NCBI RefSeq assembly: GCF_020037015.1
Contig: NZ_JAIQDE010000008.1
Coordinates: 62,001 to 126,000, forward strand
DNA length: 64,000 nt
Direction: 5' to 3'
Origin: Corallococcus sp. AS-1-6
GTDB taxonomy: Bacteria; Myxococcota; Myxococcia; Myxococcales; Myxococcaceae
Numbering within the stretch: position 1 is the stretch's first letter; every line of letters begins with the position of its first letter. The notes beneath the pieces are model-generated. The model was not told where the DNA came from, made no database searches, and saw only the letters and a list, made by a program, of their open reading frames with translations. Made by a program: the position numbers and the translations under genes. This document shows positions 1-64,000 of the stretch, one piece after another.

Positions 1-611
1 CCGTACTCACCCACGGCGCGCGGCGGCGCGTAGACGAGCCGCACGTCCTGCAGCTCCACGGCGTCCACCAGCGTGTAGTTCACGCCGCCGTCGAAGGTGG
101 CCACCTGGCAGCGGGTGGCGGGGCGCTTCTCGCACTCGGCGACCAGCTCCTTCTGCTTGCGGTCGATGGCCTTGTAGCGCGCGAGGTCGTCCGCGCCCTG
201 CGGCACGGCGGCGTTGACCTCCGCCGTCACGTCCTTGAAGCCGCGCGGCACCTGCACGCGCGAGCCCTTGCCCGGGAGCTCCTCCGCCTGGCTCTTCGCG
301 AGGAAGCCGTCCGTGATGAGATCCTTCTGCGGGGAGCTGTGCTCCTGGATGATGGAGAAGGCACAGTGGTGGTTGGTGATGATGAGGCCGGAGGCGGAGA
401 TGAACGACCCGGAGCAGCCGCCGGTGTTCACCGTGCCCGCGAGCAGGCCCGTGCCCCGCTTGGGGTCCCACAGCTTGCTGGGCGGCAACTGGAGGCCCTG
501 GGCCTTGAGCCAGGCGGGGCTCAGTTCCAGCACCTGCTGCGGGGTCCACTTCCCTTCCCCGGCGAAGGCCGGGGCTGCCACGAGCGAGAGGAGAAGGAGC
601 GTCTTCTTCAT
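1..611 (-). CDS. Peptidase S46 (DPP7/DPP11-like dipeptidyl-peptidase), 5' part only
   Basis: The start codon is ATG at 611-609 and the frame stays open to the window edge, so only about 203 N-terminal residues are visible. A signal peptide covers roughly residues 1-17 (MKKTLLLLSLVAAPAFA), pointing to export to the periplasm or outer membrane. The chymotrypsin-like N-lobe of family S46 is clear: a GGCSGSF(I) segment followed by GLIITNHHC around residues 74-83, which holds the catalytic histidine. The family's serine lies in the missing C-terminal half. S46 enzymes remove dipeptides from the N-terminus of oligopeptides, which suits a proteolytic predator. The gene is divergent from the M50-like gene. 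Substrate preference (hydrophobic or Asp/Glu) cannot be judged from this part. Confidence 0.85.
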   Translation of the reverse strand, partial: MKKTLLLLSLVAAPAFAGEGKWTPQQVLELSPAWLKAQGLQLPPSKLWDPKRGTGLLAGTVNTGGCSGSFISASGLIITNHHCAFSIIQEHSSPQKDLITDGFLAKSQAEELPGKGSRVQVPRGFKDVTAEVNAAVPQGADDLARYKAIDRKQKELVAECEKRPATRCQVATFDGGVNYTLVDAVELQDVRLVYAPPRAVGEY

Positions 612-716
612 GGTGCCCCCTCCCTACCCCGTCCGCCGCCCCGGCGCGACCGTTCCGGTGTCCGGGACGCGCGTTTTCGCGGAAGATGGAACGCGCTTGG
701 ATGTTCCGGTGTCCAG

Positions 717-726
717 GCAGGAGGGG
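717..726 (+). promoter_or_regulatory. Ribosome binding site that sets the M50-like start
   Basis: The run GCAGGAGGGG sits 7 bases before the ATG at 734. The in-frame ATG at 686 has no comparable site, so the shorter protein is favoured. Confidence 0.6.
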
Positions 727-733
727 ACCAGCG

Positions 734-1471
734 ATGCGGACCGCGAGCGGGGCGACACTGGATTTCGGAAGGCTGGCGCTGCTCGTCCTCCTGATGGGGG
801 CGTCCTGGTACTTCTGGTATTCGCCGGTGCTGTGGCCGGTGAAGGTGCTGGTGGTGATGATGCATGAGAGCGGGCACGCGCTCGCCACGCTGCTCGTGGG
901 GGGCTCGGTGGACCGGGTCCACCTCCAGTTGAACGAAGGGGGGAGCTGCTTCTCCCGCCTGCCGCCGGGCGTCATCAACCGCGTCATCGTGTCGTCCGCG
1001 GGCTACCTGGGCAGCGCGGTGGCGGGCGCGGCGCTGATGCTGGCCACCTTCCGCTTCCGGCTGGGCCGCGCGGTGATGGGCGCCGCGTCCGTGTGGCTGG
1101 CGGTGATGGGCTTCTTCTACGCGGGGGACCTGTTCACCCTGGCCTTCTGCCTGGGCATGGCGCTGGCCATGGGGCTGGGCGCGCGCTTCCTGCCCACGGG
1201 GCTGGTGGACGCGCTCAACCTGTTCCTCGCGGCCTTCACCGCGCTCTACGTCGTCTTCGACCTGAGGGACGACCTGTGGAACAGCGCGGTGCGCGCCCAG
1301 AGCGACGCGGCCATCCTCGCCAGCGAGACGTGGGTGCCGTCCATCGTCTGGGCGGCGCTGTGGACGCTCCTGTCCCTGGCCCTGCTGGGGGTGTCCGCGT
1401 ACTGGGCCATGCACGCGAAGCCGGGCGGCGGCGTGAAGATGCCGCCCATGGCCCGCGCGCGGCGGGTGTGA
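734..1471 (+). CDS. M50-like (M50B) integral-membrane zinc metalloprotease
   Basis: The protein has 245 residues and several hydrophobic segments. The first membrane segment (about 13-42) runs into an HESGH zinc motif at residues 44-48, within MMHESGHALATLLVGG, typical of the Peptidase_M50B/site-2-protease-like group, so the active site would sit in or near the bilayer. The start at 734 is preferred over an in-frame ATG at 686 because an AGGAGGGG ribosome binding site lies 7 bases before it. Many members of this branch are uncharacterised and no substrate can be proposed. The gene is followed directly by the low-GC island. Confidence 0.7.
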   Translation: MRTASGATLDFGRLALLVLLMGASWYFWYSPVLWPVKVLVVMMHESGHALATLLVGGSVDRVHLQLNEGGSCFSRLPPGVINRVIVSSAGYLGSAVAGAALMLATFRFRLGRAVMGAASVWLAVMGFFYAGDLFTLAFCLGMALAMGLGARFLPTGLVDALNLFLAAFTALYVVFDLRDDLWNSAVRAQSDAAILASETWVPSIVWAALWTLLSLALLGVSAYWAMHAKPGGGVKMPPMARARRV

Positions 1472-1557
1472 GAAGAAAACGAACCATGAACTGAATCCAA
1501 TCTACCAACGCATCGAAACCCGCCAACAGCAAAAGCACACACAGCAATAGGACCAAA

Positions 1558-4125
1558 ATGCCAAATGAATTCACTGCCGAATCTCTACCAGCAGCAATTC
1601 GCCTTCTCTTCCAGCTAAACAATTATGACGTAGAAGGACCAGTACAACTCAGAGGAGCGGAAGTCGATCTAGTCGCTAGGCCCAAATCCGACCCATTCGG
1701 CACGCCGATATACATCGAAGCAACTATCGAACATGTTGACAATGAAAAATACGGAAAGGATGCGGGGAAATTCGCCTTAATCCGCGAGATCGATCCTGGC
1801 GCACGGAGACTAATCGTCTCAGCCAGAAGTTTCTCGCTCCCGGTTAAAGAACGAGCCAAAGACAGCCGCATTGAAACACTCACATACGACGAACTGTTTG
1901 CCAAATTCGAAAGATTCGACCCATACATCAAAAACGTACTTTCAACTGGACCCTCCGCAAGACAGTTGCGCGACCTTGATGCCGTATACGAAGAGCCTTC
2001 ATTCTTCGACAAGGTCGGAAACGAGCAGGCAACAAATTTCTTAAGTAAATGGCGTTCCACCACGGCTTTAGAAAAGAGATGGCTAGTCATCGTCGGCGAA
2101 TACGGAACCGGCAAGACAGCCCTCACAAAAATCCTTCAATACCGATGGACTCAAGAATACCAAAAGAATCCATCGCTTCCAATTCCATTCAGAATTGAAT
2201 TACGAGAGTTCACTCGCCAGTTTGACGCCCGGGGACTCCTCCATCACTTTCTTGATCACAATGGACTTGGGCACGTACCACTAGATTTTGTTTTCACTCT
2301 AATTCGAGCTGGGCGAATCGTACTACTGCTAGATGGCTATGATGAAATGGCCCAGTATATGCATGCCAGGGAACGACGCGTCTGCCTAGAAGCTTTGGCA
2401 CAGTTGGCTTCCGATGGAGCCAAAGGCATTTTGACGAGCCGCCCCAACTATTTCTCTGAAGCTGAAGAACTACAGGTTTTTGAGATTCTCTACTCTTCAC
2501 TAAATACCGGCTCCTTTTATCTAACAGGCATCGACAAGGACGTCGTAGCGCGGGAAAAAGAACTCGACCAACTGCTTCTGTCTCAATTCCTCGAAAGGTA
2601 CGAGCGAACACTCAAAGACTTGTCTCCCGAACAAACCGAATCGCTCGTCAAGCGGGTTCTCAAGAACGACAACGAAGGAAGAGATGCCGTATTGAACCTG
2701 CTGGGACGCATCCAACGAAGTTCAGAGGACGCTGGCGCCATCTCACTATCTGGCAAGCCCGTAATCATTAGCTATCTTCTAGATGTTGTCGAATCACTCA
2801 AAGAGCATCCCCGCGGTGGCGGCGATGCCCCACTATCAGAGTGGGCAGTCTACAGACTAATCGTTGAACAACTCATGATGAGAGACTTCAGACGCTCCCA
2901 TCACGTCCTGCCCGCCAAGCGCAGAAGTTTTTTGCGCAATCTAAGTGTGTGGCTCTCCAAAAGAGACAATCCCATCATAGGAGAGGAAGAATTCCAATCT
3001 CTCATCAGGAGAGAATTCAAAGCTGAATTGCGCTTGACGCAATCAGACCGCGAGGAGGAGGTTCAGAAATATTACACAGACCTTCGCAGCTCCGCCACGC
3101 TAACGAGATCCTCCGACCCAACCCGCACTGGGTTCAGATTCTCACACAACTCTCTTCGCGAGTTCCTACTTACCGAGTACCTACTCGACTGCCTTGAGAA
3201 GGACGAACTAGCCCCAGAGCAAGTTCCCGTTTCAGATCCAATGCGAGTTTTCACTGCCTCGCGTGACTCCAAGGACATCGAGCACCTTTTTTCAAAACTG
3301 ACCGCGCGCTGGGCGCACCGTGAAAACCAACCCGGCATTGGCCAAATATTGTCACTACTATGGGATGGGGCGCTACGGCTCTTTGCGACATCGCCAGAGC
3401 CCGTTCGCGAGTGCCTTACATCTCTCGCTGGCGGCAATTTGCGCATGGACACAATAAGCGTTTCACGTCTCAAACTTTCCTCAGAAAACAGGCCATCTAC
3501 GCTCAACGGCATAGACTTCTCAGCCAGCACCCTGTCGGATGTTGACTTCTCCTCCTGCGTAGCCGCCGGATCCAATTTCTCAAACGCCATTCTCGAAAAC
3601 ACCAACTTCTCCAATGCAAGCCTACTCGGAGCACGCTTTAACGACAGCCTCCTGATCGACGTGGATTTCACTGGGACAATTCTCGTCGGAGCCGACTTCC
3701 GCGGCGCCGACAAGAGCTCAACAATTCTTGTCGATCCTGTATCAACCACCCCGCGCAGACTGGAAGGACTTGCAAGCATTGGCTATTTAAACTTCGCTGG
3801 CGCCACCACTGACGAAGTACCATCCTATTATGTCTTCCAAAACCATCCAGGCTTCCCAATAATTGAAAAGATTTGTCGCAAGCTCACCGAAGGAGCTCGT
3901 CAGAAGCGAGGCCTTGAACAGCGTGGCGCTGCGCGCCAAAACCCCAAGTTCGCTAGCCAATTCATCAAATACCTCGAAAACACTGGCCTCGTTGAGCCCT
4001 CCAAGGGAAGAACAGAGCAGGTCGTAGCAACGGAACGAGGTCGCGATGTCTTTACATTGCTCTTCGAGCGGCGCGAGCTGTCTAACGAGCTGGCGAACTT
4101 CCTAAGAGACAATCGACTGGTTTGA
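1558..4125 (+). CDS. PD-(D/E)XK-like / NACHT (STAND) NTPase with pentapeptide repeats, probable defence protein
   Basis: 855 residues in a visibly AT-richer stretch with codon use unlike its neighbours. Residues 1-125 look like an Mrr-type restriction-endonuclease fold (GAEVDLVA at 33-40, IYIEAT at 51-56, KDAGKF at 67-72). The lysine normally found two residues after the active-site glutamate is replaced by Thr, so catalysis is uncertain. A NACHT/STAND ATPase follows: Walker A GEYGTGKT at 180-187, Walker B IVLLLDGYDEM at 254-264, and the TSRP motif at 293-296. Residues about 645-720 are pentapeptide repeats (xDFS, xNFS, ADFRG). The last 90 residues resemble a winged helix. The ATG at 1558 has a weak AGGA upstream. 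Known STAND proteins with nuclease effectors act in anti-phage defence; a defence role here is inferred from architecture and composition. Confidence 0.75.
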   Translation: MPNEFTAESLPAAIRLLFQLNNYDVEGPVQLRGAEVDLVARPKSDPFGTPIYIEATIEHVDNEKYGKDAGKFALIREIDPGARRLIVSARSFSLPVKERAKDSRIETLTYDELFAKFERFDPYIKNVLSTGPSARQLRDLDAVYEEPSFFDKVGNEQATNFLSKWRSTTALEKRWLVIVGEYGTGKTALTKILQYRWTQEYQKNPSLPIPFRIELREFTRQFDARGLLHHFLDHNGLGHVPLDFVFTLIRAGRIVLLLDGYDEMAQYMHARERRVCLEALAQLASDGAKGILTSRPNYFSEAEELQVFEILYSSLNTGSFYLTGIDKDVVAREKELDQLLLSQFLERYERTLKDLSPEQTESLVKRVLKNDNEGRDAVLNLLGRIQRSSEDAGAISLSGKPVIISYLLDVVESLKEHPRGGGDAPLSEWAVYRLIVEQLMMRDFRRSHHVLPAKRRSFLRNLSVWLSKRDNPIIGEEEFQSLIRREFKAELRLTQSDREEEVQKYYTDLRSSATLTRSSDPTRTGFRFSHNSLREFLLTEYLLDCLEKDELAPEQVPVSDPMRVFTASRDSKDIEHLFSKLTARWAHRENQPGIGQILSLLWDGALRLFATSPEPVRECLTSLAGGNLRMDTISVSRLKLSSENRPSTLNGIDFSASTLSDVDFSSCVAAGSNFSNAILENTNFSNASLLGARFNDSLLIDVDFTGTILVGADFRGADKSSTILVDPVSTTPRRLEGLASIGYLNFAGATTDEVPSYYVFQNHPGFPIIEKICRKLTEGARQKRGLEQRGAARQNPKFASQFIKYLENTGLVEPSKGRTEQVVATERGRDVFTLLFERRELSNELANFLRDNRLV

Positions 4126-4191
4126 GGACTCAAGACAACCAACAGAGTGCGACCGATCGAATTTTGTCAATCTCCGTGGCGCATTGATTGA

Positions 4192-4219
4192 GCAGCCCAT
4201 AGACATCAAGATGGGCTGC
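4192..4219 (+). terminator. Hairpin at the 3' end of the NACHT island
   Basis: GCAGCCCAT (4192-4200) and ATGGGCTGC (4211-4219) form a perfect 9-bp stem with a 10-base loop. It lies between the convergent NACHT gene and the hydrolase gene. There is no clear T-run, so it may be a weak or bidirectional terminator or an island-end structure. Confidence 0.5.
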
Positions 4220-4248
4220 CCTGTCATTTGGTGACCCCATCTACTGCC

Positions 4249-4908
4249 CTACTTGCGCGGGCGCATCCGGAAGGCCACGAAGGACGCCATGTCCGGGAAG
4301 CCGAAGTACGGGTTCTTCTGCCGGATGGCCTCCATCCGGTCCACCGGCACGTCCGCGTAGTCATGCCCGGGGTACAGCCGCGCGGTGTCCGGCACCTTCG
4401 CCAGCACCTGCGACAGCGAGCGGTACATGTCCTCCGGGTTGCCGCCCGGGAAGTCGCACCGGCCGCACCCGTTGATGAAGACGGTGTCCCCGGACACGAG
4501 CGCGTCCTCCGCCAGCAGGCAGTGCGACCCCGGCGTGTGCCCGGGCGTGTGCAGCGCGTGGAAGGTGCGCGCGCCCACCGTCACCGCGTCGCCCGCCTTC
4601 AGGAGCTTGAGCGCGTCCCCCCCCCGCTTGCGCAGGTCGCTGGAGAAGGCGACCTCCTCCGCCTGCGCGAACACCGGGACGTCATGGCGGGACAGCAGCT
4701 CCTCCAGGCCGTTGATGTGGTCGCCGTGGCAGTGCGACACGAACGCGCCCACCACGCGCTTGCCGTCCTGCGCCGCCGCCGCCTCGATGGCCGGCACGTC
4801 CCACGCCGGATCCACCACCACCACCTCCGGGCCGTCCTGGGGACCCACGAGGTAGACGAAGTTGTCCATCGGTCCGAGCTTGAGCTGACGTACGTACGGC
4901 GTGGGCAT
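4249..4908 (-). CDS. Metallo-beta-lactamase-fold hydrolase (GloB/ETHE1-like)
   Basis: 219 residues with the complete metal set of the fold: SHCHGDH at 58-64, TPGHTPGS with His124, GDTVF with Asp141, and PGHDY with His182. The segment INGCGRCDFPGG resembles the GCGRTDF signature of ETHE1-type persulfide dioxygenases, but hydroxyacylglutathione hydrolase-like enzymes are equally possible. It has no signal peptide, so it should be cytoplasmic. The start at 4908 is chosen for the TGGAGGAC ribosome binding site just upstream. A TAGAGT -10-like hexamer on the minus strand lies at 4933-4928. The gene is convergent with the NACHT gene and divergent from the secreted-protein gene. Confidence 0.75.
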   Translation of the reverse strand: MPTPYVRQLKLGPMDNFVYLVGPQDGPEVVVVDPAWDVPAIEAAAAQDGKRVVGAFVSHCHGDHINGLEELLSRHDVPVFAQAEEVAFSSDLRKRGGDALKLLKAGDAVTVGARTFHALHTPGHTPGSHCLLAEDALVSGDTVFINGCGRCDFPGGNPEDMYRSLSQVLAKVPDTARLYPGHDYADVPVDRMEAIRQKNPYFGFPDMASFVAFRMRPRK

Positions 4909-5015
4909 GGTTGTCCTCCAGACGGCCACTCTACGCCCCAGGCTTGCCGCGCCGGGGCCAGTTCCCTTTGAATGCCACTTTTTCGATGCCCCACGCCGTC
5001 AGGAGGTCTCCGTCC

Positions 5016-5729
5016 GTGAAGCGCCTGCCCACCCTGCTCGTCTGCTCGTTGCTGGCCAGCGCGACCGCCTCCGCCGCGGGGCGGAGCGCCTCCACGTTCC
5101 GCTACAAGCCGTCCGCGGACGATGAGCGCCCCGTCATCGTGGATGCCACCATCGGGCCCCAGGGCAGCGACTTCGCCATGCGCCTGAAGTTCAACAAGGA
5201 CCCCTTCGGCGAGGAGTGCAAGCAGCGCTGCGCCAACGTCACCCTCTTCCTGGACACCGACTCCAGCGTCCAGTCCGGCCTCCACCTGCCCGCCACCAAG
5301 GCCCCGGAGAACGGCGCCGACCTGGCGGTCGTCATCCAGGGCGTGCGGGAGTACAGGCGCCAGGACGCGCCCCCGGAGGTGGCCCTGCGGGTGAAGATCC
5401 GCCAACTGGGCTCGGACGCCACCAGCGCGGACGCGGGCGAGCTGCTCGCGGACCTCAACAACCGGCAGGACCCGGAGCGCATCCAGACGGACGGCACCAC
5501 CGTCTACCTGCTGGTGGACGCCACCAGCGCGCTCCTGCCCTCCGCCCGCAAGGTGCGCGTCATCTACCACCCGCCGGGGAGCAAGGCCCTCACCGCCACC
5601 ATCAACGGCATGGCCGGCGGCAGCTCCGGCCGGGGCGTGCAGATCTTCAAGCGCGGCAGCGGCTGGGGCCGCGCCCCGGACGCGGAGGGCAAGAAGCCCC
5701 GCGCCACCCCCTCCGGCGACAACGGCTAG
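5016..5729 (+). CDS. Secreted protein of unknown function
   Basis: 237 residues starting with GTG, chosen because AGGAGG lies at 5001-5006 and the protein then begins with a clean signal peptide (MKRLPTLLVCSLLASATASA). The mature part contains a Cys pair (ECKQRC) and a 'LFLDTD' segment, and ends in a basic, Gly/Pro-rich tail. The pattern of alternating short hydrophobic stretches suggests a beta-rich periplasmic fold. I do not recognise the family. It is divergently arranged with the hydrolase gene and precedes parC. Confidence 0.6.
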   Translation: MKRLPTLLVCSLLASATASAAGRSASTFRYKPSADDERPVIVDATIGPQGSDFAMRLKFNKDPFGEECKQRCANVTLFLDTDSSVQSGLHLPATKAPENGADLAVVIQGVREYRRQDAPPEVALRVKIRQLGSDATSADAGELLADLNNRQDPERIQTDGTTVYLLVDATSALLPSARKVRVIYHPPGSKALTATINGMAGGSSGRGVQIFKRGSGWGRAPDAEGKKPRATPSGDNG

Positions 5730-6011
5730 TCCCAGCAGCCCGCCAGCCAGCCCCGGCCCCCGCTCCCCTCGGAATTCCGGGGGGTTGGCGGTGGGTTTCA
5801 AGCAGGCACAGGACTGTACGGACGTGCAGAAGTTCCGGGCTGGAGCCGACGCAACCACCCGAATTCGTTCTCAATGTCAGGGGCCCATGGTAGTCCCGCC
5901 CATCTGACGTCGAGGGTCCGACCCGACTGGTAGTCGCGGCGCGCACGGCTTCACGCCCGCGCGGCGCGTCACGCCCTGCCGGCGGGCCCGTGTGACACCC
6001 ATCTGGATTCC
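5730..6011 (+). other. Noncoding region before parC
   Basis: 282 bases without a credible gene. The octamer TGGTAGTC occurs twice (near 5888 and 5929), and there are several GC-rich inverted segments (for example around 5955-5990). No confident promoter or operator can be assigned. Confidence 0.3.
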
Positions 6012-8396
6012 ATGACCATGCTCGCAGAAGCCGAAACGAAGTCGCGCAAGAAGCAGGGAGGCCCGGCAGGGGGCGGAGGGAAGGGAGGCGGCGGCGGGTC
6101 CGGCGCCGGTGGTGGGGACAGCCTGCCCGCGGGCCTGGCCGAGGAAGCGCGCCGCCGGTACCTCAACTACGCCCTGTCGGTCATCACCTCGCGCGCCCTG
6201 CCCGACGTGCGGGACGGCCTCAAGCCGGTGCAGCGCCGCATCCTCTACGGCATGTGGAACGACCTGAACCTGTCGTTCGACACGAAGTACCAGAAGTGCG
6301 CGCAGGTCGTGGGCGCCATCATGGGCCGCTACCACCCGCACGGCGACACGGCCATCTACGACGCGCTGGTGCGCATGGCGCAGGACTTCTCCCTGCGCTA
6401 CCCGCTGGTGGACGGCCACGGCAACTTCGGCTCGCTGGACGGCGACTCCGCCGCCGCCTACCGCTACACCGAGTGCCGCCTGGAGAAGCTGGCCACGGAG
6501 CTGCTGGGTGAGCTGGACAGCAAGACGGTCCGCTTCCGCCCCAACTACGACGGCACCCGCGACGAGCCCGTCGTCATCCCGGCGCGCGTGCCGCAGTTGT
6601 TGATGAACGGCACCACCGGCATCGCGGTGGGCATGGCCACCAACATCCCGCCCCACCACCTGGGCGAGCTGGTGGACGCGCTCCTGGCGCTCATCAACGA
6701 CCCGGAGCTGCAGACCAAGGACCTGCTCAAGTACATCAAGGGGCCGGACTTCCCCACCGGCGGGCAGATCCTCAACGACAAGAAGGAGCTGCGCGACATC
6801 TACGAGACGGGCCAGGGCTCCGTCCGCATCCGCGGCGAGTACAAGCTGGAGGAGCTGAAGCGCGGCGGTCAGATGATCGTCGTCACCTCCATCCCGTACA
6901 CGGTGAACAAGTCCACGCTCGTCGCGAAGATTGGCGAGCTGGTGCGCGACCGCAAGCTGCCGCTCATCACCGACGTGCGCGACGAGTCCACCACGGACGT
7001 GCGCATCGTGCTGGAGGTCAAGAAGGACGCCAACCCCGAGCTGGTGATGGCGTACCTCTACAAGCACACGCCCCTGCAGACGAACTTCGGCGTGAACCTC
7101 ACCTGCCTCGTCCCCTCGGAGAACCCGGACGTCGGCACGCCCAAGCGCCTGGACCTCAAGTCCATGCTCCGCTACTTCCTCGACTTCCGCCTGGAGGTCG
7201 TGACGAAGCGCTTCGAGCACGAGCTGGCGGAGCTCAAGCGGCGCGTCCACATCCTGGAGGGCTTCGAGAAGGCCTACGACGCGCTGGATGAGATCATCCG
7301 GATCATCCGCCAGTCGGAGGGCAAGCAGGACGCCGCCCAGAAGCTGATGACGCGCTTCAAGCTGGACGAGCTCCAGGTGGACGCCATCCTGGAGATGCGC
7401 CTCTACAAGCTGGCCCGCCTGGAGATCCTCATCGTCCAGAAGGAGCTCAAGGAGAAGCGCGCGGAGATCAAGCGCATCGAGGGCATCCTCAAGGACGCGA
7501 AGAAGCGCTGGAACGTCATCCAGGAGGAGCTGACCGGCCTCAAGGCCGCGTACACCGACAAGCGCCGCACGCGCATTGGCGGCGCGGGCGCGGAGGAGGT
7601 GGAGTTCTCCGCGGAGGCGTTCATCGCGGACGAGGACGCCCACGTCGTCATCACCCGCGACGGGTGGATCAAGCGCGTGCGCGAGGTGAAGGACCCGTCC
7701 ACCACCCGCCTGCGTGAAGGCGACGCGGTGATGGCGGTGCTCGCCGGCAGCCTGAAGGCGAACCTGGTGCTGTTCAGCAACTTCGGCACCGCCTACGTCA
7801 CCCGCTTCAACGACGTGCCGGCCTCCACCGGCTACGGCGACCCGGTGCAGAAGCTCTTCAAGTTCGACGACGGCGAGCGCGTGGTGGGCGCCCTGTCCCA
7901 GGATGCCCGCCTGCCCCAGCCGGAGAAGCTGGTGGCGGTGACGCGCCAGGGCCTGGGCCTGCGCTTCCTCTTGGCGCCGCACACGGAGGTCTCCACCCGC
8001 GCCGGCCGCCGCTACGCGAAGACGGGCGAGGGCGATGAAATCATCGGCACGCAGCCGGTGGGCGACAAGGACCTGCTCGCCGTCCTCACGGAAAAAACAA
8101 ACGCCCTGGTCTGCAAGGTGGCCGAGGTGAACGAGCTGGCAGGCCCCGGCAAGGGCGTCCAGGTCATCAAGGTGGATGACGGGGACAAGGTGGTGGACTT
8201 CCTCGCGGCGCCCGCCAGTCAGAAGGACGCCACGCTGGAGTTCGAGACGCAGAAGGGCCGCAAGCTGCACCTGTCCCCGGCGAAGTTCAGCGTGACGGGC
8301 CGCGGCGGCAAGGGCCATGAGATGTCCAAGCGCGACACGGTGAAGGAGGTGGCGCGTCCCGTCACCTTCGTGCCGCTGCCGGAGAAGAAGGAGTAG
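6012..8396 (+). CDS. parC: DNA topoisomerase IV subunit A
   Basis: 794 residues. A Gly-rich, low-complexity N-terminal extension (about residues 10-36) precedes the breakage-reunion domain of type IIA topoisomerases. The quinolone-region motif reads [20 protein letters not shown] with Thr113 where E. coli enzymes have Ser. The catalytic tyrosine is Tyr152 in YRYTE. A long coiled tower region and a C-terminal pinwheel-like region follow. It acts with ParE to unlink replicated chromosomes. The gene ends 10 bases before parE, so the two are co-transcribed. The call as ParC rather than GyrA rests on the partner gene and length; I could not compare with a separate gyrA. A second ATG at 6018 is an alternative start. 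Confidence 0.88.
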
Positions 8397-8406
8397 CGGG
8401 AAGGCC

Positions 8407-10338
<1,932 letters not shown>

Positions 10339-10394
10339 GAAAACGGGAGTCCCCGCACACCCGGGATGGGCGCTGTTTCCGTCCCGGGTGGGCA

Positions 10395-10425
10395 TTGGTC
10401 TTCCGCCCCGCCGGTCGGCTAGCAT
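10395..10425 (+). promoter_or_regulatory. Sigma-70-like promoter for the first PEGA gene
   Basis: TTGGTC (10395-10400) and TAGCAT (10420-10425) are separated by 19 bases. The -10 lies only 10 bases before the GTG start at 10436, which predicts a leaderless or nearly leaderless transcript. Confidence 0.45.
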
Positions 10426-10435
10426 CCGCCGAATC

Positions 10436-11899
10436 GTGAACACCACCCGCCTTGCCCTGACTGTCGCGCTCGCCTGCGTGCTGAGCGCTCCCGCCGCCGA
10501 CGCCGCCACCAAGCGGAAGTCCGCCGCGAAGAAGAAGCGCCCCGCCGCCACCAAGAAGGTCCCCGCGGCCATCCCCGAGGACACCTTCACCCCGCCGGAC
10601 GAAGCGCCCCCCGGGTCGGACGCGCCGGTGGCGCCCAGGGCCGCCACCCCGGCGCCCGTCACCCCGGCCACGCCCGCCGCGCCGAAGAAGCTGGCGGACG
10701 TCCCGGCCCCGGCGGAGCGCGCGGCGCCGTCCAGCGCGGTGGCCATCTTCGGCGTGGCCCGCCAGTCGGCCGCGACGGACTCCGCGGCGAAGCTGGAGGA
10801 CACCCTCACCCGGCGGCTGGGCAGCGCGGGCGACGTGCAGTTCGTGGACCTGGCCACCGCCTTCCCGCCCCCGGAGCCCCAGGGCAACCCCAAGGCGGAC
10901 GCCCTCTTCGACGAGGGCCGCGCCGCGTACGACAACCTGGACCCGGACGCCGCGGCGGTGAAGTTCAAGGCGGCCGCGGAGGCCTACGTGCAGCGCCCCG
11001 GCGACCTGCGCCCGGAGAAGCTGGGTGAGACGTACCTCTTCCAGGGCGCGTCCCAGCTCCTCAACGGCGACGTGGCGGGCGCGAAGGCGGCCTTCACGAA
11101 CGCGCTGCTCGCGGAGCCGTCGCTGCGCCCGGACGCGGCCCTCTTCGGCCAGGACGTGCAGCGGGTGTTCTCCGAGGCGCAGGGCGAGCTGAACGCGCAG
11201 CCGCAGGGCACGCTGGTGGTGAACACCCAGCCCCAGGGCGCGCGCGTGCTGGTGCGCGGCCGCGACGTGGGCACGACGCCGCTGGCGGGCGCGAAGCTGG
11301 CCCCGGGCCACTACCCCGTGCAGGTGGTGCTGCCGGGCTACGCCCCGTTCGCGACGTACGTGGAGGTGAAGCCGTCCGCCCCCACGGAGGTGAAGACGAA
11401 GCTCGGCTCCGCGCCGGGCCTGTCCGCGCTGCGGGACGCGGCGGCGAAGGCCGGCACGGAGGCCGCCTTCGACGCGGACGGCACGCCGCCTGAGGTGGGC
11501 GCCATCGCCGAGCGGCTCAACGCGCGCTACGTGGTGCTGGCGGCCACGTTCCAGGACAAGAAGGGCCGGCTGCACGGCGAGGTGCAGGCGTGGGACGTGC
11601 GCACCAAGAACCGCCTGCGCGGCGTGGAGGTGGACTTCGGCAAGCGCGAGGGCAAGGGCAGCGCGGACTTCGCCGCGGACCAGGTGCACACCTTCCTCAC
11701 CGGCGCGGCGCTGCCCCAGGGCCGCTCGGAGTCGAAGGATCCGCTCGTGGCCAGCGACTCCGTGCTGCGCAAGCCCTGGTTCTGGGCCGCTGCGGCGGGC
11801 GTGGCGGCCGTGACGGCGGGCGTGGTGTACGTGGCCACCACGGACCGCGGCGCTGGCTTCAACCCGGTCAACGGTCTGCCCGGTGGAATTTCCTTCTAG
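10436..11899 (+). CDS. PEGA-domain exported protein with C-terminal membrane anchor
   Basis: 487 residues from a GTG start that gives a proper signal peptide (about residues 1-23, MNTTRLALTVALACVLSAPAADA). A Lys/Ala/Pro-rich linker follows, then a TPR-like helical part (about 145-250) and a PEGA domain near 257-315 (GARVLVRGRDVGTTPLAG). One hydrophobic segment near 445-467 (FWAAAAGVAAVTAGVVYVAT) should anchor the C-terminus. PEGA modules are beta-sandwich repeats found in surface and envelope proteins, including many myxobacterial ones. It is followed by a second PEGA gene after 28 bases, so the two are likely an operon. The specific role is unknown. Confidence 0.7.
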   Translation: MNTTRLALTVALACVLSAPAADAATKRKSAAKKKRPAATKKVPAAIPEDTFTPPDEAPPGSDAPVAPRAATPAPVTPATPAAPKKLADVPAPAERAAPSSAVAIFGVARQSAATDSAAKLEDTLTRRLGSAGDVQFVDLATAFPPPEPQGNPKADALFDEGRAAYDNLDPDAAAVKFKAAAEAYVQRPGDLRPEKLGETYLFQGASQLLNGDVAGAKAAFTNALLAEPSLRPDAALFGQDVQRVFSEAQGELNAQPQGTLVVNTQPQGARVLVRGRDVGTTPLAGAKLAPGHYPVQVVLPGYAPFATYVEVKPSAPTEVKTKLGSAPGLSALRDAAAKAGTEAAFDADGTPPEVGAIAERLNARYVVLAATFQDKKGRLHGEVQAWDVRTKNRLRGVEVDFGKREGKGSADFAADQVHTFLTGAALPQGRSESKDPLVASDSVLRKPWFWAAAAGVAAVTAGVVYVATTDRGAGFNPVNGLPGGISF

Positions 11900-11927
11900 C
11901 TTGGGCGTCAAGCGCACAGGACTCCTC

Positions 11928-13136
11928 ATGAAAGCCCTTCCGCTCGCGCTCGTGCTGCTGCCCGCCCTGGCGCTGTCCGCCTCGTCCCAACCGGGCCGCA
12001 TCTCCGCGCTGCTCATCCCCATGGACCCGTCGTCCGAGTCCTCGGGGGTGCAGATGGAGAGCTACATGAACGACGCGCTCGGAAACTTCGCCAGCTACTC
12101 CGTGCGCAAGCCGCGCGACCTCTTCGGCCTGCCGGACGACCCGGCCGCGCAGGCGTCGTTCCAGCGCGCGAAGAAGGGCTACGAGGAGAGCGTCAAGGCC
12201 TTCGAGGCGCGCGAGTACGAGGACGCGGAGCGCAAGGTGCGCGCCACCCTCAAGGAGCTGGACGGCTCCGTCGCGGCGATGACGTCCTGCTTCCCGCTGT
12301 GCGACGCGCTGGCGCTGCACGGCGCCATCCTCCAGCTCCGGGGCGACGTGGAGGAGGCGAAGCTGCTGCTCATCGACCTGATGGCGCTCAACCCCACGTT
12401 CGAATTGAACCCCAAGCGCTTCAGCCGGGAGTTCATCAGCCTGCGCGTGCAGGTGGCGACGAGCCGCCCCTCGCAGTTGCGCGGCAGCGCCACCTTCAAG
12501 TCCCGGCCCGCGGGCGCCCGCGTCTACGTGGACGGGGAGCCGGTGGGCTACACGCCGCTGACGCTGCCCACGCTGCCGGTGGGTAAGCACCTGGTGCGCA
12601 TGGAGCGGCCGGGCTTCCGGCAGTTCGGGCAGATCGCGGAGGTGACGCCGGACGACGTGGACGTCGTCGCCTCCCTGTCCCCCACGGCCACCTACAAGGC
12701 CTACGACGCGCAGTTGGACAAGGTGATTCCGGACGTGTCGCGCCCCAGCGACAAGCCGGCCAACGCCGTCGCCTCGCTGGGCCGCTCGTTGAGCCTGGAC
12801 CGGGCGATGGTGGGCACCGTGCGCGTCATCCCGGAGCGCGGCACGGAGCTGTCCGTGGGCCTCTTCGACGTGAAGAGCGGCAAGCGCCTGGGCTCGCGCA
12901 AGCTGGTGCTCCAGGGCGACGAGTACGGCCAGCTCAAGTCGGAGATGGAGCGGGTGGTCAACCAGCTCATCAACAGCGAGGGCGAGCAGGTCCAGAAGCG
13001 GCGCGACCCGCTGGACAACCGCAGCGGCGCGGAGGACTGGGGCTCCGAGGACCGGGGTGGCAACTCCCGACAGTCCGTCAAGAAGCACTCCGGGGATGAT
13101 CCGCTGGACGACGTGTCGGGTACCGAGGACTGGTGA
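11928..13136 (+). CDS. PEGA-domain exported protein
   Basis: 402 residues. The ATG at 11928 has AGGA upstream and starts a signal peptide (MKALPLALVLLPALALSASS). The middle has TPR-like helices (about 60-180), then a PEGA domain near 186-245 (GARVYVDGEPVGYTPLTLPTL). The C-terminus is charged and carries two copies of a short motif, RRDPLDNRSGAEDW and DDPLDDVSGTEDW. The helical part is similar in layout to the preceding gene product, so the pair may be ancient duplicates acting together in the envelope. Function is unknown. Confidence 0.7.
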   Translation: MKALPLALVLLPALALSASSQPGRISALLIPMDPSSESSGVQMESYMNDALGNFASYSVRKPRDLFGLPDDPAAQASFQRAKKGYEESVKAFEAREYEDAERKVRATLKELDGSVAAMTSCFPLCDALALHGAILQLRGDVEEAKLLLIDLMALNPTFELNPKRFSREFISLRVQVATSRPSQLRGSATFKSRPAGARVYVDGEPVGYTPLTLPTLPVGKHLVRMERPGFRQFGQIAEVTPDDVDVVASLSPTATYKAYDAQLDKVIPDVSRPSDKPANAVASLGRSLSLDRAMVGTVRVIPERGTELSVGLFDVKSGKRLGSRKLVLQGDEYGQLKSEMERVVNQLINSEGEQVQKRRDPLDNRSGAEDWGSEDRGGNSRQSVKKHSGDDPLDDVSGTEDW

Positions 13137-13146
13137 CACGCGGCGC

Positions 13147-13174
13147 TTGTCCCGGGACGGCTCGCACCTAGAGT
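13147..13174 (+). promoter_or_regulatory. Sigma-70-like promoter for the SppA fusion
   Basis: TTGTCC (13147-13152) and TAGAGT (13169-13174) have a 16-base spacer. The -10 ends 10 bases before the ATG at 13185, again predicting a leaderless mRNA. Confidence 0.5.
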
Positions 13175-13184
13175 CCCGGGCCGT

Positions 13185-15671
13185 ATGCGCCACCTGCCGC
13201 TGCTCGCCCTCCTCCCCAGCCTCGCGCTTGCCCAGACGGGCGCCGTCGACCGCGCCCCCGCCCCGCCCCGGGGCGTCACCCTGCCGCCCACCAACGCGGC
13301 GCTCATCGACGAAGCGCCCGCCCTGTCCCTCAACCCCGCCGGCCTGGGCTTCCAGGACGCGGGGCAGCTCTTCTACCTCCACGAGCGCAACCTCCAGTCC
13401 GACTCGGTGGGCGACGCCGTCTTCCTGGGCACGCGCGTCCTGGGCCTGGGCGCGGGCTTCTCCCTGGAGTGGATCCGCGGCGAGAACGCGCCGGACTACC
13501 GCAAGACGTCCTTCGGCCTGTCGCTGGGGCCCCGCACGCTGCAGCTCGGCGCCGCGCTGCACGACTTCAGCAGCTCGGATGACTCCCGCATCAGCGGGCT
13601 GACGAGCTGGGACGTGGGCCTCACCGCGCGCCCCTTCCGCTTCCTGTCGCTGGCCGCGGTGGCCAGGGACCTGAACGCGCCGGAGCAGGACGGCCTCAAG
13701 CTGCCGCGCCGCTACAACTTCGGCCTGGGCCTGCGCCCGCTGGACGAGCGCTACACGCTGGGCGTGGACTGGCTCTTCGCGGAGGGCGGCTTCCGGGAGG
13801 GCCTGGCCACGTACACGCTCCAGGCGGAGGTGGTGCGCGGCCTGCGGCTGGGCGGCGGCCTGTCCCACGGCTTCGTCAGCGGCATCCCCCTGGCGCTCCA
13901 GCTCTCGGCCACGGTGGACCTGGGCCACGCGGGCCTGACGTACGCGGCGGGCGGCGCGGGCGAAGGCCTGGACCACGTGCTGCAGGTGCGCCTGTCCTCG
14001 GAGCGCTACCGCTCCGTGCACGGCGGCGGCGGCGTGGTGGCGCTGCTGGATCTGGACGACATGCTCGCGGGCGGCGTGAGCCCCGCGCTTGCCCTCCTGG
14101 GCGTGAGCGAGACGGACCCGTACCTGCGCCTGCTGAAGTTCCTGGACCTGGCCACGCGCGACGAGCGGCTCAAGGGCGTGGTGGTGAAGATGGAGGGCCT
14201 GCCCGGCGTGGGCTGGGGCACGGCGGAGGAGCTGCGCCAGTCGCTGCTCAAGCTGCGCGACGCGGGCAAGAAGGTCGTGGTGGTGATGCTGTCCGGGGAT
14301 GACCGCAGCTACCTGGTGGCGTCCGCGGCGGACAGCGTCTACGCGCTGACGGAGGCGTCGCTGCCCATCAACGGCCTGTCCGCCACGGTGACGTCGCTGG
14401 GCGGCACCATGGAGAAGCTGGGCGTGACGTGGGACGTGGCGCGCGTGGGCGAGTACAAGACGGCGATGGAGCAGTTCACCCGCTCCGACATGAGCCCCGC
14501 GGAGCGCGAGACGCTGGACGCGTACCTGGACTCCCAGGTGGCGCACTACGAGAAGGCCGTGGAGGCCGGGCGCAAGCTGCCCCCGGAGCGGCTGCGCGCG
14601 GCGTGGGCCCAGGGCATCCTGTCCTCGAAGCGGGCGCAGGCGGCGGGCCTCCTGGACGGCGTGGTGTCCGCGACGGAGCTGGACGCGCGCGTGGCGGAGT
14701 GGTTCCCGGGCCTGCGCTTCCGGCCGACGTACTCGCCGCGCGACGAGCGCGAGGACCGCTGGGGCCTGCGCCGCCGCATCGCGGTGGTGCCGGTGCTGGG
14801 CGACATCACCGGGGGCCGCAGCCGCGAGGACCCGCTGGGCTTCGCGCGGCTGGCGGGCGCGGAGACGGTGGTGCGCGCGCTGGAGGAGGCGCAGGACGAC
14901 CCGTCCGTGGTGGCCATCATCCTGCGCGTGGACTCCGGCGGCGGTGACGTGCTTGCGTCCGACCTGATGTACCGCGCGGTGCTGGAGGCGAAGAAGCACA
15001 AGCCCGTCATCGCCTCCATGGGCGACGCGGCGGCCTCCGGCGGCTACTACGCGGCGGTGGCCGCGGACGAGGTCCTGGCGGAGCCCACCACGCTGACGGG
15101 CAGCATCGGCGTCTTCTACCCGAAGCCCGCGCTGGAGGGCCTGGGCACGAAGCTGGGGGTGAACCAGGAGACGCTCAAGCGCGGCGACATGGCGGACCTC
15201 CTGGAGTGGTGGAAGCCGTGGACGCCCGAGCAGCAGGCCGCGGTGCAGACCTGGGTGGACGACTCCTACGACACGTTCATCACGGAGGTCGCCCGCAACC
15301 GGAAGATGGACAAGGCGAAGGTGGACGCCGTGGCCCGAGGCCGCGTGTGGAGCGGCACGGACGCGCTCGCCCGGGGGCTGGTGGACGGGCTGGGCGGCAT
15401 GCCGGAGGCCGTGGCGTCGGCGCGCAAGCGCGCGAAGGTGGCGCCCTCGGAGGAGCTGGAGCTGGACGTCATGGGGGACGCGCGCGGCTTCCTCTCCGGG
15501 CTGGGCGGCGAGCCCGGCGTGCACGCGCTGGCGGGGGTGCTGCTGCCCGCGCTGCCGGAGCGCCCGCCGGAGGCCCTGTCCGTGCTCGCCCGGGAGGTGG
15601 GGCTGGGGTCGCCCGAGCTCCTGCGCCCCGGCCTGAAGGCCATGATGCCCTTCCGCGTGCGCATCCGCTGA
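13185..15671 (+). CDS. sppA: Outer-membrane-barrel-like domain fused to signal peptide peptidase SppA
   Basis: 828 residues. After a signal peptide (about 1-16, ending LALAQ), residues 20-270 are a series of short amphipathic strands with Gly/aromatic patterns typical of an outer-membrane or PorV-like barrel. Residues about 280-800 form a tandem SppA (protease IV) module. The catalytic dyad is complete: Lys425 in VGEYKTAMEQF and Ser618 in ASGGYYAA, 193 residues apart as in the long 67-kDa SppA class. SppA normally digests cleaved signal peptides at the inner membrane, anchored by an N-terminal helix. Here that anchor is replaced by the barrel-like part, so location and substrate may differ. 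It starts 48 bases after the PEGA gene but has its own promoter. Confidence 0.8.
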   Translation: MRHLPLLALLPSLALAQTGAVDRAPAPPRGVTLPPTNAALIDEAPALSLNPAGLGFQDAGQLFYLHERNLQSDSVGDAVFLGTRVLGLGAGFSLEWIRGENAPDYRKTSFGLSLGPRTLQLGAALHDFSSSDDSRISGLTSWDVGLTARPFRFLSLAAVARDLNAPEQDGLKLPRRYNFGLGLRPLDERYTLGVDWLFAEGGFREGLATYTLQAEVVRGLRLGGGLSHGFVSGIPLALQLSATVDLGHAGLTYAAGGAGEGLDHVLQVRLSSERYRSVHGGGGVVALLDLDDMLAGGVSPALALLGVSETDPYLRLLKFLDLATRDERLKGVVVKMEGLPGVGWGTAEELRQSLLKLRDAGKKVVVVMLSGDDRSYLVASAADSVYALTEASLPINGLSATVTSLGGTMEKLGVTWDVARVGEYKTAMEQFTRSDMSPAERETLDAYLDSQVAHYEKAVEAGRKLPPERLRAAWAQGILSSKRAQAAGLLDGVVSATELDARVAEWFPGLRFRPTYSPRDEREDRWGLRRRIAVVPVLGDITGGRSREDPLGFARLAGAETVVRALEEAQDDPSVVAIILRVDSGGGDVLASDLMYRAVLEAKKHKPVIASMGDAAASGGYYAAVAADEVLAEPTTLTGSIGVFYPKPALEGLGTKLGVNQETLKRGDMADLLEWWKPWTPEQQAAVQTWVDDSYDTFITEVARNRKMDKAKVDAVARGRVWSGTDALARGLVDGLGGMPEAVASARKRAKVAPSEELELDVMGDARGFLSGLGGEPGVHALAGVLLPALPERPPEALSVLAREVGLGSPELLRPGLKAMMPFRVRIR

Positions 15672-15930
15672 AGGGCCCCCAGGGAGGTCGCCCGGTGGAC
15701 AGCCCACGCGTACGGGCGGCGAAATTGCGGGCGCCCCATCCGGGCGCTCTGTTAGGGTGGTGAGTGCCTCCCGGCCGGCGCTAGGGCCGTCGGGGGGTTT
15801 CAGGAACCGGCGGTTTCGGCCTTCTCGCAGGCCCCGCGTCCGGCTTCCTGTCCCAAAACCTGCTTCCTGACGTCCCCGGCGGGCCCGCTCACGGCCGCCG
15901 ACCTCGAAGGGCCGTCACGCGTGGAGCCCC
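15672..15930 (+). promoter_or_regulatory. Long leader/promoter region of rho
   Basis: 259 bases without a gene. A -10-like TAGGGT lies at 15753-15758; if used, it would give a 5' leader of about 165 bases. The leader has several GC-rich inverted segments and pyrimidine-rich stretches (CTTCCTGTCCC, CTTCCTGACGTCCCC near 15843-15878) that could bind Rho. Autoregulation of rho through its leader is known in other bacteria; here it is an inference. Confidence 0.35.
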
Positions 15931-17526
<1,596 letters not shown>

Positions 17527-17584
17527 GCCCGTCCCGCCCGCGCGGGGGTGGTGTGGCGAGCCCTGGATTGCGTAAGGTGAGCGC

Positions 17585-17851
17585 ATGATTCAGGGCTCGG
17601 GCCGCTGCCACTACCACCCGGACCGCGCGGGCCTGGGCGTCTGCGTGGAGTGCCGGCGCGTCATCTGCCGCGAGTGCACCACGCAGTTCGAGGGCATCAA
17701 CCGCTGCGCCAGTTGCCTCGACACGCGCCGCAAGGCGCTGGAGGGGCCGCCGCCCCGGCGCGAGTGGACCGTGGCGCACGTGGTGCTGGCGCTCGTGGGC
17801 GTCGTGCTCGTATGGGGCGGCGTGCTGCTGGCGGCGCACGCGGTGGGCTAG
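17585..17851 (+). CDS. Small zinc-finger (B-box-like) membrane protein
   Basis: 88 residues. The N-terminus has the Cys/His pattern CHYHP...CVECRRVICREC...CASC, as in B-box-type zinc ribbons found in front of rhomboid and other membrane proteins. One hydrophobic segment (about 63-85) would anchor it. It is the first gene of a tightly packed operon with the DUF4129, DUF4350, MoxR and DUF58 genes; the next gene starts 4 bases after its stop. Its function is unknown; it may be a regulatory or assembly subunit for that membrane system. Confidence 0.7.
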   Translation: MIQGSGRCHYHPDRAGLGVCVECRRVICRECTTQFEGINRCASCLDTRRKALEGPPPRREWTVAHVVLALVGVVLVWGGVLLAAHAVG

Positions 17852-17855
17852 CGCG

Positions 17856-19733
17856 ATGGCCGTCTCCGCACTGGAACTGCGCCCCCGGGGTCCGGTGGCC
17901 TTGATGGACGCGGCGCTGCGCCTGTGCGCGCGCGACGCGGGCGTGTGGGCGCTCACGCTGCCGGGTGGCGCGGCGGTGGTGGCCACGCTGCTGCACCTGC
18001 TGGACGCCGTGGACCACGGGCGCTCCCCCACCCTGCCCGCGCTGTACGTGACGCTCGCGTGGTTCCTGCGGGGCGTGGGCCAGGGCGCGGCGTGCCACTA
18101 CGTGCAGGAGCTGCTGCTGGGCGCGAAGGCGGAGCCGTCCGTGCGCCAGTCCCTGCGCGCGGCGCTGGAGAAGCTGCCCAGCCTGTTCATCGCCGTGGCG
18201 TACCTGGCGTTCTTCAACGTGCTGACGCTGACGTTCTCGCTGGGCATCGCGCTGTTCCTCCTCTCCGCGCAGGGCGTGGGCTACGCGGCGACCATGCAGG
18301 GCCGGGGCAGCCCGCTGAAGCTGTACGCGCTGGGCTCGCGGCTGCTGGGCCCGTCGCGAGGGACGGCCACCGCGGTGCGCTGGCTGATGGGCGTGCAGGT
18401 GCTGGTGCTCCTCAACCTGCACGTGGGGCTCAACTTCCTGCTGTACCTCGGGCGGAAGCTCGTGGGCATCGACCTGACGTTCGCGGAGCGGTTCGCGTCG
18501 TTGGACAACCCGCCGTGGCTCGTGTTCCTCGTCGCGACGACGTTCGCCCTCTTCGAGCCCCTGCGCGCGGCGACCGCCACGCTGCTGCTGGTGGACGGGC
18601 GCGTGCGCCAGGAGGGCCTGGACCTGCTGGCCGCCGTGCAGCAGCTCCCGGAGCGGAGCACGAAGCGCGGGGGGCTCGCGTCAAAGGGCGTGGCCGCGGC
18701 GCTGCTGCTGGCCACGGGGCTGCTCCTCGCGGCCCCCGCGTCCGTGGAAGCCGCGCCGGAGGCCGCCACGCGCCAGGCGCTGCGCGCGCGCTTGGAGAAG
18801 GTCGCGACGGAGTGCGAGCTGCCGGAGCAGGTGGAGGGCACGGCGCTCCAGGACTTCGATGCGCTGGACGCGCGGGAGACGGCCAAGCTCGAGCGCTTCG
18901 TGCGGCGCCTGGAGCAGTTGGCCTTCGACGACGAGGACTGCGAGACGGCGGCGGTGACGCTGGAGAGCGGGCTTACGCAGGTGTCGGCCACGGCCGAGGC
19001 CCAGGCGCGCGCGGACGCCCGTGCGGCCACGGACCGGGCGCGGGCCATCCTCGCGCGGCCGGAGTTCCAGGAGCGCCCGGAGAAGGCCCCGGCCGAACCG
19101 AAGGAGGACGTCCCTCCGGAGGCGAGCTGGTGGCGCCGCTTCATCGACAAGCTGGGTGAGTGGCTCCGGGACTTCTTCAAGCGCAACAACCCGCGGCCCC
19201 AGTCGCGGGACACGGCCCTGCCCCTGAGCGGCGGCGCGGCGGCGAACGCCCTCGTCGTGATGCTGGTCGCGCTGACGCTCGCGGTGCTGGGGGTGGTGGT
19301 CGTGAGCGTGCTGCGGCGCAAGCGGGAGGGCGCGGGCCCTGCGCTGGACGTCAGCACCGTGGACGCCGCGGCGCTCGCGGGCAACCCGGACCACGCGCTG
19401 TCGCGTCCCCCGGAGGGCTGGGCGCACCTGGCCGACGCGCTGGCCGCGAAGGGGGAGTACCGCGAGGCGGTGCGCAACCTGTACCTCGCGCTCCTGTCGC
19501 GCCTGCACCGTGACGGCGCCATCCACTACGACGAGACGCTGTCCAACTGGGACTACCTGCGCGCGTTCCGGGGCCGCCCGGAGGTGAAGGCCCCGTTCCG
19601 CGAGCTGACGCGCCGCTTCGACTTCGCGTGGTACGGCAACGCGCCCGTGGGCGCGGACGGCTACACCGAGTTCCGCGCCATCACCGCCCCGCTGCTCGCC
19701 GCGCCGCCCGCGCAGGAGGCCGCCGGTGCGTGA
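17856..19733 (+). CDS. DUF4129-domain multi-pass membrane protein
   Basis: 625 residues. Residues 1-250 have about six hydrophobic segments. The next segment (about 273-295, AAALLLATGLLLAAPASVEAA) resembles an internal signal or membrane helix, then an exported helical region, another membrane helix near 462-485, and a C-terminal cytoplasmic DUF4129 domain (about 520-605, including YREAVRNLYLALLSRL and FDFAWYGN). DUF4129 proteins sit in the membrane beside MoxR and DUF58 partners, as they do here. It overlaps the next gene by 8 bases. The cluster may act in envelope maturation or protease/chaperone control; the exact role is unknown. Confidence 0.75.
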   Translation: MAVSALELRPRGPVALMDAALRLCARDAGVWALTLPGGAAVVATLLHLLDAVDHGRSPTLPALYVTLAWFLRGVGQGAACHYVQELLLGAKAEPSVRQSLRAALEKLPSLFIAVAYLAFFNVLTLTFSLGIALFLLSAQGVGYAATMQGRGSPLKLYALGSRLLGPSRGTATAVRWLMGVQVLVLLNLHVGLNFLLYLGRKLVGIDLTFAERFASLDNPPWLVFLVATTFALFEPLRAATATLLLVDGRVRQEGLDLLAAVQQLPERSTKRGGLASKGVAAALLLATGLLLAAPASVEAAPEAATRQALRARLEKVATECELPEQVEGTALQDFDALDARETAKLERFVRRLEQLAFDDEDCETAAVTLESGLTQVSATAEAQARADARAATDRARAILARPEFQERPEKAPAEPKEDVPPEASWWRRFIDKLGEWLRDFFKRNNPRPQSRDTALPLSGGAAANALVVMLVALTLAVLGVVVVSVLRRKREGAGPALDVSTVDAAALAGNPDHALSRPPEGWAHLADALAAKGEYREAVRNLYLALLSRLHRDGAIHYDETLSNWDYLRAFRGRPEVKAPFRELTRRFDFAWYGNAPVGADGYTEFRAITAPLLAAPPAQEAAGA

Positions 19734-21003
19734 CCGCTTCCCGCTGCTCGTGCTGGGGGGCCTGCTGCTCGCGGGCGTGCTCGGGGCGTTCCTGGTGCGC
19801 GGCGCCCAGCGCGGCGGCTTCGCGGATCCGCTGTCCACCTTCCGCGCGGAGCCGGACGGCGCGCGCGCCCTGTACCTGCTCGCGCAGGAGAGCGGCCTGC
19901 CGGTGACGCGCAACATGGCGGACCTGCGCCTGCTCACCGGCCATGAGGCGCTGGTGCTGCTCGCCGTGGAGGTCCAGGACTCGCACGAGGAGGATCCGGA
20001 CCAGACGCGGCTCGCGTCGGACCCGGACGCGGGCGTGGACGACGAGGAGGCGCCGCACCAGGGCTTCAACGCCCTGCGCGCGCAGCAACTGGACGACGAA
20101 GAGGTGGAGCGCGTGCTGTCCCATGTCCGCGCCGGCGCCTCGCTCGTGTACGTGCCCTGGGGCTCGAAGGAGAACGCGCTCCTGGACGAGCTGGGCGTGA
20201 AGCTGGACAAGGCGGACGTGACGCTGCCCATGCGCACGCTGGTGCCCCCGCTGCCCACGCCGTACACGCTGGGCGTGGAGCGCGTGGAGGCGAAGGTCCA
20301 GGCCTACCTCCGCCTCCCGGAGCACGCCGTCACGGTGCTGGAGGATGAGCGCCTGGGCTTCCCCGTGGCCGCGGTGCTTCATGTGGGCCTGGGCCGGGTG
20401 CTGGTGGTGGGCGCCCCCGAGCTCGCGATGAACCCGGCGCTCGCCAGGGCGGACAACGCGCAGTTCTGGCTGAGCGCGCTGGAGGCCCTGGGCCCCGGCC
20501 CCTTCGCCTTCGACGAGTTCCACCACGGCTTCACCAACGAGCGCTCGCTCGTGGACTTCGCGCGCCGCTACGGCCTGCACTTCGCCGTCGCGCAACTGCT
20601 CCTGGGCGTCGTGCTGTGGGCGGGCGCGCTGAAGCGCTTCGGCCGGCCGCTGCCTCCGCCGGAGTCCATGCGCGTGGGCGCCACGGACGCCCTCTTCGCC
20701 ATGAGCCGCCTGTACCGCGAGGGCCAGCACCACGGGTTCGCCGCGGGGCTCATCTCGCGCGGCCTCACGCAGCAACTGGCGCCGCTCGCGGGCCTGCCTT
20801 CGCACTCCCCCTTTGCCGCCGTCGCGGAAGGGCTGCGCACGCGCGGACGCCAGGACCTGGCGGACGGGCTGCTCGACGTGGTCCGCCAGTCCGAAACGGT
20901 CCAGAGGGACGCCGACCTCCAGGCCCTCGCCACCTCCGCCGCGCACGTGCGCGAGCGCATCCACCCCGCCGGCACCGGCCGGCCCCGCCCCGGAACCCCA
21001 TGA
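19726..21003 (+). CDS. DUF4350-domain membrane protein
   Basis: 425 residues from a GTG that overlaps the end of the DUF4129 gene. It has an N-terminal membrane helix (about 6-24), a large exported domain with the DUF4350 pattern (FRAEPDGARALYLLAQESGLPV near 36-57), a second helix near 283-303 (LHFAVAQLLLGVVLWAGAL), and a cytoplasmic tail. An acidic insert lies near residues 86-110. DUF4350 proteins are regular partners of DUF4129, MoxR and DUF58. Its stop codon overlaps the MoxR start as ATGA, so translation is probably coupled. Confidence 0.75.
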   Translation: MRDRFPLLVLGGLLLAGVLGAFLVRGAQRGGFADPLSTFRAEPDGARALYLLAQESGLPVTRNMADLRLLTGHEALVLLAVEVQDSHEEDPDQTRLASDPDAGVDDEEAPHQGFNALRAQQLDDEEVERVLSHVRAGASLVYVPWGSKENALLDELGVKLDKADVTLPMRTLVPPLPTPYTLGVERVEAKVQAYLRLPEHAVTVLEDERLGFPVAAVLHVGLGRVLVVGAPELAMNPALARADNAQFWLSALEALGPGPFAFDEFHHGFTNERSLVDFARRYGLHFAVAQLLLGVVLWAGALKRFGRPLPPPESMRVGATDALFAMSRLYREGQHHGFAAGLISRGLTQQLAPLAGLPSHSPFAAVAEGLRTRGRQDLADGLLDVVRQSETVQRDADLQALATSAAHVRERIHPAGTGRPRPGTP

Positions 21004-21998
21004 ACGCGCCCTCCTCCCCTCCCCCCTTCCCGGACACCGGCAACGCCGTGCGGTCCGCGAACGCCATCCGCGAGGGCGTCCTCGCGGAGGTGCGCAAGGC
21101 CGTGGTCGGGCAGGATGAGCCGCTGGAGCTGATGCTCTGCGGGCTCGTGGCCGGCGGGCACATCCTGCTGGAGGGCGTACCCGGCGTGGCCAAGACGCTG
21201 ATGGCCAAGGCGCTGTCGCGCAGCGTGGGCGCGGACTTCAAGCGCATCCAGTTCACGCCGGACCTGATGCCCGCGGACATCCTGGGCACCAGCGTCTTCG
21301 ACCTGAAGTCACAGGCCTTCGTGCTCGCGCGAGGCCCCATCTTCACGGACCTGCTGCTGGCGGACGAGATCAACCGCGCCCCGGCGAAGACGCAGTCCGC
21401 GCTGCTGGAGGCCATGCAGGAGCGCGCCGTGTCGCTGGAGGGCAAGAACCTCCAGTTGTCGCCCATGTTCACGGTGTTCGCCACGCAGAACCCGGTGGAG
21501 TCGGAAGGCACGTACCCGCTCCCCGAGGCGCAGTTGGACCGCTTCCTGCTGAAGATCGACGTGGGCTACCCCGCGCCGGAGGAGGAGGACGCCATCCTCG
21601 AGTCCGTGCACCGGGGCTTCGACGCGGGCGACCTGGCGCGCGCGGGCGTGAGCGCGGCGGTGACGAAGGACGACCTGCTCCAGGCGCGCGTGGCGCTCAA
21701 CACGGTGAACGTGGAGCCGCCGGTCCTTGCGTACATCCGCAAGCTGGTGGCCGCGACGCGAAGCTCGCCCAACATCCGCCTGGGCGCGGGGCCGCGCGCG
21801 GGCGTGCACCTGCTGCTCGCGTCGAAGGCGCTGGCGGCGCTGCGGGGCCGCGACTTCGTGACGCCTGACGACGTGCGCTTCCTGGTGGGCCCGGTGCTGC
21901 GCCACCGCCTGCTCCTGTCGCCGGACGCGGAGCTGGACGGGGCCACGGCCGCGGACGTGCTGCGCGAGGTGGTCCAGGGCGTCGAGGTCCCCCGGTGA
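21000..21998 (+). CDS. MoxR-family AAA+ ATPase
   Basis: 332 residues. Walker A is GVPGVAKT at 59-66, Walker B is LLLADEINRAPAKTQSALLE, followed by the MoxR sensor motif FATQNPVESEGTYPLPEAQ and LDRFLLK. MoxR ATPases work with vWA-domain proteins as chaperones that mature or activate protein complexes. The partner here is the adjacent DUF58 protein. The ATG start overlaps the upstream stop (ATGA) and the stop overlaps the GTG of the DUF58 gene (GTGA), so these are one translational unit. Confidence 0.9.
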   Translation: MNAPSSPPPFPDTGNAVRSANAIREGVLAEVRKAVVGQDEPLELMLCGLVAGGHILLEGVPGVAKTLMAKALSRSVGADFKRIQFTPDLMPADILGTSVFDLKSQAFVLARGPIFTDLLLADEINRAPAKTQSALLEAMQERAVSLEGKNLQLSPMFTVFATQNPVESEGTYPLPEAQLDRFLLKIDVGYPAPEEEDAILESVHRGFDAGDLARAGVSAAVTKDDLLQARVALNTVNVEPPVLAYIRKLVAATRSSPNIRLGAGPRAGVHLLLASKALAALRGRDFVTPDDVRFLVGPVLRHRLLLSPDAELDGATAADVLREVVQGVEVPR

Positions 21999-23302
21999 TT
22001 CCCTCCGAGCGCCTGTGGGGGCTGCTGGCCATGCTCGCGCTGCCCATGGCGCTGGCGGGCTTCTTCCCGGGCCTGGGCGGCGCGGTGCTGGCGCTGGACG
22101 CGCTGGCCGTGGCGCTGGCCGTGTTCGACTTCCTCCAGGCTCGCCGCGTGCGGCTGGAGGTGGAGCGCCTGCTGCCGGAGCGCCTCAACGTGGGCGTGGC
22201 CAATCGCGTCGAGCTGCGCCTGGTGCACCGGGGCGGGGGCACGGTGGAGGTGCGCGTGAAGGACGACGCGCCGCCGTCGTTCACCTCGGAGCCCTCGGAG
22301 GCCACGCTGCGCCTCACGCCGGACAGCCAGACGCAGTGGGTGTACCGGACCACGCCCGCGAAGCGCGGCAAGTTCAGCTTCGGCGCCGTGCACGTGCGCG
22401 TGCGCGGCCCCCTGGGGCTCGTCTCGCACGAGCGGACGTTCCCGGCGGAGCGCTCGGTGTCGGTGTACCCGGACCTGCGAGGCGCCCGGAGGTTGCTGTT
22501 GTCCGGCGCCGCGCTGGACCTGGTGAACCTGGGGCTGCGGCAGTTGCGGCGAGACGGCCAGGGCAGCGAGTTCGCGCGCCTGCGGGACTACGCCCAGGGC
22601 GACAGCGTGCGCGACGTGGACTGGAAGGCCACCGCGCGCCGGGGCCGGCCGGTGACGCGGGTGCTGGAGTCGGAGCGCTCGCAGGCGCTGATCATCTGCG
22701 TGGACGCGGGGCGCTCCATGGCGGCCCAGGTGGACGGCCTCACCAAGCTGGATCACGCGGTGAACGCGGCGCTGTTCCTCGCCTTCGTGGCCATCCGCAA
22801 CGGGGACCGCGTGGGCCTGGCCCTCTTCGCGGACGGCGTGAAGGCCTACCTGCCGCCCGCGGCGGGCCGGGGCCAGTACCGCAAGCTGGTGGACACGCTC
22901 TACTCCGCGACGCCCAGCCTCACGTACGTGGACTACCTGGCGCTCTTCAAGGAGCTGAACGTGCGCCTCAACCGGCGCAGCCTGCTGTGCGTCTTCACGG
23001 ACTTCCTGGACGAGGAGCAGGCCGGAACGCTGGTGGCCCCGCTGCACCGGCTGGCCCGCCGCCACGTCCCGCTGTGCCTGTCCGTGAAGGACACCGCGCT
23101 GCAGAAGCTGCTGCGCACGCCCCCGTCAGGACCGGAGGAGGCGTTCCAGCACGCGGTGGCGTCGGAGCTGCTCACGGACCGGGAGGTCCTCAAGGCCCGC
23201 GTGAGCAGGGGCGGCGTGCAGATGCTGGACGTGGCGCCGGACGAACTGAGCCTCGCGGCGGTGAACCGTTACCTCGACATCAAGGCGCGCGGAGTCCTCT
23301 AA
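21995..23302 (+). CDS. DUF58-domain protein (vWA-like, MoxR partner)
   Basis: 435 residues from GTG. It has two N-terminal membrane helices (about 5-45), then a beta-rich part and the DUF58 block (GSEFARLRDYAQGDSVRDVD followed by WKATAR). A vWA-like core starts with IICVDAGRSMAAQ near residue 230, a variant of the metal-binding DxSxS motif in which the first serine is Gly. DUF58 proteins are the usual partners of MoxR. The stop is 12 bases before the GNAT gene. Confidence 0.85.
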   Translation: MIPSERLWGLLAMLALPMALAGFFPGLGGAVLALDALAVALAVFDFLQARRVRLEVERLLPERLNVGVANRVELRLVHRGGGTVEVRVKDDAPPSFTSEPSEATLRLTPDSQTQWVYRTTPAKRGKFSFGAVHVRVRGPLGLVSHERTFPAERSVSVYPDLRGARRLLLSGAALDLVNLGLRQLRRDGQGSEFARLRDYAQGDSVRDVDWKATARRGRPVTRVLESERSQALIICVDAGRSMAAQVDGLTKLDHAVNAALFLAFVAIRNGDRVGLALFADGVKAYLPPAAGRGQYRKLVDTLYSATPSLTYVDYLALFKELNVRLNRRSLLCVFTDFLDEEQAGTLVAPLHRLARRHVPLCLSVKDTALQKLLRTPPSGPEEAFQHAVASELLTDREVLKARVSRGGVQMLDVAPDELSLAAVNRYLDIKARGVL

Positions 23303-23314
23303 CCAGGAGCCCAC

Positions 23315-23836
23315 ATGACCGTCGTTTTCCAGGCAGGAGACCTCACCGCGGAATCCGTCCCCGACGCGGAGACCGGCATCGTGCAGCCGCTGCTGGACCG
23401 CTGCGAGGACTACCACCAGATCGCCTACGGCCGCCCCGCGCTCCCCGAGCAGGCCCGGAACATCCCCAACGAACGGCCCCCCACGCTCGCGCCCGGGCAG
23501 GGACACCTCTTCGCGCTTCGCGACGCGCAGGGCGGCCTCGCGGGGATGCTCGAAGCGCTGCGCGACTTCCCGGCGCGGGGTGAGTGGTACATCGGCCTGC
23601 TGCTCCTCGCGCCGGAGGCCCGGAGCCACGGCAGGGGCGAGGCCGTGCTCAACGCCTACGCGGACCATGTGCGCGCGAACGGCGGCCGGTTGCTGCGCGT
23701 GGCGGTGGTGGAGCACAACGAGGTCGGCCGCCGCTTCTGGGCGCGCGTGGGCTTCCAGCCGGAGCAATGGGTGGGCCCCATCGAGCAGGGCCTTCGGATG
23801 AACCGCGTCCTGAAGATGACCAAGGCCCTCGGCTAG
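23315..23836 (+). CDS. GNAT-family N-acetyltransferase
   Basis: 173 residues. The acetyl-CoA-binding motif is the RSHGRGEAVL segment near residues 107-116, preceded by the strand WYIGLLLLAPEA and followed by LLRVAVVEHNEVGRRFWARVGF, the usual GNAT motif-B ending. The acceptor is unknown. The gene follows DUF58 by 12 bases with an AGGAG site, so it is likely the last gene of that operon. Its TAG stop and the stop of the convergent pyrophosphatase share the palindrome CTAG at 23833-23836. Confidence 0.8.
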   Translation: MTVVFQAGDLTAESVPDAETGIVQPLLDRCEDYHQIAYGRPALPEQARNIPNERPPTLAPGQGHLFALRDAQGGLAGMLEALRDFPARGEWYIGLLLLAPEARSHGRGEAVLNAYADHVRANGGRLLRVAVVEHNEVGRRFWARVGFQPEQWVGPIEQGLRMNRVLKMTKALG

Positions 23837-24276
23837 GGCTCGGGCCCTTCGCGCAGCCAGCCCACAAAGCGCGTGTCGGGCACATCGCCGCGCACGCGGT
23901 GCAGCCCCCGCTTGAACAGGGCGTAGACGCGGAAGAAGCGCTCCAGGCCCGCGCGCTCGGAGGGCGTCATCGGGTGCGTGCCGCACACCACCTTCGGGTC
24001 GCCCTTCCCCGCGTCGATGAAGCCCAGCACGGCCACCACCGGCACGCGCACGCGCTGCCCCTGCGGCAGCCGGGGCCCCAGCACCACCGCGTCCAGCGGG
24101 TCCCCGTCATCCGACAGCAGGCCCGGGATGGAGCCGTAGTTGTACGGGCACGGCAGCGGCGACACGAAGTCCACGGAGCCGTCCGCGCGCCGCTTCACCA
24201 GGGAGAAGCGCGGGCACTCGATCAGCACCTCCGGCTCACGCGGCAGCGGAGGCACGGCCAGGTCCGGCCCGCTCAT
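23833..24276 (-). CDS. ppa: Inorganic pyrophosphatase (family I-like)
   Basis: 147 residues. The family I signature is present: DDGDPLDAVVLG near residues 55-66, preceded by CPYNYGSIPG with the conserved tyrosine. It should hydrolyse pyrophosphate to phosphate in the cytoplasm. It is shorter than E. coli PPase (about 175 residues), with a compact N-terminus and a diverged C-terminus ending in arginine-rich helices. It could therefore be a specialised paralogue rather than the main enzyme. The start at 24276 overlaps the stop of the SpoIIM-like gene by 4 bases, so the two are co-translated. Confidence 0.75.
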   Translation of the reverse strand: MSGPDLAVPPLPREPEVLIECPRFSLVKRRADGSVDFVSPLPCPYNYGSIPGLLSDDGDPLDAVVLGPRLPQGQRVRVPVVAVLGFIDAGKGDPKVVCGTHPMTPSERAGLERFFRVYALFKRGLHRVRGDVPDTRFVGWLREGPEP

Positions 24277-25283
24277 CCCGCCAGCTCCGCCGCACGCGCA
24301 CCTTCGCGCCGGCCGCGCGTCCAGTCGGACAGCAGGTACGCGTAGACGCCCGTCCCCACCGTGAGCGCGAAGCCGACCTTGAAGGCCACCGACAGCTTCG
24401 GCGGGTGGATCTGCGACACGGTGCCTTCGATGAAGCCCGCGAGCACGAACAGCACCAGCGTGCCGAACAGCAGCTTCACCGCCGTCACCGCCTCCTTGCG
24501 CAGCGCCTGCCCGCGAGACAACCCACCCGGCGCCACCATGCCCCGCGCGATGACGAGCCCCGCCGCGCCCGCGATGCAGATGGCGGAAATCTCCGGGATG
24601 CCGTGCGGCAATATCCACGCCCAGAACCACCCGGCCATCCCCTTCGCCGCGTACACCTGCGCGAGCGCCCCCAGGAACAGGCCGTTGGTGAACAGCATCA
24701 CCGCCGTGCCCAGCCCCAGCGTGATGCCCAGCGCGAACGCCAGGAAGGCCACCTGGATGTTGTGCGTGAAGAGGAACGAGGAGAACTGGGCCTGCTCCTC
24801 CACCGTCATGCCCTTGCCCGCGGCCTCGTCCGCGGCGCGCTTCACGGGGTCCAGGCTCAGGTGCTGCTCCGGCACCAGGTAGTGCGCGGCGTCCGGATCC
24901 ACCACCATGCCCACGTAGCCGAAGCCCGCGCCCGCAAGGAACAACAGCACCGACGCCACGTACATGCGCCACTCGTGGTGCAGGAGCGCCGGGAAGCCGC
25001 GCGCCACGAAGGCCCACACGTCCGCGAACCGGGGCCGGCTGCCCGGGTACGTCAGCGCGTACGCGCGGCCCACCAGGTCGTTGAGGTACGCGCTCACGTC
25101 CGCGGAGCCGCTGCGCGCGCGCACCCACAGCAGGTCGCTGGAGACGGCGCGGTACAGCTTCCCCAACGCGCGGGCCTCGTCCAGGCTCAGCTTGCGCAGC
25201 CCCTCGCCCTCGGACTTGTCCAGCAGCGACTCCAGTTGCTGCCAGCGCGGACGCCGCGTCTCGATGAACTCCGCCATCTCCAT
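24273..25283 (-). CDS. SpoIIM-type (stage II sporulation protein M) membrane protein
   Basis: 336 residues. An N-terminal helical part (FIETRRPRWQQLESLLDK) is typical of the SpoIIM/DUF95 family, followed by several membrane segments including FLFTHNIQVAFLAFALGI and ILPHGIPEISAICIAGAAG, which are family landmarks. Such genes commonly sit with RDD, DUF4129, MoxR and DUF58 genes. Here it faces that operon on the opposite strand, and an RDD gene lies at 31874, so the set is split. A TAGAGT element lies 6 bases before the ATG. Function outside spore-formers is unknown. Confidence 0.82.
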   Translation of the reverse strand: MEMAEFIETRRPRWQQLESLLDKSEGEGLRKLSLDEARALGKLYRAVSSDLLWVRARSGSADVSAYLNDLVGRAYALTYPGSRPRFADVWAFVARGFPALLHHEWRMYVASVLLFLAGAGFGYVGMVVDPDAAHYLVPEQHLSLDPVKRAADEAAGKGMTVEEQAQFSSFLFTHNIQVAFLAFALGITLGLGTAVMLFTNGLFLGALAQVYAAKGMAGWFWAWILPHGIPEISAICIAGAAGLVIARGMVAPGGLSRGQALRKEAVTAVKLLFGTLVLFVLAGFIEGTVSQIHPPKLSVAFKVGFALTVGTGVYAYLLSDWTRGRREGARAAELAG

Positions 25284-25289
25284 GGGCCC

Positions 25290-25295
25290 ACTCTA
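25290..25295 (-). promoter_or_regulatory. -10 element of the SpoIIM-like gene
   Basis: TAGAGT on the minus strand, 6 bases before the ATG at 25283. The mRNA would be leaderless. The -35 is not clear. Confidence 0.4.
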
Positions 25296-25316
25296 ACCGA
25301 GCCCCGGAAACGGCGA

Positions 25317-25359
25317 GGCGCCGGCCGCCCTCCCCGCTTCGAGGGAGGACTCCGGCGCC
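25317..25359 (-). terminator. Strong hairpin after the 5'-nucleotidase gene
   Basis: GGCGCCGG (25317-25324) pairs with CCGGCGCC (25352-25359), enclosing an inner stem CCTCCC/GGGAGG (25329-25334, 25343-25348). It lies 26 bases after the stop of the nucleotidase gene and before the SpoIIM-like start, as expected of a terminator or attenuating structure. Confidence 0.6.
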
Positions 25360-25385
25360 CCGGTGCTTCAGGACCACGCCAAGCG

Positions 25386-26957
25386 CTACTTGATGAACTT
25401 CTCCAGCGGCTTCGCCTCGGTGGAGGCCTGGGCCTCCGTCCACTCGACGACCGGCGTCTGCCACGCCATGCCCGTCTCCGCCGGGTCGGTGTCCAGCTTC
25501 TCGAAGTCGAAGCCGTCACCGCCGAAGTACAGGTACTCCACCGTCGCGACCGTGTACTCCTTCTTCGGATCCAGCGCCTTGCCCTGGGCGTCCTTGAACT
25601 TGCCCTTGCCCGCCGGGGTGAAGCCGGCCACGAGCGCGTCCGGGTTCGCGAGCTGCTTGGCCAGGTCCTCGCCCTTGAGCTTCACGGTGAGCAGCGAGTT
25701 CTCGAACGGCATCGCCGAGTACACGCTGCCCAGCGTCACCTCGCCCTTGGCCAGGCCGTTGCGGATGCCGCCCTTGTTGAGGATGGCCCCGTCGGTGTTG
25801 AGCTGCGTGCGCACCGCGCCCGCCACCCACTTCGCCATCAGCGGCGAGTCCTGCGGGATGCCCGTCTTGGTGAAGCCGATCTTCCGGCCCAGCGCCTGGT
25901 CCACCTTCGCCTGCCACTCCGCGATGCGCTTCGCCGTCTCCGCGTCCGGCGTGCCGCCCGCGACCTCCACGACCTTCGTGTCCACGCCGGTCAGCTTCTG
26001 GCCGGCCGCCTTGGACGGGTCGAACTTCAGCTCCGCGCGCAGGTACGACTCGAAGCCACGGCCCAGCGACGCGTAGGTGGTGTCGCCCTCCGTCTTCACA
26101 CCCGGGGCGTCCGTGCCGCAGCGGCCACCGGCCACCAGGGACACCTTCCAGTCCGCGTGCTTCGCCAGCACCGGCTGCAGGTCCGTGGGGCACTGGTCCG
26201 CGACAATCACCACCACGTCCGCGCCCGCCTTGCGCGCCTCCGGGACGGCCGTGTTCAGCGCGTCCTCGTTGGGGATGACCTCCAGGCCCTCCGCGCGGCC
26301 GGACATCGCCGTGCGCACCGTCTTCTGCGAGGTGAGGCCCACCACCGCAATCTTCAGGCCCCTCCGCTCGTAGACCTGGAACGCGGGCATGGACAGGTCC
26401 TTCGCCAGCGTCGCGTCCGTCACCTTCAGGTTCGCCGCCAGGAAGGGGAAGCCCCCGGCCGCGCGGTTCTTCAGGAAGGAATCCTTGGCGTACGACAGCT
26501 CGTGGTTGCCCAGCGCGGAGGCCGCATAGCCCATGTGCCCCATCACTTCCGCCGTCGGAGCCCCCAGGAAGAAGGAGGAGATGGCCGGGCCCGTCCACAG
26601 GTCGCCCGTCGTCAGGGCGAGCGTGCCGGCATCCGGACAGGTCGCCTGGCCGTCCTTCAGCGGACCGGCACAGTGCTTTTCATCATTCACCCAGCGGCCC
26701 ATCAGCTCCGCGGCGCCGCCCTTGCCCTCGACGGGCAGCAACTGGCCACGGGCGCTGCCGGTGACGAGCACCGTCACCTCGTTGGGCACGGCGGGCTTCG
26801 CGGGCGCGGCCGCGGCAGGCGGAGCGGCCGGAGCCGGCGGGGGAGTCTTCTCACAACCCGCGAGGGCTCCCAGGGCGAGGACCAGCGCGCCGGACGACAG
26901 CGTGAGCTGGCGGGAAGGACGACGGAAGGGACGCAGCGAGGGAAGGTTCGGGTTCAC
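25386..26957 (-). CDS. 5'-nucleotidase/UshA-like metallophosphatase lipoprotein
   Basis: 523 residues from a GTG start. The signal peptide ends in a lipobox (LGALAGC near residue 35), followed by a Pro/Ala-rich linker. The calcineurin-like phosphatase part has TTGDLWTG and SALGNHELSY, two of the metal motifs. The first motif, normally DxHG, reads VTGSARGQL, so one site may be altered. A C-terminal 5'-nucleotidase domain follows (ILNKGGIRNGL, AMPFENSLLTVKLKG, TVEYLYFGGDGF). UshA-type enzymes release nucleosides from nucleotides in the periplasm for scavenging. It is divergent from the gene at 27000. Confidence 0.78.
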   Translation of the reverse strand: MNPNLPSLRPFRRPSRQLTLSSGALVLALGALAGCEKTPPPAPAAPPAAAAPAKPAVPNEVTVLVTGSARGQLLPVEGKGGAAELMGRWVNDEKHCAGPLKDGQATCPDAGTLALTTGDLWTGPAISSFFLGAPTAEVMGHMGYAASALGNHELSYAKDSFLKNRAAGGFPFLAANLKVTDATLAKDLSMPAFQVYERRGLKIAVVGLTSQKTVRTAMSGRAEGLEVIPNEDALNTAVPEARKAGADVVVIVADQCPTDLQPVLAKHADWKVSLVAGGRCGTDAPGVKTEGDTTYASLGRGFESYLRAELKFDPSKAAGQKLTGVDTKVVEVAGGTPDAETAKRIAEWQAKVDQALGRKIGFTKTGIPQDSPLMAKWVAGAVRTQLNTDGAILNKGGIRNGLAKGEVTLGSVYSAMPFENSLLTVKLKGEDLAKQLANPDALVAGFTPAGKGKFKDAQGKALDPKKEYTVATVEYLYFGGDGFDFEKLDTDPAETGMAWQTPVVEWTEAQASTEAKPLEKFIK

Positions 26958-26999
26958 GGCCGGGCCTTTAGCACATCCCCGCCGTGGTAGCGTGACGCA
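26958..26999. promoter_or_regulatory. Compact divergent promoter region
   Basis: Only 42 bases separate two divergent starts. On the plus strand TAGCGT (26988-26993) lies 6 bases before the ATG at 27000. On the minus strand a TGCTAAAG element lies about 7 bases before the GTG at 26957. Both transcripts would have almost no leader. Confidence 0.4.
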
Positions 27000-28556
27000 A
27001 TGACGGGCATGAAAGGCAAGGATTTCAAGCCTTTACAGGAGGAGAAGGACGGCGGGACTCCCAGCGGAAAAGGGGGCTCCCCGGGCCGGAACTTCGCCTC
27101 GGAGCTGTGGGGCGAGGTCCGGGGCGGCGCCGAGCACTTCCAGTCCACGAAGGGCCAGTTGCCCAGGGGCCGCATCCGCCAGTTCTTCTACGGGGTGGCC
27201 CTGCCCTTCCACATCGCCCGCGTCACGCTCGCGAGCCCCGCCATCCGCGCCACCTACGTGAAGGTGACCGCGCTGCAGACGGCGTTCCTGCTGGCCATCG
27301 CCGCGGGGTGGGCGTTCCACGAGTTCAACGGCGACAAGCACGAGGAGACCCGGGAGAAGCGGCCGGAGACGGCCGAGTCCCGCGCCGCGCGTGAGAAGGC
27401 GCAGGCCCGTATCGAGCAACGGGCGAAGGAGCTGGAGGCCTCGAAGGGAAATCCGGCCGCCATGAAGAATGCGCTCAGCGCGCTCATCCACGAGGCCGTC
27501 AACGCCGGCAAGGCGGGCGCCCTGCCTCCGGACGAAGCCGCCACGGCCGCCGAGGACGCGGCGGATGAGGCCGCGTCCGCCGCCGAAGAGGCGAAGGCGG
27601 AACACGAAGAGGCCGAACAGGAGGCCCGGGCTGGCGCCACGCCCGGAGCCGACGGCACCGCGGACGGGCCCCCACGGGCCGCGGGGGACTCCGCGCCGGA
27701 GCGCACGTCCTCGGAGGACGAGGACGCGGCGGACTCCCTCTCCGCCGTCATCCGGGCGGAGGTGGAGGCGGCCCTCCGGGACGTCTCGGAGGAGAAGGAC
27801 AAGGGCCCGCGCATCCAGAAGGAGCCCCAGAAGAAGGGGTTCAACGTCGACGCGCCCGAGGTCCGCGACGGCGTCTTCTTCCTGGGGAGCTGGGAGTTCT
27901 GGGCGCTCTTCTTCGGCTCGCTGAGCGCGGTGCAGTGGATCGTCGTCGCCCTGTCGCGCGACTACCACACGGTCATCTCCCGCGAGGCCAGCCTCGCCAC
28001 CGGCGTGCCCCCCGAGGACCCCGATATCACCCCGCACGTGCGCCTCAACGTCCCCTGGCTGCGCGCCAAGCTCCAGCGCCGCTGGAGGGCCCTGCTGCTG
28101 TTCGTCGCGGGCGTTCCAGCCCTCGTCCTGCTCTGCGTCCCCCTGTGCTGGTTCCCGAAGTCGTTCACCGTCCTCAGCAGCCTCTGGGGCTTCTGGTGGC
28201 TGCTCGTCTTCACCGCCGCCAAGAGCGACCGCGCCTGGATGGCGCCCGTCACGCGTCCGCCCTGGTTCGTGCGCGCCTGGAGCGTCCTGCCCGCCCATGG
28301 GGCCTTGCGCTGGATGATGAAGGGCCTCGCGCGGCGCTCTGAAGCCGTCGCCGCGCCCATCGCCGCCGTGGAGCGTCAGCCGTGGGTCTTCGCGGGGCTC
28401 GCGCTCACGCGGTTCGTGGGCAGCCTCCCGCCGCTGCGCTGCTTCACGCGGCCGTTCATCCCGGTGGCCTCGGCGCACCTGCTCGGGCTGGACCCCCTGC
28501 AGCCGCCCGCGCTCAAGAGCGGTGAAGCCCCGCCCGCGCACGGCGCGGGGGACTGA
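27000..28556 (+). CDS. Membrane protein with charged coiled-coil region, unknown function
   Basis: 518 residues. A polar N-terminus is followed by one hydrophobic segment (about 90-108, VTALQTAFLLAIAAGWAF). Next comes a long Glu/Ala/Lys-rich region (about 115-285), largely predicted coiled coil or disordered. The C-terminal half has several membrane segments (WEFWALFFGSLSAVQWIVVAL; LLLFVAGVPALVLLCVPLCW; SSLWGFWWLLVFTAA). I do not recognise a family. An alternative ATG lies at 27009. It is convergent with the next gene, with a single base between the two stop codons. Confidence 0.6.
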   Translation: MTGMKGKDFKPLQEEKDGGTPSGKGGSPGRNFASELWGEVRGGAEHFQSTKGQLPRGRIRQFFYGVALPFHIARVTLASPAIRATYVKVTALQTAFLLAIAAGWAFHEFNGDKHEETREKRPETAESRAAREKAQARIEQRAKELEASKGNPAAMKNALSALIHEAVNAGKAGALPPDEAATAAEDAADEAASAAEEAKAEHEEAEQEARAGATPGADGTADGPPRAAGDSAPERTSSEDEDAADSLSAVIRAEVEAALRDVSEEKDKGPRIQKEPQKKGFNVDAPEVRDGVFFLGSWEFWALFFGSLSAVQWIVVALSRDYHTVISREASLATGVPPEDPDITPHVRLNVPWLRAKLQRRWRALLLFVAGVPALVLLCVPLCWFPKSFTVLSSLWGFWWLLVFTAAKSDRAWMAPVTRPPWFVRAWSVLPAHGALRWMMKGLARRSEAVAAPIAAVERQPWVFAGLALTRFVGSLPPLRCFTRPFIPVASAHLLGLDPLQPPALKSGEAPPAHGAGD

Positions 28557-28557
28557 C

Positions 28558-31500
28558 TCACACGTCCGAGGGCGCGTTGCCTTCGGGCGGCAGCCCGCCT
28601 ATGCCCTCCAGCGGCGCGTGGGGCTGCTGGGGGGCGCCCAGCTCCAGCCGCTGGCCCTCCTCACGGCGCGCGGGCAGGTCGATGACGCTCTGGAGCTGCT
28701 GGCTCACGGAGCGGAAGAAGCCGGTGAGCAGCTCCGGCCGGTCCGCGAGCAGGTCCAGGAAGTCGCGCCGGTCGATGACGAGCACGCGCGAGTCCACCGC
28801 GGCCACCATGTCCGTGGGCCGGGGCGCGCCGTCCAGCAGGCTCACCTCGCCAATGGCCTCCTTCGCCTGGAAGCGCAGCACGTGCTCGCCGTTGCGGAAC
28901 GCGTCCACCGCGCCCTCGACGATGACGTAGAGCGCGTCGCCCGGGTCCCCCTGGCTGTAGAGCCGCTGGCCCGCCTTGAAGGACGCCTCGCGCGCCACCT
29001 CCGCGATGGCCGCGATGTCGTCCACGTCGCTCTGCGAGAAGACGCTCACGCCCTCCAGGGCGAACATCCGTTGGACGATGGTATCGCTCATGTCACCCTC
29101 CTGCGGGAGCACGTCCAGGCCGTTCACCCGCGCCACGTGGCGGGCGCACGCGCGCAGCACCAGGTCCTCACTCTGCACGAGCCCCGCCAGCCGCCGCCAC
29201 AGACGGCCCGGCGCTCCGGGCGGCAACTCGCGGTGGTGGGCCTCCACCTGCTCCATCACCAGCTCGCGCTCCTCCTGCGCCACCAGGTTCTCCAGCAGCT
29301 CCAACGCGTAGGCGCGGCGGCGCGAATCGTTGCCCACCAGGTGCTGGTGGATGCGGCGCATGGCCTGCGGCGGGTGCAGCAGGCCCAACAGGAAGAACGA
29401 CAGCTCCAGCGCCTGGTCCAACCGGTCGCCCACCGCGCGGGTGAGCAGCGACTGGGGCCCCAGCGCCGCCTGCACGTCGCGGAAGGCGCCCACCAGTTGG
29501 CGGTACGTGTCGCGGCGGCGGCCCAGCGCCTCGTGGATGCGGTCCACGTCCACCGGGTGGTCCGGCTGCTCCTCGCGCAGACGCGACAACTGCGCGCCGA
29601 TGCGGAAGTGCAGCGCCGCGTCGTCGCGCACGTTGGAGAACAGCAGCGCGTTGAGCGCCGCGGACGAACCGATGCCGCGCAGCACGCGGGGCAGTTGCAT
29701 CCGCATGGCCAGGGGCGCGGCCTTGTTGTTGAGCTGCAGCTCCAGCAGCGGCGTCACCGCGTCGCCCAACTGCACCAGCGACTCGCGCGCGGCCGGGCGC
29801 TCCTCGCGCCAGCCGAGGAACGGCAGCAGGCGCGGCGCCAGCTCCACGTAGCCGCCCTCGCCCACCGCCACCAGCGCCACGCGCCGCACGGAGATGTCCA
29901 TGTCCTCCAGGTAGAGGGACAGCGGCCCCGCGAAGCGAGGGTCCTTCAGCCGGCCCAACAGCCGCGCCACCTCGCGCCGCTCGGCCACGGGCGCGTGGTC
30001 GCCCTTCGCCAGCAATTCGCGCAGGGACTCCAGCGCCGCGGAGTTGCCCTGCGTGCGCATCAGCGCGCCAATCGCCGCGCAGCGCAGGCCCACGTCGGAG
30101 CTGGTGAGCAGCGGCGGCAGGAGCCGCTCCGCGCGCTCCGGGGACAGCCGCGCCAGGGCCCACACGGCCTGGTCGCGGGGGCGCCGGGGGCCCTCCTCCA
30201 CCAGCCGCTCCAGCATGGGCGCCAGCTCCCGCGCCTCGAAGGACAGGGCCAGCGTCACGCCGCGCTCCTGCACGCGCTCGTGGGGATGGGACAGGAGCGC
30301 GGCCAGGTGCTGCCGCAGGGGCGCGGCCTCCGCCTGCTCCAGCATGTCCACCGCGCGCAGCACCCGCTCCGGCGTGGGCGCGCCCAGCGCCTCCACCAGC
30401 AGCTTCTGCGCCTCGCCGCCCAGCTCCACCTCTTCCTCTTCGTGCGCGCCCACCTGCTCGCCCAGCGCCGTGAGGTACGCGGGCTTCAGGCGCACGAGCA
30501 GCAGCCCCAGCGCGGCGCACAGCCCCACCACCGCCACCGCCATGGTGATGCCGTTGGCACCCCGGCCCGCGCCGATGAGCAGCAGGCCCGCCAGCACCAC
30601 GCCGCCCTTGCGCAGCAGCCCGTCCACCGCGCTGCGCAGCCCCTCGCGCTGCTCGTCCGGCACCGCCGCGTAGAGCAGTTGGATGCCCACCGGCAGGATG
30701 GAGTAGCTCACCGCCGTCTCCACCAGCCGCAGCAGGTGCACCGGCCACAACTGCCCGGTGGCCAGCGTGGCGCCCGCCAGCGGCGCGAGCACCAGCGGCA
30801 CCAGCGCCAGGTACATGAGCAGGCCCATGCGCTTGAGCAGCCGCTCCGCCACGAGGAGCTGGAACGCCACGCAGAACAGGCCAATCCACAACTGCAGCGA
30901 GCCGAACAGCGCCGCCAGCCCGTCCTCGCTGAGCGTGCCCTCCACGCGCAGGCGGAAGAGGTAGTCCACGAAGGACGACAGCACCGCGAACGCGATGCCC
31001 AGCGCCGCCAGCACCTGCGCGTAGGGGCTCTCCCCCAGGTAGCTCCACGCCGGGAACCACGCCTGCAGCGACCGCGTGCGCGGGGGCGGCGCCGGCTCCG
31101 CCTTGTGCAGGTGGTGGAAGATGGCGCCCGCGGCCAGCAGGCTCACCGCGCCGCTCACCACCACGGCGGGCGTGCCCAGCCGCACCGCCAGCGCCTGCAC
31201 CAGCAAACCGCCCGCGATGCCTCCGCCCATGCCGAAGCCGTTGAGCACGGTGAAGGCCCGGCGCGCCTCGCGCGCGTCGAACGCGGACGCCATGCGGCCC
31301 CAGAAGCGGAACGACACGAACGTGCTGAAGCAGTCCGCGAACAGGTACAGCGCCAGCGCCGGCATGCGCTGCCCCGCGGACAGCGCCGCCGCCAGCCCCA
31401 GCGCCAGCACCCCGCCCACCCCGGTGAGGATGCCCGGGGACTCCGTGGGCGCGTCCGGCCGGGCGCGCGGCAGCAGCGTCAGCGCCGCCGTCATCAACGC

Positions 31501-31662
31501 ACCCAGGAGGTAGAGGTACGGCAGCGCCTGGGACTCGAAGCGCGACAGCACCAGCGCGTTCGCGGACGTCTTGAGCTGCGTCACCCCGGCGATGAGCGCG
31601 AACTGGAAGGCACCCGCCGGCAGGACGCGGCGGTTCCAGGATGAGGTTTCGGAAGGGGCCAC
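28558..31662 (-). CDS. Transporter-like (MFS/NTT) protein fused to HEAT repeats and a cyclic-nucleotide-binding domain
   Basis: 1034 residues from GTG. Residues 1-420 contain about 12 membrane segments arranged like an MFS or ATP/ADP-translocase (NTT) carrier. Residues about 440-870 are helical pairs of HEAT type (for example RDQAVWALARLSPERAERLL). Residues about 890-1010 are a cNMP-binding domain, with GQRLYSQGDPGDALYVIVEG and a phosphate-binding cassette IGEVSLLDGAPRPTDM that keeps the Gly-Glu and Arg positions. Carrier/HEAT/cNMP fusions suggest transport or signalling gated by a nucleotide. The substrate is unknown. Confidence 0.75.
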   Translation of the reverse strand: MAPSETSSWNRRVLPAGAFQFALIAGVTQLKTSANALVLSRFESQALPYLYLLGALMTAALTLLPRARPDAPTESPGILTGVGGVLALGLAAALSAGQRMPALALYLFADCFSTFVSFRFWGRMASAFDAREARRAFTVLNGFGMGGGIAGGLLVQALAVRLGTPAVVVSGAVSLLAAGAIFHHLHKAEPAPPPRTRSLQAWFPAWSYLGESPYAQVLAALGIAFAVLSSFVDYLFRLRVEGTLSEDGLAALFGSLQLWIGLFCVAFQLLVAERLLKRMGLLMYLALVPLVLAPLAGATLATGQLWPVHLLRLVETAVSYSILPVGIQLLYAAVPDEQREGLRSAVDGLLRKGGVVLAGLLLIGAGRGANGITMAVAVVGLCAALGLLLVRLKPAYLTALGEQVGAHEEEEVELGGEAQKLLVEALGAPTPERVLRAVDMLEQAEAAPLRQHLAALLSHPHERVQERGVTLALSFEARELAPMLERLVEEGPRRPRDQAVWALARLSPERAERLLPPLLTSSDVGLRCAAIGALMRTQGNSAALESLRELLAKGDHAPVAERREVARLLGRLKDPRFAGPLSLYLEDMDISVRRVALVAVGEGGYVELAPRLLPFLGWREERPAARESLVQLGDAVTPLLELQLNNKAAPLAMRMQLPRVLRGIGSSAALNALLFSNVRDDAALHFRIGAQLSRLREEQPDHPVDVDRIHEALGRRRDTYRQLVGAFRDVQAALGPQSLLTRAVGDRLDQALELSFFLLGLLHPPQAMRRIHQHLVGNDSRRRAYALELLENLVAQEERELVMEQVEAHHRELPPGAPGRLWRRLAGLVQSEDLVLRACARHVARVNGLDVLPQEGDMSDTIVQRMFALEGVSVFSQSDVDDIAAIAEVAREASFKAGQRLYSQGDPGDALYVIVEGAVDAFRNGEHVLRFQAKEAIGEVSLLDGAPRPTDMVAAVDSRVLVIDRRDFLDLLADRPELLTGFFRSVSQQLQSVIDLPARREEGQRLELGAPQQPHAPLEGIGGLPPEGNAPSDV

Positions 31663-31873
31663 GGGCGCGGGGGTGCGGACAGGATAGCGTGGAGCCCGCT
31701 ATTCACGAATACCACTCTTCAGGTCCCAAGAGCATCCGCCCTTCCGTCGCAGCCGTCCGCCCGCCTGCCCGGCGTCGCAGCCGGACTCCGGACCGGGAGT
31801 CCTTGCGGCTCCCACGGAGGGACGCGCCGGGGAGCCCCCGGAACGCGGGCCGCGTGACGTACACTCCGGCGCC
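31663..31873. promoter_or_regulatory. Divergent intergenic region
   Basis: 211 bases between the carrier fusion (minus) and the RDD gene (plus). A TACACT hexamer at 31860-31865 lies 8 bases before the RDD GTG. On the minus strand TATCCT lies about 20 bases before the other start. No gene or clear operator is seen in the rest. Confidence 0.4.
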
Positions 31874-32719
31874 GTGACGCCCACCCCCGACACCCTGCTC
31901 GACGGCACCCACACGGTGCTGACCCCGGAGTACGTGGAGTTCCGCTTCACGCTGGCGGGGGTGTACTCGCGCTTCCTCGCGTGGCTGATGGACGCGCTCA
32001 TCGTCGGCTTCGCCACGACGGGGGTGCTGCTGGTGTTCCAGGTGGCCATGGCCGCGTTCCCCGGGTTCGCCAGCGCGCTGGGCATCGTCGTCTACTTCCT
32101 GGTGGACTGGGGCTACGGCATCACCCTGGAGACCGTGTGGGCGGGCCAGACGGTGGGCAAGCGCGTGATGTCCCTCCGGGTCATCCAGGAGAGCGGCGTG
32201 CGCATCGGCTTCTACCACGCGGCCCTGCGCAACCTGGCGCGCGTGGTGGACCGGCTGCCGCTGCTCTACCTCGTGGGCGGCTCGGTGGCGCTCGTGTCGC
32301 GCTCGCACCAGCGGCTGGGGGACCTGCTCGCCGGCACCATCGTCGTGCGCGAGCGGCGCCTCAAGGTGCCCTCCGCCCTGGAGACGCGCGGCGAGGAGGG
32401 CCTGCTGGCGGATCCGCTGTTCGTCTCGCGCGTGAAGCGGCTGTCCACCGAGGAGCGGGAGCTGGTGCTGTCCGCCGCCCTGCGCCGCGAGGAGCTGCGG
32501 CTGGAGGCCCGGCTCACGCTGTTCTCCGCGCTGGGCGCACGGCTCCAGGACTCGCTCGCCATAAAGCCCGCCCACCTCTCGGACGAGAAGTGGACGCTGC
32601 TCGTCGCCGCCGCCCTGCTGCCCGCCCCGGCCACGCGCCCGGGGCGGCCCACGTCCGGACCTAGAAGTACGTCGCCAGGCCCACGGAGCCCGTCAGCGAC
32701 GTCTGCGTATCCTCGTTGA
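31874..32719 (+). CDS. RDD-family membrane protein
   Basis: 281 residues from GTG. The RDD signature is visible: YSRFLAWLMDALIV near residues 31-44 (Arg-Asp), two or three membrane helices, TVGKRVMSLRVI, and RLGDLLAGTIVVRER. A charged helical tail of about 110 residues follows. RDD proteins often sit with SpoIIM, DUF4129 and MoxR genes, which here lie 6-14 kb upstream. Proposed roles in ion transport are not established for this type. The last 59 bases overlap the convergent barrel gene, and the final Ser/Pro/Arg-rich residues may reflect read-through into it. Confidence 0.75.
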   Translation: MTPTPDTLLDGTHTVLTPEYVEFRFTLAGVYSRFLAWLMDALIVGFATTGVLLVFQVAMAAFPGFASALGIVVYFLVDWGYGITLETVWAGQTVGKRVMSLRVIQESGVRIGFYHAALRNLARVVDRLPLLYLVGGSVALVSRSHQRLGDLLAGTIVVRERRLKVPSALETRGEEGLLADPLFVSRVKRLSTEERELVLSAALRREELRLEARLTLFSALGARLQDSLAIKPAHLSDEKWTLLVAAALLPAPATRPGRPTSGPRSTSPGPRSPSATSAYPR

Positions 32720-33179
32720 GCGCGATGTAGAAGTTGTACTGCGCGCGCACGCCCAGGCTCACGGAATCGCTGAGGAAGAAGTCCACGCCCGCGTTGGGCC
32801 CGATGCCCACGAAGTTGCTGACGGTCTCCTTGAACACGATGAGGTAGCTCACGTCCGTGCCGATATACGGGCGGATGGTCTCCTCCAGCAGCAGGTACCG
32901 GATGCCCAGCGACGGGGCCAGGCCCACCACGCGCTTCTCCGGCGTGGAGAAGGTGTCCGTCGGGAACATCAGCTTCGACAGCGAGACGACCTCGAAGCCG
33001 TTCTCGATGTAGAGGCTTCCCTCCAGGCCGATGAACGGCGTCCCCGCGAGGCCCGCGGTGCGCTTGAAGTCCATGTAGCCCAGCGACAGGCCCAGACTCC
33101 GGTTGGAGAACTGCGCGTGAGCAGGAGCCGCGCCCAGCAGGGCGGCGAGCAAGCCGAAAGCACAAAGGTAGGTACGCAT
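32661..33179 (-). CDS. Small outer-membrane beta-barrel protein
   Basis: 172 residues. A signal peptide (about 1-22, ending APAHAQ) is followed by strands with alternating aromatic residues (LGLSLGYMDFKR, SYLIVFKETV, AQYNFYIALN), ending in Phe (GLATYF), the usual signal for the BAM machinery. Length fits an 8-stranded barrel. A minus-strand TAGAGT (33193-33188) lies 8 bases before the ATG. Function is unknown. Confidence 0.72.
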   Translation of the reverse strand: MRTYLCAFGLLAALLGAAPAHAQFSNRSLGLSLGYMDFKRTAGLAGTPFIGLEGSLYIENGFEVVSLSKLMFPTDTFSTPEKRVVGLAPSLGIRYLLLEETIRPYIGTDVSYLIVFKETVSNFVGIGPNAGVDFFLSDSVSLGVRAQYNFYIALNEDTQTSLTGSVGLATYF

Positions 33180-33187
33180 GGCGGCGC

Positions 33188-33193
33188 ACTCTA
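33188..33193 (-). promoter_or_regulatory. -10 element of the barrel gene
   Basis: TAGAGT on the minus strand, 8 bases before the start at 33179. It predicts a leaderless mRNA. Confidence 0.4.
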
Positions 33194-33243
33194 CAGCCGG
33201 GCTAACCCCTGGAAAACAGCGCTGATTCAGCTCAAGGCCGGCG

Positions 33244-33273
33244 TTGCCTCACGGGGTGGCGCTCTCCTACACT
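33244..33273 (+). promoter_or_regulatory. Sigma-70-like promoter of the TPR lipoprotein gene
   Basis: TTGCCT (33244-33249) and TACACT (33268-33273) have an 18-base spacer, and the -10 ends 9 bases before the ATG at 33283. Confidence 0.5.
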
Positions 33274-33282
33274 CGGCCGGCC

Positions 33283-34341
33283 ATGCGTCTTCGCCTCTTC
33301 CTCACGCTGACCGCCGCCGCCTCCCTCACCACCACCGCCTGCCTCAGCACGCCGCCCCCGCATGAACGGGCGCTCATCAACAACGAGCTGTGCGCGCAGG
33401 AGATGGCCAACGGAGACCTGCAGAAGGCGGAGACCTACTGCAACCTGGGCCTGGAGTTCTCCCCCCAGTACGCGGACCTGTGGGCCAACAAGGGCCTCAT
33501 CGCCATGTACTCGGGCAACAAGGGCAAGGCGAAGGAGTTCTTCATCAAGGCCCTGCGCTTCAACCAGGAGCACCTCCAGGCCTACCAGAACCTGGGCGTG
33601 CTCTACCTGGATGAAGGCGCCTACGGAAAGGCCCACGACAACTTCAAGCGCGCCCTGCAGGTGAACCCGGACAACCTGGAGTCGCGCTACGACCTGGGCC
33701 TCACCTACATGAAGATGGGCAAGAAGAAGGAGGCCAAGAAGGAGTTCGACACGCTGCTCGCGGTCAACCCCAACGTGGCCAACGCCCACCACAACCTCGG
33801 CATCATGGCCTACGAGGACAAGGACCTGGAGGGCGCCTTCGAGCACATCTCCCAGGCCGCCCAGCTCACCCCCGACTCCGCGGAGGTGTGGCACGACCTG
33901 GGCACCGTGCTGATGGAGCAGAGCCGCTTCGCGGAGGCCCGCGAGGCCTTCGGCAACTGCGCCCGCCTGGATGAGAAGAACGCCAGTTGCCTCAACAACC
34001 TGGCCGTGGCCCAGCGCAAGGTGGCCCTCACCGACTCCGCCCTCAAGGAGCTCAAGGACACCCAGACGGCGGAGAACAGCGCCCCGGCCATGTACCTGCT
34101 CGCGCGCCAGTACCGGGAGAAGGGCCTGCTCGCGGAGGAGGAGAGCGCCTACCGCAAGTGCGTGAAGCTGGACGCCAAGTTCGCGCCCTGCCACTTCGGC
34201 CTCTTCCAGATCTTCTCCGAGGCCCACAAGCAGACCCACGCGCAGACGGCCTGCAAGAACTTCATGAAGTTTGGAACCTCCGAGGAATTCCCCACCGAGT
34301 ACACGACGTGTGAGAGATTCCTGGCCAACGACTCGTTCTAG
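33283..34341 (+). CDS. TPR-repeat lipoprotein
   Basis: 352 residues. The ATG at 33283 gives a signal peptide with a lipobox-like end (SLTTTAC, Cys near residue 20). About seven tetratricopeptide repeats follow (for example AYQNLGVLYLDEGAYGKAHDNFKRAL and the repeat after it). The overall layout recalls Tgl-like TPR pilotin lipoproteins of myxobacteria that assist secretin assembly, but this is longer and I cannot show orthology. Cysteines recur in the last third (CARLDEKNASC, CVKL, APC, TAC, TTC). It lies immediately upstream of the FHA protein and near the T3SS. Confidence 0.72.
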   Translation: MRLRLFLTLTAAASLTTTACLSTPPPHERALINNELCAQEMANGDLQKAETYCNLGLEFSPQYADLWANKGLIAMYSGNKGKAKEFFIKALRFNQEHLQAYQNLGVLYLDEGAYGKAHDNFKRALQVNPDNLESRYDLGLTYMKMGKKKEAKKEFDTLLAVNPNVANAHHNLGIMAYEDKDLEGAFEHISQAAQLTPDSAEVWHDLGTVLMEQSRFAEAREAFGNCARLDEKNASCLNNLAVAQRKVALTDSALKELKDTQTAENSAPAMYLLARQYREKGLLAEEESAYRKCVKLDAKFAPCHFGLFQIFSEAHKQTHAQTACKNFMKFGTSEEFPTEYTTCERFLANDSF

Positions 34342-34368
34342 CCGTCCCTTCGGGTAGCGACACACGCG

Positions 34369-35424
34369 ATGAGCGTCCGTCTGACCGTCACGCAGCGCAG
34401 CGAGGCCGGAGGCGCCTCGGGCAAAGAGGTCGTCCTCGACGACTCCGTCATCACCCTGGGGCGGGACAAGACCTGCCAGGTGGTGCTCCCGCAGCAGGCG
34501 GTGTCGCGCAACCACGCGCGCATCAGCCAGGAGGGCACCCTCTACTTCCTGGAGGACCTGGGCAGCGCCTACGGCACGAAGATCAACGGCAAGACGCTCC
34601 CCAAGGGAGAGAAGGAGCTGCTGCGCAACGGCGACGTCATCGCCATCGCGCAGTACGACGTCCGCTTCGACAAGGTCGTCGAGATCGCCCCGGACGTCAG
34701 CGACAAGACGTCGTTCCTCGCGCGCGGCATCCTGAAGGACGCGATGCGCGGGCTCGCCGGCGGCGAGGAGCGCTTCCTGCGCTACATGAACGGCCCGCGC
34801 GAGGGCCAGCGCATCGAAATCTCCGAGGCCCAGGAGCACATCTTCGGCCGCGACGAGAAGGAAGCCGACGTCATCCTCAAGGACGACCTCGTCTCCCGCA
34901 AGCACGCCAAGGTGCGCCGTGACTGGTCCGGCACGCACGTGGAGGACCTGGGCAGCCGCAACGGCATCAAGGTCAACAAGAAGCGGGTGAACCGCAAGGC
35001 GCTCAAGGACGGCGACGAGCTGGAGATTGGCGCCACCCGCTTCGTCTACGTGGACCCCGCCGAGCCCCCCGACGAGCCCGCGGTGAGCCTCTCCGCGGAG
35101 AGCTCCGCCGTCGTCCCGGCCCCGTCGCCGCCGCGCCCCTCCCCGCCCAAGCGCGAGGAGCCGCCCCCGCCGGAGCCCGAGCCGGAGCCCGCCCCCGCGC
35201 CGCCGGAGGAGCAGCCCGCCTCCGAGGACGGGTCCGCGTCCTCCTCCGAGGAGCCGCAGCCCGACGGGGGCGAGGAGCTGCCCATGCCGGAGCCCGAGCC
35301 CGAGCCCGCCCCGGCGGCCATGTCCGCGCTGGCGGACAAGAAGAAGCTCGTCCCGCTCATCGTCATGGGCGTGGTGGGGCTGAGCTTCCTGGTGCTGATG
35401 ATCGCCGTGCTCGCCGGCGCCTGA
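34369..35424 (+). CDS. Twin FHA-domain protein with C-terminal membrane helix
   Basis: 351 residues. FHA domain 1 (about 20-100) has ITLGRDKTCQVVL and VSRNHARI; FHA domain 2 (about 140-230) has HIFGRDEKEADVIL and VSRKHAKV. Both keep the Arg, Ser and His that read phosphothreonine. A Pro/Glu-rich linker (about 240-320) leads to one membrane helix (about 330-349) with almost nothing beyond it. T3SS ring protein SctD also has an FHA-like cytoplasmic domain and one helix, but SctD then has a periplasmic domain that is absent here. It is convergent with sctV. A role as a phosphorylation-reading partner of the T3SS is only suggested by position. A TAGCGA lies 8 bases upstream. Confidence 0.8.
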   Translation: MSVRLTVTQRSEAGGASGKEVVLDDSVITLGRDKTCQVVLPQQAVSRNHARISQEGTLYFLEDLGSAYGTKINGKTLPKGEKELLRNGDVIAIAQYDVRFDKVVEIAPDVSDKTSFLARGILKDAMRGLAGGEERFLRYMNGPREGQRIEISEAQEHIFGRDEKEADVILKDDLVSRKHAKVRRDWSGTHVEDLGSRNGIKVNKKRVNRKALKDGDELEIGATRFVYVDPAEPPDEPAVSLSAESSAVVPAPSPPRPSPPKREEPPPPEPEPEPAPAPPEEQPASEDGSASSSEEPQPDGGEELPMPEPEPEPAPAAMSALADKKKLVPLIVMGVVGLSFLVLMIAVLAGA

Positions 35425-35462
35425 GCCGCGCCCTCCCCTTCTCCTTCCCCCGGAAACGACAA

Positions 35463-35488
35463 GGCCCCCGCTCGAGGAAGCGGAGGCC
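35463..35488. terminator. Bidirectional terminator between the FHA gene and sctV
   Basis: GGCC-c-CCGCT (35463-35472) pairs with AGCGG-a-GGCC (35479-35488) around a 6-base loop, lying between two convergent stop codons. Confidence 0.6.
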
Positions 35489-35514
35489 CTGGGTCCTTCA
35501 GCCGCTCCCGGCCG

Positions 35515-37653
35515 CTACCGGCCGGAGGAGATGCGCGCCACCGGCTGGATGTTCAGGTCCGGGGACAGCTCCTGGTAGCTGAGGATGGAGAACGAGGGGT
35601 TGAACTCGTACTCCAGCAGCTTGCGCACGTAGCGGCGGATGTCCATCGCCGTGAGGATGACGGGGCGCTGGGCGCTGGGCGGCAGGTGGCCGCACTCCGA
35701 GCGCACCGCGCCGACGATCTCCTGGGCGATCTCCGGCTCCAGCGCCAGGTGCGCGCCCGCGGAGGTGCGCTTGATGGAGCTGCGGATGGCCTCCTCGATG
35801 TTCGGGTCGAGCAGGTACACCACCAGCGTGCCGGTGCCGCGCGCGTACTTGTGGGAGATGTAGCGGCGCAGCGAGGCGCGGACATGCTCGGTGAGCATGA
35901 CGTTGTCGGCCTCCACCTGGCCGTACTCGGACAGGGCCTGGAGGATGCCGCGCAGGTCGCGGATGGAGATCTCCTCCTCCACCAGGCGCCCGAGGATGTC
36001 CGTCAGCTTCAGCACGTTGACGATCTTCGGGACGACCTCCTTGACGATGGCCGGGAAGGCCTTCTCCAACTGCTCCAGCATCGTCTGCGTCTCCTGCACG
36101 CCCACGAACTCGCGCGCGTTCTTCCGGAGCACGGCGGCGGTGTGCAGGATGATGTAGCCGGGCACATCCCAGGTGGTGAGGCCCGCGGACTCGAGCGTCT
36201 CCCGGAACTGCTCGGGCACCCACGCGGCCGGCTGACGCGTCGCGGGGTTGATGGCCTCGAAGCCGGGGATGTTCATCAGCTTGAGGCGCTCCACCGTGTC
36301 GTTCACCAGGATGTGGCCCAGGGTGGCCTGGCCGGTGACGACGGGCACCTCGTTGATTTGAATCTGGTAGGCCCCGGGCGGCAGGCCGCCGTTGCCGCGC
36401 GCGCGCACGCCGGGGAAGCGCACGCCCAGCTCCACGAAGAGGCCGTCGCGCATGAACGGGATGAGCTCGAAGAGGAACTTGCCGCCGTCCTGCCGCGAGT
36501 CCACGAAGGGCACCAGCGCGTCGGAGACCTCCAGCACGATGGGCGTGACGACGGGGATGAACAGCTCCGAGTCCGGGTTGAGCTGCTCCTTGGGCGGGGG
36601 CTCGGCGGACACGGGCGTGCCGAAGCTGGACTCCATCGCGGGGCCGGCCTCCTCGGCGGCCAGCGCCTCGTCGCGCTTGCGCATCATCGTCCAGGCGCCG
36701 AAGCCCGCGCCCGCGCCCAGCAGGAAGAAGGGAATCTTGGGCAGACCGGGGATGAGGCCCAGGCCCACGAGCATGGCCGCCGCGATGGCGATGGCCTTCG
36801 GGAAGGCGGTGAGCTGGCTGCCCACGTCCTTGCCCAGGTGCGCGCCCTCCTCCTCGCCGCCCACGCGCGTCACCAGGATGCCGGCGCAGGTGGAGATGAG
36901 GATGGCGGGGATCATGCCGACCAGACCGTCACCGATGGTGAGCAGCGTGTACTTCTGCGCGGCGTCACCGGCGGCCATGCCCTTCTGGGTGACGCCGATG
37001 ATCAGGCCGCCCACGATGTTGATGACCGTGATGATGATGGACGCGATGGCGTCGCCCTTCACGAACTTCATCGCGCCGTCCATGGCGCCGAAGAGCTGGC
37101 TCTCACGCTCCAGGTCGCGGCGCTTCTTCTTCATCTGGTCCTGATCAATCACGCCGGCGCGCAGGTCCGCGTCGATGGACATCTGCTTGCCGGGCATGGC
37201 GTCCAGAGTGAAGCGCGCGGCCACTTCCGCGACGCGCTCCGAGCCCTTGGAGATGACGATGAAGTTCACCACCACCAGGATGAGGAAGAGGATGGCGCCG
37301 ACGACGAAGTTGCCCTGCACCACGAAGTTACCGAACGCCACCACCACTTCGCCCGGGTCGCCGGTGAGCAGGATGAGTCGCGTGGTGGAGATGGTCAGCG
37401 ACAGGCGGAACATCGTCGTGATCAGCAGGATCGTCGGGAACGACGACAGGTACAGCGCGCTGGGCACGTAGAGGGAGATGAGGAGCAGTACCACCGAGAT
37501 GCTGATGTTCAGCGTCAGCAACACGTCCAGGATGATCGTCGGCAGCGGGACGATCATCATCGCGACGATGGCCACGACGACCACCGCCAGGACGATGTCG
37601 GAGTACTTGTTCAGGAAGCTGTTCGGATCGGCGTTGGCCATCGGCGGGGCCAT
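35515..37653 (-). CDS. sctV: T3SS export gate protein SctV (FlhA/FHIPEP family)
   Basis: 712 residues, the usual length. The first 330 residues have about eight membrane helices. The FHIPEP signature is present: VVNFIVISKGSERVAEVAAR followed by FTLDAMPGKQMSIDADLRAG. The C-terminal half is the cytoplasmic domain that forms the nonameric export gate ring and docks chaperone-substrate complexes. It is the last gene of the minus-strand T3SS locus and separated from the core operon by chaperone and small-protein genes, so it probably has its own transcript start. Confidence 0.95.
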   Translation of the reverse strand: MAPPMANADPNSFLNKYSDIVLAVVVVAIVAMMIVPLPTIILDVLLTLNISISVVLLLISLYVPSALYLSSFPTILLITTMFRLSLTISTTRLILLTGDPGEVVVAFGNFVVQGNFVVGAILFLILVVVNFIVISKGSERVAEVAARFTLDAMPGKQMSIDADLRAGVIDQDQMKKKRRDLERESQLFGAMDGAMKFVKGDAIASIIITVINIVGGLIIGVTQKGMAAGDAAQKYTLLTIGDGLVGMIPAILISTCAGILVTRVGGEEEGAHLGKDVGSQLTAFPKAIAIAAAMLVGLGLIPGLPKIPFFLLGAGAGFGAWTMMRKRDEALAAEEAGPAMESSFGTPVSAEPPPKEQLNPDSELFIPVVTPIVLEVSDALVPFVDSRQDGGKFLFELIPFMRDGLFVELGVRFPGVRARGNGGLPPGAYQIQINEVPVVTGQATLGHILVNDTVERLKLMNIPGFEAINPATRQPAAWVPEQFRETLESAGLTTWDVPGYIILHTAAVLRKNAREFVGVQETQTMLEQLEKAFPAIVKEVVPKIVNVLKLTDILGRLVEEEISIRDLRGILQALSEYGQVEADNVMLTEHVRASLRRYISHKYARGTGTLVVYLLDPNIEEAIRSSIKRTSAGAHLALEPEIAQEIVGAVRSECGHLPPSAQRPVILTAMDIRRYVRKLLEYEFNPSFSILSYQELSPDLNIQPVARISSGR

Positions 37654-37727
37654 CCTAATCCGTGCGCGCCCCCGAGCCCAAGGGGGGGCCTTCCCTCACC
37701 TGTCCGGCGAGGGAGCCTGCGGACAGC

Positions 37728-38195
37728 CTACGAGCGGTCCTCGGGGGCTTCGGATTCCGAAGCCTCGTCCGAGCTCTCCAGGGCCGCGGCGGCGAGCATG
37801 CGCGCACGACGGCTCAAGGGGTCCTTGTCCTCGGGATCCAGCGACACGGCATGCTGGAAGTCACGGGCCGCTTCCGCCGTGCGGCCCTGGCGGAGGAAGG
37901 CCTCGCCCCGGTTGACGAAGGGGGTGATGTCGGTGGGATCCAGCTCGATGGCGCGGTTGAAGCACGCCACGGCGGTGTCCAGGTCCTCCAGCGCCAGGTG
38001 GCAGGCGCCCAGCGCGGTCTGGAAGTAGGCCTCGCTCGAGTCCATGGCCGAGAGCTTCTCGAAGATGGCCAGCGACTCGTTGAAGTTCCCGTCCTGGAAG
38101 AGGTTGAAACCCTCCGTGGCCCGCTCGAGCATCTCCGGTCCGGACAGGGGCTTCTCGTTGTCGTTCGACACCGTGGCCTTGAATTCAGTCGTCAT
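37728..38195 (-). CDS. TPR chaperone of the SycD/LcrH type
   Basis: 155 residues from ATG at 38195; a GTG at 38207 is an alternative. It has three TPR units (GFNLFQDGNFNESLAIFEKL; AYFQTALGACHLALEDLDTA; PFVNRGEAFLRQGRTAEAAR), the layout of class II T3SS chaperones that hold translocators or needle-tip proteins. The C-terminal tail is acidic. It lies directly upstream of sctV. With the genes at 40356 and 55204 it makes three TPR chaperone-like genes in the locus. Its cargo is unknown; the neighbouring 166-residue protein is a candidate. Confidence 0.7.
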   Translation of the reverse strand: MTTEFKATVSNDNEKPLSGPEMLERATEGFNLFQDGNFNESLAIFEKLSAMDSSEAYFQTALGACHLALEDLDTAVACFNRAIELDPTDITPFVNRGEAFLRQGRTAEAARDFQHAVSLDPEDKDPLSRRARMLAAAALESSDEASESEAPEDRS

Positions 38196-38293
38196 CGGCG
38201 CGTTCACCGGGGCGGGGACAGCAGCGGCGGGGAGTCTAGCCCGGGGCCCCCGCCAGTTCCAGACGGGGTCCCCTTGTCGGCGTGAGCCGGACC

Positions 38294-38794
38294 TCAGCCC
38301 TGCTCGTCGATCCGCTCCTGGACCTTCGCCATCACGTCGCTCAGCGACTTCTCGATGACGCTCTTGAAGATGTACTCGGCGCTGGTCTCCTTGTTGAAGG
38401 CCTTCTTCGCCTCCGCGTTGATCTGCTCGGGAGTGGCGTCCGGGTTCTTCGCGATGAAGTCCGCGACCGACTTCTGCGCCTTGTCCAGCGCGCGCGTGCC
38501 GGCCTTCTCACCCAGGCTGCCCAGGTAGTCACCGAACTGGCCGGCGACGTCCTGGATGGCCTGCTCGGCGGAGGGCTTGTCGGCCTGGGCCGACTTCTGG
38601 CTCTGGCCCGCGGCGGCCGTCTGCGGGGCGCTCTTCGCCTGGAGCGTCTGGAGGCCCTTGGCGAGCTGATCCGTCGTGGCGCGGAGCAGGTTCTCCTGCT
38701 TCACGACAGCCTGCGAGCCGGTCGCCGGCCTGGCAGTGGAGGTGGTCGCGATGCCGACGCGGGGAGCAGAACCGTTAATCGGGGAGGAGCCCAT
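38294..38794 (-). CDS. T3SS-associated protein, possible secreted substrate
   Basis: 166 residues. The first 85 residues are Ser/Thr/Ala/Gln-rich and probably disordered, as in many T3SS substrates with an uncleaved N-terminal signal. The rest is helical (FGDYLGSLGEKAGTRALDK; FKSVIEKSLSDVMAKVQERI). I do not recognise a family. Its promoter-like motif (38831-38859) matches those of the needle-like genes, which suggests co-regulated expression as an exported component. Confidence 0.6.
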   Translation of the reverse strand: MGSSPINGSAPRVGIATTSTARPATGSQAVVKQENLLRATTDQLAKGLQTLQAKSAPQTAAAGQSQKSAQADKPSAEQAIQDVAGQFGDYLGSLGEKAGTRALDKAQKSVADFIAKNPDATPEQINAEAKKAFNKETSAEYIFKSVIEKSLSDVMAKVQERIDEQG

Positions 38795-38830
38795 GATCCA
38801 AACCTCGTTCTAAGTGCTGCGTTTCCTGGG

Positions 38831-38859
38831 TTATCGGCGTGAGCCTAGTGGAAGTTTCC
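38831..38859 (-). promoter_or_regulatory. Sigma-28-like promoter motif, gene at 38294
   Basis: Read on the minus strand: GGAAAC (38859-38854), 17 bases, CGATAA (38836-38831), with the full -10 reading GCCGATAA, the classical FliA/sigma-28 -10. It lies 36 bases before the start at 38794. Confidence 0.6.
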
Positions 38860-38907
38860 GGATCCTTTCCACCGGCGGCGGCGCGTGGAAGGAGCCCGGA
38901 AACGCCA

Positions 38908-38951
38908 CCGGCCCCGGACCGATGCCCTGGAGGGCACCAGCACGGGGCCGG
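38908..38951 (-). terminator. Terminator hairpin of the broken needle-like copy
   Basis: CCGGCCCCG (38908-38916) pairs with CGGGGCCGG (38943-38951), enclosing an inner imperfect stem (GATGCCC/GGGCACC). It is the duplicate of 39241-39284. Confidence 0.6.
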
Positions 38952-38976
38952 AGCGAGACCAACAACCTGCGAAGGA

Positions 38977-39089
38977 CTACTTCAGGTTGTTCACGGCGGC
39001 CATCGCCATGTCGTCCATCTTCTTCATGAGGTTCCGGTGGTGCTCTTCGCGGTGTTAACAGCCTTGTTGAAGACGTCGATCGTGGCCAT
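38977..39089 (-). pseudogene. Truncated duplicate of the needle-like gene
   Basis: The first 18 codons are identical to the gene at 39309-39527. A 106-bp deletion then shifts the frame, giving a stop after 21 residues (ending STTGTS). The last part of the intact gene (KKMDDMAMAAVNNLK) is still present in the DNA but out of frame. Promoter motif, ribosome binding site and terminator are retained, so a short RNA may still be made. Confidence 0.85.
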
Positions 39090-39143
39090 GAGAGTTCTCC
39101 TGGTACGGCGGGATGGGTTCGTGCGGCACCAGCTACAAAAGGA

Positions 39144-39171
39144 TTATCGCTGAGGGCGAACCGGAGTTTCC
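39144..39171 (-). promoter_or_regulatory. Sigma-28-like promoter motif, broken copy
   Basis: GGAAAC (39171-39166), 16 bases, CGATAA (39149-39144) on the minus strand, 54 bases before the ATG at 39089. Confidence 0.5.
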
Positions 39172-39240
39172 TGGGGATTTTTTCGCGATCATTTTTCCCC
39201 CGCTCCCGCCGCGTCGCGCCACCGCTGGCCGGAAATGCCA

Positions 39241-39284
39241 CCGGCCCCGGACCGATGCCCTGGAGGGCATCAGCACGGGGCCGG
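39241..39284 (-). terminator. Terminator hairpin of the needle-like gene
   Basis: CCGGCCCCG (39241-39249) pairs with CGGGGCCGG (39276-39284). A second stem, GATGCCC/GGGCATC (39254-39260, 39265-39271), forms inside. It lies 24 bases after the stop codon, so this small gene is its own transcription unit. Confidence 0.65.
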
Positions 39285-39308
39285 AGCGGACCAACAACCT
39301 GCGAAGGA

Positions 39309-39527
39309 CTACTTCAGGTTGTTCACGGCGGCCATCGCCATGTCGTCCATCTTCTTCATGAGGTTCGTGATGGTGCTCATGATCTGCGACTCGAGCTGCA
39401 CCTGCTTCTGCGCCTGGAGGAAGCCCTTCTGCTCCTCGGGGGCCGCGGCGATCATCTTGTCCATCGCCGTGCCGGTGGTGCTCTTCGCGGTGTTAACAGC
39501 CTTGTTGAAGACGTCGATCGTGGCCAT
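39309..39527 (-). CDS. sctF: Needle-like (SctF-type) small helical protein
   Basis: 72 residues and no Cys, Trp, Tyr or signal peptide. It is predicted as helix-turn-helix: residues 1-28, a Pro turn (AAAPEEQ, 27-33), then a long helix to the end. From DKM (23) to the last residue is 50 positions. The same span in the Salmonella needle protein PrgI, from DKL to its end, is 49, and both finish in an Ala/Ile-x-x-Asn-hydrophobic-Lys/Arg pattern (AAVNNLK here, AAIIQNFR in PrgI). A good AGGAG site precedes the ATG. It has its own promoter and terminator, as expected for a highly expressed filament subunit. The needle role is inferred; a secreted regulator is the alternative. Confidence 0.6.
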   Translation of the reverse strand: MATIDVFNKAVNTAKSTTGTAMDKMIAAAPEEQKGFLQAQKQVQLESQIMSTITNLMKKMDDMAMAAVNNLK

Positions 39528-39581
39528 GAGAGTTCTCCTGGTACGGCGAGATGGGTTCGTGCGGCACCAGCTACAAAAGGA

Positions 39582-39609
39582 TTATCGCTGAGGGGGGACC
39601 GGAGTTTCC
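39582..39609 (-). promoter_or_regulatory. Sigma-28-like promoter motif, needle-like gene
   Basis: GGAAAC (39609-39604), 16 bases, CGATAA (39587-39582) on the minus strand, 54 bases before the ATG at 39527. Confidence 0.6.
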
Positions 39610-39665
39610 TCGGAATTTCCCGGGATCATTTCTTCCCGGCTCCCCTCCTCGGCCCCCCGGGAGGA

Positions 39666-40262
39666 TCAGCCCTTCAGCTTGCCCAGGGCGGGGTTCTTCA
39701 TCCACGCCTTGAAGGAGTCGAGCTGCTGCTGCGACTCGGCGCGGGGGTCCACCGGCTTGGCGGCGCCGGGCAGGGAGTCCTCGCGGGTCAGCGCGATCTT
39801 CGGGCGGCTCGAGCTCTCGAAGCCATCCGACGTCTTGAGCCCGCCCGCCGGGCCGCGAGCAGGCGCCGCGGGAGCGGCCGCGGCGGCCGGGGGCGTCACG
39901 GCGAACTTGGCGCCCAGCTCCGGGTTCATCTCCATCACGGCGCTCTGGATGGTCATGCCGTAGGTGCTGATGCGGTACTGCAGGTACTCCACCACGCTCC
40001 CCAGGATGGCCGGGGGCGGCAGGATGGGGTCCTTCATGAAGCGGTTCAGCGAATCCGTGACGTCCTTGTACATCCCCTCATCCAGCGGCGTGCCGGGAGC
40101 CGACGCGGCCACCAGCTTGCGCATGTTGCGCACCACCTGGAGGAACGTGCCCTGGGCCGTCTTGCCCTGGACATCCAGCTCCGCCAGCAGCTTGTCGCGC
40201 TTCTCCTTCAGCTCCGGCGGCTCCGGGGGCAGCGGAAGCTGTGTCTTGGGGGGGGTGCTCAT
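39666..40262 (-). CDS. T3SS-associated protein of unknown function
   Basis: 198 residues from the ATG at 40262, which has GGAG 6 bases upstream; an ATG at 40274 is an alternative. The first 110 residues are helical (LKEKRDKLLAELDVQGKTAQ; AILGSVVEYLQYRISTYGM). An Ala/Pro-rich linker and a polar tail with PRAESQQQLDSFKAWMKNP follow. No family is recognised. It lies between the chaperone gene at 40356 and the needle-like gene and could be a chaperone client or export regulator. Confidence 0.55.
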   Translation of the reverse strand: MSTPPKTQLPLPPEPPELKEKRDKLLAELDVQGKTAQGTFLQVVRNMRKLVAASAPGTPLDEGMYKDVTDSLNRFMKDPILPPPAILGSVVEYLQYRISTYGMTIQSAVMEMNPELGAKFAVTPPAAAAAPAAPARGPAGGLKTSDGFESSSRPKIALTREDSLPGAAKPVDPRAESQQQLDSFKAWMKNPALGKLKG

Positions 40263-40355
40263 GAACCGCTCCATCGGTTGAGGTGAATGAATCCAGCCTA
40301 ACAGAGATTACGGGGCTTCCATCCCACGCGCCAGGAGGCGGTCCCACCCCGTGGC

Positions 40356-40832
40356 TCAACGCCGGGTGAGGGCGGTGACCATGGCGCCGGCCTTGCGCAC
40401 CACCGGATCATCCGCCGGAGGCATGGCCGCCGCACGGCGCAGGTCCTCCAGGGCCTGGGGCTTCTGTCCCATGGCCAACTTCACCTCCGCGCGGCCCACG
40501 TAGACTGACGGGTCCTGGGGGGCCAGCTTGGCGGCCACGTCGAAGGCGGCGAGCGCGCCCTGCCCGTTCCCCGCGGCCATCTCCACCACCCCGAGCGCCT
40601 TGGCGAAGTACACGTCCGTGGGGTTGATGGCGTAGAGGCCCTGGAAGAGCGTGCGCGCCTCCGCTATCCGGCCCTGGTAGAAGAAGAAGTAGGCCGTCTT
40701 GGCGATGGCGTACAGCTCGTCGTTGGAGTAGCCGCGCACCTCGCGGAGCGTGGCCTTGCCCTCCGCCCAGCGCTGCAGGAGCGCGGTGAGCTTCGCCTCG
40801 TCCTGCGGATCTTCCGGGTCCAGCGCCGCCAT
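40356..40832 (-). CDS. sctG: Class II T3SS chaperone, SycD/LcrH/CesD family
   Basis: 158 residues. The family opening is clear: an N-terminal helix, then GYSNDELYAIAKTAYFFFYQ and GRIAEARTLFQGLYAINPTD, followed by two more TPRs (AKALGVVEMAAGNGQGALAAF; VYVGRAEVKLAMGQKPQAL). These chaperones bind translocator or needle-related proteins before export. It starts 3 bases after the stop of the gene at 40836, so they are one operon. No translocator gene is recognisable in the window, so its cargo is open. The symbol follows common practice for T3SS TPR chaperones and is tentative. Confidence 0.8.
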   Translation of the reverse strand: MAALDPEDPQDEAKLTALLQRWAEGKATLREVRGYSNDELYAIAKTAYFFFYQGRIAEARTLFQGLYAINPTDVYFAKALGVVEMAAGNGQGALAAFDVAAKLAPQDPSVYVGRAEVKLAMGQKPQALEDLRRAAAMPPADDPVVRKAGAMVTALTRR

Positions 40833-40835
40833 GGG

Positions 40836-41318
40836 TCAGTAGCCCTCGTCCTTCTGCTCTTCCCACATGCGGCGGATGATCTCCTGCGACTCCGCGCTCA
40901 CCTGATCCACCAGGCCCAGCATCGCGGACTCGCGCTGCAACAGGGCCTTGAGGCGCTCCAGGCGCTCCGGCGGCGCGTTCACCTTGGACAGGCCGCGCTC
41001 CAGCATGCGGCGCTGCCCGTCATCTCCCCGGCCCGCGACGCTGGCCAGGTGCGGCCGGTCACTGAAGCCCTCCAGGTCCGCGTCGTGACCGCCCGGGTGG
41101 GGCGGCAGGGGCAACCGGAGCTCCTCCGACGAGTGCGCCGGACCGATGAAGTCCAGGAGCGCCGCGGAGGGCATCGACGGGTTCTTGATGTTGCCCGCCT
41201 TGCGCAGCTTCTTCGCCCGGTCCAGTTGGGACGGGTCCACCAGCCGCTCGCGGACGCTGCGGGGACCTCCCCAGGGCCAAAGCGCGGTGCTGGGGGGCTG
41301 ATTGTTGATTCTGGCCAT
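40836..41318 (-). CDS. T3SS-associated protein of unknown function
   Basis: 160 residues. The N-terminus is polar and Pro-rich (MARINNQPPSTALWPWGGPR), resembling an export signal. The middle is His/Gly-rich, and the C-terminus is helical (RLERLKALLQRESAMLGLVD, IIRRMWEEQKDEGY). I do not recognise a family. Its place after the SctU genes and next to a chaperone gene suggests a gatekeeper or substrate, but nothing in the sequence proves it. Confidence 0.55.
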   Translation of the reverse strand: MARINNQPPSTALWPWGGPRSVRERLVDPSQLDRAKKLRKAGNIKNPSMPSAALLDFIGPAHSSEELRLPLPPHPGGHDADLEGFSDRPHLASVAGRGDDGQRRMLERGLSKVNAPPERLERLKALLQRESAMLGLVDQVSAESQEIIRRMWEEQKDEGY

Positions 41319-41364
41319 GGTGGGCCGACTTCAATACAGGTGGGGGGCCCGCGTCCAGCCCCCT

Positions 41365-41646
41365 TCAGCGCCCGCCCGCCTGCTCACGCTGCAGCGCGTA
41401 GACGAAATTCAGCACCTCGGCCACCGCGTCGTAGAGCTCTTCCGGGACCTCCTGCCCCACGTCCACCCGGTACAGGGCGTGGGCCAGGGACACGTTGCGC
41501 ATCACCGGGATGCCGTACTGCTTGGCGATCTCCCGGATCTTCTCCGCCTTGAGGCGCATCCCCTTCGCCACCACGCGAGGCGCGCCGTCCGCCTTGTTGT
41601 CGTACTTGATGGCGATGGCGATGTCCGCCTCTTCGTCGCTGGCCAT
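41365..41646 (-). CDS. Stand-alone SctU/FlhB cytoplasmic C-domain (FlhX-like)
   Basis: 93 residues with no membrane part. From AIAIKYD to LNFVYALQ it aligns with the end of the adjacent SctU, sharing KGM..KAE.I, RNV.LAHAL.RV and EVPEELYDAVAEVLNFVY. It begins just after the position of the autocleavage site, so it mimics the cleaved C-terminal fragment. Related stand-alone FlhB-like proteins (FhlX/FlhX) accompany some flagella and can substitute for that domain. It lies 10 bases downstream of sctU. Confidence 0.82.
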   Translation of the reverse strand: MASDEEADIAIAIKYDNKADGAPRVVAKGMRLKAEKIREIAKQYGIPVMRNVSLAHALYRVDVGQEVPEELYDAVAEVLNFVYALQREQAGGR

Positions 41647-41656
41647 GGCCTCCTCC

Positions 41657-42739
41657 TCAGGCGCGCGCAGGCGGCGCCGCGTTCTGCTGCTGCTTGAGCC
41701 CGTAGACGAAGTTCAGCACCTCGGCGACCGCGTCGTAGAGCTCCTCCGGGACTTCCTCGCCCACCTCCACGCGCAACAGCGCGTGCGCCAGCGGGACGTT
41801 GCGCAAGAGGGGCACGTCCGCCTCGCGCGCCAGCGCCTTGATGCGCTCCGCCTTGGCGTCCATGCCCTTCACCAGCACCCGCGGCGCCCCGTCCTTGTTC
41901 TGGTCGTACTGCAGCGCCACCGCGACGTGGTCCGGGTTGGTGACGATGACGCTCGCGTCCTTCACGGCCTCCATCTGGGCCCCCTCCATGATCTCATGGT
42001 GGAGCTCCTTGCGCTTGGCCTTGTGGTGCGGGTCGCCTTCGCTCTGCTTGTACTCCTTCTTCACTTCCTCCTTCGTCATCATCATGTCCTTCATGAACGA
42101 CTTGCGCTGCCACCACACGTCGAACACGCCGAAGATGACGAAGAGCATCACGATGCGCACACAGACCCGGTAGAGGATCTCCCCCATGATGGCCATGATG
42201 CCGTGCGTGTCCTGCCGCACCGTTTCGATGACCAGGGGCATGGAGTCTCGCACCACGCCGGTGACGACGTAGGCGGCGACGGAAATCTTGATGAGGTTCT
42301 TGAGCAGCTCCACGAAGGACTTCTTCGAGAACATGTTCTTCAACCCCGCGATGGGGTTGAGCTTGTCGAACTTCGGGATGAGCGGGTCGATGGTGAAGAG
42401 CGACCCCACCTGGAGGAAGTCCATCAGCCCGCCCAGCACCGCCGCGCCCGCCACGATGGGCACCGTGAGGAGCAGCAGCGTGCGCAGGCCCATGATGAGC
42501 AACTGCGTCGTCGCCAGGGCCAGGTCATCCGAGTGGGCGATGGCGTCGAAGCTGAAGCGGAAGAGCGTGGAGATCTCCCGCTCCACGGTGTCCCAGGTCC
42601 CCTTGACGATGCCCAGGCCCGCGACGAGCACGGCCACGCCCGTCAGGTCCTTGCTCTTCCAGGTCTGACCCTTCTTGCGCGCGTCGTCGAGCTTCTTATG
42701 CGACGGTTCTTCTGTTTTGTCGCCACTCTCGTCCGACAT
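41657..42739 (-). CDS. sctU: T3SS export switch protein SctU (FlhB family)
   Basis: 360 residues. The N-terminus has the family start DKTEEPSHKKLDDARKKGQ, followed by four membrane helices. The cytoplasmic switch domain carries TNPDH at 267-271 where nearly all relatives have NPTH. The Asn and Pro needed for the self-cleavage chemistry remain, while Thr is Asp. The protein selects between early and late substrates after cleavage. The start at 42739 is chosen from the conserved N-terminus; it follows sctT by 28 bases. Confidence 0.93.
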   Translation of the reverse strand: MSDESGDKTEEPSHKKLDDARKKGQTWKSKDLTGVAVLVAGLGIVKGTWDTVEREISTLFRFSFDAIAHSDDLALATTQLLIMGLRTLLLLTVPIVAGAAVLGGLMDFLQVGSLFTIDPLIPKFDKLNPIAGLKNMFSKKSFVELLKNLIKISVAAYVVTGVVRDSMPLVIETVRQDTHGIMAIMGEILYRVCVRIVMLFVIFGVFDVWWQRKSFMKDMMMTKEEVKKEYKQSEGDPHHKAKRKELHHEIMEGAQMEAVKDASVIVTNPDHVAVALQYDQNKDGAPRVLVKGMDAKAERIKALAREADVPLLRNVPLAHALLRVEVGEEVPEELYDAVAEVLNFVYGLKQQQNAAPPARA

Positions 42740-42767
42740 GGAGGAATCCCGGGAGGCTTGAAGCGGC

Positions 42768-43586
42768 TCAGGCCAGCATCTGGATGGCGTGCTGGAACAT
42801 GCGGAGCATGTTGGCCAGCTCCTGCTGCATGCGGCCAATCACGACATGGATGGCGATGAACATGATGAGCACGCCCACCAGCGGCTTGAGCGACATGGAG
42901 ATGAAGAACACCTGGATCTGCGGCGCGACGCGGTTGATGGCGCCCAGGGCCAGGTCGGTGACGAACGCGGCCACCATGCCGGGACCCGCCAGCGCCAGGC
43001 TGATCTTCAGCAGGTCCGCGAAGGAGCGGATCATCAGGTCGAAGAAGGGCCACACGCCGCGGCTGAAGCGCGGGAAGCCCTCCAGCGGCACGATGGCGAG
43101 GCTGTCCGCGAGCGCCCGGATGATGATGTGGTGCCCGTCCAGCGACAGGAACAGCACCACGCACAACTGCACCTTGAGGCTGGAGAAGAGCGACACCTGC
43201 GTGCCCAACTGCGGCACGTAGAGCTGGGCGTTGTTGCTGCCCGACATGGTGTCCATCAGCGTGCCGGCCACGCGGGCCGCGTCGAACACCATGTTGACGA
43301 TGTACGACAGCGCCACGCCGATGAAGACCTCCTTGAGCAGAAGGCCGATGTACGGGAGCGCGCTCAGGGGGATCCGGTCCATCCGGTCCGCGACGGACGG
43401 GAAGAGCACCGCGGACACCAGCAGGCCCAGGCCCAGCTTCATCTCCGAGGGGACGACCTCGCCGCCCAGGAACGGGCTGAAGATGAGGATGGGCATCACG
43501 CGGCACATGATGAGTGCCATCGTGAAGATGACGACCGACAGGTTGACCCGAGCACCCAGCTCGGCCATGGCTTCGCCGATGTTCAT
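42768..43586 (-). CDS. sctT: T3SS export apparatus protein SctT (FliR family)
   Basis: 272 residues with about six hydrophobic helices. Family features include RVMPILIFSPFLGGEVVPSE near the start, YIGLLLKEVFIGVALSYIVN and LFLSLDGHHIIIRALADS. It forms the export gate core with SctR and SctS in the inner membrane. The ATG at 43586 overlaps the stop of sctS by 4 bases (ATGA), so translation is coupled. Confidence 0.92.
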   Translation of the reverse strand: MNIGEAMAELGARVNLSVVIFTMALIMCRVMPILIFSPFLGGEVVPSEMKLGLGLLVSAVLFPSVADRMDRIPLSALPYIGLLLKEVFIGVALSYIVNMVFDAARVAGTLMDTMSGSNNAQLYVPQLGTQVSLFSSLKVQLCVVLFLSLDGHHIIIRALADSLAIVPLEGFPRFSRGVWPFFDLMIRSFADLLKISLALAGPGMVAAFVTDLALGAINRVAPQIQVFFISMSLKPLVGVLIMFIAIHVVIGRMQQELANMLRMFQHAIQMLA

Positions 43587-43849
43587 CTGCCGATGAGCGC
43601 CGGGAACCGGTCGAAGACGTGGAAGGTGAAGCGCAGGAGCTGACCGCCAATCCACGGGCCCGTCATGGCCAGCACGCCGAAGACGAGCACGACCTTGGGC
43701 GCGAAGGAGAGCGTCTGCTCTTGAATCTGCGTGGTGGCCTGGAACAGCGAGACGAGGAAGCCCACCAGGAGGCTCATGAGCACCGGCGGCGCGGAGACCA
43801 CGAGCACCAGGAACAGCGCCTCCTGGGTGATGAACGTGAGCTGATTCAT
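43583..43849 (-). CDS. sctS: T3SS export apparatus protein SctS (FliQ family)
   Basis: 88 residues with two membrane helices (LVLVVSAPPVLMSLLVGFLV and PKVVLVFGVLAMTGPWIGGQ) and the family pattern QATTQIQEQTLSFAPK between them. Four copies pack around the SctR/SctT export channel. It lies 16 bases after sctR. Confidence 0.93.
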   Translation of the reverse strand: MNQLTFITQEALFLVLVVSAPPVLMSLLVGFLVSLFQATTQIQEQTLSFAPKVVLVFGVLAMTGPWIGGQLLRFTFHVFDRFPALIGR

Positions 43850-43865
43850 GGAAGTACGGGGCTCC

Positions 43866-44690
43866 TTACAGGTAGCCGATGACCAGGCCCTTGGCGATGA
43901 GGTACCAGCCGTCCACGAGCACGAACAGGAGCAGCTTGAAGGGCATGGAGATGGTCGTGGGCGACAGCATGTGCATGCCCAGCGCCAGCAGGATGTTGGC
44001 GACCACCATGTCGATGACGATGAAGGGCACGAACAGGAGGAAGCCGATCTGGAAGGCCTCCTTCAGCTCGGACACGACGAAGGCCGGGACGATGACCATG
44101 AAGTCGTTCGGGCCAATGTCCTTGCGGTCCTCCTCCTTCCGCATCTTCTTCGCCAGGCTGTAGAAGAGCGTGCGGTCCTTGTTGGTGACCTTCTTCATCA
44201 GGAACTCGCGCAGGGGCTCCTTGGACTTGTCCGCGGCCCCCAGCATCGTGCCCACCGTCTCCGAGGAGAAGACGGACGTGCCCCGGGACCAGATGTCGAT
44301 GCCGCCCGCCCGGTACATCTCCTGGCCCACGGGGGCCATGATGTAGACGGTGAGGATGATGGCCAGGCCGGTGATGACCTGGGTGGGGGGAATCTGCTGG
44401 GTGCCCAGCGCCGAGCGGACGATGGAGAGCACCACGGAGATCTTCACGAAGCTGGTCACCATCATCAGCGCGAACGGGACCAGGGACATGGCCGCGAGCG
44501 CGAGGATGAGGATGAGCGGACGGGAGGTGAAGGAGTCGGAGCTCACCGCCTCCTTGACCATCTCATCCGGCATCGAGTCGCCGCCCTTCTTCGCCGCGGA
44601 CGCGACGAAGGGGGAGAGCGACACGAGGGCCGCGAAGAGCCAGGGCGGAGCGCGGAACAGCAGCGGGCGAGCGGGAGACGAACGGTTCAC
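43866..44690 (-). CDS. sctR: T3SS export apparatus protein SctR (FliP family)
   Basis: 274 residues from a GTG at 44690. A cleavable signal-like N-terminus (LFAALVSLSPFVASAA), known from FliP and unusual in injectisome SctR proteins, precedes the FliP core: FVKISVVLSIVRSALGTQQI, then a long exported loop, and three more helices ending in VDGWYLIAKGLVIGYL. It builds the helical export pore. The start lies 10 bases after the stop of the FliO-like gene, matching the fliO-fliP order. Confidence 0.93.
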   Translation of the reverse strand: MNRSSPARPLLFRAPPWLFAALVSLSPFVASAAKKGGDSMPDEMVKEAVSSDSFTSRPLILILALAAMSLVPFALMMVTSFVKISVVLSIVRSALGTQQIPPTQVITGLAIILTVYIMAPVGQEMYRAGGIDIWSRGTSVFSSETVGTMLGAADKSKEPLREFLMKKVTNKDRTLFYSLAKKMRKEEDRKDIGPNDFMVIVPAFVVSELKEAFQIGFLLFVPFIVIDMVVANILLALGMHMLSPTTISMPFKLLLFVLVDGWYLIAKGLVIGYL

Positions 44691-44700
44691 GTGACGGCCT

Positions 44701-45348
44701 TCAGACGCCCGGCGGCGGCGTGGTGCCACCGGTCCGGCGGGAGAGGAGCTTCTGGAGGAAAGGACTCAGGGACACCGGCGACGACGGCGGACGCGCGGCG
44801 CGGATGCGCTCCACGGCGTCGCGGTCCAGCTTCGAAACCAGTTGCACGCCACCCTCGCCGCCACCCACCAGCAGGTACTCGTCCGCGGCCTTCAGGACGA
44901 AGAGCGTGCGCCGTTGATCCAACGGGATGCGCTCCATCACCGACACAACCGACGCCTTGCCCACGGGCACGCCCTGCAACCCCATCAGCCGGCGCAGCCC
45001 CACGTTGAGCGTGAGGTAGATGGCCGCGAGCACCGCGCCCAGCAGCGCCACCGTGCGCACCACCACCCAGGCCAGGCTCTCCTGCGCCTCCGCGCCTTCG
45101 GCCTCGGGGACGCCCAGCTCGCGGTCCAGCTCGTCCGCGTGGCGCTTCGCGCGGGCCGCGGCTTCACCCTCGACGGCCGGGGCGGGGGCCGCCAGGGGAG
45201 TCTGGACGGAGGCCGCCTCCGGGGCCGGCGCCGCCACGGAGGCGTCGGGCGAAGAGGCCGCGGGCGCCTGCGCCAGGACGGCGGGCGACGCGAAGAAGAG
45301 CGCGGCGCCGAGCAACAGGCGCGAGGGGAAGAGACCGAGGACCGCCAT
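44701..45348 (-). CDS. FliO-like membrane protein
   Basis: 215 residues. An N-terminal signal-like helix (about 8-25) is followed by an Ala/Pro-rich exported stretch. One membrane helix (about 93-115, WVVVRTVALLGAVLAAIYLT) leads to a cytoplasmic FliO domain (VGKASVVSVMERIPLDQRRT and LFVLKAADEYLLVGGGEGG). FliO helps assemble FliP in flagella and is not a standard injectisome part. It sits between sctQ and sctR, exactly where fliO sits in flagellar operons. Confidence 0.8.
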   Translation of the reverse strand: MAVLGLFPSRLLLGAALFFASPAVLAQAPAASSPDASVAAPAPEAASVQTPLAAPAPAVEGEAAARAKRHADELDRELGVPEAEGAEAQESLAWVVVRTVALLGAVLAAIYLTLNVGLRRLMGLQGVPVGKASVVSVMERIPLDQRRTLFVLKAADEYLLVGGGEGGVQLVSKLDRDAVERIRAARPPSSPVSLSPFLQKLLSRRTGGTTPPPGV

Positions 45349-45450
45349 GGATGGGCGCGAGCCTAGTGCACCCGAGTCAGGACCGCCACGGGCCCGGGCA
45401 CAAGCACGCCCCCCTGCCCGCCTGCCTTGTGACGCACGGGCGCAAACGCT

Positions 45451-46815
45451 TCAGCTCAGGTGGATGATGCGCACCCCGAGCTGGCCCTCCAGCTCCACGA
45501 GCTCACCCCGGGCCACCACCTTGCCGTTCACCGACAGGTCCACGGGCTCACCCGCCCCGCGGCGCAGGTCGATGACCTGGCCCGTGCGCAGGCCCACCAC
45601 CTGTTCGGCCGTGATGGGCACGCGCGCCAGCTCCACCGCCACCTGCAGGGGCAGGTCGCTGAGCAGATCGCTTCCGTCCTTGTCGTCCAATGCCGCCCCT
45701 TCGAGTTCCGGAGGAACGCCCAGCTCCGGGTTGGTGAAGTCCTCGTTCTCTTCCGAAGCGCCCCCGGGCTCCCCACCCTGGGGGTTGCCCGGCTCGCCGG
45801 GGATGATGTCCGTGATGCGCGCCCGGTAGCGGCCCTGCTCCACGAACACGTCCGCCGCGAAGTGGCCGGTGCGCCCCAGGCCCAGCCGCAACTGCGCCGT
45901 GCCGGGCTCGCCCCGGTCCGGCCGCGCCGACAGCATGTCCAGGAGCAGCACGTCCTTGATGCGCAGCGACGCCAGGTCCTGGGCGGACAGCTCCGCCACG
46001 CCAATCTCCGCGCGCAGCCAGTCGCGCAGCGCGGACAGGCGCCGGCCGTTCGCCTTCATGTCCTGGCGGCGGTGCTCGCGCCGCTGGGCGCTCTCCACCG
46101 CGGGCTCCGCCGCCTCCAGCACCGCGGACGGCACCACCAGCCGCACGATGCCTCGGTGCGAGCCCAGCACCGCGTTCAGGTGCACCGCCAGCATCGGGCC
46201 GTCCTCACCCAGGCGGGCGGAGACCTCATCCACGCCGCGCGCCACGCCGTCCAGCCGGGGCCGGGGAACGCCCGGCTGCAGTCCGGGCACCAGCTCCTTG
46301 AGGGCCTCCAGGACGACGTAGCCCATCACGCCCTCCTCGATGTCCGTCAGGGGGCGCAGGCCCACCGTCTCACCGGCGCCGCCCAGCAGCAGGTCCACCG
46401 CCGAGTGCGCCAGCGACAGCTCGATTTCGAGGATGACCCGTCCCTTGAGCGCGCCGGGGGCCAGCACGGCCAGGAAGGACGGGTCGCCCAGGAAGCGGCG
46501 CAGCTCCGTCATGGGGCGCGCCTGGGCGGACTCCACCGACAGGCGCACGTCCACGTCGAAGAGGGCCTTGAGGCGCGCGCAGACCGTCTCCAGCGTGCCC
46601 GCGTTGGGCGTCAGCCACCGCAGCCGCTCCGCCAACTGGCCCTGCGTGCGCGACACCTTCTCCAGGTTCGTGAACGCGAACGGCCGCCACGGCGACACCG
46701 GCGCCGGGGCGGGAGCCGGCGCCTGCGCGGGCTTCGAAGGCGGTCCCAGCTTCCGGGTGTCGACCAACATGGTGCGCTCGAAGACTCCGGGCTCGTCGTC
46801 CGGCTCCAGGCTCAT
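45451..46815 (-). CDS. sctQ: T3SS cytoplasmic ring protein SctQ (FliM/FliN-like)
   Basis: 454 residues. The N-terminal half is weakly FliM-like. The last 75 residues are a SpoA domain (DLPLQVAVELARVPITAEQV, then VIDLRRGAGEPVDLSVNGKV and GELVELEGQLGVRIIHL). This ring or pod platform sorts substrates below the export gate. An acidic linker separates the domains (about 345-380). The start overlaps the sctP stop as ATGA. Confidence 0.9.
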   Translation of the reverse strand: MSLEPDDEPGVFERTMLVDTRKLGPPSKPAQAPAPAPAPVSPWRPFAFTNLEKVSRTQGQLAERLRWLTPNAGTLETVCARLKALFDVDVRLSVESAQARPMTELRRFLGDPSFLAVLAPGALKGRVILEIELSLAHSAVDLLLGGAGETVGLRPLTDIEEGVMGYVVLEALKELVPGLQPGVPRPRLDGVARGVDEVSARLGEDGPMLAVHLNAVLGSHRGIVRLVVPSAVLEAAEPAVESAQRREHRRQDMKANGRRLSALRDWLRAEIGVAELSAQDLASLRIKDVLLLDMLSARPDRGEPGTAQLRLGLGRTGHFAADVFVEQGRYRARITDIIPGEPGNPQGGEPGGASEENEDFTNPELGVPPELEGAALDDKDGSDLLSDLPLQVAVELARVPITAEQVVGLRTGQVIDLRRGAGEPVDLSVNGKVVARGELVELEGQLGVRIIHLS

Positions 46816-47717
46816 GTCTTGGCCTCGAACCTCAGATTTTCAAGCGCCAGTCCCCGGCCGCCCAGGGCGCTGCGCAGGCCGTCGCTCTGCTCTTCGAGCA
46901 TCTTCAGGGTGTCGCGGTCGTTGCCGCTGAAGACGGCCGAAATCTTCCCGTTCTTCGCGCTGACCTTGATGGACAGGCCGTTGAGCACGTCGCCGCGCAG
47001 GTCGATCTGGAACTCCGCGTTGCCCGCGGCGTTGGTGCCCACGCGCACGCGCTCGACGATCTTCTGGGCGATCTCATTCGCCATGGCGCGCAGCCGCTCG
47101 GAGCCCGCGGTGTCCTTGGGCTTGGCCACCGGCACCGGCGCCATCAGCGCGGGGTTGAAGCGGAAGCCCGCGGCGGCCATCTGCCCGCCCTTGTCGTCCT
47201 TCTCCTTGCTGGCCCCGCCGCCCGCGCCCTTGCCACCTCCGGCGTTGACGTCGATCTTCAGCTCGCCCTTCTCCTGGCTCAGCCGGCTGGCCTGACCTTC
47301 GGCCTTGTTCATGTCGCCCTCGCGGACGTCCGTGGAGCGCTTCTCCTCCACGACCTCCGTCTTGCGGGCCTCGCCGCCCTTGGACAGGCTCTGCGACTCG
47401 CTGTTGCGCTGGGACTGCTGGGCGCCCTGGGTGGACTCACCGGGCTTCGCGAAGGCGGTCTCCTTCTGGGCCAGCTTCTCGTCGAAGGACTTCCCCTGCC
47501 CCTGCGCGAGCCGCGCCAGGACCTGCTTGCCCAGGGGCTGCTTGAGCTCCTGCGCCTGCTTGGGCTGGGCCTGCTCGGCCTGGCCCTGCTGGACCAGCTT
47601 GGAGAAGACGGACTCGCCCTGCAGTCGCTTCTGGGTCTTCGCCTCCGCGAGCTTGCGCTCCTGGATCATCCGCTCGGCCAAGCGCGCGGCATCGCGATCA
47701 TCATCAACTCGGCTCAT
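46812..47717 (-). CDS. sctP: SctP/FliK-like length-control protein
   Basis: 301 residues. The first 200 are Gln/Lys/Ala/Glu-rich and low in hydrophobics, as in needle- or hook-length rulers. The C-terminal 100 residues look like the FliK hook domain (EFQIDLRGDVLNGLSIKVSA, GNDRDTLKMLEEQSDGLRSA, LGGRGLALENLRFEAK). In other systems this class measures filament length and triggers the SctU switch. Its presence argues that something is assembled to a set length. Confidence 0.78.
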   Translation of the reverse strand: MSRVDDDRDAARLAERMIQERKLAEAKTQKRLQGESVFSKLVQQGQAEQAQPKQAQELKQPLGKQVLARLAQGQGKSFDEKLAQKETAFAKPGESTQGAQQSQRNSESQSLSKGGEARKTEVVEEKRSTDVREGDMNKAEGQASRLSQEKGELKIDVNAGGGKGAGGGASKEKDDKGGQMAAAGFRFNPALMAPVPVAKPKDTAGSERLRAMANEIAQKIVERVRVGTNAAGNAEFQIDLRGDVLNGLSIKVSAKNGKISAVFSGNDRDTLKMLEEQSDGLRSALGGRGLALENLRFEAKT

Positions 47718-47753
47718 GGCGTCTCTCCAGACTCGGCGGAAGGCGGCGGGAGG

Positions 47754-48242
47754 TTACTTGCGCTGGCGGGCCAGGAACAAGGCGCTGCCGATCTCCTCCT
47801 GCTGCAACTCCTCCCGATCCTGGCGCTCCTTTTTCACCTGCTTGACGAACTTCTCCTTGTTCTTCTCGATGGCCTTGAGCTCCTTGGCGGCCTCGGCCAT
47901 CAGCATGCGGCGCTGCTCCACCAGGCGGCCCGCCGTCCGGACGACCTCCTTCTGGTGTTCAATCTGGAGGGCGACCTGGGCTTCGTCGTCCTTCAGGCGC
48001 TCCTCGAAGCGGCCCATCATGTTCATGCCGTTGATGCCGGCGCCCTTGGCCATGATCTGCTGGAAGTACTCCTGGACCTTGGCCTTGCGCTCCTTGCGGC
48101 GGCGCTCCAGCTCCGCCTCCAGGCGCTGCTGTTCCAGCTCTTCCTTCGCCAGCGCCTTGACGGCGTCGGAGAAGGCCTGCTCGGCCTCGTCCTTCGCCTT
48201 CTCACGCATGTCCAGCAGGGACTGCAACCGGTACGGGGGCAT
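47754..48242 (-). CDS. sctO: T3SS stalk protein SctO (FliJ-like)
   Basis: 162 residues that are almost fully coiled coil, rich in Glu, Lys, Arg and Gln, with the FliJ-like start PPYRLQSLLDMREKAKDEAE. The length and gene order (after sctN) fit FliJ/SctO, which inserts into the ATPase ring. A Met/Gly-rich break (GAGINGMNMMG) interrupts the coil near the middle. Confidence 0.85.
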   Translation of the reverse strand: MPPYRLQSLLDMREKAKDEAEQAFSDAVKALAKEELEQQRLEAELERRRKERKAKVQEYFQQIMAKGAGINGMNMMGRFEERLKDDEAQVALQIEHQKEVVRTAGRLVEQRRMLMAEAAKELKAIEKNKEKFVKQVKKERQDREELQQEEIGSALFLARQRK

Positions 48243-48300
48243 GGTGGGGCCATCCTACCCAAAAACCGTCCGGTCCGTAGGTACGCCGGGGCGGCCCGGC

Positions 48301-49614
48301 TCACTCCGCGAACAGGTTGATGAGCTGCTCCACGGTCTCCTCGTACGGGGAGTTGGAGTGCGTGTCCTGCTTGAGGAAGTCGATGATGGAGTCGTACTTC
48401 TCGATGGCGTAATCCGTCCGGGGGTCCGCGCCGGCCTGGTAGGCGCCCAGCAGGATGAGGTCGCGCTGCTTCTCGTAGGTGGAGAGCGTCTCGCGCAGCT
48501 TGCCGGCGGCCTTCTTGTGCTCCTTGCTCACGATGCCGCTCATCACACGGCTGAGGCTCTGGAGCACGTCCATGGCGGGCCACTGGTTTCGCGCGCCCAG
48601 CTCACGGTTGAGGATGAAGTGGCCGTCGAGAATACCTCGGACCTCGTCGGCGATGGGGTCTTCCATGTCACCGCCGGCCACGAGACAGGTGTAGATGGCG
48701 GTGCACTTGCCCTTCGCCGAGTTGCCCGTGCGCTCGAGGATGCGCGGCAGCATGGAGAAGACGCTGGGCGGGTAGCCCTGACGCGCCGGGGGCTCGCCGA
48801 TGGCGAGGCCGATGTCGCGCTGGGAGCGCGCCAGACGCGTCACCGTGTCGAGCATGAACAGCACGTTGCCGCCGCGCTCCCGGAAGTACTCCGCGATGGC
48901 CGTGGCCACGTAGGCGGCGCGCAGACGCACGAGGGCGGGCTGGTCGGACGTGGCGCACACCAGCACGGCGCGCTTCATGCCCTCCTCGCCCATGGCGTCC
49001 TCGATGAACTCGCGGACCTCGCGACCACGCTCGCCGATGAGCGCCACGACGCTCAAGTCGGCTTGCGTGTTGCGGGCAATCTGGCCCATCAGCGTGGACT
49101 TGCCGACGCCGGAGCCGGCGAAGAGGCCCACGCGCTGACCCTCGCCCACGGTGAGCAGCCCGTCGATGCAGCGCACGCCCAGGGGCAGCGGCCGCTCGAT
49201 GCGCTGGCGGGTGAAGGGGTCCGGGCAGTCGCGGTCCACGGGCCAGTCGACCAGGTTATCCCCCTCCAGGGGCAGGCCGTCCATGGGCTCGCCGATGCCG
49301 TTGAGCACGCGGCCCAGGAGCCCGTCGCCGCACTTGATGGTGAGGGGACGCCCCGTGGGGATGCACTCGCTGTCCGGACCGATGCCGTACAGCTCGCCCA
49401 GGGGCATGAGCATCACCTCGTCGCCCACGAAGCCCACGACCTCCGACTTCATCAGGCCGCGCTGGCGGTTCTTGATGAGCACCAGCTCGCCGATGCGCAC
49501 GTTGGGCACGCTCGCCTTGATGACGAGCCCCGTCAGCTCCGTGACGCGGCCGCGCACCCGGACGAGGGACGCTTCCTTGATGAGGTCGTAGTAGCGCGAG
49601 AGGTCGATGGCCAT
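48301..49614 (-). CDS. sctN: T3SS ATPase SctN (FliI family)
   Basis: 437 residues, the usual length. Walker A is AGSGVGKST at 166-174, followed by LIGERGREVREFIED and NVLFMLDTVTRLARSQRDIG, where the F1-type Ser of the Walker B region is Thr. The substrate-unfolding hexamer sits below the export gate with SctL and SctO. It lies 45 bases downstream of sctL. Confidence 0.96.
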   Translation of the reverse strand: MAIDLSRYYDLIKEASLVRVRGRVTELTGLVIKASVPNVRIGELVLIKNRQRGLMKSEVVGFVGDEVMLMPLGELYGIGPDSECIPTGRPLTIKCGDGLLGRVLNGIGEPMDGLPLEGDNLVDWPVDRDCPDPFTRQRIERPLPLGVRCIDGLLTVGEGQRVGLFAGSGVGKSTLMGQIARNTQADLSVVALIGERGREVREFIEDAMGEEGMKRAVLVCATSDQPALVRLRAAYVATAIAEYFRERGGNVLFMLDTVTRLARSQRDIGLAIGEPPARQGYPPSVFSMLPRILERTGNSAKGKCTAIYTCLVAGGDMEDPIADEVRGILDGHFILNRELGARNQWPAMDVLQSLSRVMSGIVSKEHKKAAGKLRETLSTYEKQRDLILLGAYQAGADPRTDYAIEKYDSIIDFLKQDTHSNSPYEETVEQLINLFAE

Positions 49615-49659
49615 GGCGGATTCCGGGAGGGCTCGAGGGCGCGGCGTTGGCCGGGAGGC

Positions 49660-50337
49660 TCAGGGAGGGCCGCTCTTGCGACCGGTGTCCGGCTGCAGGA
49701 GGTTCTGGAGCATCTCCAGTTGGGTGGGCAGTTGCGCGTCCACGGTGCCGTACTCCGTCTGGACGATGCAGCCCACGGGAGCGACCTCCGGGTCCTCCTT
49801 GATGGCCAGGTCCACCGTGCGGCCGATGAGCTCCATCAACTGCGGGCGCTTGGCGCGCAGCACCGTGGCCGTCTTCGGGTGCACGCGCAGGACCATGGCG
49901 CGCGCGTTGCGGAGGTTTTCAATGGCCGCGGCGCACATGTCCACCAGCAGCTCCGGCTCGCGCTCCAGGTCGCGGCCGAGGATCTTCTCCGCCATCTTCA
50001 GCGCCAGCGCGATGATGTCCTGCTCCTGGGAGTTGAGCATCTCCCCGGCCTGGATCTTCGCGCGCAGGAGCAGCTCCGTGGCCTGGGCGATGCCCTCCTG
50101 ACGGCCCAGGTCCTTCGCCTTGGCGAAGAGCTCCTCCTTCTCGCGCTGGGCCTCGGCGAGGATGCGCTCACGCTCGCGGTGGGCCTCCTCGATGATGCCC
50201 TGGGCGCCCTGGCGTGCCTCGAAGACCTCGGCGTTCATCACGCCCGCGCGCGGCGGACGCAGCGCCGGTCGCTCGGACGTGGCGACGACCACCGACTCCG
50301 CCAACCCGTCCCCCTTGATTACCTTGCCGATCGCCAT
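49660..50337 (-). CDS. sctL: T3SS ATPase regulator SctL (FliH family)
   Basis: 225 residues. A long Glu/Arg/Gln-rich helix (about 45-100, EEAHRERERILAEAQREKEE) is followed by the FliH/V-ATPase subunit E-like C-domain (MAEKILGRDLEREPELLVDM and later VGCIVQTEYGTVDAQLPTQL). It links the ATPase to the SctQ platform. It is preceded by the FliG-like gene. Confidence 0.9.
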   Translation of the reverse strand: MAIGKVIKGDGLAESVVVATSERPALRPPRAGVMNAEVFEARQGAQGIIEEAHRERERILAEAQREKEELFAKAKDLGRQEGIAQATELLLRAKIQAGEMLNSQEQDIIALALKMAEKILGRDLEREPELLVDMCAAAIENLRNARAMVLRVHPKTATVLRAKRPQLMELIGRTVDLAIKEDPEVAPVGCIVQTEYGTVDAQLPTQLEMLQNLLQPDTGRKSGPP

Positions 50338-50361
50338 GGGCCACTCCTTGAAGACCGGATG

Positions 50362-52446
50362 CTAGCGCGTTCCGCCGCGCGGTCCACGCCCTCCCGGACC
50401 GCCCGCGTCATCCTGGGCCGGCCGGTCGGAGGGAGGGGGGCGCCGGCGGCCCACCTGCGTTCCCTCCGAGACCCGGGACGAGGATGCCTGGCTGGAGAGC
50501 ACGCGCGGGGGACGCTCCGGCTCGGCCCCCGGTTCGGGACGCGCCGCGGGGCGGCCCCCCGTGCGCGAGCGCAGCACGCGGGCCCCGTCAGCGGCTTCCC
50601 CGGACGGCTCCGGGCGCCGCGGGGCGCGCTCCTCCGCCTCCGCGGGAGGACGCGCGGGGCGCTCGGCCCGGACGGAGCGGCCTTCCGGCGCCTCCGGCTC
50701 CGGCGGGCGTGACGCACCGCGTGCCCCCAGCCGCGAGGGCGGCGGGCCAATGCGGGCGCCGTCTGGATCCGGCCGGGCGGGACGCGACGGCCGCGGGCCC
50801 TCTGGATCACGGCGGCCGGGAACGGCCCCGGTGGACGCGCGGGGCGCGGGCCCCACCGACGAGCCCCGGTCCACCGGCATGCGGCGCATCTGGGAGCCGT
50901 TCGCGTCCCCTTCCGGCGCCACCGTGGAGGCACGGGGCGCGGGCCCACGCTCGCGCTCCACCGGCATCCGGCGGATCTGCGAACCGCCCGCTTCGCCCTC
51001 CGGCGGCGCCACCATGGAGGCGCGGGGCGCGGGCCCACGCTCGCGCTCCACCGGCATGCGGCGCATCCGCGAACCGTTCGCGTCCCCTTCCGGCGAGACC
51101 ATGGACGCGCGGGGCGCGGGCCCTACCGACGAGCCCCGCTCCTCCCCTGGCGCCGGGCGCGGACGCGCGCCGGGGGGCGCACCCGGGCCCGCGTCACGGC
51201 TGGACGCCGCACCCGCGCGCCGGGCCGCGCGCTCGGCCATGAAGTCGCGCTTGGCGCCCGCATCCGCGGACTCTCCGGCGGGAGGGGCTCCCCGCAGGGC
51301 CCTGGGAGCCCGGAGCGCGGGCGAGCGCGACGGATCCGGCGCGGTGGTGCGCAGGCCCTCGCGAGGCGCGGGGGCCGCCCCGGGGCGCGCGGCGGCCGGA
51401 GCCGCGGGACGGGCTCCCTGGGCTCCGGGAGCCGCGGGCGCGGGCTTCCGGGCCCCCGGCGGTGGAGGCAGCACGGCGGAGGGGCGCGGCGGCGGCGCGG
51501 TCAGCCGCACGGGGCGCTCGATGAGGCCGCGCACGGCCAGCCGCTCCAGGTCCATGACGATGTCGGTGCGTCCGCCGTCGCCCCGGGCGGTCGGCCGCGA
51601 GCGCTCCTCGCGCACCCACTTCGCCACCAGGTGGCCGAACTCGCCGCGGTGCTTCTCCAGCATGCGCGCGGCGAACTCCGGGGACTGCGCCACGCACGCG
51701 CGCGCCAGCCGCTGCACGCCCGCGCTGCGGATGGCGCCCGCCAGCCGGCTGAAGCCATCGTGCAGGTTGAGCTGCGCGCGCGCGTCCTCCTCCGGGAGCT
51801 TGCGCGGCGCATTGGCCGCCACGGACTTGCTCGCGAGCTGGAGCAGGTCCGGGGGCAGCGACTCCAGGAGGCCGTTCAGCTCTTCTTCGGGCAGTCCCGC
51901 CAGCGCCGGCCCCAGCACGCGCGCGCCCAGCCGGTCACTCACCGTGAGCAGCTCGCGGGTCTGCAGGTTGAGCACGTCCGCGAACTTGAAGCCCGCGGAC
52001 TGGCCCGCGACCTCGCGCGCCAGCGCCTCCTCCAGCTTCCAGCGGATGATGTCCAGGACCTGCGGCCGCACCTCGCGGGTCAGCTTCACGCGCGAGGCAG
52101 GCAGGTGGCCGCGCACCGCCTCCGCCATGTTGCCGGGCAGCGCGCGCAGCGTGACCTCCACCAGGGCGCCGCGCTCGCGCTGGAGCAGCGCCGCCAGCCG
52201 CTCCGGATCCGCGGTCCACAACTGGCCGCGCCGGTCCTTCATCAGGCGCTTGAGCTCCTGGACCACCGCGGGCAGGCGCTTCTCGCGCGGAATCTGGAGG
52301 ATCTCCTGCGCGCGGTGGCGCAAGAGCGCGCCCTCCTCGTCCGGCAGGTGCTCCAGCGCCGCCATGCTCTCCTGGCCCCCGAAGGTGACCGCGGTGAGCA
52401 GCATCATCGTCTGGCGTTTGCTGAGCGAGGTGAAGAAGGAATCCAA
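50362..52446 (-). CDS. FliG-like N-terminal protein with long disordered repeat tail
   Basis: 694 residues. Residues 1-66 resemble FliG-N (QTMMLLTAVTFGGQESMAAL, EHLPDEEGALLRHRAQEI), and residues 75-125 resemble FliG-M (LWTADPERLAALLQRERGAL). The helical region continues to about 310. The rest is Pro/Ala/Arg-rich and disordered. It includes three or four copies of a 29-30 residue unit, GPAPRAS-x-V-x-PEG...GS-x-x-RRMPV. Injectisomes have SctK at this gene position; flagella have FliG. The order sctJ, this gene, sctL equals fliF-fliG-fliH. The torque-bearing FliG-C domain is not evident. Confidence 0.7.
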   Translation of the reverse strand: MDSFFTSLSKRQTMMLLTAVTFGGQESMAALEHLPDEEGALLRHRAQEILQIPREKRLPAVVQELKRLMKDRRGQLWTADPERLAALLQRERGALVEVTLRALPGNMAEAVRGHLPASRVKLTREVRPQVLDIIRWKLEEALAREVAGQSAGFKFADVLNLQTRELLTVSDRLGARVLGPALAGLPEEELNGLLESLPPDLLQLASKSVAANAPRKLPEEDARAQLNLHDGFSRLAGAIRSAGVQRLARACVAQSPEFAARMLEKHRGEFGHLVAKWVREERSRPTARGDGGRTDIVMDLERLAVRGLIERPVRLTAPPPRPSAVLPPPPGARKPAPAAPGAQGARPAAPAAARPGAAPAPREGLRTTAPDPSRSPALRAPRALRGAPPAGESADAGAKRDFMAERAARRAGAASSRDAGPGAPPGARPRPAPGEERGSSVGPAPRASMVSPEGDANGSRMRRMPVERERGPAPRASMVAPPEGEAGGSQIRRMPVERERGPAPRASTVAPEGDANGSQMRRMPVDRGSSVGPAPRASTGAVPGRRDPEGPRPSRPARPDPDGARIGPPPSRLGARGASRPPEPEAPEGRSVRAERPARPPAEAEERAPRRPEPSGEAADGARVLRSRTGGRPAARPEPGAEPERPPRVLSSQASSSRVSEGTQVGRRRPPPSDRPAQDDAGGPGGRGPRGGTR
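50830..51124 (-). repeat. 87-90 bp coding repeats in the FliG-like gene
   Basis: The nonamer CACCGGCAT recurs at 50872, 50959 and 51049 (spacing 87 and 90), each within a longer similar unit coding for RRMPV and GPAPRAS. Confidence 0.8.
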
Positions 52447-52559
52447 CGGTCACCTCGCGGGCCCCCAGGTGGCCCGCTGAAGATAGAAGTCGTGTCCCCG
52501 GCCTGGAGGACACGTCCCGCGGACCACCCCAGGAGGGCCGCGGGAAGCGACGTGCAGCT

Positions 52560-53381
52560 CTAGCCCTCGCGACCGCCGCGCGCACGCGCGGGGCGCGCCG
52601 CCGCGGCGGGGGCGGCGCCGCCGGAGCCTCCGCGCATGAAGGTCCACGCGGTGAGGCCCATCATCGCCAGGATGAGCACGAACGCGCCGCCGAGGATCAT
52701 CTTGAAGGTGCTGGCGCTGGCGGCCGTCATGCGCACGCCGAGCACGTCCTGCAGGCGGTTGGTCTCCGTGGTCTCCGCCGTGGGGGCCATGGCCTCCGTC
52801 ATCAGCACGGTGACGGCCTCCGGCTTGAGCTCCGCCACGGAGCTGGCGACGAACTGCTTCACCGCGTCCACCGAGACGGGGGGCTTGCCGCCCTCCACCG
52901 TGCGGTACTTGATGAACACGGAGGCCGACGGCATCGGCTTGTTCTCCGGCTGCGACAGGTCGTTGTTCTCCGGCACCATCACGATGGCGCGCGCCTCCAG
53001 CACGCCGTCGATCTGGTTGAGCGCGTTGGAGACCTCGCCCGCCATGGCCTTGAGGAGCATGGCGCGCTCCTCCGTGGCGGTGGGCACCATGCTGCCCTTG
53101 GCGAAGTGGGACAGGCCCTTCTCCACCGGGCGCGGCAGCGAGTTGCGCTTCAGCAGTTCCGCGGCCTGCGCGGCGTCGCCCTTGGGGACGACGATGGTGA
53201 AGCGCACTTCGTTGCCGCCCTCCGCCTTCTCCTTCTTGGCGTTGATGCCGTTCTTGCTGAGCAGGACGTAGATTTCATTCGCGTCCGCTTCCGTCAGCTC
53301 GTGCTGCAGCTCGATGGAGCAGCCGGTGAGGAACAGCAGGGCGAGGAGCGGGGCGGCGAAGACGGGCGTTCGGCGAGTCAT
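52560..53381 (-). CDS. sctJ: T3SS inner-membrane ring lipoprotein SctJ (FliF/YscJ family)
   Basis: 273 residues from ATG 53381. The signal peptide ends in a lipobox (LLFLTGC, Cys21). The YscJ core follows: ELTEADANEIYVLLSKNGIN, LSHFAKGSMVPTATEERAM and NALNQIDGVLEARAIVMVPE. One membrane helix (about 228-250) and a short Arg-rich tail end the protein. It has the injectisome SctJ length and lipid anchor, not the longer FliF form. No SctD or secretin gene is next to it. Confidence 0.93.
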   Translation of the reverse strand: MTRRTPVFAAPLLALLFLTGCSIELQHELTEADANEIYVLLSKNGINAKKEKAEGGNEVRFTIVVPKGDAAQAAELLKRNSLPRPVEKGLSHFAKGSMVPTATEERAMLLKAMAGEVSNALNQIDGVLEARAIVMVPENNDLSQPENKPMPSASVFIKYRTVEGGKPPVSVDAVKQFVASSVAELKPEAVTVLMTEAMAPTAETTETNRLQDVLGVRMTAASASTFKMILGGAFVLILAMMGLTAWTFMRGGSGGAAPAAAARPARARGGREG

Positions 53382-53490
53382 GGGCGCGCTTAGCTTAACA
53401 GGGCCCTTGCAAAACGCGGAAGGGCGCCCCCTCCCGACGTTGGGAGGGACCGCCCTTCGCATGCCGCCCTGGCCCGGCGGGGTGGGGACT

Positions 53491-54054
53491 TCAGACCTGC
53501 GTCTTGACGACGTCCTTCAGGCCGCTGGTGGCCTTCTCGACGACCTTCGACGTGAGGTCCAGCTCCTGCGAGTACTTGTACATGGACGCCTGGAGACCGA
53601 GCAGCTCGGCGTTGGACATGTTCTTGCCGGAGGAGGCCTCCTTGATCAGCTTGTCCATGCTGACCTGACCCTTCTCCAGACCGGAGACGAGGTCGGAGAC
53701 CATGCCGCCCGACTTGGTCGTCTTGGAGGCTTCCGCCTTCGCATCCACGGGCTCCGCGCCCTTGGCCGTGGCGGGCTGCTGGGCCGCGCCGCTCACCTTG
53801 TTCAGGTTGGCCTTCTCCGCCTTGTTGACGGTCTCCACCTGGCGGACGGCGTCCGCCTTCTGGGTGGCCTGCGCGGCCTGGGCCTTGTTCACGTTCTGGG
53901 CGGCGTCCACCTGGCCGGCGCCCTGCGCCTTGTCAGCGAGAACTCCGTCGAACTTCGACGCGCCCGTCTTCTGCGTCTGCTGCTGCGCGCCCTGATCCTG
54001 CAGCTTTTGCTGCGCCACCTGTCCCGCGGAGATGCCGCTCATCGGAGCCGCCAT
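53491..54054 (-). CDS. sctI: T3SS inner rod protein SctI
   Basis: 187 residues from ATG 54054; an ATG at 54072 is an alternative. The N-terminal 120 residues are Ala/Gln/Lys-rich and low complexity. The last 60 carry the rod pattern: MSNAELLGLQASMYKYSQEL followed by DLTSKVVEKATSGLKDVVKT. This matches the SctI/YscI/HrpB C-terminus, which connects the export gate to the needle. It precedes sctJ. Its start lies inside the sigma-factor reading frame. Confidence 0.8.
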   Translation of the reverse strand: MAAPMSGISAGQVAQQKLQDQGAQQQTQKTGASKFDGVLADKAQGAGQVDAAQNVNKAQAAQATQKADAVRQVETVNKAEKANLNKVSGAAQQPATAKGAEPVDAKAEASKTTKSGGMVSDLVSGLEKGQVSMDKLIKEASSGKNMSNAELLGLQASMYKYSQELDLTSKVVEKATSGLKDVVKTQV

Positions 54055-54772
54055 GTGACACCCTCCTTGCATCCGTCGAGGGGGGAGGGAGTTCCTCCTC
54101 CTCGTTCAAGAGTTCCTTGAGCCGATCAATGGCCCGCGCATGAAGCCGCGAGGCCCAGCTCTTCGACTGCCCGATCTCCGCTCCTGCCTCTTCCAGCGTG
54201 CGTCCCTGGAAGTAATAGCCCTGCAGGAGCTTGCGCTCTTTCTCCGGAAGCTTCTCGATGGCCGAGCGCACCCGGTTCTTCAACTGCTCCATCTCCAGGC
54301 GCTGATCCGCCGGGAGTGATTCATCCACGTAGCCCGCCGCCTCCGCCCCTTCCGCCCCCGCCGCGAAAACCGCCGCGAGGCCCGCCACGGCATCCGAGAT
54401 GTCTCCAATATCATCGTCGAATGACGACCCGCGGTTGCTTGCGCCCTGCTCGCGGTCCGCCAGATTTCCCAGATACGCCGTCGCGCGCTCGCCCTGATAG
54501 GCGGTGCGGGCGTCCGCGCCCCGCAGAACGCCCATCTTCCTCAGGCCGTCGAAGATGGCGCCCTTGATGCGGTAGTGGGCAAAGGTGAGGAAGTTGGCGC
54601 CAACCTTGGGGTCGAAGCGCTCAGCGGCTTCCAGGAGACCGATTTGCCCATAGGCCAGCAGTTCATCCAGCTCGAGCTGGGCATTGAACTGCTTGCGCAC
54701 GGTGGCCGCGAGCGACCGCACGTACGGGCCGTACTTCTCCAGGATGACCTTCCTGTCTTCACCCAGAGGCAA
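53933..54772 (-). CDS. Sigma-28/FliA-WhiG-type RNA polymerase sigma factor
   Basis: 279 residues. Region 2 is clear (LDELLAYGQIGLLEAAERFD, FLTFAHYRIKGAIFDGLRKM), and region 4 has LPEKERKLLQGYYFQGRTLE followed by GQSKSWASRLHARAIDRLKE. Region 3 is short and replaced in part by an Ala/Gly/Asp-rich stretch (about 118-150). Sigma-28 drives late flagellar genes; here it lies inside the T3SS operon upstream of sctI. GCCGATAA-type motifs before three intact small T3SS genes and one broken copy are its likely targets. The last 40 residues overlap the sctI start in another frame by about 120 bases and are not domain-like. Confidence 0.88.
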   Translation of the reverse strand: MPLGEDRKVILEKYGPYVRSLAATVRKQFNAQLELDELLAYGQIGLLEAAERFDPKVGANFLTFAHYRIKGAIFDGLRKMGVLRGADARTAYQGERATAYLGNLADREQGASNRGSSFDDDIGDISDAVAGLAAVFAAGAEGAEAAGYVDESLPADQRLEMEQLKNRVRSAIEKLPEKERKLLQGYYFQGRTLEEAGAEIGQSKSWASRLHARAIDRLKELLNEEEELPPPSTDARRVSHGGSDERHLRGTGGAAKAAGSGRAAADAEDGRVEVRRSSR

Positions 54773-54781
54773 GCGGCGCGC

Positions 54782-55177
54782 TCACTCGGCCTTGGACCAC
54801 AGCCGCTCGAGAACCTGGTTCAGCCGGGGATCATCCTGCAGGGCCCCGGCGATGCGGCCCGTGAGGGCAGCGGACTTCATGTTCAACTTCTCCTGGAGCA
54901 CTTCCGAGACGAGCGCCTTCGTCGCCTCTTCCTTGCTCTTGAAGCCCCCGTTCTTCAGCCGCTTGGCGATGGCGAGGGCCTGCGCCGCGATCGGATCCGT
55001 TGCCTGGGGGCCCTGGACGTTGCTGGAGCCTACCAGACCCGAGGGCCCGACGAGCGATTCCGTGCGGTCCACCTTGCCGCCAAAGGACGCGCCGGAGGCA
55101 CCCGACGGACCGGACGCCCCCTTCACGCCGCCCGCGCGGCCCTTCCCACCCCCACGTCCGACTCCACCGACAGCCAT
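54782..55177 (-). CDS. Small T3SS-associated protein of unknown function
   Basis: 131 residues. The first 60 are Gly/Ser/Ala-rich and disordered. The C-terminal half is helical (AAQALAIAKRLKNGGFKSKE, IAGALQDDPRLNQVLERLW). The layout, with a flexible N-terminus and a helical C-terminal part, resembles anti-sigma factors such as FlgM or a secreted substrate. It lies 9 bases upstream of the sigma factor, so an anti-sigma role deserves consideration, but no FlgM motif can be shown. Confidence 0.5.
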   Translation of the reverse strand: MAVGGVGRGGGKGRAGGVKGASGPSGASGASFGGKVDRTESLVGPSGLVGSSNVQGPQATDPIAAQALAIAKRLKNGGFKSKEEATKALVSEVLQEKLNMKSAALTGRIAGALQDDPRLNQVLERLWSKAE

Positions 55178-55203
55178 CGACGTACCTCCTTCCGCTTCCG
55201 CGA

Positions 55204-55638
55204 CTACTTCTTCGGCGGAGGCAGGGCCCCCGCTTCCTTCGCCTGGATGAGCGCCTGGGCCAGCTTCGCGCCGTCGCTTTCGGGCTCCAGGTCGATGGCG
55301 GCCTTCAGCTCCTTGAGGGCCTCCGGCACCTTGCCCATGAACAGCAGGGCCTCACCGGCGTGTGCCCGGGGCAGCGAGGACAGGGGCGCGAGCCGCTGGG
55401 CGACCCGGTAGGCCGCCAGGGCCTTGTCGTGCTTGCCCTGCGCGAACTCCACGGCGCCCAGGCCGATCTGCGGCACCTCGCTCTTGGGCATGAGCGCGGC
55501 GGCGCCGGCGAAGACCTCCTTCGCCTTGTCGAAGTGACCCATGTCCAGCCACAGGTAGCCGGACTCCAGCAGGACCATGGCCGGCTGGCGCGCCAGGGGC
55601 ACGAGGCTGTTGGCAATCTCCGAAGGGGTCTCCGCCAT
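55204..55638 (-). CDS. TPR chaperone-like protein
   Basis: 144 residues from ATG 55638. Three TPR units are visible (MVLLESGYLWLDMGHFDKAK; GLGAVEFAQGKHDKALAAYR; AHAGEALLFMGKVPEALKEL). The size fits a T3SS class II or needle (SctG/YscG-type) chaperone. It follows the needle-like gene at 55734, so that protein may be its cargo. The short tail is Lys/Pro-rich. Confidence 0.65.
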   Translation of the reverse strand: MAETPSEIANSLVPLARQPAMVLLESGYLWLDMGHFDKAKEVFAGAAALMPKSEVPQIGLGAVEFAQGKHDKALAAYRVAQRLAPLSSLPRAHAGEALLFMGKVPEALKELKAAIDLEPESDGAKLAQALIQAKEAGALPPPKK

Positions 55639-55673
55639 GGACGTCGCGCTTCCTTTCCTGTCGCCGGAAGCAC

Positions 55674-55701
55674 GGAAGGCGGCCGTCGAGGGCCGCCTTC
55701 C
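55674..55701 (-). terminator. Hairpin after the large needle-like gene
   Basis: GGAAGGCGGCC (55674-55684) pairs perfectly with GGCCGCCTTCC (55691-55701), an 11-bp stem with a 6-base loop. It lies 33 bases after the stop at 55734 and before the chaperone start. Confidence 0.6.
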
Positions 55702-55733
55702 TTGCACCGGTCAGATTCCGCTGTCCGTGAAGA

Positions 55734-56297
55734 CTAGCGGATGTTGCCGATGGAGTTCTTGGTCGTATCGTGCCGCGACTTCATCACGTTGGAAACAGCC
55801 GTGAAGAGCTGCGACTCGTGCTGCATGGCCGACTGGAGGTTCAGCAGCTTGACGTTGTCGTCCATCATCGTCTTGAGGCTGCTGTTGTTGGTGAGCTGAT
55901 CCGACACCTGGCCGCCCGAGGCGCCGCCGCCGACGCTGGTGCCCAGGCCGGTGGAGCCGCCCGTGGAGGGCAGGCCGGAGCCGCCGACGCCCGGCAGGTT
56001 GGTGGAGGGCACCGCGCCGGAGCCGGTGTTCATCACGCCCACGTACGGGCCGCCCTGCATGCCGGAGCCGGAGGCGCCGGAGAAGGTCTGCGCGGAGGAG
56101 ACGGCGGCGGAGACGATGCCGGCGCCCGGAACGAAGCCCGCCACCGCGCCCACGCCCGCGCCCACGGCGCCGACGGTGCTGTTCAGGCCGTTCTGCACGC
56201 GCGCGCCGAAGCTCGTGTTCGGCGTCTGCCGAGCCGTGGTCATCTGGGTGTTCATGCGCAGGTTCGGGCCCATCATGCCGCTGTCGATCTTGCTCAT
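55734..56297 (-). CDS. Large needle-like (SctF/rod-type) T3SS protein
   Basis: 187 residues. A polar start (MSKIDSGMMGPNLRMN) is followed by a Gly/Ala/Val-rich hydrophobic stretch (about 38-68, VGAVGAGVGAVAGFVPGAG), a Gly/Ser-rich linker (about 85-130), and a C-terminal helix. The end, DNVKLLNLQSAMQHESQLFT to KNSIGNIR, has the same spacing as needle proteins and the same Asn-hydrophobic-basic ending as the 72-residue protein. It has its own sigma-28-like promoter and hairpin. It may be a second filament, tip or pore subunit. I do not recognise the N-terminal part. Confidence 0.6.
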   Translation of the reverse strand: MSKIDSGMMGPNLRMNTQMTTARQTPNTSFGARVQNGLNSTVGAVGAGVGAVAGFVPGAGIVSAAVSSAQTFSGASGSGMQGGPYVGVMNTGSGAVPSTNLPGVGGSGLPSTGGSTGLGTSVGGGASGGQVSDQLTNNSSLKTMMDDNVKLLNLQSAMQHESQLFTAVSNVMKSRHDTTKNSIGNIR

Positions 56298-56369
56298 TTC
56301 AGCCTCCGCGCTGGTGCCAGCGATTCGAAAAGGGGAGCCCCGGGATCATCCCTCGGCTCTTTCAATGGA

Positions 56370-56397
56370 TTATCGGGAGAGCCAGCCGCCGGTTGCC
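56370..56397 (-). promoter_or_regulatory. Sigma-28-like promoter motif, large needle-like gene
   Basis: GGCAAC (56397-56392), 16 bases, CGATAA (56375-56370) on the minus strand, 72 bases before the ATG at 56297. Confidence 0.55.
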
Positions 56398-56437
56398 TGC
56401 TGGTGACAAGAAATCGTCCGGTCCCCGGAAAGGCCCG

Positions 56438-56755
56438 TTATTTCCGGCCCTTGGACTGCTTCGACTCGGCGACGAGCTTCTCGCGGACGTCCACGAGCAT
56501 GGTGAGCAGCTCCTCGGAGCGCGCGATCGCAGCCTGGGCCTTCTTGCCGATCTCCGCGCGCGGGCCCTTGAGGCCGGCGAGCCCCTCCTTGACGGGCGCG
56601 AAGAGCGCCTGGACGTCGCTGGCGGAGGCCTTCTCGATGAAGGTCTCGACGGCGGGGTACGACGGGACAGGCAGTTCCTGGGGCTGGGGCTGCGGCGCGG
56701 AGGGCCTGGCGGGCGGGGGCATCGAGGTCTCGGTCTCCTGGCGGGGAGCAGGCAT
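56438..56755 (-). CDS. Small protein at the head of the T3SS locus
   Basis: 105 residues. A Pro/Gln-rich N-terminus (to about 30) is followed by a helical C-terminal region (VETFIEKASASDVQALFAPV; ALVREKL-like heptads) with a basic end (SKQSKGRK). I do not recognise it. It is the most upstream gene of the minus-strand locus, so it may be a small chaperone or regulator. Confidence 0.5.
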   Translation of the reverse strand: MPAPRQETETSMPPPARPSAPQPQPQELPVPSYPAVETFIEKASASDVQALFAPVKEGLAGLKGPRAEIGKKAQAAIARSEELLTMLVDVREKLVAESKQSKGRK

Positions 56756-57001
56756 GCGGCCAGCCTCCGCTCTTTCCCCAGCACGCTAGGTGAATCCGGA
56801 AGCGGCTTCAAGCACCCCACCCGGCGGCCGGAGCGCCGGATGTCGCTTCCGGACCACGTCCCATGGGCCGGGGGCCGAACAGGCATTCACGCGGTCTCCT
56901 CCCCCCGACCTGTTCCCCACTCCCACCACCCCTAGCTTTTTCCCAACGGGGGGGCCCGGTGGCGCCGCCCCGTCCCACTCACATCATCCGGGAGAGATTC
57001 C
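56756..57001. other. Divergent noncoding region
   Basis: 246 bases between the T3SS locus and the secreted-protein gene. A TAGCTTTTT stretch near 56933 on the plus strand and a GGAGAG ribosome binding site before 57002 are visible. No CGATAA-type motif was found here. Confidence 0.35.
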
Positions 57002-57595
57002 ATGAAGAAGCTCATTGGGGTTTTCGCGTCCGTTGCGCTGCTGGGTTCGGGTGTGGCGTTTGCCCAGGACAGCACGACGCAGCAGGGCTCGCAGCAGCCG
57101 TCGACGTCGTCGGGCAGCATGCAGGGCTCCTCCGGGAGCACGGGCAGCTCGGACGCCATGGGCGGCTCGGGGTCGTCGTCCTCGCAATCCATGGGTTCTT
57201 CGAGCATGACGGGCTCGAACGAGCTGACGGGCAAGGTCGTCAAGAGCGAGAGCAAGAAGGTCTACGTCAGCAGCGCCAGCGGCGCGGTGGTGCCGCTGGA
57301 CATCGACAGCAAGACGCAGTTCACCGACCCGAGCATGAAGAACGCCAAGAGCCTGAAGGAGGGCCAGGAGATCCGCGCCAGCTTCCAGGTGAAGGACGAG
57401 AAGAACATGGCGACCAGCATCTCGCCGAGCTCGGGCACGGGCGGCTCGGGCTCCGACGTGATGTCGCCGGACTCGTCCATCAACGAGGGCAAGGGCGGCT
57501 CGGGCATGGATGACAAGAACCAGGGCAACGACTCCTCCATGAACCCGGACACGGGATCCAGCACGGGTTCCAGCAGCTCGCCGAAGACCTACTAG
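57002..57595 (+). CDS. Secreted Ser/Gly-rich protein
   Basis: 197 residues with a signal peptide (about 1-21, ending GVAFAQ). A Ser/Gln/Gly-rich region (22-75) precedes a small beta-type core (ELTGKVVKSESKKVYVSSAS to EIRASFQVKDEKN), followed by another Ser/Gly/Asp-rich tail. The core resembles small DUF5666-like OB or SH3-type modules, which is uncertain. It is probably periplasmic or extracellular. Function is unknown. Confidence 0.6.
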   Translation: MKKLIGVFASVALLGSGVAFAQDSTTQQGSQQPSTSSGSMQGSSGSTGSSDAMGGSGSSSSQSMGSSSMTGSNELTGKVVKSESKKVYVSSASGAVVPLDIDSKTQFTDPSMKNAKSLKEGQEIRASFQVKDEKNMATSISPSSGTGGSGSDVMSPDSSINEGKGGSGMDDKNQGNDSSMNPDTGSSTGSSSSPKTY

Positions 57596-57714
57596 CACCG
57601 CGTCTCCCCTCCCCTGTTCCTCTCCCGCATGGGAGGGGAACCGTGGCTCGCGGCCCCCGTTCGTCGGTGGGCCGCGAGCGGCTTTCCATGAGGGGCGGTG
57701 CACGCAGGAGCGGC

Positions 57715-59040
57715 ATGGACCACGAGGCGGATGTCGTCATCCTGGGGGCCGGTGCCGCGGGGCTCGCCGCCGCTGAACGATTGATGCGCAAGGGCCTGCG
57801 GGTCATCGTGCTGGAGGCTCGCGACCGCGTGGGCGGCCGCGTGGCGACGCTCCGGGACACGGTGGCGGAGGTGCCCCTGGAGCTGGGGGCCGAGTTCATC
57901 CATGGCAAGCCCGGCGGGTTGCTGAGACGCGCCCACCGGGCGGGATTGACGGTGAGCCCCTGCAACGACAGGCATGCGCTCCTGTGGCGCGGGAAGCTGG
58001 GTGACGGGGAGGATGCCTTCGCGTTCCAGGAGGCCCTGATGTCCGCGAAGGGACCGGACCGCCCCATGGCCGCCTGGTTGGAGGAGCAGGCACGCATCCA
58101 CCGGTGGTCACCCGTCGTGTGCGCGATGGCGCGCTCGTATGTCCGGGGCTTCTACGCCGCGGATCCGGAGGTCGCGAGCACGCTCGCCATCGCGCGCATG
58201 GAGCGCACCGCGGACGCGTCCGGGGGCACGACACCCTCGCGTGTGCTGGAGGGGTACGACCGCGTGCCGCACGCGATGGCCGCGAAGCTGCTCGCGAAGC
58301 CGGACACGCTGGTCCTCAACGCCGTGGCCGAGGAGGTGCGCTGGAGACCGGGCTCGGTCCTCGTGCGGGCTCGGACCCGGCAGGGCACTCCGCTCGGGAC
58401 GTTCCGGGGGGCGCACGCGGTGGTGACGCTTCCCGTGGGCGTGTTGCAGGCGAAGCCGCCCGCCCCGGGGGCCGTGCGCTTCGTGCCTCGCGTGCGGGAG
58501 CAGGAGCGGGCCTGGGGCCGATTGGCGATGGGCTCCCTGGTGAAGATCCTCCTGCGCTTCCGCACGGCGTTCTGGCGGGAGCAGGAGGCCACGGCGCGCT
58601 TCGGCTTCTTCCACGCGCCGGCTTCCGCGTTCCCCACCTGGTGGACGCTGTCGCCCCACCGGCGCACCCGGCACCTGGTGGGCTGGAGTGGAGGCCCTCC
58701 CGCTGCGTCGCTGTCCCGTTCGAGCGAGCGGGTGGTGTTGGGACGCGCGCTCCAGGGGCTGTCCCAGCTCTTCAAGCTCTCCGTGCGGGAGCTGAACGCG
58801 CGGCTGGAGGCGTGGCACGTGCAGGACTGGCAGGCAGAGCCCTACACGCGCGGGGGCTACGCGGTCATCCCTTCTGGCGCGATGGACGCTGTCGCGGCGC
58901 TCGCGCGGCCCGTGGGCCGGACGCTCTTCTTCGCTGGCGAGGCGACGCACGCGGGCGGTGATGAGGGCACGGTGCATGGCGCGCTCGAGACGGGACGGCG
59001 CGCGGCGGACGAGCTGCTGGACCGGCGCTCGAAGGCCTGA
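57715..59040 (+). CDS. Flavin-containing amine oxidase
   Basis: 441 residues. The start at 57715 follows AGGAG and puts the dinucleotide motif at the N-terminus: VVILGAGAAGLAAAERL, then VLEARDRVGGRVATL and ELGAEFIHG. The C-terminal FAD motif is LFFAGEATHAGGDEGTVHGA. It has the monoamine/polyamine oxidase domain order and no signal peptide. The amine substrate is unknown. No partner genes for a pathway are next to it. Confidence 0.85.
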   Translation: MDHEADVVILGAGAAGLAAAERLMRKGLRVIVLEARDRVGGRVATLRDTVAEVPLELGAEFIHGKPGGLLRRAHRAGLTVSPCNDRHALLWRGKLGDGEDAFAFQEALMSAKGPDRPMAAWLEEQARIHRWSPVVCAMARSYVRGFYAADPEVASTLAIARMERTADASGGTTPSRVLEGYDRVPHAMAAKLLAKPDTLVLNAVAEEVRWRPGSVLVRARTRQGTPLGTFRGAHAVVTLPVGVLQAKPPAPGAVRFVPRVREQERAWGRLAMGSLVKILLRFRTAFWREQEATARFGFFHAPASAFPTWWTLSPHRRTRHLVGWSGGPPAASLSRSSERVVLGRALQGLSQLFKLSVRELNARLEAWHVQDWQAEPYTRGGYAVIPSGAMDAVAALARPVGRTLFFAGEATHAGGDEGTVHGALETGRRAADELLDRRSKA

Positions 59041-59124
59041 GCCCTTCCGTCCTCCTGGCGGAGGAGCGGGCGGAGGGGCGCTGGCGGTGATGTGGAAGCG
59101 TTCGCGCGTGGACATCTTCGAGGC

Positions 59125-60654
59125 ATGCGCCTCTGGATCGCCATCGTCGCGGGATTGAGCATGGGGCAGTCGTACGACGTGGAGCCGCTGCCTCCGGAAG
59201 ATCCTTCCGTCAGGGACCCCGCCGCCGCCGCGTTGCAGGATGCCTATGAGAAGGCCGCGGATGACCGGGATGGTGCGCGGCCTCCCCAGGGCTACGTCAT
59301 GCAGGCCCCGTTGGATTTGACCGAGGGCAGCTACTATTCGCTGACGCCCCTGATGTCCGACGGCCAACCGCCGGCCACCTCGGGCGAGGTCGCGGTCCAG
59401 GAGGCCCAGACGTATGTGCCGCCGCCCGTCCCCACGGTCTTCGCGCAGGAGCCCGCTCCTGGTGAGTCGACGGAGACGGAGGCCGCGCAGCCCCAGACGG
59501 GCACGGGAGGCGCTGGAACCACGGGGAGTTCGACGGAGCAACCCACCACGGGTCCGGGGGCGGCGCCGACCACGGGTGGAGCGGCCGCGGGGCAGCCCAC
59601 CACGGGGGCGGGTGCCGCGGGGACTGCGCCAGCGTCCGGTACCACCGAAGCGAACGCCCCTGGCTTCGGCGGCGGCTACGACACGGGCGCGACCTCTTCG
59701 ACCGCTCCGAGCAATGTCGCTCCAGGTGGCACGGGGGAGGCACCGCTGGATACGTCACGCGTGACGGTGCAGGAGCCGGGGACCGCGACCGGTGGCGCGG
59801 GGACGGCTGGCACGACAGAGACCGAGAGCACTGCGCCGACCACCGCGACGGGTGGCGCGGGGGCCGCCGGCACGACAGGAACCGGATCCGCCGCGCCGAC
59901 CGGTGGCGCGGGGGCGGCGGGCACGACGGAGACTGGGACCACCTCGACGGGCGGCGCGGGGGCGGTTGGCACGACGGAGACTGGGACCACCTCGACGGGT
60001 GGCGCCGGTGCGGCGGCCACGACAGGAACCGGATCCACCACGCAGCCCTCTACGGGGGGCGCCGCTGCGTCTGGCACGACGGCGCCGGCCCAGGCGCCTT
60101 CGGGTCAGACGACGCAGGCGCCCCAGGGCGCGCAGGGGCAGGCTCAGACGGCTCAGGACGTCGCGGTCAACGAGGAGGTGACGCGTCTGCGCCAGCGCGT
60201 CGCGGACCTGGAGCAGGAGATGGAAGCCCGCGACGCTCGCGCCACCGAGCGCACCCAATCCGTGCAGACCCAGGTGGACACCCACGAGCAGCGCGCCTAC
60301 GAGGCCGAGCGCGCCCGGCAGCAGCGGCTGGCTCGCATCCAGTCCGGTGGCCAGTGGATGCTCGCGGCGGATCAGGCGCTGGAACAGGGCGAGCTCAACG
60401 TCGACAACGCCCTGGATATCGCCGACGAGGACTTCGCCGTCGTTCGCCAGAGCGCCTCGACCTACGGACAGGGCGGCGTCGTGGTCCAGGCCGAGCGCAT
60501 CCGCGCGCAGATCGCCTTCGCCCGGGATGCCGCCAACCGCCGGGACATCTACGCCGCGCGCCTCGCCCTCCAGACCGCGGGCGAGGAGCTGCGACTGGCG
60601 CGCGCCGCCAGCCTGGAGCGCTCGGGCTCGTCCAACACCCTGCTCAATCCGTGA
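59125..60654 (+). CDS. Thr/Gly-repeat protein with C-terminal coiled coil
   Basis: 509 residues. The start at 59125 gives a short signal-like segment (MRLWIAIVAGLSMGQS). Residues about 125-345 are a low-complexity Thr/Gly/Ala tract with repeats of the type GTTSTGGAGA and ETGTTSTGGAG. A coiled coil (about 345-420, EEVTRLRQRVADLEQEMEAR) and a helical tail follow. It is probably exported and elongated, perhaps surface-associated. No family is recognised. The stop overlaps the convergent EAL gene by 11 bases. Confidence 0.6.
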   Translation: MRLWIAIVAGLSMGQSYDVEPLPPEDPSVRDPAAAALQDAYEKAADDRDGARPPQGYVMQAPLDLTEGSYYSLTPLMSDGQPPATSGEVAVQEAQTYVPPPVPTVFAQEPAPGESTETEAAQPQTGTGGAGTTGSSTEQPTTGPGAAPTTGGAAAGQPTTGAGAAGTAPASGTTEANAPGFGGGYDTGATSSTAPSNVAPGGTGEAPLDTSRVTVQEPGTATGGAGTAGTTETESTAPTTATGGAGAAGTTGTGSAAPTGGAGAAGTTETGTTSTGGAGAVGTTETGTTSTGGAGAAATTGTGSTTQPSTGGAAASGTTAPAQAPSGQTTQAPQGAQGQAQTAQDVAVNEEVTRLRQRVADLEQEMEARDARATERTQSVQTQVDTHEQRAYEAERARQQRLARIQSGGQWMLAADQALEQGELNVDNALDIADEDFAVVRQSASTYGQGGVVVQAERIRAQIAFARDAANRRDIYAARLALQTAGEELRLARAASLERSGSSNTLLNP

Positions 60655-61732
60655 GGCGCGGGGTGGTGCTCGCCGGCGCGCTCGCGGGCTTCGCGATGAG
60701 GTAGCCCTGCACGAAGTCCACCCCGTGCCGGCGCACCCAGGACAGCTCCTCGGGCGTCTCGATGCCCTCGGCCACCGTCTGGATGCCGAGCTGCCGGGCG
60801 ATCTCCAGCAGCTTCTGCACGATGGACGCCTTGTAGGGGTCCTCGTGGACGCCCCGCACCAACTCCATGTCCAGCTTCATGAACTCCGGCCGGAGCTGGT
60901 GGATGAGGTTCAGCGACGAGTAGCCCGCCCCCAGGTCGTCCAGCGCCACCTTGAAGCCCGCCGCGCGGTAGAAGTCCACGATGGCGCGCAGGTGCGCCGC
61001 GTTCGCGGCCCGGTCGGATTCGATGATCTCGAAGACGACGTTCGACTCCGGGATGCCCGACTCGCGGATGGCCGCCACCGTGGAGCGCAGGCAGAAGGCC
61101 GGGTCGTAGATGGCCGTGGGCGTGAAGTTGATGAACAGGTGCGTGCGCAGTTGGTGCCGCACCGCCTCGCGGATGGCCGTGGTGCGCGCGGACAGGTCCA
61201 ACTGGAACAGCAGGTCCGCCTCGCGCGCCGTGTCGAACAGCCGGTTCGGGGGCACCAACGCCCCGTCCCGGTCGCGGCCCCGCACGAGCGCCTCGTGCGC
61301 GAAGATGCGCGAGGTGTCCTGCGCGTGGACGATGGGCTGGAAGAAGCTGGTGAGCCGCGACTCCGCCAGCATGTCCACCAGCCACCCGGACTGATGCAGC
61401 GTGGTGAGCCGCTGCAGGGAGTCCACGCGCGGGAAGTCCGCCATGCCGGGCTCGCCGTCACCCTCGATGAAGAGGGCGCGCGTGCCCCGCACCTCCTCCG
61501 CCGTCAGCACGTTGGGGAGGCTCGCGGAGAGCTTCCGCAGGCCGCCCTCCCCCATCCCCACCACGACACACTGAGCGTCGGTGCGCAGTTGGAAGGTGCC
61601 CCCGGAGTCACGCAGGTGGGCCACCAGCTTGCCCAGGCTGTGGCCCAGCGGCGGCCACAGGAAGAGACGCCCCGGTGCGTCCGGCGACTCGGGCAGGGTC
61701 TGACAGCGGCCGCATCCGTTCATCAGGGTCAT
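60644..61732 (-). CDS. EAL-domain cyclic-di-GMP phosphodiesterase
   Basis: 362 residues. The EAL domain (about 125-350) keeps the catalytic set: EAL at 147-149 with Arg151, FINFTP at 200-205, Glu235 in FEIIES, DD at 265-266, Lys287, and AEGIET at 321-326. It should hydrolyse c-di-GMP to pGpG. The N-terminal 120 residues are a different sensor-like domain with a CGRC motif at 7-10. There is no GGDEF domain or membrane helix, so it is cytoplasmic. It lies 15 bases after the LVIVD lipoprotein gene and is likely co-transcribed. Confidence 0.88.
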   Translation of the reverse strand: MTLMNGCGRCQTLPESPDAPGRLFLWPPLGHSLGKLVAHLRDSGGTFQLRTDAQCVVVGMGEGGLRKLSASLPNVLTAEEVRGTRALFIEGDGEPGMADFPRVDSLQRLTTLHQSGWLVDMLAESRLTSFFQPIVHAQDTSRIFAHEALVRGRDRDGALVPPNRLFDTAREADLLFQLDLSARTTAIREAVRHQLRTHLFINFTPTAIYDPAFCLRSTVAAIRESGIPESNVVFEIIESDRAANAAHLRAIVDFYRAAGFKVALDDLGAGYSSLNLIHQLRPEFMKLDMELVRGVHEDPYKASIVQKLLEIARQLGIQTVAEGIETPEELSWVRRHGVDFVQGYLIAKPASAPASTTPRLTD

Positions 61733-61747
61733 GAGACAGCCTTGGCG

Positions 61748-63199
61748 TCACGGGGTGTGGCGGAAGATGAGCAGCCCGCGCGTCGTGTCCCACCCATACA
61801 CCAGCCCGTCCGCGACATGAACGCCCTGAAGGCCGTCGAAGTAGCTCTTGCCCCGGCCCGCGTCCGTCTCGTTCCAGGTGTTGAAGTACCCGGCGGCCTT
61901 CGGCGTGCCCAGCGTGGAAACGTCATACACCCGCAGGCCGTCCTGGTAGTTGGCCACGTAGAGCGTGGTGCCCGACAGGGCCATGCCGCCCAGCGTCGCC
62001 TCGGGCCGCAGCGGCAGCTCGCCGCGCTGCACGATGGACGCCGGGTTCGTGGCGTCCAGCGCCAGGAGGGAGGAGCCCCACGCGTCCGAGCCCTGGTAGA
62101 CGACCGTGGAGTCCCCCAGCCTCCCCACCGCCAGGGCGCTGGTGGAGGGCCCGGCGAAGCGGCCCAGGAGCTTGGGCAGCTTCGTCGCCGTCGCCAGGGG
62201 CGCGAGGTCCGTCACCGTCACGCCGTAGCTCCAGTTGCTCACGTACAGGCGGTTGTCCTGCACCGCCAGGGCGTAGGGGTACTCGCTCAGGTCGGGCGAG
62301 GCGCCCTCCACCGTGTAGCGCACCACCAGGGTCGGCGCGGACGGCTGGGTCACATCCAGGATGACGATGTCCGACTTGGGCAGCGGCGAGGCCACGTAGA
62401 GCAGGTTGCCGTCCTTCGCCATGCTGTCCACGCGCACCGACACGTCCGCCAGCACCGACGTGTCGCAGGTGAGGCGCTCCGGTTTGGTCAGGTCGCAGAT
62501 GCGGATGCCCGACGCGTAGGTGCCCAGGTAGAGCGTCGTGCCGCTGACGAGCGCGCTGGTGAACGTCACCGAGGGGAGCTTCAGCTCGGACACCAGCGCC
62601 GGGTGCGCGGGGTCCTTCACGTCGTAGACGAACACGCCCTCGCTGCCCGCGATGACGTAGGCGTAGCCGTTCGCGGCCACCACGCCGTTGGCGGCGCCGC
62701 GGGGCAGCACGCCCTGGCCCAGCAGCTCCACGCGGTCGGACTCGGCCTCGCCCTCGCGACGCACGACGCGCCGGGCGGTGAAGGTGCCCTGGCTCACCGT
62801 CGCGCCGTTGCCGCACACCCGCACCACCCCCAGCACCTCGCCCGGGCCGGAGGCCTTGCAGCCGGCGAACGCGTAGCGCACCGTCGAGCCCGCCGCGCTG
62901 CCCGCCACGTCGCTGGCCAGGTAGAAGGTGTCCGGGGTGACTTGCTTCGTCGTCATCGCCAGGCCGATGAGGAGCGGCTCACCGGGCGAGAACCGGATGG
63001 TCGACGGGGCCGAGTAGCCGTCGTTCAGGTTGATGTTGGCGTTCCAGATGCCTTCCGCCTGAACGGCACTCAACGTCGACCTGTCACAACCGGTCAGGTC
63101 GATGGCTTCAAGCTGACACTCGGCCTTGTTGGCGGAACTGTCCTTGCCACAACCGATGGCGAGGAGCGCGGTAGCGGCGACGAGAGAGAGACGATTCAT
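61748..63199 (-). CDS. LVIVD-repeat lipoprotein
   Basis: 483 residues from ATG 63199, which has a GGAGG site upstream. The lipobox is LLAIGC (Cys17). Repeats of the form LYVSNWSYGVTVTDL, YVIAGSEGVFVYDV and LYVANYQDGLRVYDV recur about every 45 residues, predicting a beta propeller. Such proteins are typical of myxobacterial envelopes and have no known enzyme activity. Two cysteine pairs may form disulfides. The EAL gene follows. Confidence 0.78.
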   Translation of the reverse strand: MNRLSLVAATALLAIGCGKDSSANKAECQLEAIDLTGCDRSTLSAVQAEGIWNANINLNDGYSAPSTIRFSPGEPLLIGLAMTTKQVTPDTFYLASDVAGSAAGSTVRYAFAGCKASGPGEVLGVVRVCGNGATVSQGTFTARRVVRREGEAESDRVELLGQGVLPRGAANGVVAANGYAYVIAGSEGVFVYDVKDPAHPALVSELKLPSVTFTSALVSGTTLYLGTYASGIRICDLTKPERLTCDTSVLADVSVRVDSMAKDGNLLYVASPLPKSDIVILDVTQPSAPTLVVRYTVEGASPDLSEYPYALAVQDNRLYVSNWSYGVTVTDLAPLATATKLPKLLGRFAGPSTSALAVGRLGDSTVVYQGSDAWGSSLLALDATNPASIVQRGELPLRPEATLGGMALSGTTLYVANYQDGLRVYDVSTLGTPKAAGYFNTWNETDAGRGKSYFDGLQGVHVADGLVYGWDTTRGLLIFRHTP

Positions 63200-63384
63200 T
63201 CCCCCCTCCATACCGGGCCATCCCGACCGCCGCCAAGTCCCCCGGCGCGCGCCGAGGCGGAAGCGCCGGGACGTCCACCGCAACGCAAAGAAACAAAAGG
63301 ACCGCTTGTGCGTTTCCGGTGGGAGAGGGAGCCTTCCTCCAGGCCCCTGATAGCCCGTCTCCTCGCCGTACCGAGGTGCTTTTT

Positions 63385-64000
63385 GAACCCCCGTCCGCAC
63401 GTGATCGCCGTGCTGCTGGCCCTGCTCCTGCCGGAGCTCGCGCTGGCCCAGGTCTTCGTCGTTCCCCGCCGCGCGGGGAAGACACCCGTGAACAGCTACG
63501 AGTTCGAGTGGCGCCACGTCGACATCCTCGTGGGCCCCGCCGCGACCGGGCTGGCGAAGCCCCCGGACAACACCGCGCATCAGAACCCGCCCGGCGTGCA
63601 GGGCGGCCCCAATCCGCAGGCGCCCACCACGTCCGACCGGACCGGCGACAGCCAGTCCCCCGTGGACGGCGCGGAGGTCACCCCTTCCGGCAACGTGTCC
63701 TCGCAGCCGCCGACGGATCGCATGCCGCCGACCGACGGCATCTCGCTCGACATGGGCGCGTCCGACGCCGGCGCGCCCCCGACCGTCACGGGCCTCCCCG
63801 ACGGCGGCATCCCGCCCCCGGGCGTGGTGGCGCTGGCGGACGGCGGCACCGTGGGCGACGCGGGCGTGCTCGCGGGCACCCCGGGCGCGGACGGCGGCAC
63901 GGTGTTCTCCGGCGCGCCGCTGATGCTGGGCAGCTCCGACGCCGGCTTCAAGTACACCTACGCGAAGGACCTGGGCGCGAAGACGGGCGGCGTGCGCTTC
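63385..64000 (+). CDS. Secreted protein of unknown function, 5' part
   Basis: About 205 residues are visible before the window ends. A TTG start at 63385 with GAGGTG upstream gives a signal peptide (VIAVLLALLLPELALAQ). A conserved-looking block follows (VFVVPRRAGKTPVNSYEFEW, RHVDILVGP), then a long Pro/Gly/Asp-rich disordered stretch with repeated DGG/DAG triplets. I do not recognise the family. A GTG at 63403 is an alternative start but would shorten the signal peptide. Confidence 0.55.

Follow-up and report, generated by a model that had tools for sequence, protein, structure and literature searches.

The 72-residue protein encoded at 39309-39527 is probably the major exported filament ('needle') subunit of a type III secretion system (T3SS) that has been described as needleless, and thereby a divergent relative of SctF; this judgement, which is drawn from sequence comparison, covers the whole of the mechanism set out below. 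As a new finding, the gene proves to be a unit in a tandem array, and it lies inside a T3SS cluster in the window, i.e. the whole stretch of 64,000 nucleotides that was analysed. Since a tandem and exchangeable array of needle-like genes is found beside T3SS core genes, most of the copies with a flagellar-type promoter of their own, the 'needleless' label given in print needs to be tested anew. The tandem array, its broken copy, the promoter, the sigma factor and the exchange of alleles all go beyond the first-pass annotation of this DNA, which had pointed to a needle-like subunit at this site.

That annotation had also stated that the myxobacterial T3SS has been described as lacking needle parts, and the pertinent passages of PMC3459982, PMC12075869, PMC10433427 and PMC10849154 say so. 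The needle is absent from the system according to statements in PMC12075869, PMC10849154 and PMC10433427, and sections of PMC12075869 and PMC10433427 report that the Myxococcus T3SS* is required for prey lysis in M. xanthus and describe it as being without needle, secretin and translocon. Abby and Rocha (2012; PMC3459982), in the part that deals with these systems, present the Myxo systems as lacking the secretin and SctF, hold that SctF 'should have been found' if present, place the myxobacterial branch at the first split among the non-flagellar T3SSs, deduce that this branch has lost an ancestral SctF, and consider it possible that an ancestor without a secretin had a needle in the periplasm. 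No paper that names a needle in a myxobacterial T3SS was found in the open-access literature, where PMC3459982 was the only one to mention SctF together with myxococci.

The gene and its product

The open reading frame at 39309-39527 is real and conserved. It consists of 72 codons and a stop, its product is MATIDVFNKAVNTAKSTTGTAMDKMIAAAPEEQKGFLQAQKQVQLESQIMSTITNLMKKMDDMAMAAVNNLK, and a GGAG stands 7 bases ahead of the ATG. The protein differs from that of its nearest relative (G006) in one residue at a dN/dS of 0.08, and judged from such comparison the gene is under selection. With 72 aa the protein has the needle size that had been claimed for it, inside the SctF range of 70-85 aa, and the claimed helix-Pro turn-helix layout is seen in the AlphaFold2 model (5 sequences; pLDDT 83.8, pTM 0.54), which is a two-helix hairpin with helices at residues 2-28 and 31-71 and a break at A29-P30. 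The PrgI-like C-terminus can be recognised at the level of the family, as the consensus of 35 members, '...SNiMKklhdtakaiIqNiR', aligns through the last PrgI residue, '...SNTVKVFKDIDAAIIQNFR'.

In a structure comparison to the PDB, the predicted hairpin reached Z 7.2 with 2mme (rmsd 5.0, 71 aligned), 7.0 with 6rwy_L (rmsd 4.9, 70 aligned) and 6.6 with 6ofg (rmsd 4.8, 71 aligned), MxiH/PrgI spanning Z 6.6-7.2, and as unrelated hairpins reach up to 7.5, this likeness is just compatible with a needle. Foldseek returned nothing at E <= 0.001 for the model, with MxiH on rank 4 (E 2.0). Helical hairpins score alike in both comparisons, and structural similarity was therefore dropped as proof of a needle.

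The profile search against SctF families that had been proposed earlier gave a divided result, in that family profiles reach the needles but the single sequence is weak. PF09392 matches the 72-aa protein alone with 13.5 bits (E 0.085) at a curated cut-off of 29.4 and is equalled by the unrelated PF05524 (E 0.072), and an NCBIfam search with the protein alone gave no match. Being below the curated cut-off, the protein is not a formal member of the SctF family, and the claim made here is one of family kinship and likeness of function.

Kinship of the family with SctF

By profile comparison, the family of the 72-aa protein is a distant relative of the T3SS needle subunits (SctF). A profile of 16 short forms, run against 177,635 distinct PDB sequences, had five matches at E <= 10, of which one was significant, namely 7y6c chain F (E 8.6e-5). 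This chain of 43 aa carries the label 'co-chaperone' in the PDB, and its sequence is that of the needle EsaG, as can be concluded from its own match to PF09392 (E 2.5e-16) together with the composition EscE-EsaG33-73-EsaH that is stated for 7Y6C in the mBio paper PMC9426511.

A profile of 35 members, short and long forms together, had 15 matches in the PDB, and the best 11 were all needles: EsaG with E 5.4e-7, PrgI with 0.0033 to 0.035, and MxiH with 0.0086 to 0.11; a PrgI-SipD fusion scored E 4.7e-4, a second stretch adding to the match. The reversed control of this profile gave three matches in the PDB, with a best E of 0.16 and no needle among them. The set goes back to 93 domains, reduced to 41 at 70% identity, of which 35 were used, some of them N-terminally trimmed, and six left out. 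In the other direction, PF09392 matched 17 of the 35 members at E <= 0.05 (best 2e-8) and none of the same 35 sequences reversed; at E <= 0.1 it appeared in 18 members (best 25 of 29 families), and no PF09392 was among the matches listed for the reversed members (best 25 of 27 families). TIGR02105, the SctF family of NCBIfam, matched 11 of the 35 at E <= 0.1 (best 2.5e-7). The 72-aa protein is not one of the 17, and PF09392 at E <= 1 picks up only six of the 16 short forms (best 0.011), so that the single-sequence signal is owed in large part to the long forms. A chance hairpin was ruled out, as family profiles and reversed controls separate the needles from the background.

The 35 members matched 17 Pfam families at E <= 0.05 and 15 NCBIfam families at E <= 0.1, and no SctI family was among them; identity with SctI thus finds no profile support in these scans. 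One member each matched EspA (E 0.03) and SseB (E 0.01) weakly, and the HrpA pilin family PF09589 gave a weak match to one member (E 0.041) that is not significant.

Among 195 genomes of the phylum, PF09392 was found at E <= 0.001 in 13 and over its cut-off in two, and it was found at E <= 0.001 in none of 14 control genomes. The two genomes over the cut-off hold long forms, at G036:C67:1195-1389 with 33.5 bits, adjoining the marker o40836, and at G122:C133, where two copies, both with 33.0 bits, lie between sycD and sctV; in both genomes, the long forms occupy the same gene position as 39309-39527.

The type III secretion cluster

The T3SS setting that had been assumed is indeed present, as the gene lies between the chaperone/SctU end of the cluster and sctV (Table 1), and so are SctI-like and SctP/FliK-like genes, both below their cut-offs. 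The relevant passage of PMC10433427 has SctI in the Myxococcus cluster as well. No secretin (PF00263) was detected in the 64-kb window, and of the three matches elsewhere in the genome the nearest is about 19 kb to the left.

Table 1. Features of the needle-like array and of the surrounding cluster, in positions of the window
Feature	Position	Strand	Remarks
SctV export gate	35515..37653	minus	TIGR01399 over cut-off
Second LcrH-like TPR protein	37728..38207	minus	between array and sctV; below cut-off
166-aa fast-evolving protein, no family	38294..38794	minus	downstream of array; candidate exported substrate
Promoter-like element, GAAACTTC-N12-GCCGATAA	38829..38858	minus	before the 166-aa gene
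Hairpin of the same kind as at 39241	38908..38951	minus	downstream of broken copy; 81% complementary
Broken array copy	38977..39089	minus	106 bases lost internally, with a shift of frame; both ends and the promoter element remain
Promoter-like element of broken copy	39142..39171	minus	same two parts as in intact copy
G+C-rich hairpin	39241..39284	minus	downstream of intact copy; 21-nt arms, 86% complementary, 2-nt loop
SctF-related needle-like gene, 72 aa	39309..39527	minus	sole intact array copy of the genome
Sigma-28-architecture promoter-like element of intact copy	39580..39609	minus	GGAAACTCC-N11-AGCGATAATC
202-aa fast-evolving protein, no family	39666..40274	minus	upstream of array; candidate exported substrate
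SycD/LcrH-type TPR chaperone	40356..40832	minus	TIGR02552 110.2 bits, cut-off 104.8
SctU	41657..42838	minus	TIGR01404 over cut-off
SctT, SctS, SctR	42768..44729	minus	profile matches
FliO-like, SctQ, SctP/FliK-like, SctO (YscO-like), SctN, SctL, SctJ	44701..53462	minus	profile matches
SctP/FliK-like	46812-47717	minus	PF02120 29.5 bits, cut-off 29.8
Gene without family assignment	50362-52446	minus	within the 44701..53462 stretch
SctI-like inner rod protein	53491..54072	minus	NF038054 (NCBIfam SctI) E 0.0063, below cut-off
FliA/WhiG-like sigma factor	53933..54772	minus	TIGR02479 E 1.2e-32, 113.4 bits, below cut-off 189.6
Third LcrH-like TPR protein	55204..55707	minus	adjoins long-form needle-like gene; below cut-off
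Long-form needle-like protein, 187 aa	55734..56297	minus	PF09392 E 0.0026 (protein), 0.004 (genome scan), below cut-off
Weak copy of the array promoter type (GCAACC...CCGATAATC)	56368..56396	minus	before long-form gene

Some further genes of the region deserve mention. Next to sctV on the opposite strand, 34369-35424 (+) encodes an FHA-domain protein that matches SctD weakly (TIGR02500, E 1.3e-8, below cut-off) and is perhaps the SctD ring protein. A 93-aa protein encoded directly downstream of sctU, at 41365-41646 (-), repeats the C-terminal domain of FlhB/SctU as a gene of its own; it is found also in many of the relatives examined and resembles the stand-alone FlhX-type proteins. An EAL-domain protein resembling c-di-GMP phosphodiesterases is encoded beside the cluster at 60644-61732 (-), and likewise in G026.

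Of 34 genomes with a strong o40836 match, the source genome included, 32 have a family member next to the cluster; the locus profile behind this count had been built iteratively from the very loci it scored, so that its E-values flatter the members, and its weakest match (E 0.22) was not counted. The two exceptions are G015, whose copies are found on a small contig of their own, and G020, without a profile match at the place, where a 139-aa ORF looks family-like by eye only. Among the 195 genomes, tabulated by hand with cut-offs of E <= 1e-4 for the family and E <= 1e-100 for SctV/FlhA-type genes (at which flagellar FlhA is also counted, as in the controls), both were found in 147, the family alone in 11, SctV alone in 12 and neither in 25, which means a SctV/FlhA-type gene in 147 of 158 family-bearing genomes versus 12 of 37 without a family match (odds ratio 28, p 2e-14, uncorrected for kinship). 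Homologues in genomes without a T3SS, which had been named beforehand as speaking against a needle, are thus rare, but some exist: SctV is absent at E <= 1e-5 in nine of the 11 family-only genomes, among them G069 and G191, which are at least 90% complete. Needle-like C-terminal domains also occur away from recognised T3SS core genes, at six loci (L051, L052, L127, L128, L129, L131) in frames of 86 to 621 codons, and these proteins may be effectors or remote subunits.

The neighbourhood of the array has a bearing on another reading, by which the product would be exported by the T3SS without polymerising, as a translocator, a tip protein or a small effector with a needle-like helical export domain, its copy number and allele swapping reflecting an arms race with the prey. 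The very fast evolution and the allele exchange beside strongly conserved neighbours would fit such a substrate, the flanking genes o39666 and o38294 are fast-evolving too, and the cluster encodes LcrH/SycD chaperones, which normally serve translocators. Within the genus, the identities are 32-95% for the 39666-40274 product, 37-84% for that of 38294-38794 where it is found, and 92-100% for o40836, and the first two are candidate tip or translocator proteins. The best profile matches of the family are needle subunits, however, and the copies within one genome are kept identical and not diversified, so that a non-polymerising substrate appears unlikely.

A second needle-like gene

Counting against the needle role of the array product is a second needle-like gene at 55734-56297, which competes for the same role. 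Its product has a Gly/Ser-rich N-terminus and a needle-like C-terminus, and it might be the true needle, with the array encoding an accessory or inner-rod-like subunit. This long form gives the best PF09392 match of the genome, it lies near sctI-sctJ, and related long forms directly precede sctI-sctJ in a second T3SS type, in the source genome as well as in others; it is also unamplified in two related loci (L044 and L047) whose copies are 45-50% identical to that of the window. In the source genome, this second and different T3SS is found at L082 (G000 contig C11, 488000-506000), in the order needle-like 194-codon frame, sctI, sctJ, sctQ and sctR-S-T-U-V. The Gly/Ser-rich N-terminus and the length of 187 aa are unusual for SctF, however, and it is the array that is amplified and that has the stronger promoter element, which is what one would expect for a major subunit. 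The long variants in other genera, with Gly/Ser or hydrophobic N-termini, themselves fill the place of the array there, with four copies in G022. That the long form is the true needle of this cluster is hence quite improbable, and the array product remains the favoured major subunit.

The tandem array and the exchange of alleles

In the source genome the array consists of one intact and one broken copy, and many relatives have two to seven copies, with seven in G102 and six in G103, genomes that are assembled in one and two contigs, respectively. Copy numbers from short-read assemblies have to be read as lower bounds, because the array or its edge coincides with the end of several contigs. Each copy in the source genome is followed by a strong hairpin, a possible transcription end; a factor-independent terminator was considered and given up, as the terminator scanner does not recognise the hairpins.

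Within each of 23 multi-copy genomes, the coding parts are 0.94-1.00 identical (least similar pair) and thereby more alike than the flanks, the 150 bp upstream having mean identities of 0.59-0.87, with 0.40 in G008, where a contig end cuts one copy. Between genomes, other allele types have 19-32% identity to the 72-aa protein, and dN/dS ranges from 0.05 to 0.81 in 14 pairs. The contrast with the neighbours is seen in G010: its SctV shares 99.7% identity with the SctV of the window, whereas its needle type is 32% identical over 90% of the protein and its array lies in inverted orientation. In trees with seven genomes of one allele type for the upstream flank and six for sctV, not one of 200 bootstrap trees (0%) united the genomes of this type in one group, whichever flank was used, and the well-supported branches require a minimum of two allele-type changes for the upstream flank and of three for sctV. 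As far as such trees tell, the allele types of the array do not follow the neighbouring genes. This looks like an exchange of whole cassettes between genomes combined with gene conversion within the array; alternatively, an ancestor had both types and the pattern arose through later loss.

The exchange leads to a wider idea, in which the T3SSs of predation build a swappable filament with a sigma-28-type switch and a homogenised needle array, cassettes of differing type and orientation being exchanged between strains, and a variable subunit facing prey, kin or phage. The needle would then be a strain-specific part of the contact-killing machine and would possibly pass through the Kil/Tad secretin. 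We offer this as a tentative and rather doubtful extension.

The promoter element and the sigma factor

Upstream of the array copies, GGAAACTCC and CGATAATC are common across genera. In 30 array loci (470 kb), GAAACT and ATAATC, with spacings of 8-26 allowed, occur together at 87 sites with spacings of 17 (66 sites) or 18 (21 sites) only; 79 of these lie upstream of an array gene, no more than 420 bases from its needle domain, four stand before the ATG of long forms in G022, and four are elsewhere. These loci had been chosen because arrays are present in them; L070 and L072-L080, which come from distant genera and have a single long-form copy, are not part of the set. The element is thus associated with the array genes: 79 out of 94 have it within 420 bp upstream, and the 15 without an exact element at this distance include four long forms that have it just before the ATG.

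In the source genome of 9.5 Mb, GAAACTN15SGATAA has three exact sites, two at the array copies and one at C76:86446, and with one mismatch allowed there are 16 further sites versus three in the backward control. On these counts a regulon beyond the T3SS was discarded. The next-best promoter scores in the window are far lower, at 56368 (long-form gene) and 38829 (o38294). A sigma-70 promoter scan found none at the array, and an ordinary sigma-70 promoter was rejected for it on this ground.

The consensus layout of FliA (sigma-28) is given in PMC2859248, in the section concerned, as 8-mer-n11(12)-8-mer with TAAAGTTT-n11-GCCGATAA. The -10 part and the spacing of the array element fit this consensus, and the -35 part is GAAACTCC instead of TAAAGTTT. 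As the cluster also contains a FliA/WhiG-like sigma factor gene, the simplest reading, by analogy with flagellin, would be a regulon of late export substrates.

The promoter and the sigma gene, together with the small size and helical fold of the protein, could also be taken to indicate an exported regulator, such as an anti-sigma factor of the FlgM kind directed at the sigma factor of the cluster. No FlgM was among the Pfam and NCBIfam families matched by the 35 members at the thresholds given above, the profile signal is directed to SctF, and many identical copies would be unexpected for a regulator, all of which makes it very improbable that the array encodes one.

Proposed mechanism and its meaning

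Taking the array product as the major filament subunit, the export apparatus of the inner membrane would be assembled first, and the FliA/WhiG-like sigma factor of the cluster would then turn on the array, as FliA does with flagellin. One of the TPR (LcrH/SycD-like) chaperones would probably bind the small two-helix subunit, which would be exported via SctRSTUV and may then polymerise, probably on SctI, into a short filament. This filament could be periplasmic, or it could pass through an outer-membrane channel that is borrowed from elsewhere, e.g. the Kil/Tad secretin, and a role in prey lysis can be expected. The tandem copies would provide the dose, and gene conversion would keep them identical, such that the filament is a homopolymer.

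If there is a needle-type subunit in the myxobacterial branch, the loss of SctF that has been inferred for it is removed and an SctF-type filament is placed in the secretin-less ancestor. It would also tie the control of a non-flagellar T3SS to the sigma-28 logic of flagella, and it would give research on predation a concrete gene to target.

Comparison with known systems

By its described gene content, the 'needleless' T3SS* of Myxococcus (MXAN_2434-2464) would be the same type of cluster, in a comparison by description only. A canonical injectisome has a dedicated secretin in its cluster, whereas the cluster of the window has none. The HrpA pilin of plant-pathogen T3SSs (PF09589) is likewise a fast-evolving T3SS filament subunit, with a weak match to one member of the family, but it is single-copy and passes a secretin. 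Flagellin is the late and major exported filament subunit of its system, and the likeness to flagellin and FliA lies in the FliA/WhiG-like sigma factor that is encoded with the machine and in the 8-mer-n11-8-mer layout with its GCCGATAA-like -10; unlike there, the -35 of the array differs, the subunit is SctF-like and not flagellin, and the link between sigma factor and promoter is a predicted one. The closest likeness in kind is to SctF itself (PF09392, TIGR02105; EsaG, PrgI, MxiH, YscF), with a length of about 70-80 aa, a pair of helices joined by a turn that contains Pro, a C-terminal helix that ends in I-x-N-(I/L/F)-(R/K) in most members, and a gene in a T3SS cluster with SctI, SctJ, SctP and TPR proteins. 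Unlike SctF, the family of the window has very low identity to the known needles, the window protein staying below the curated cut-offs, and it is encoded as a tandem multi-copy array with one promoter element per copy in most cases, has long variants in other genera, and belongs to a cluster without a secretin.
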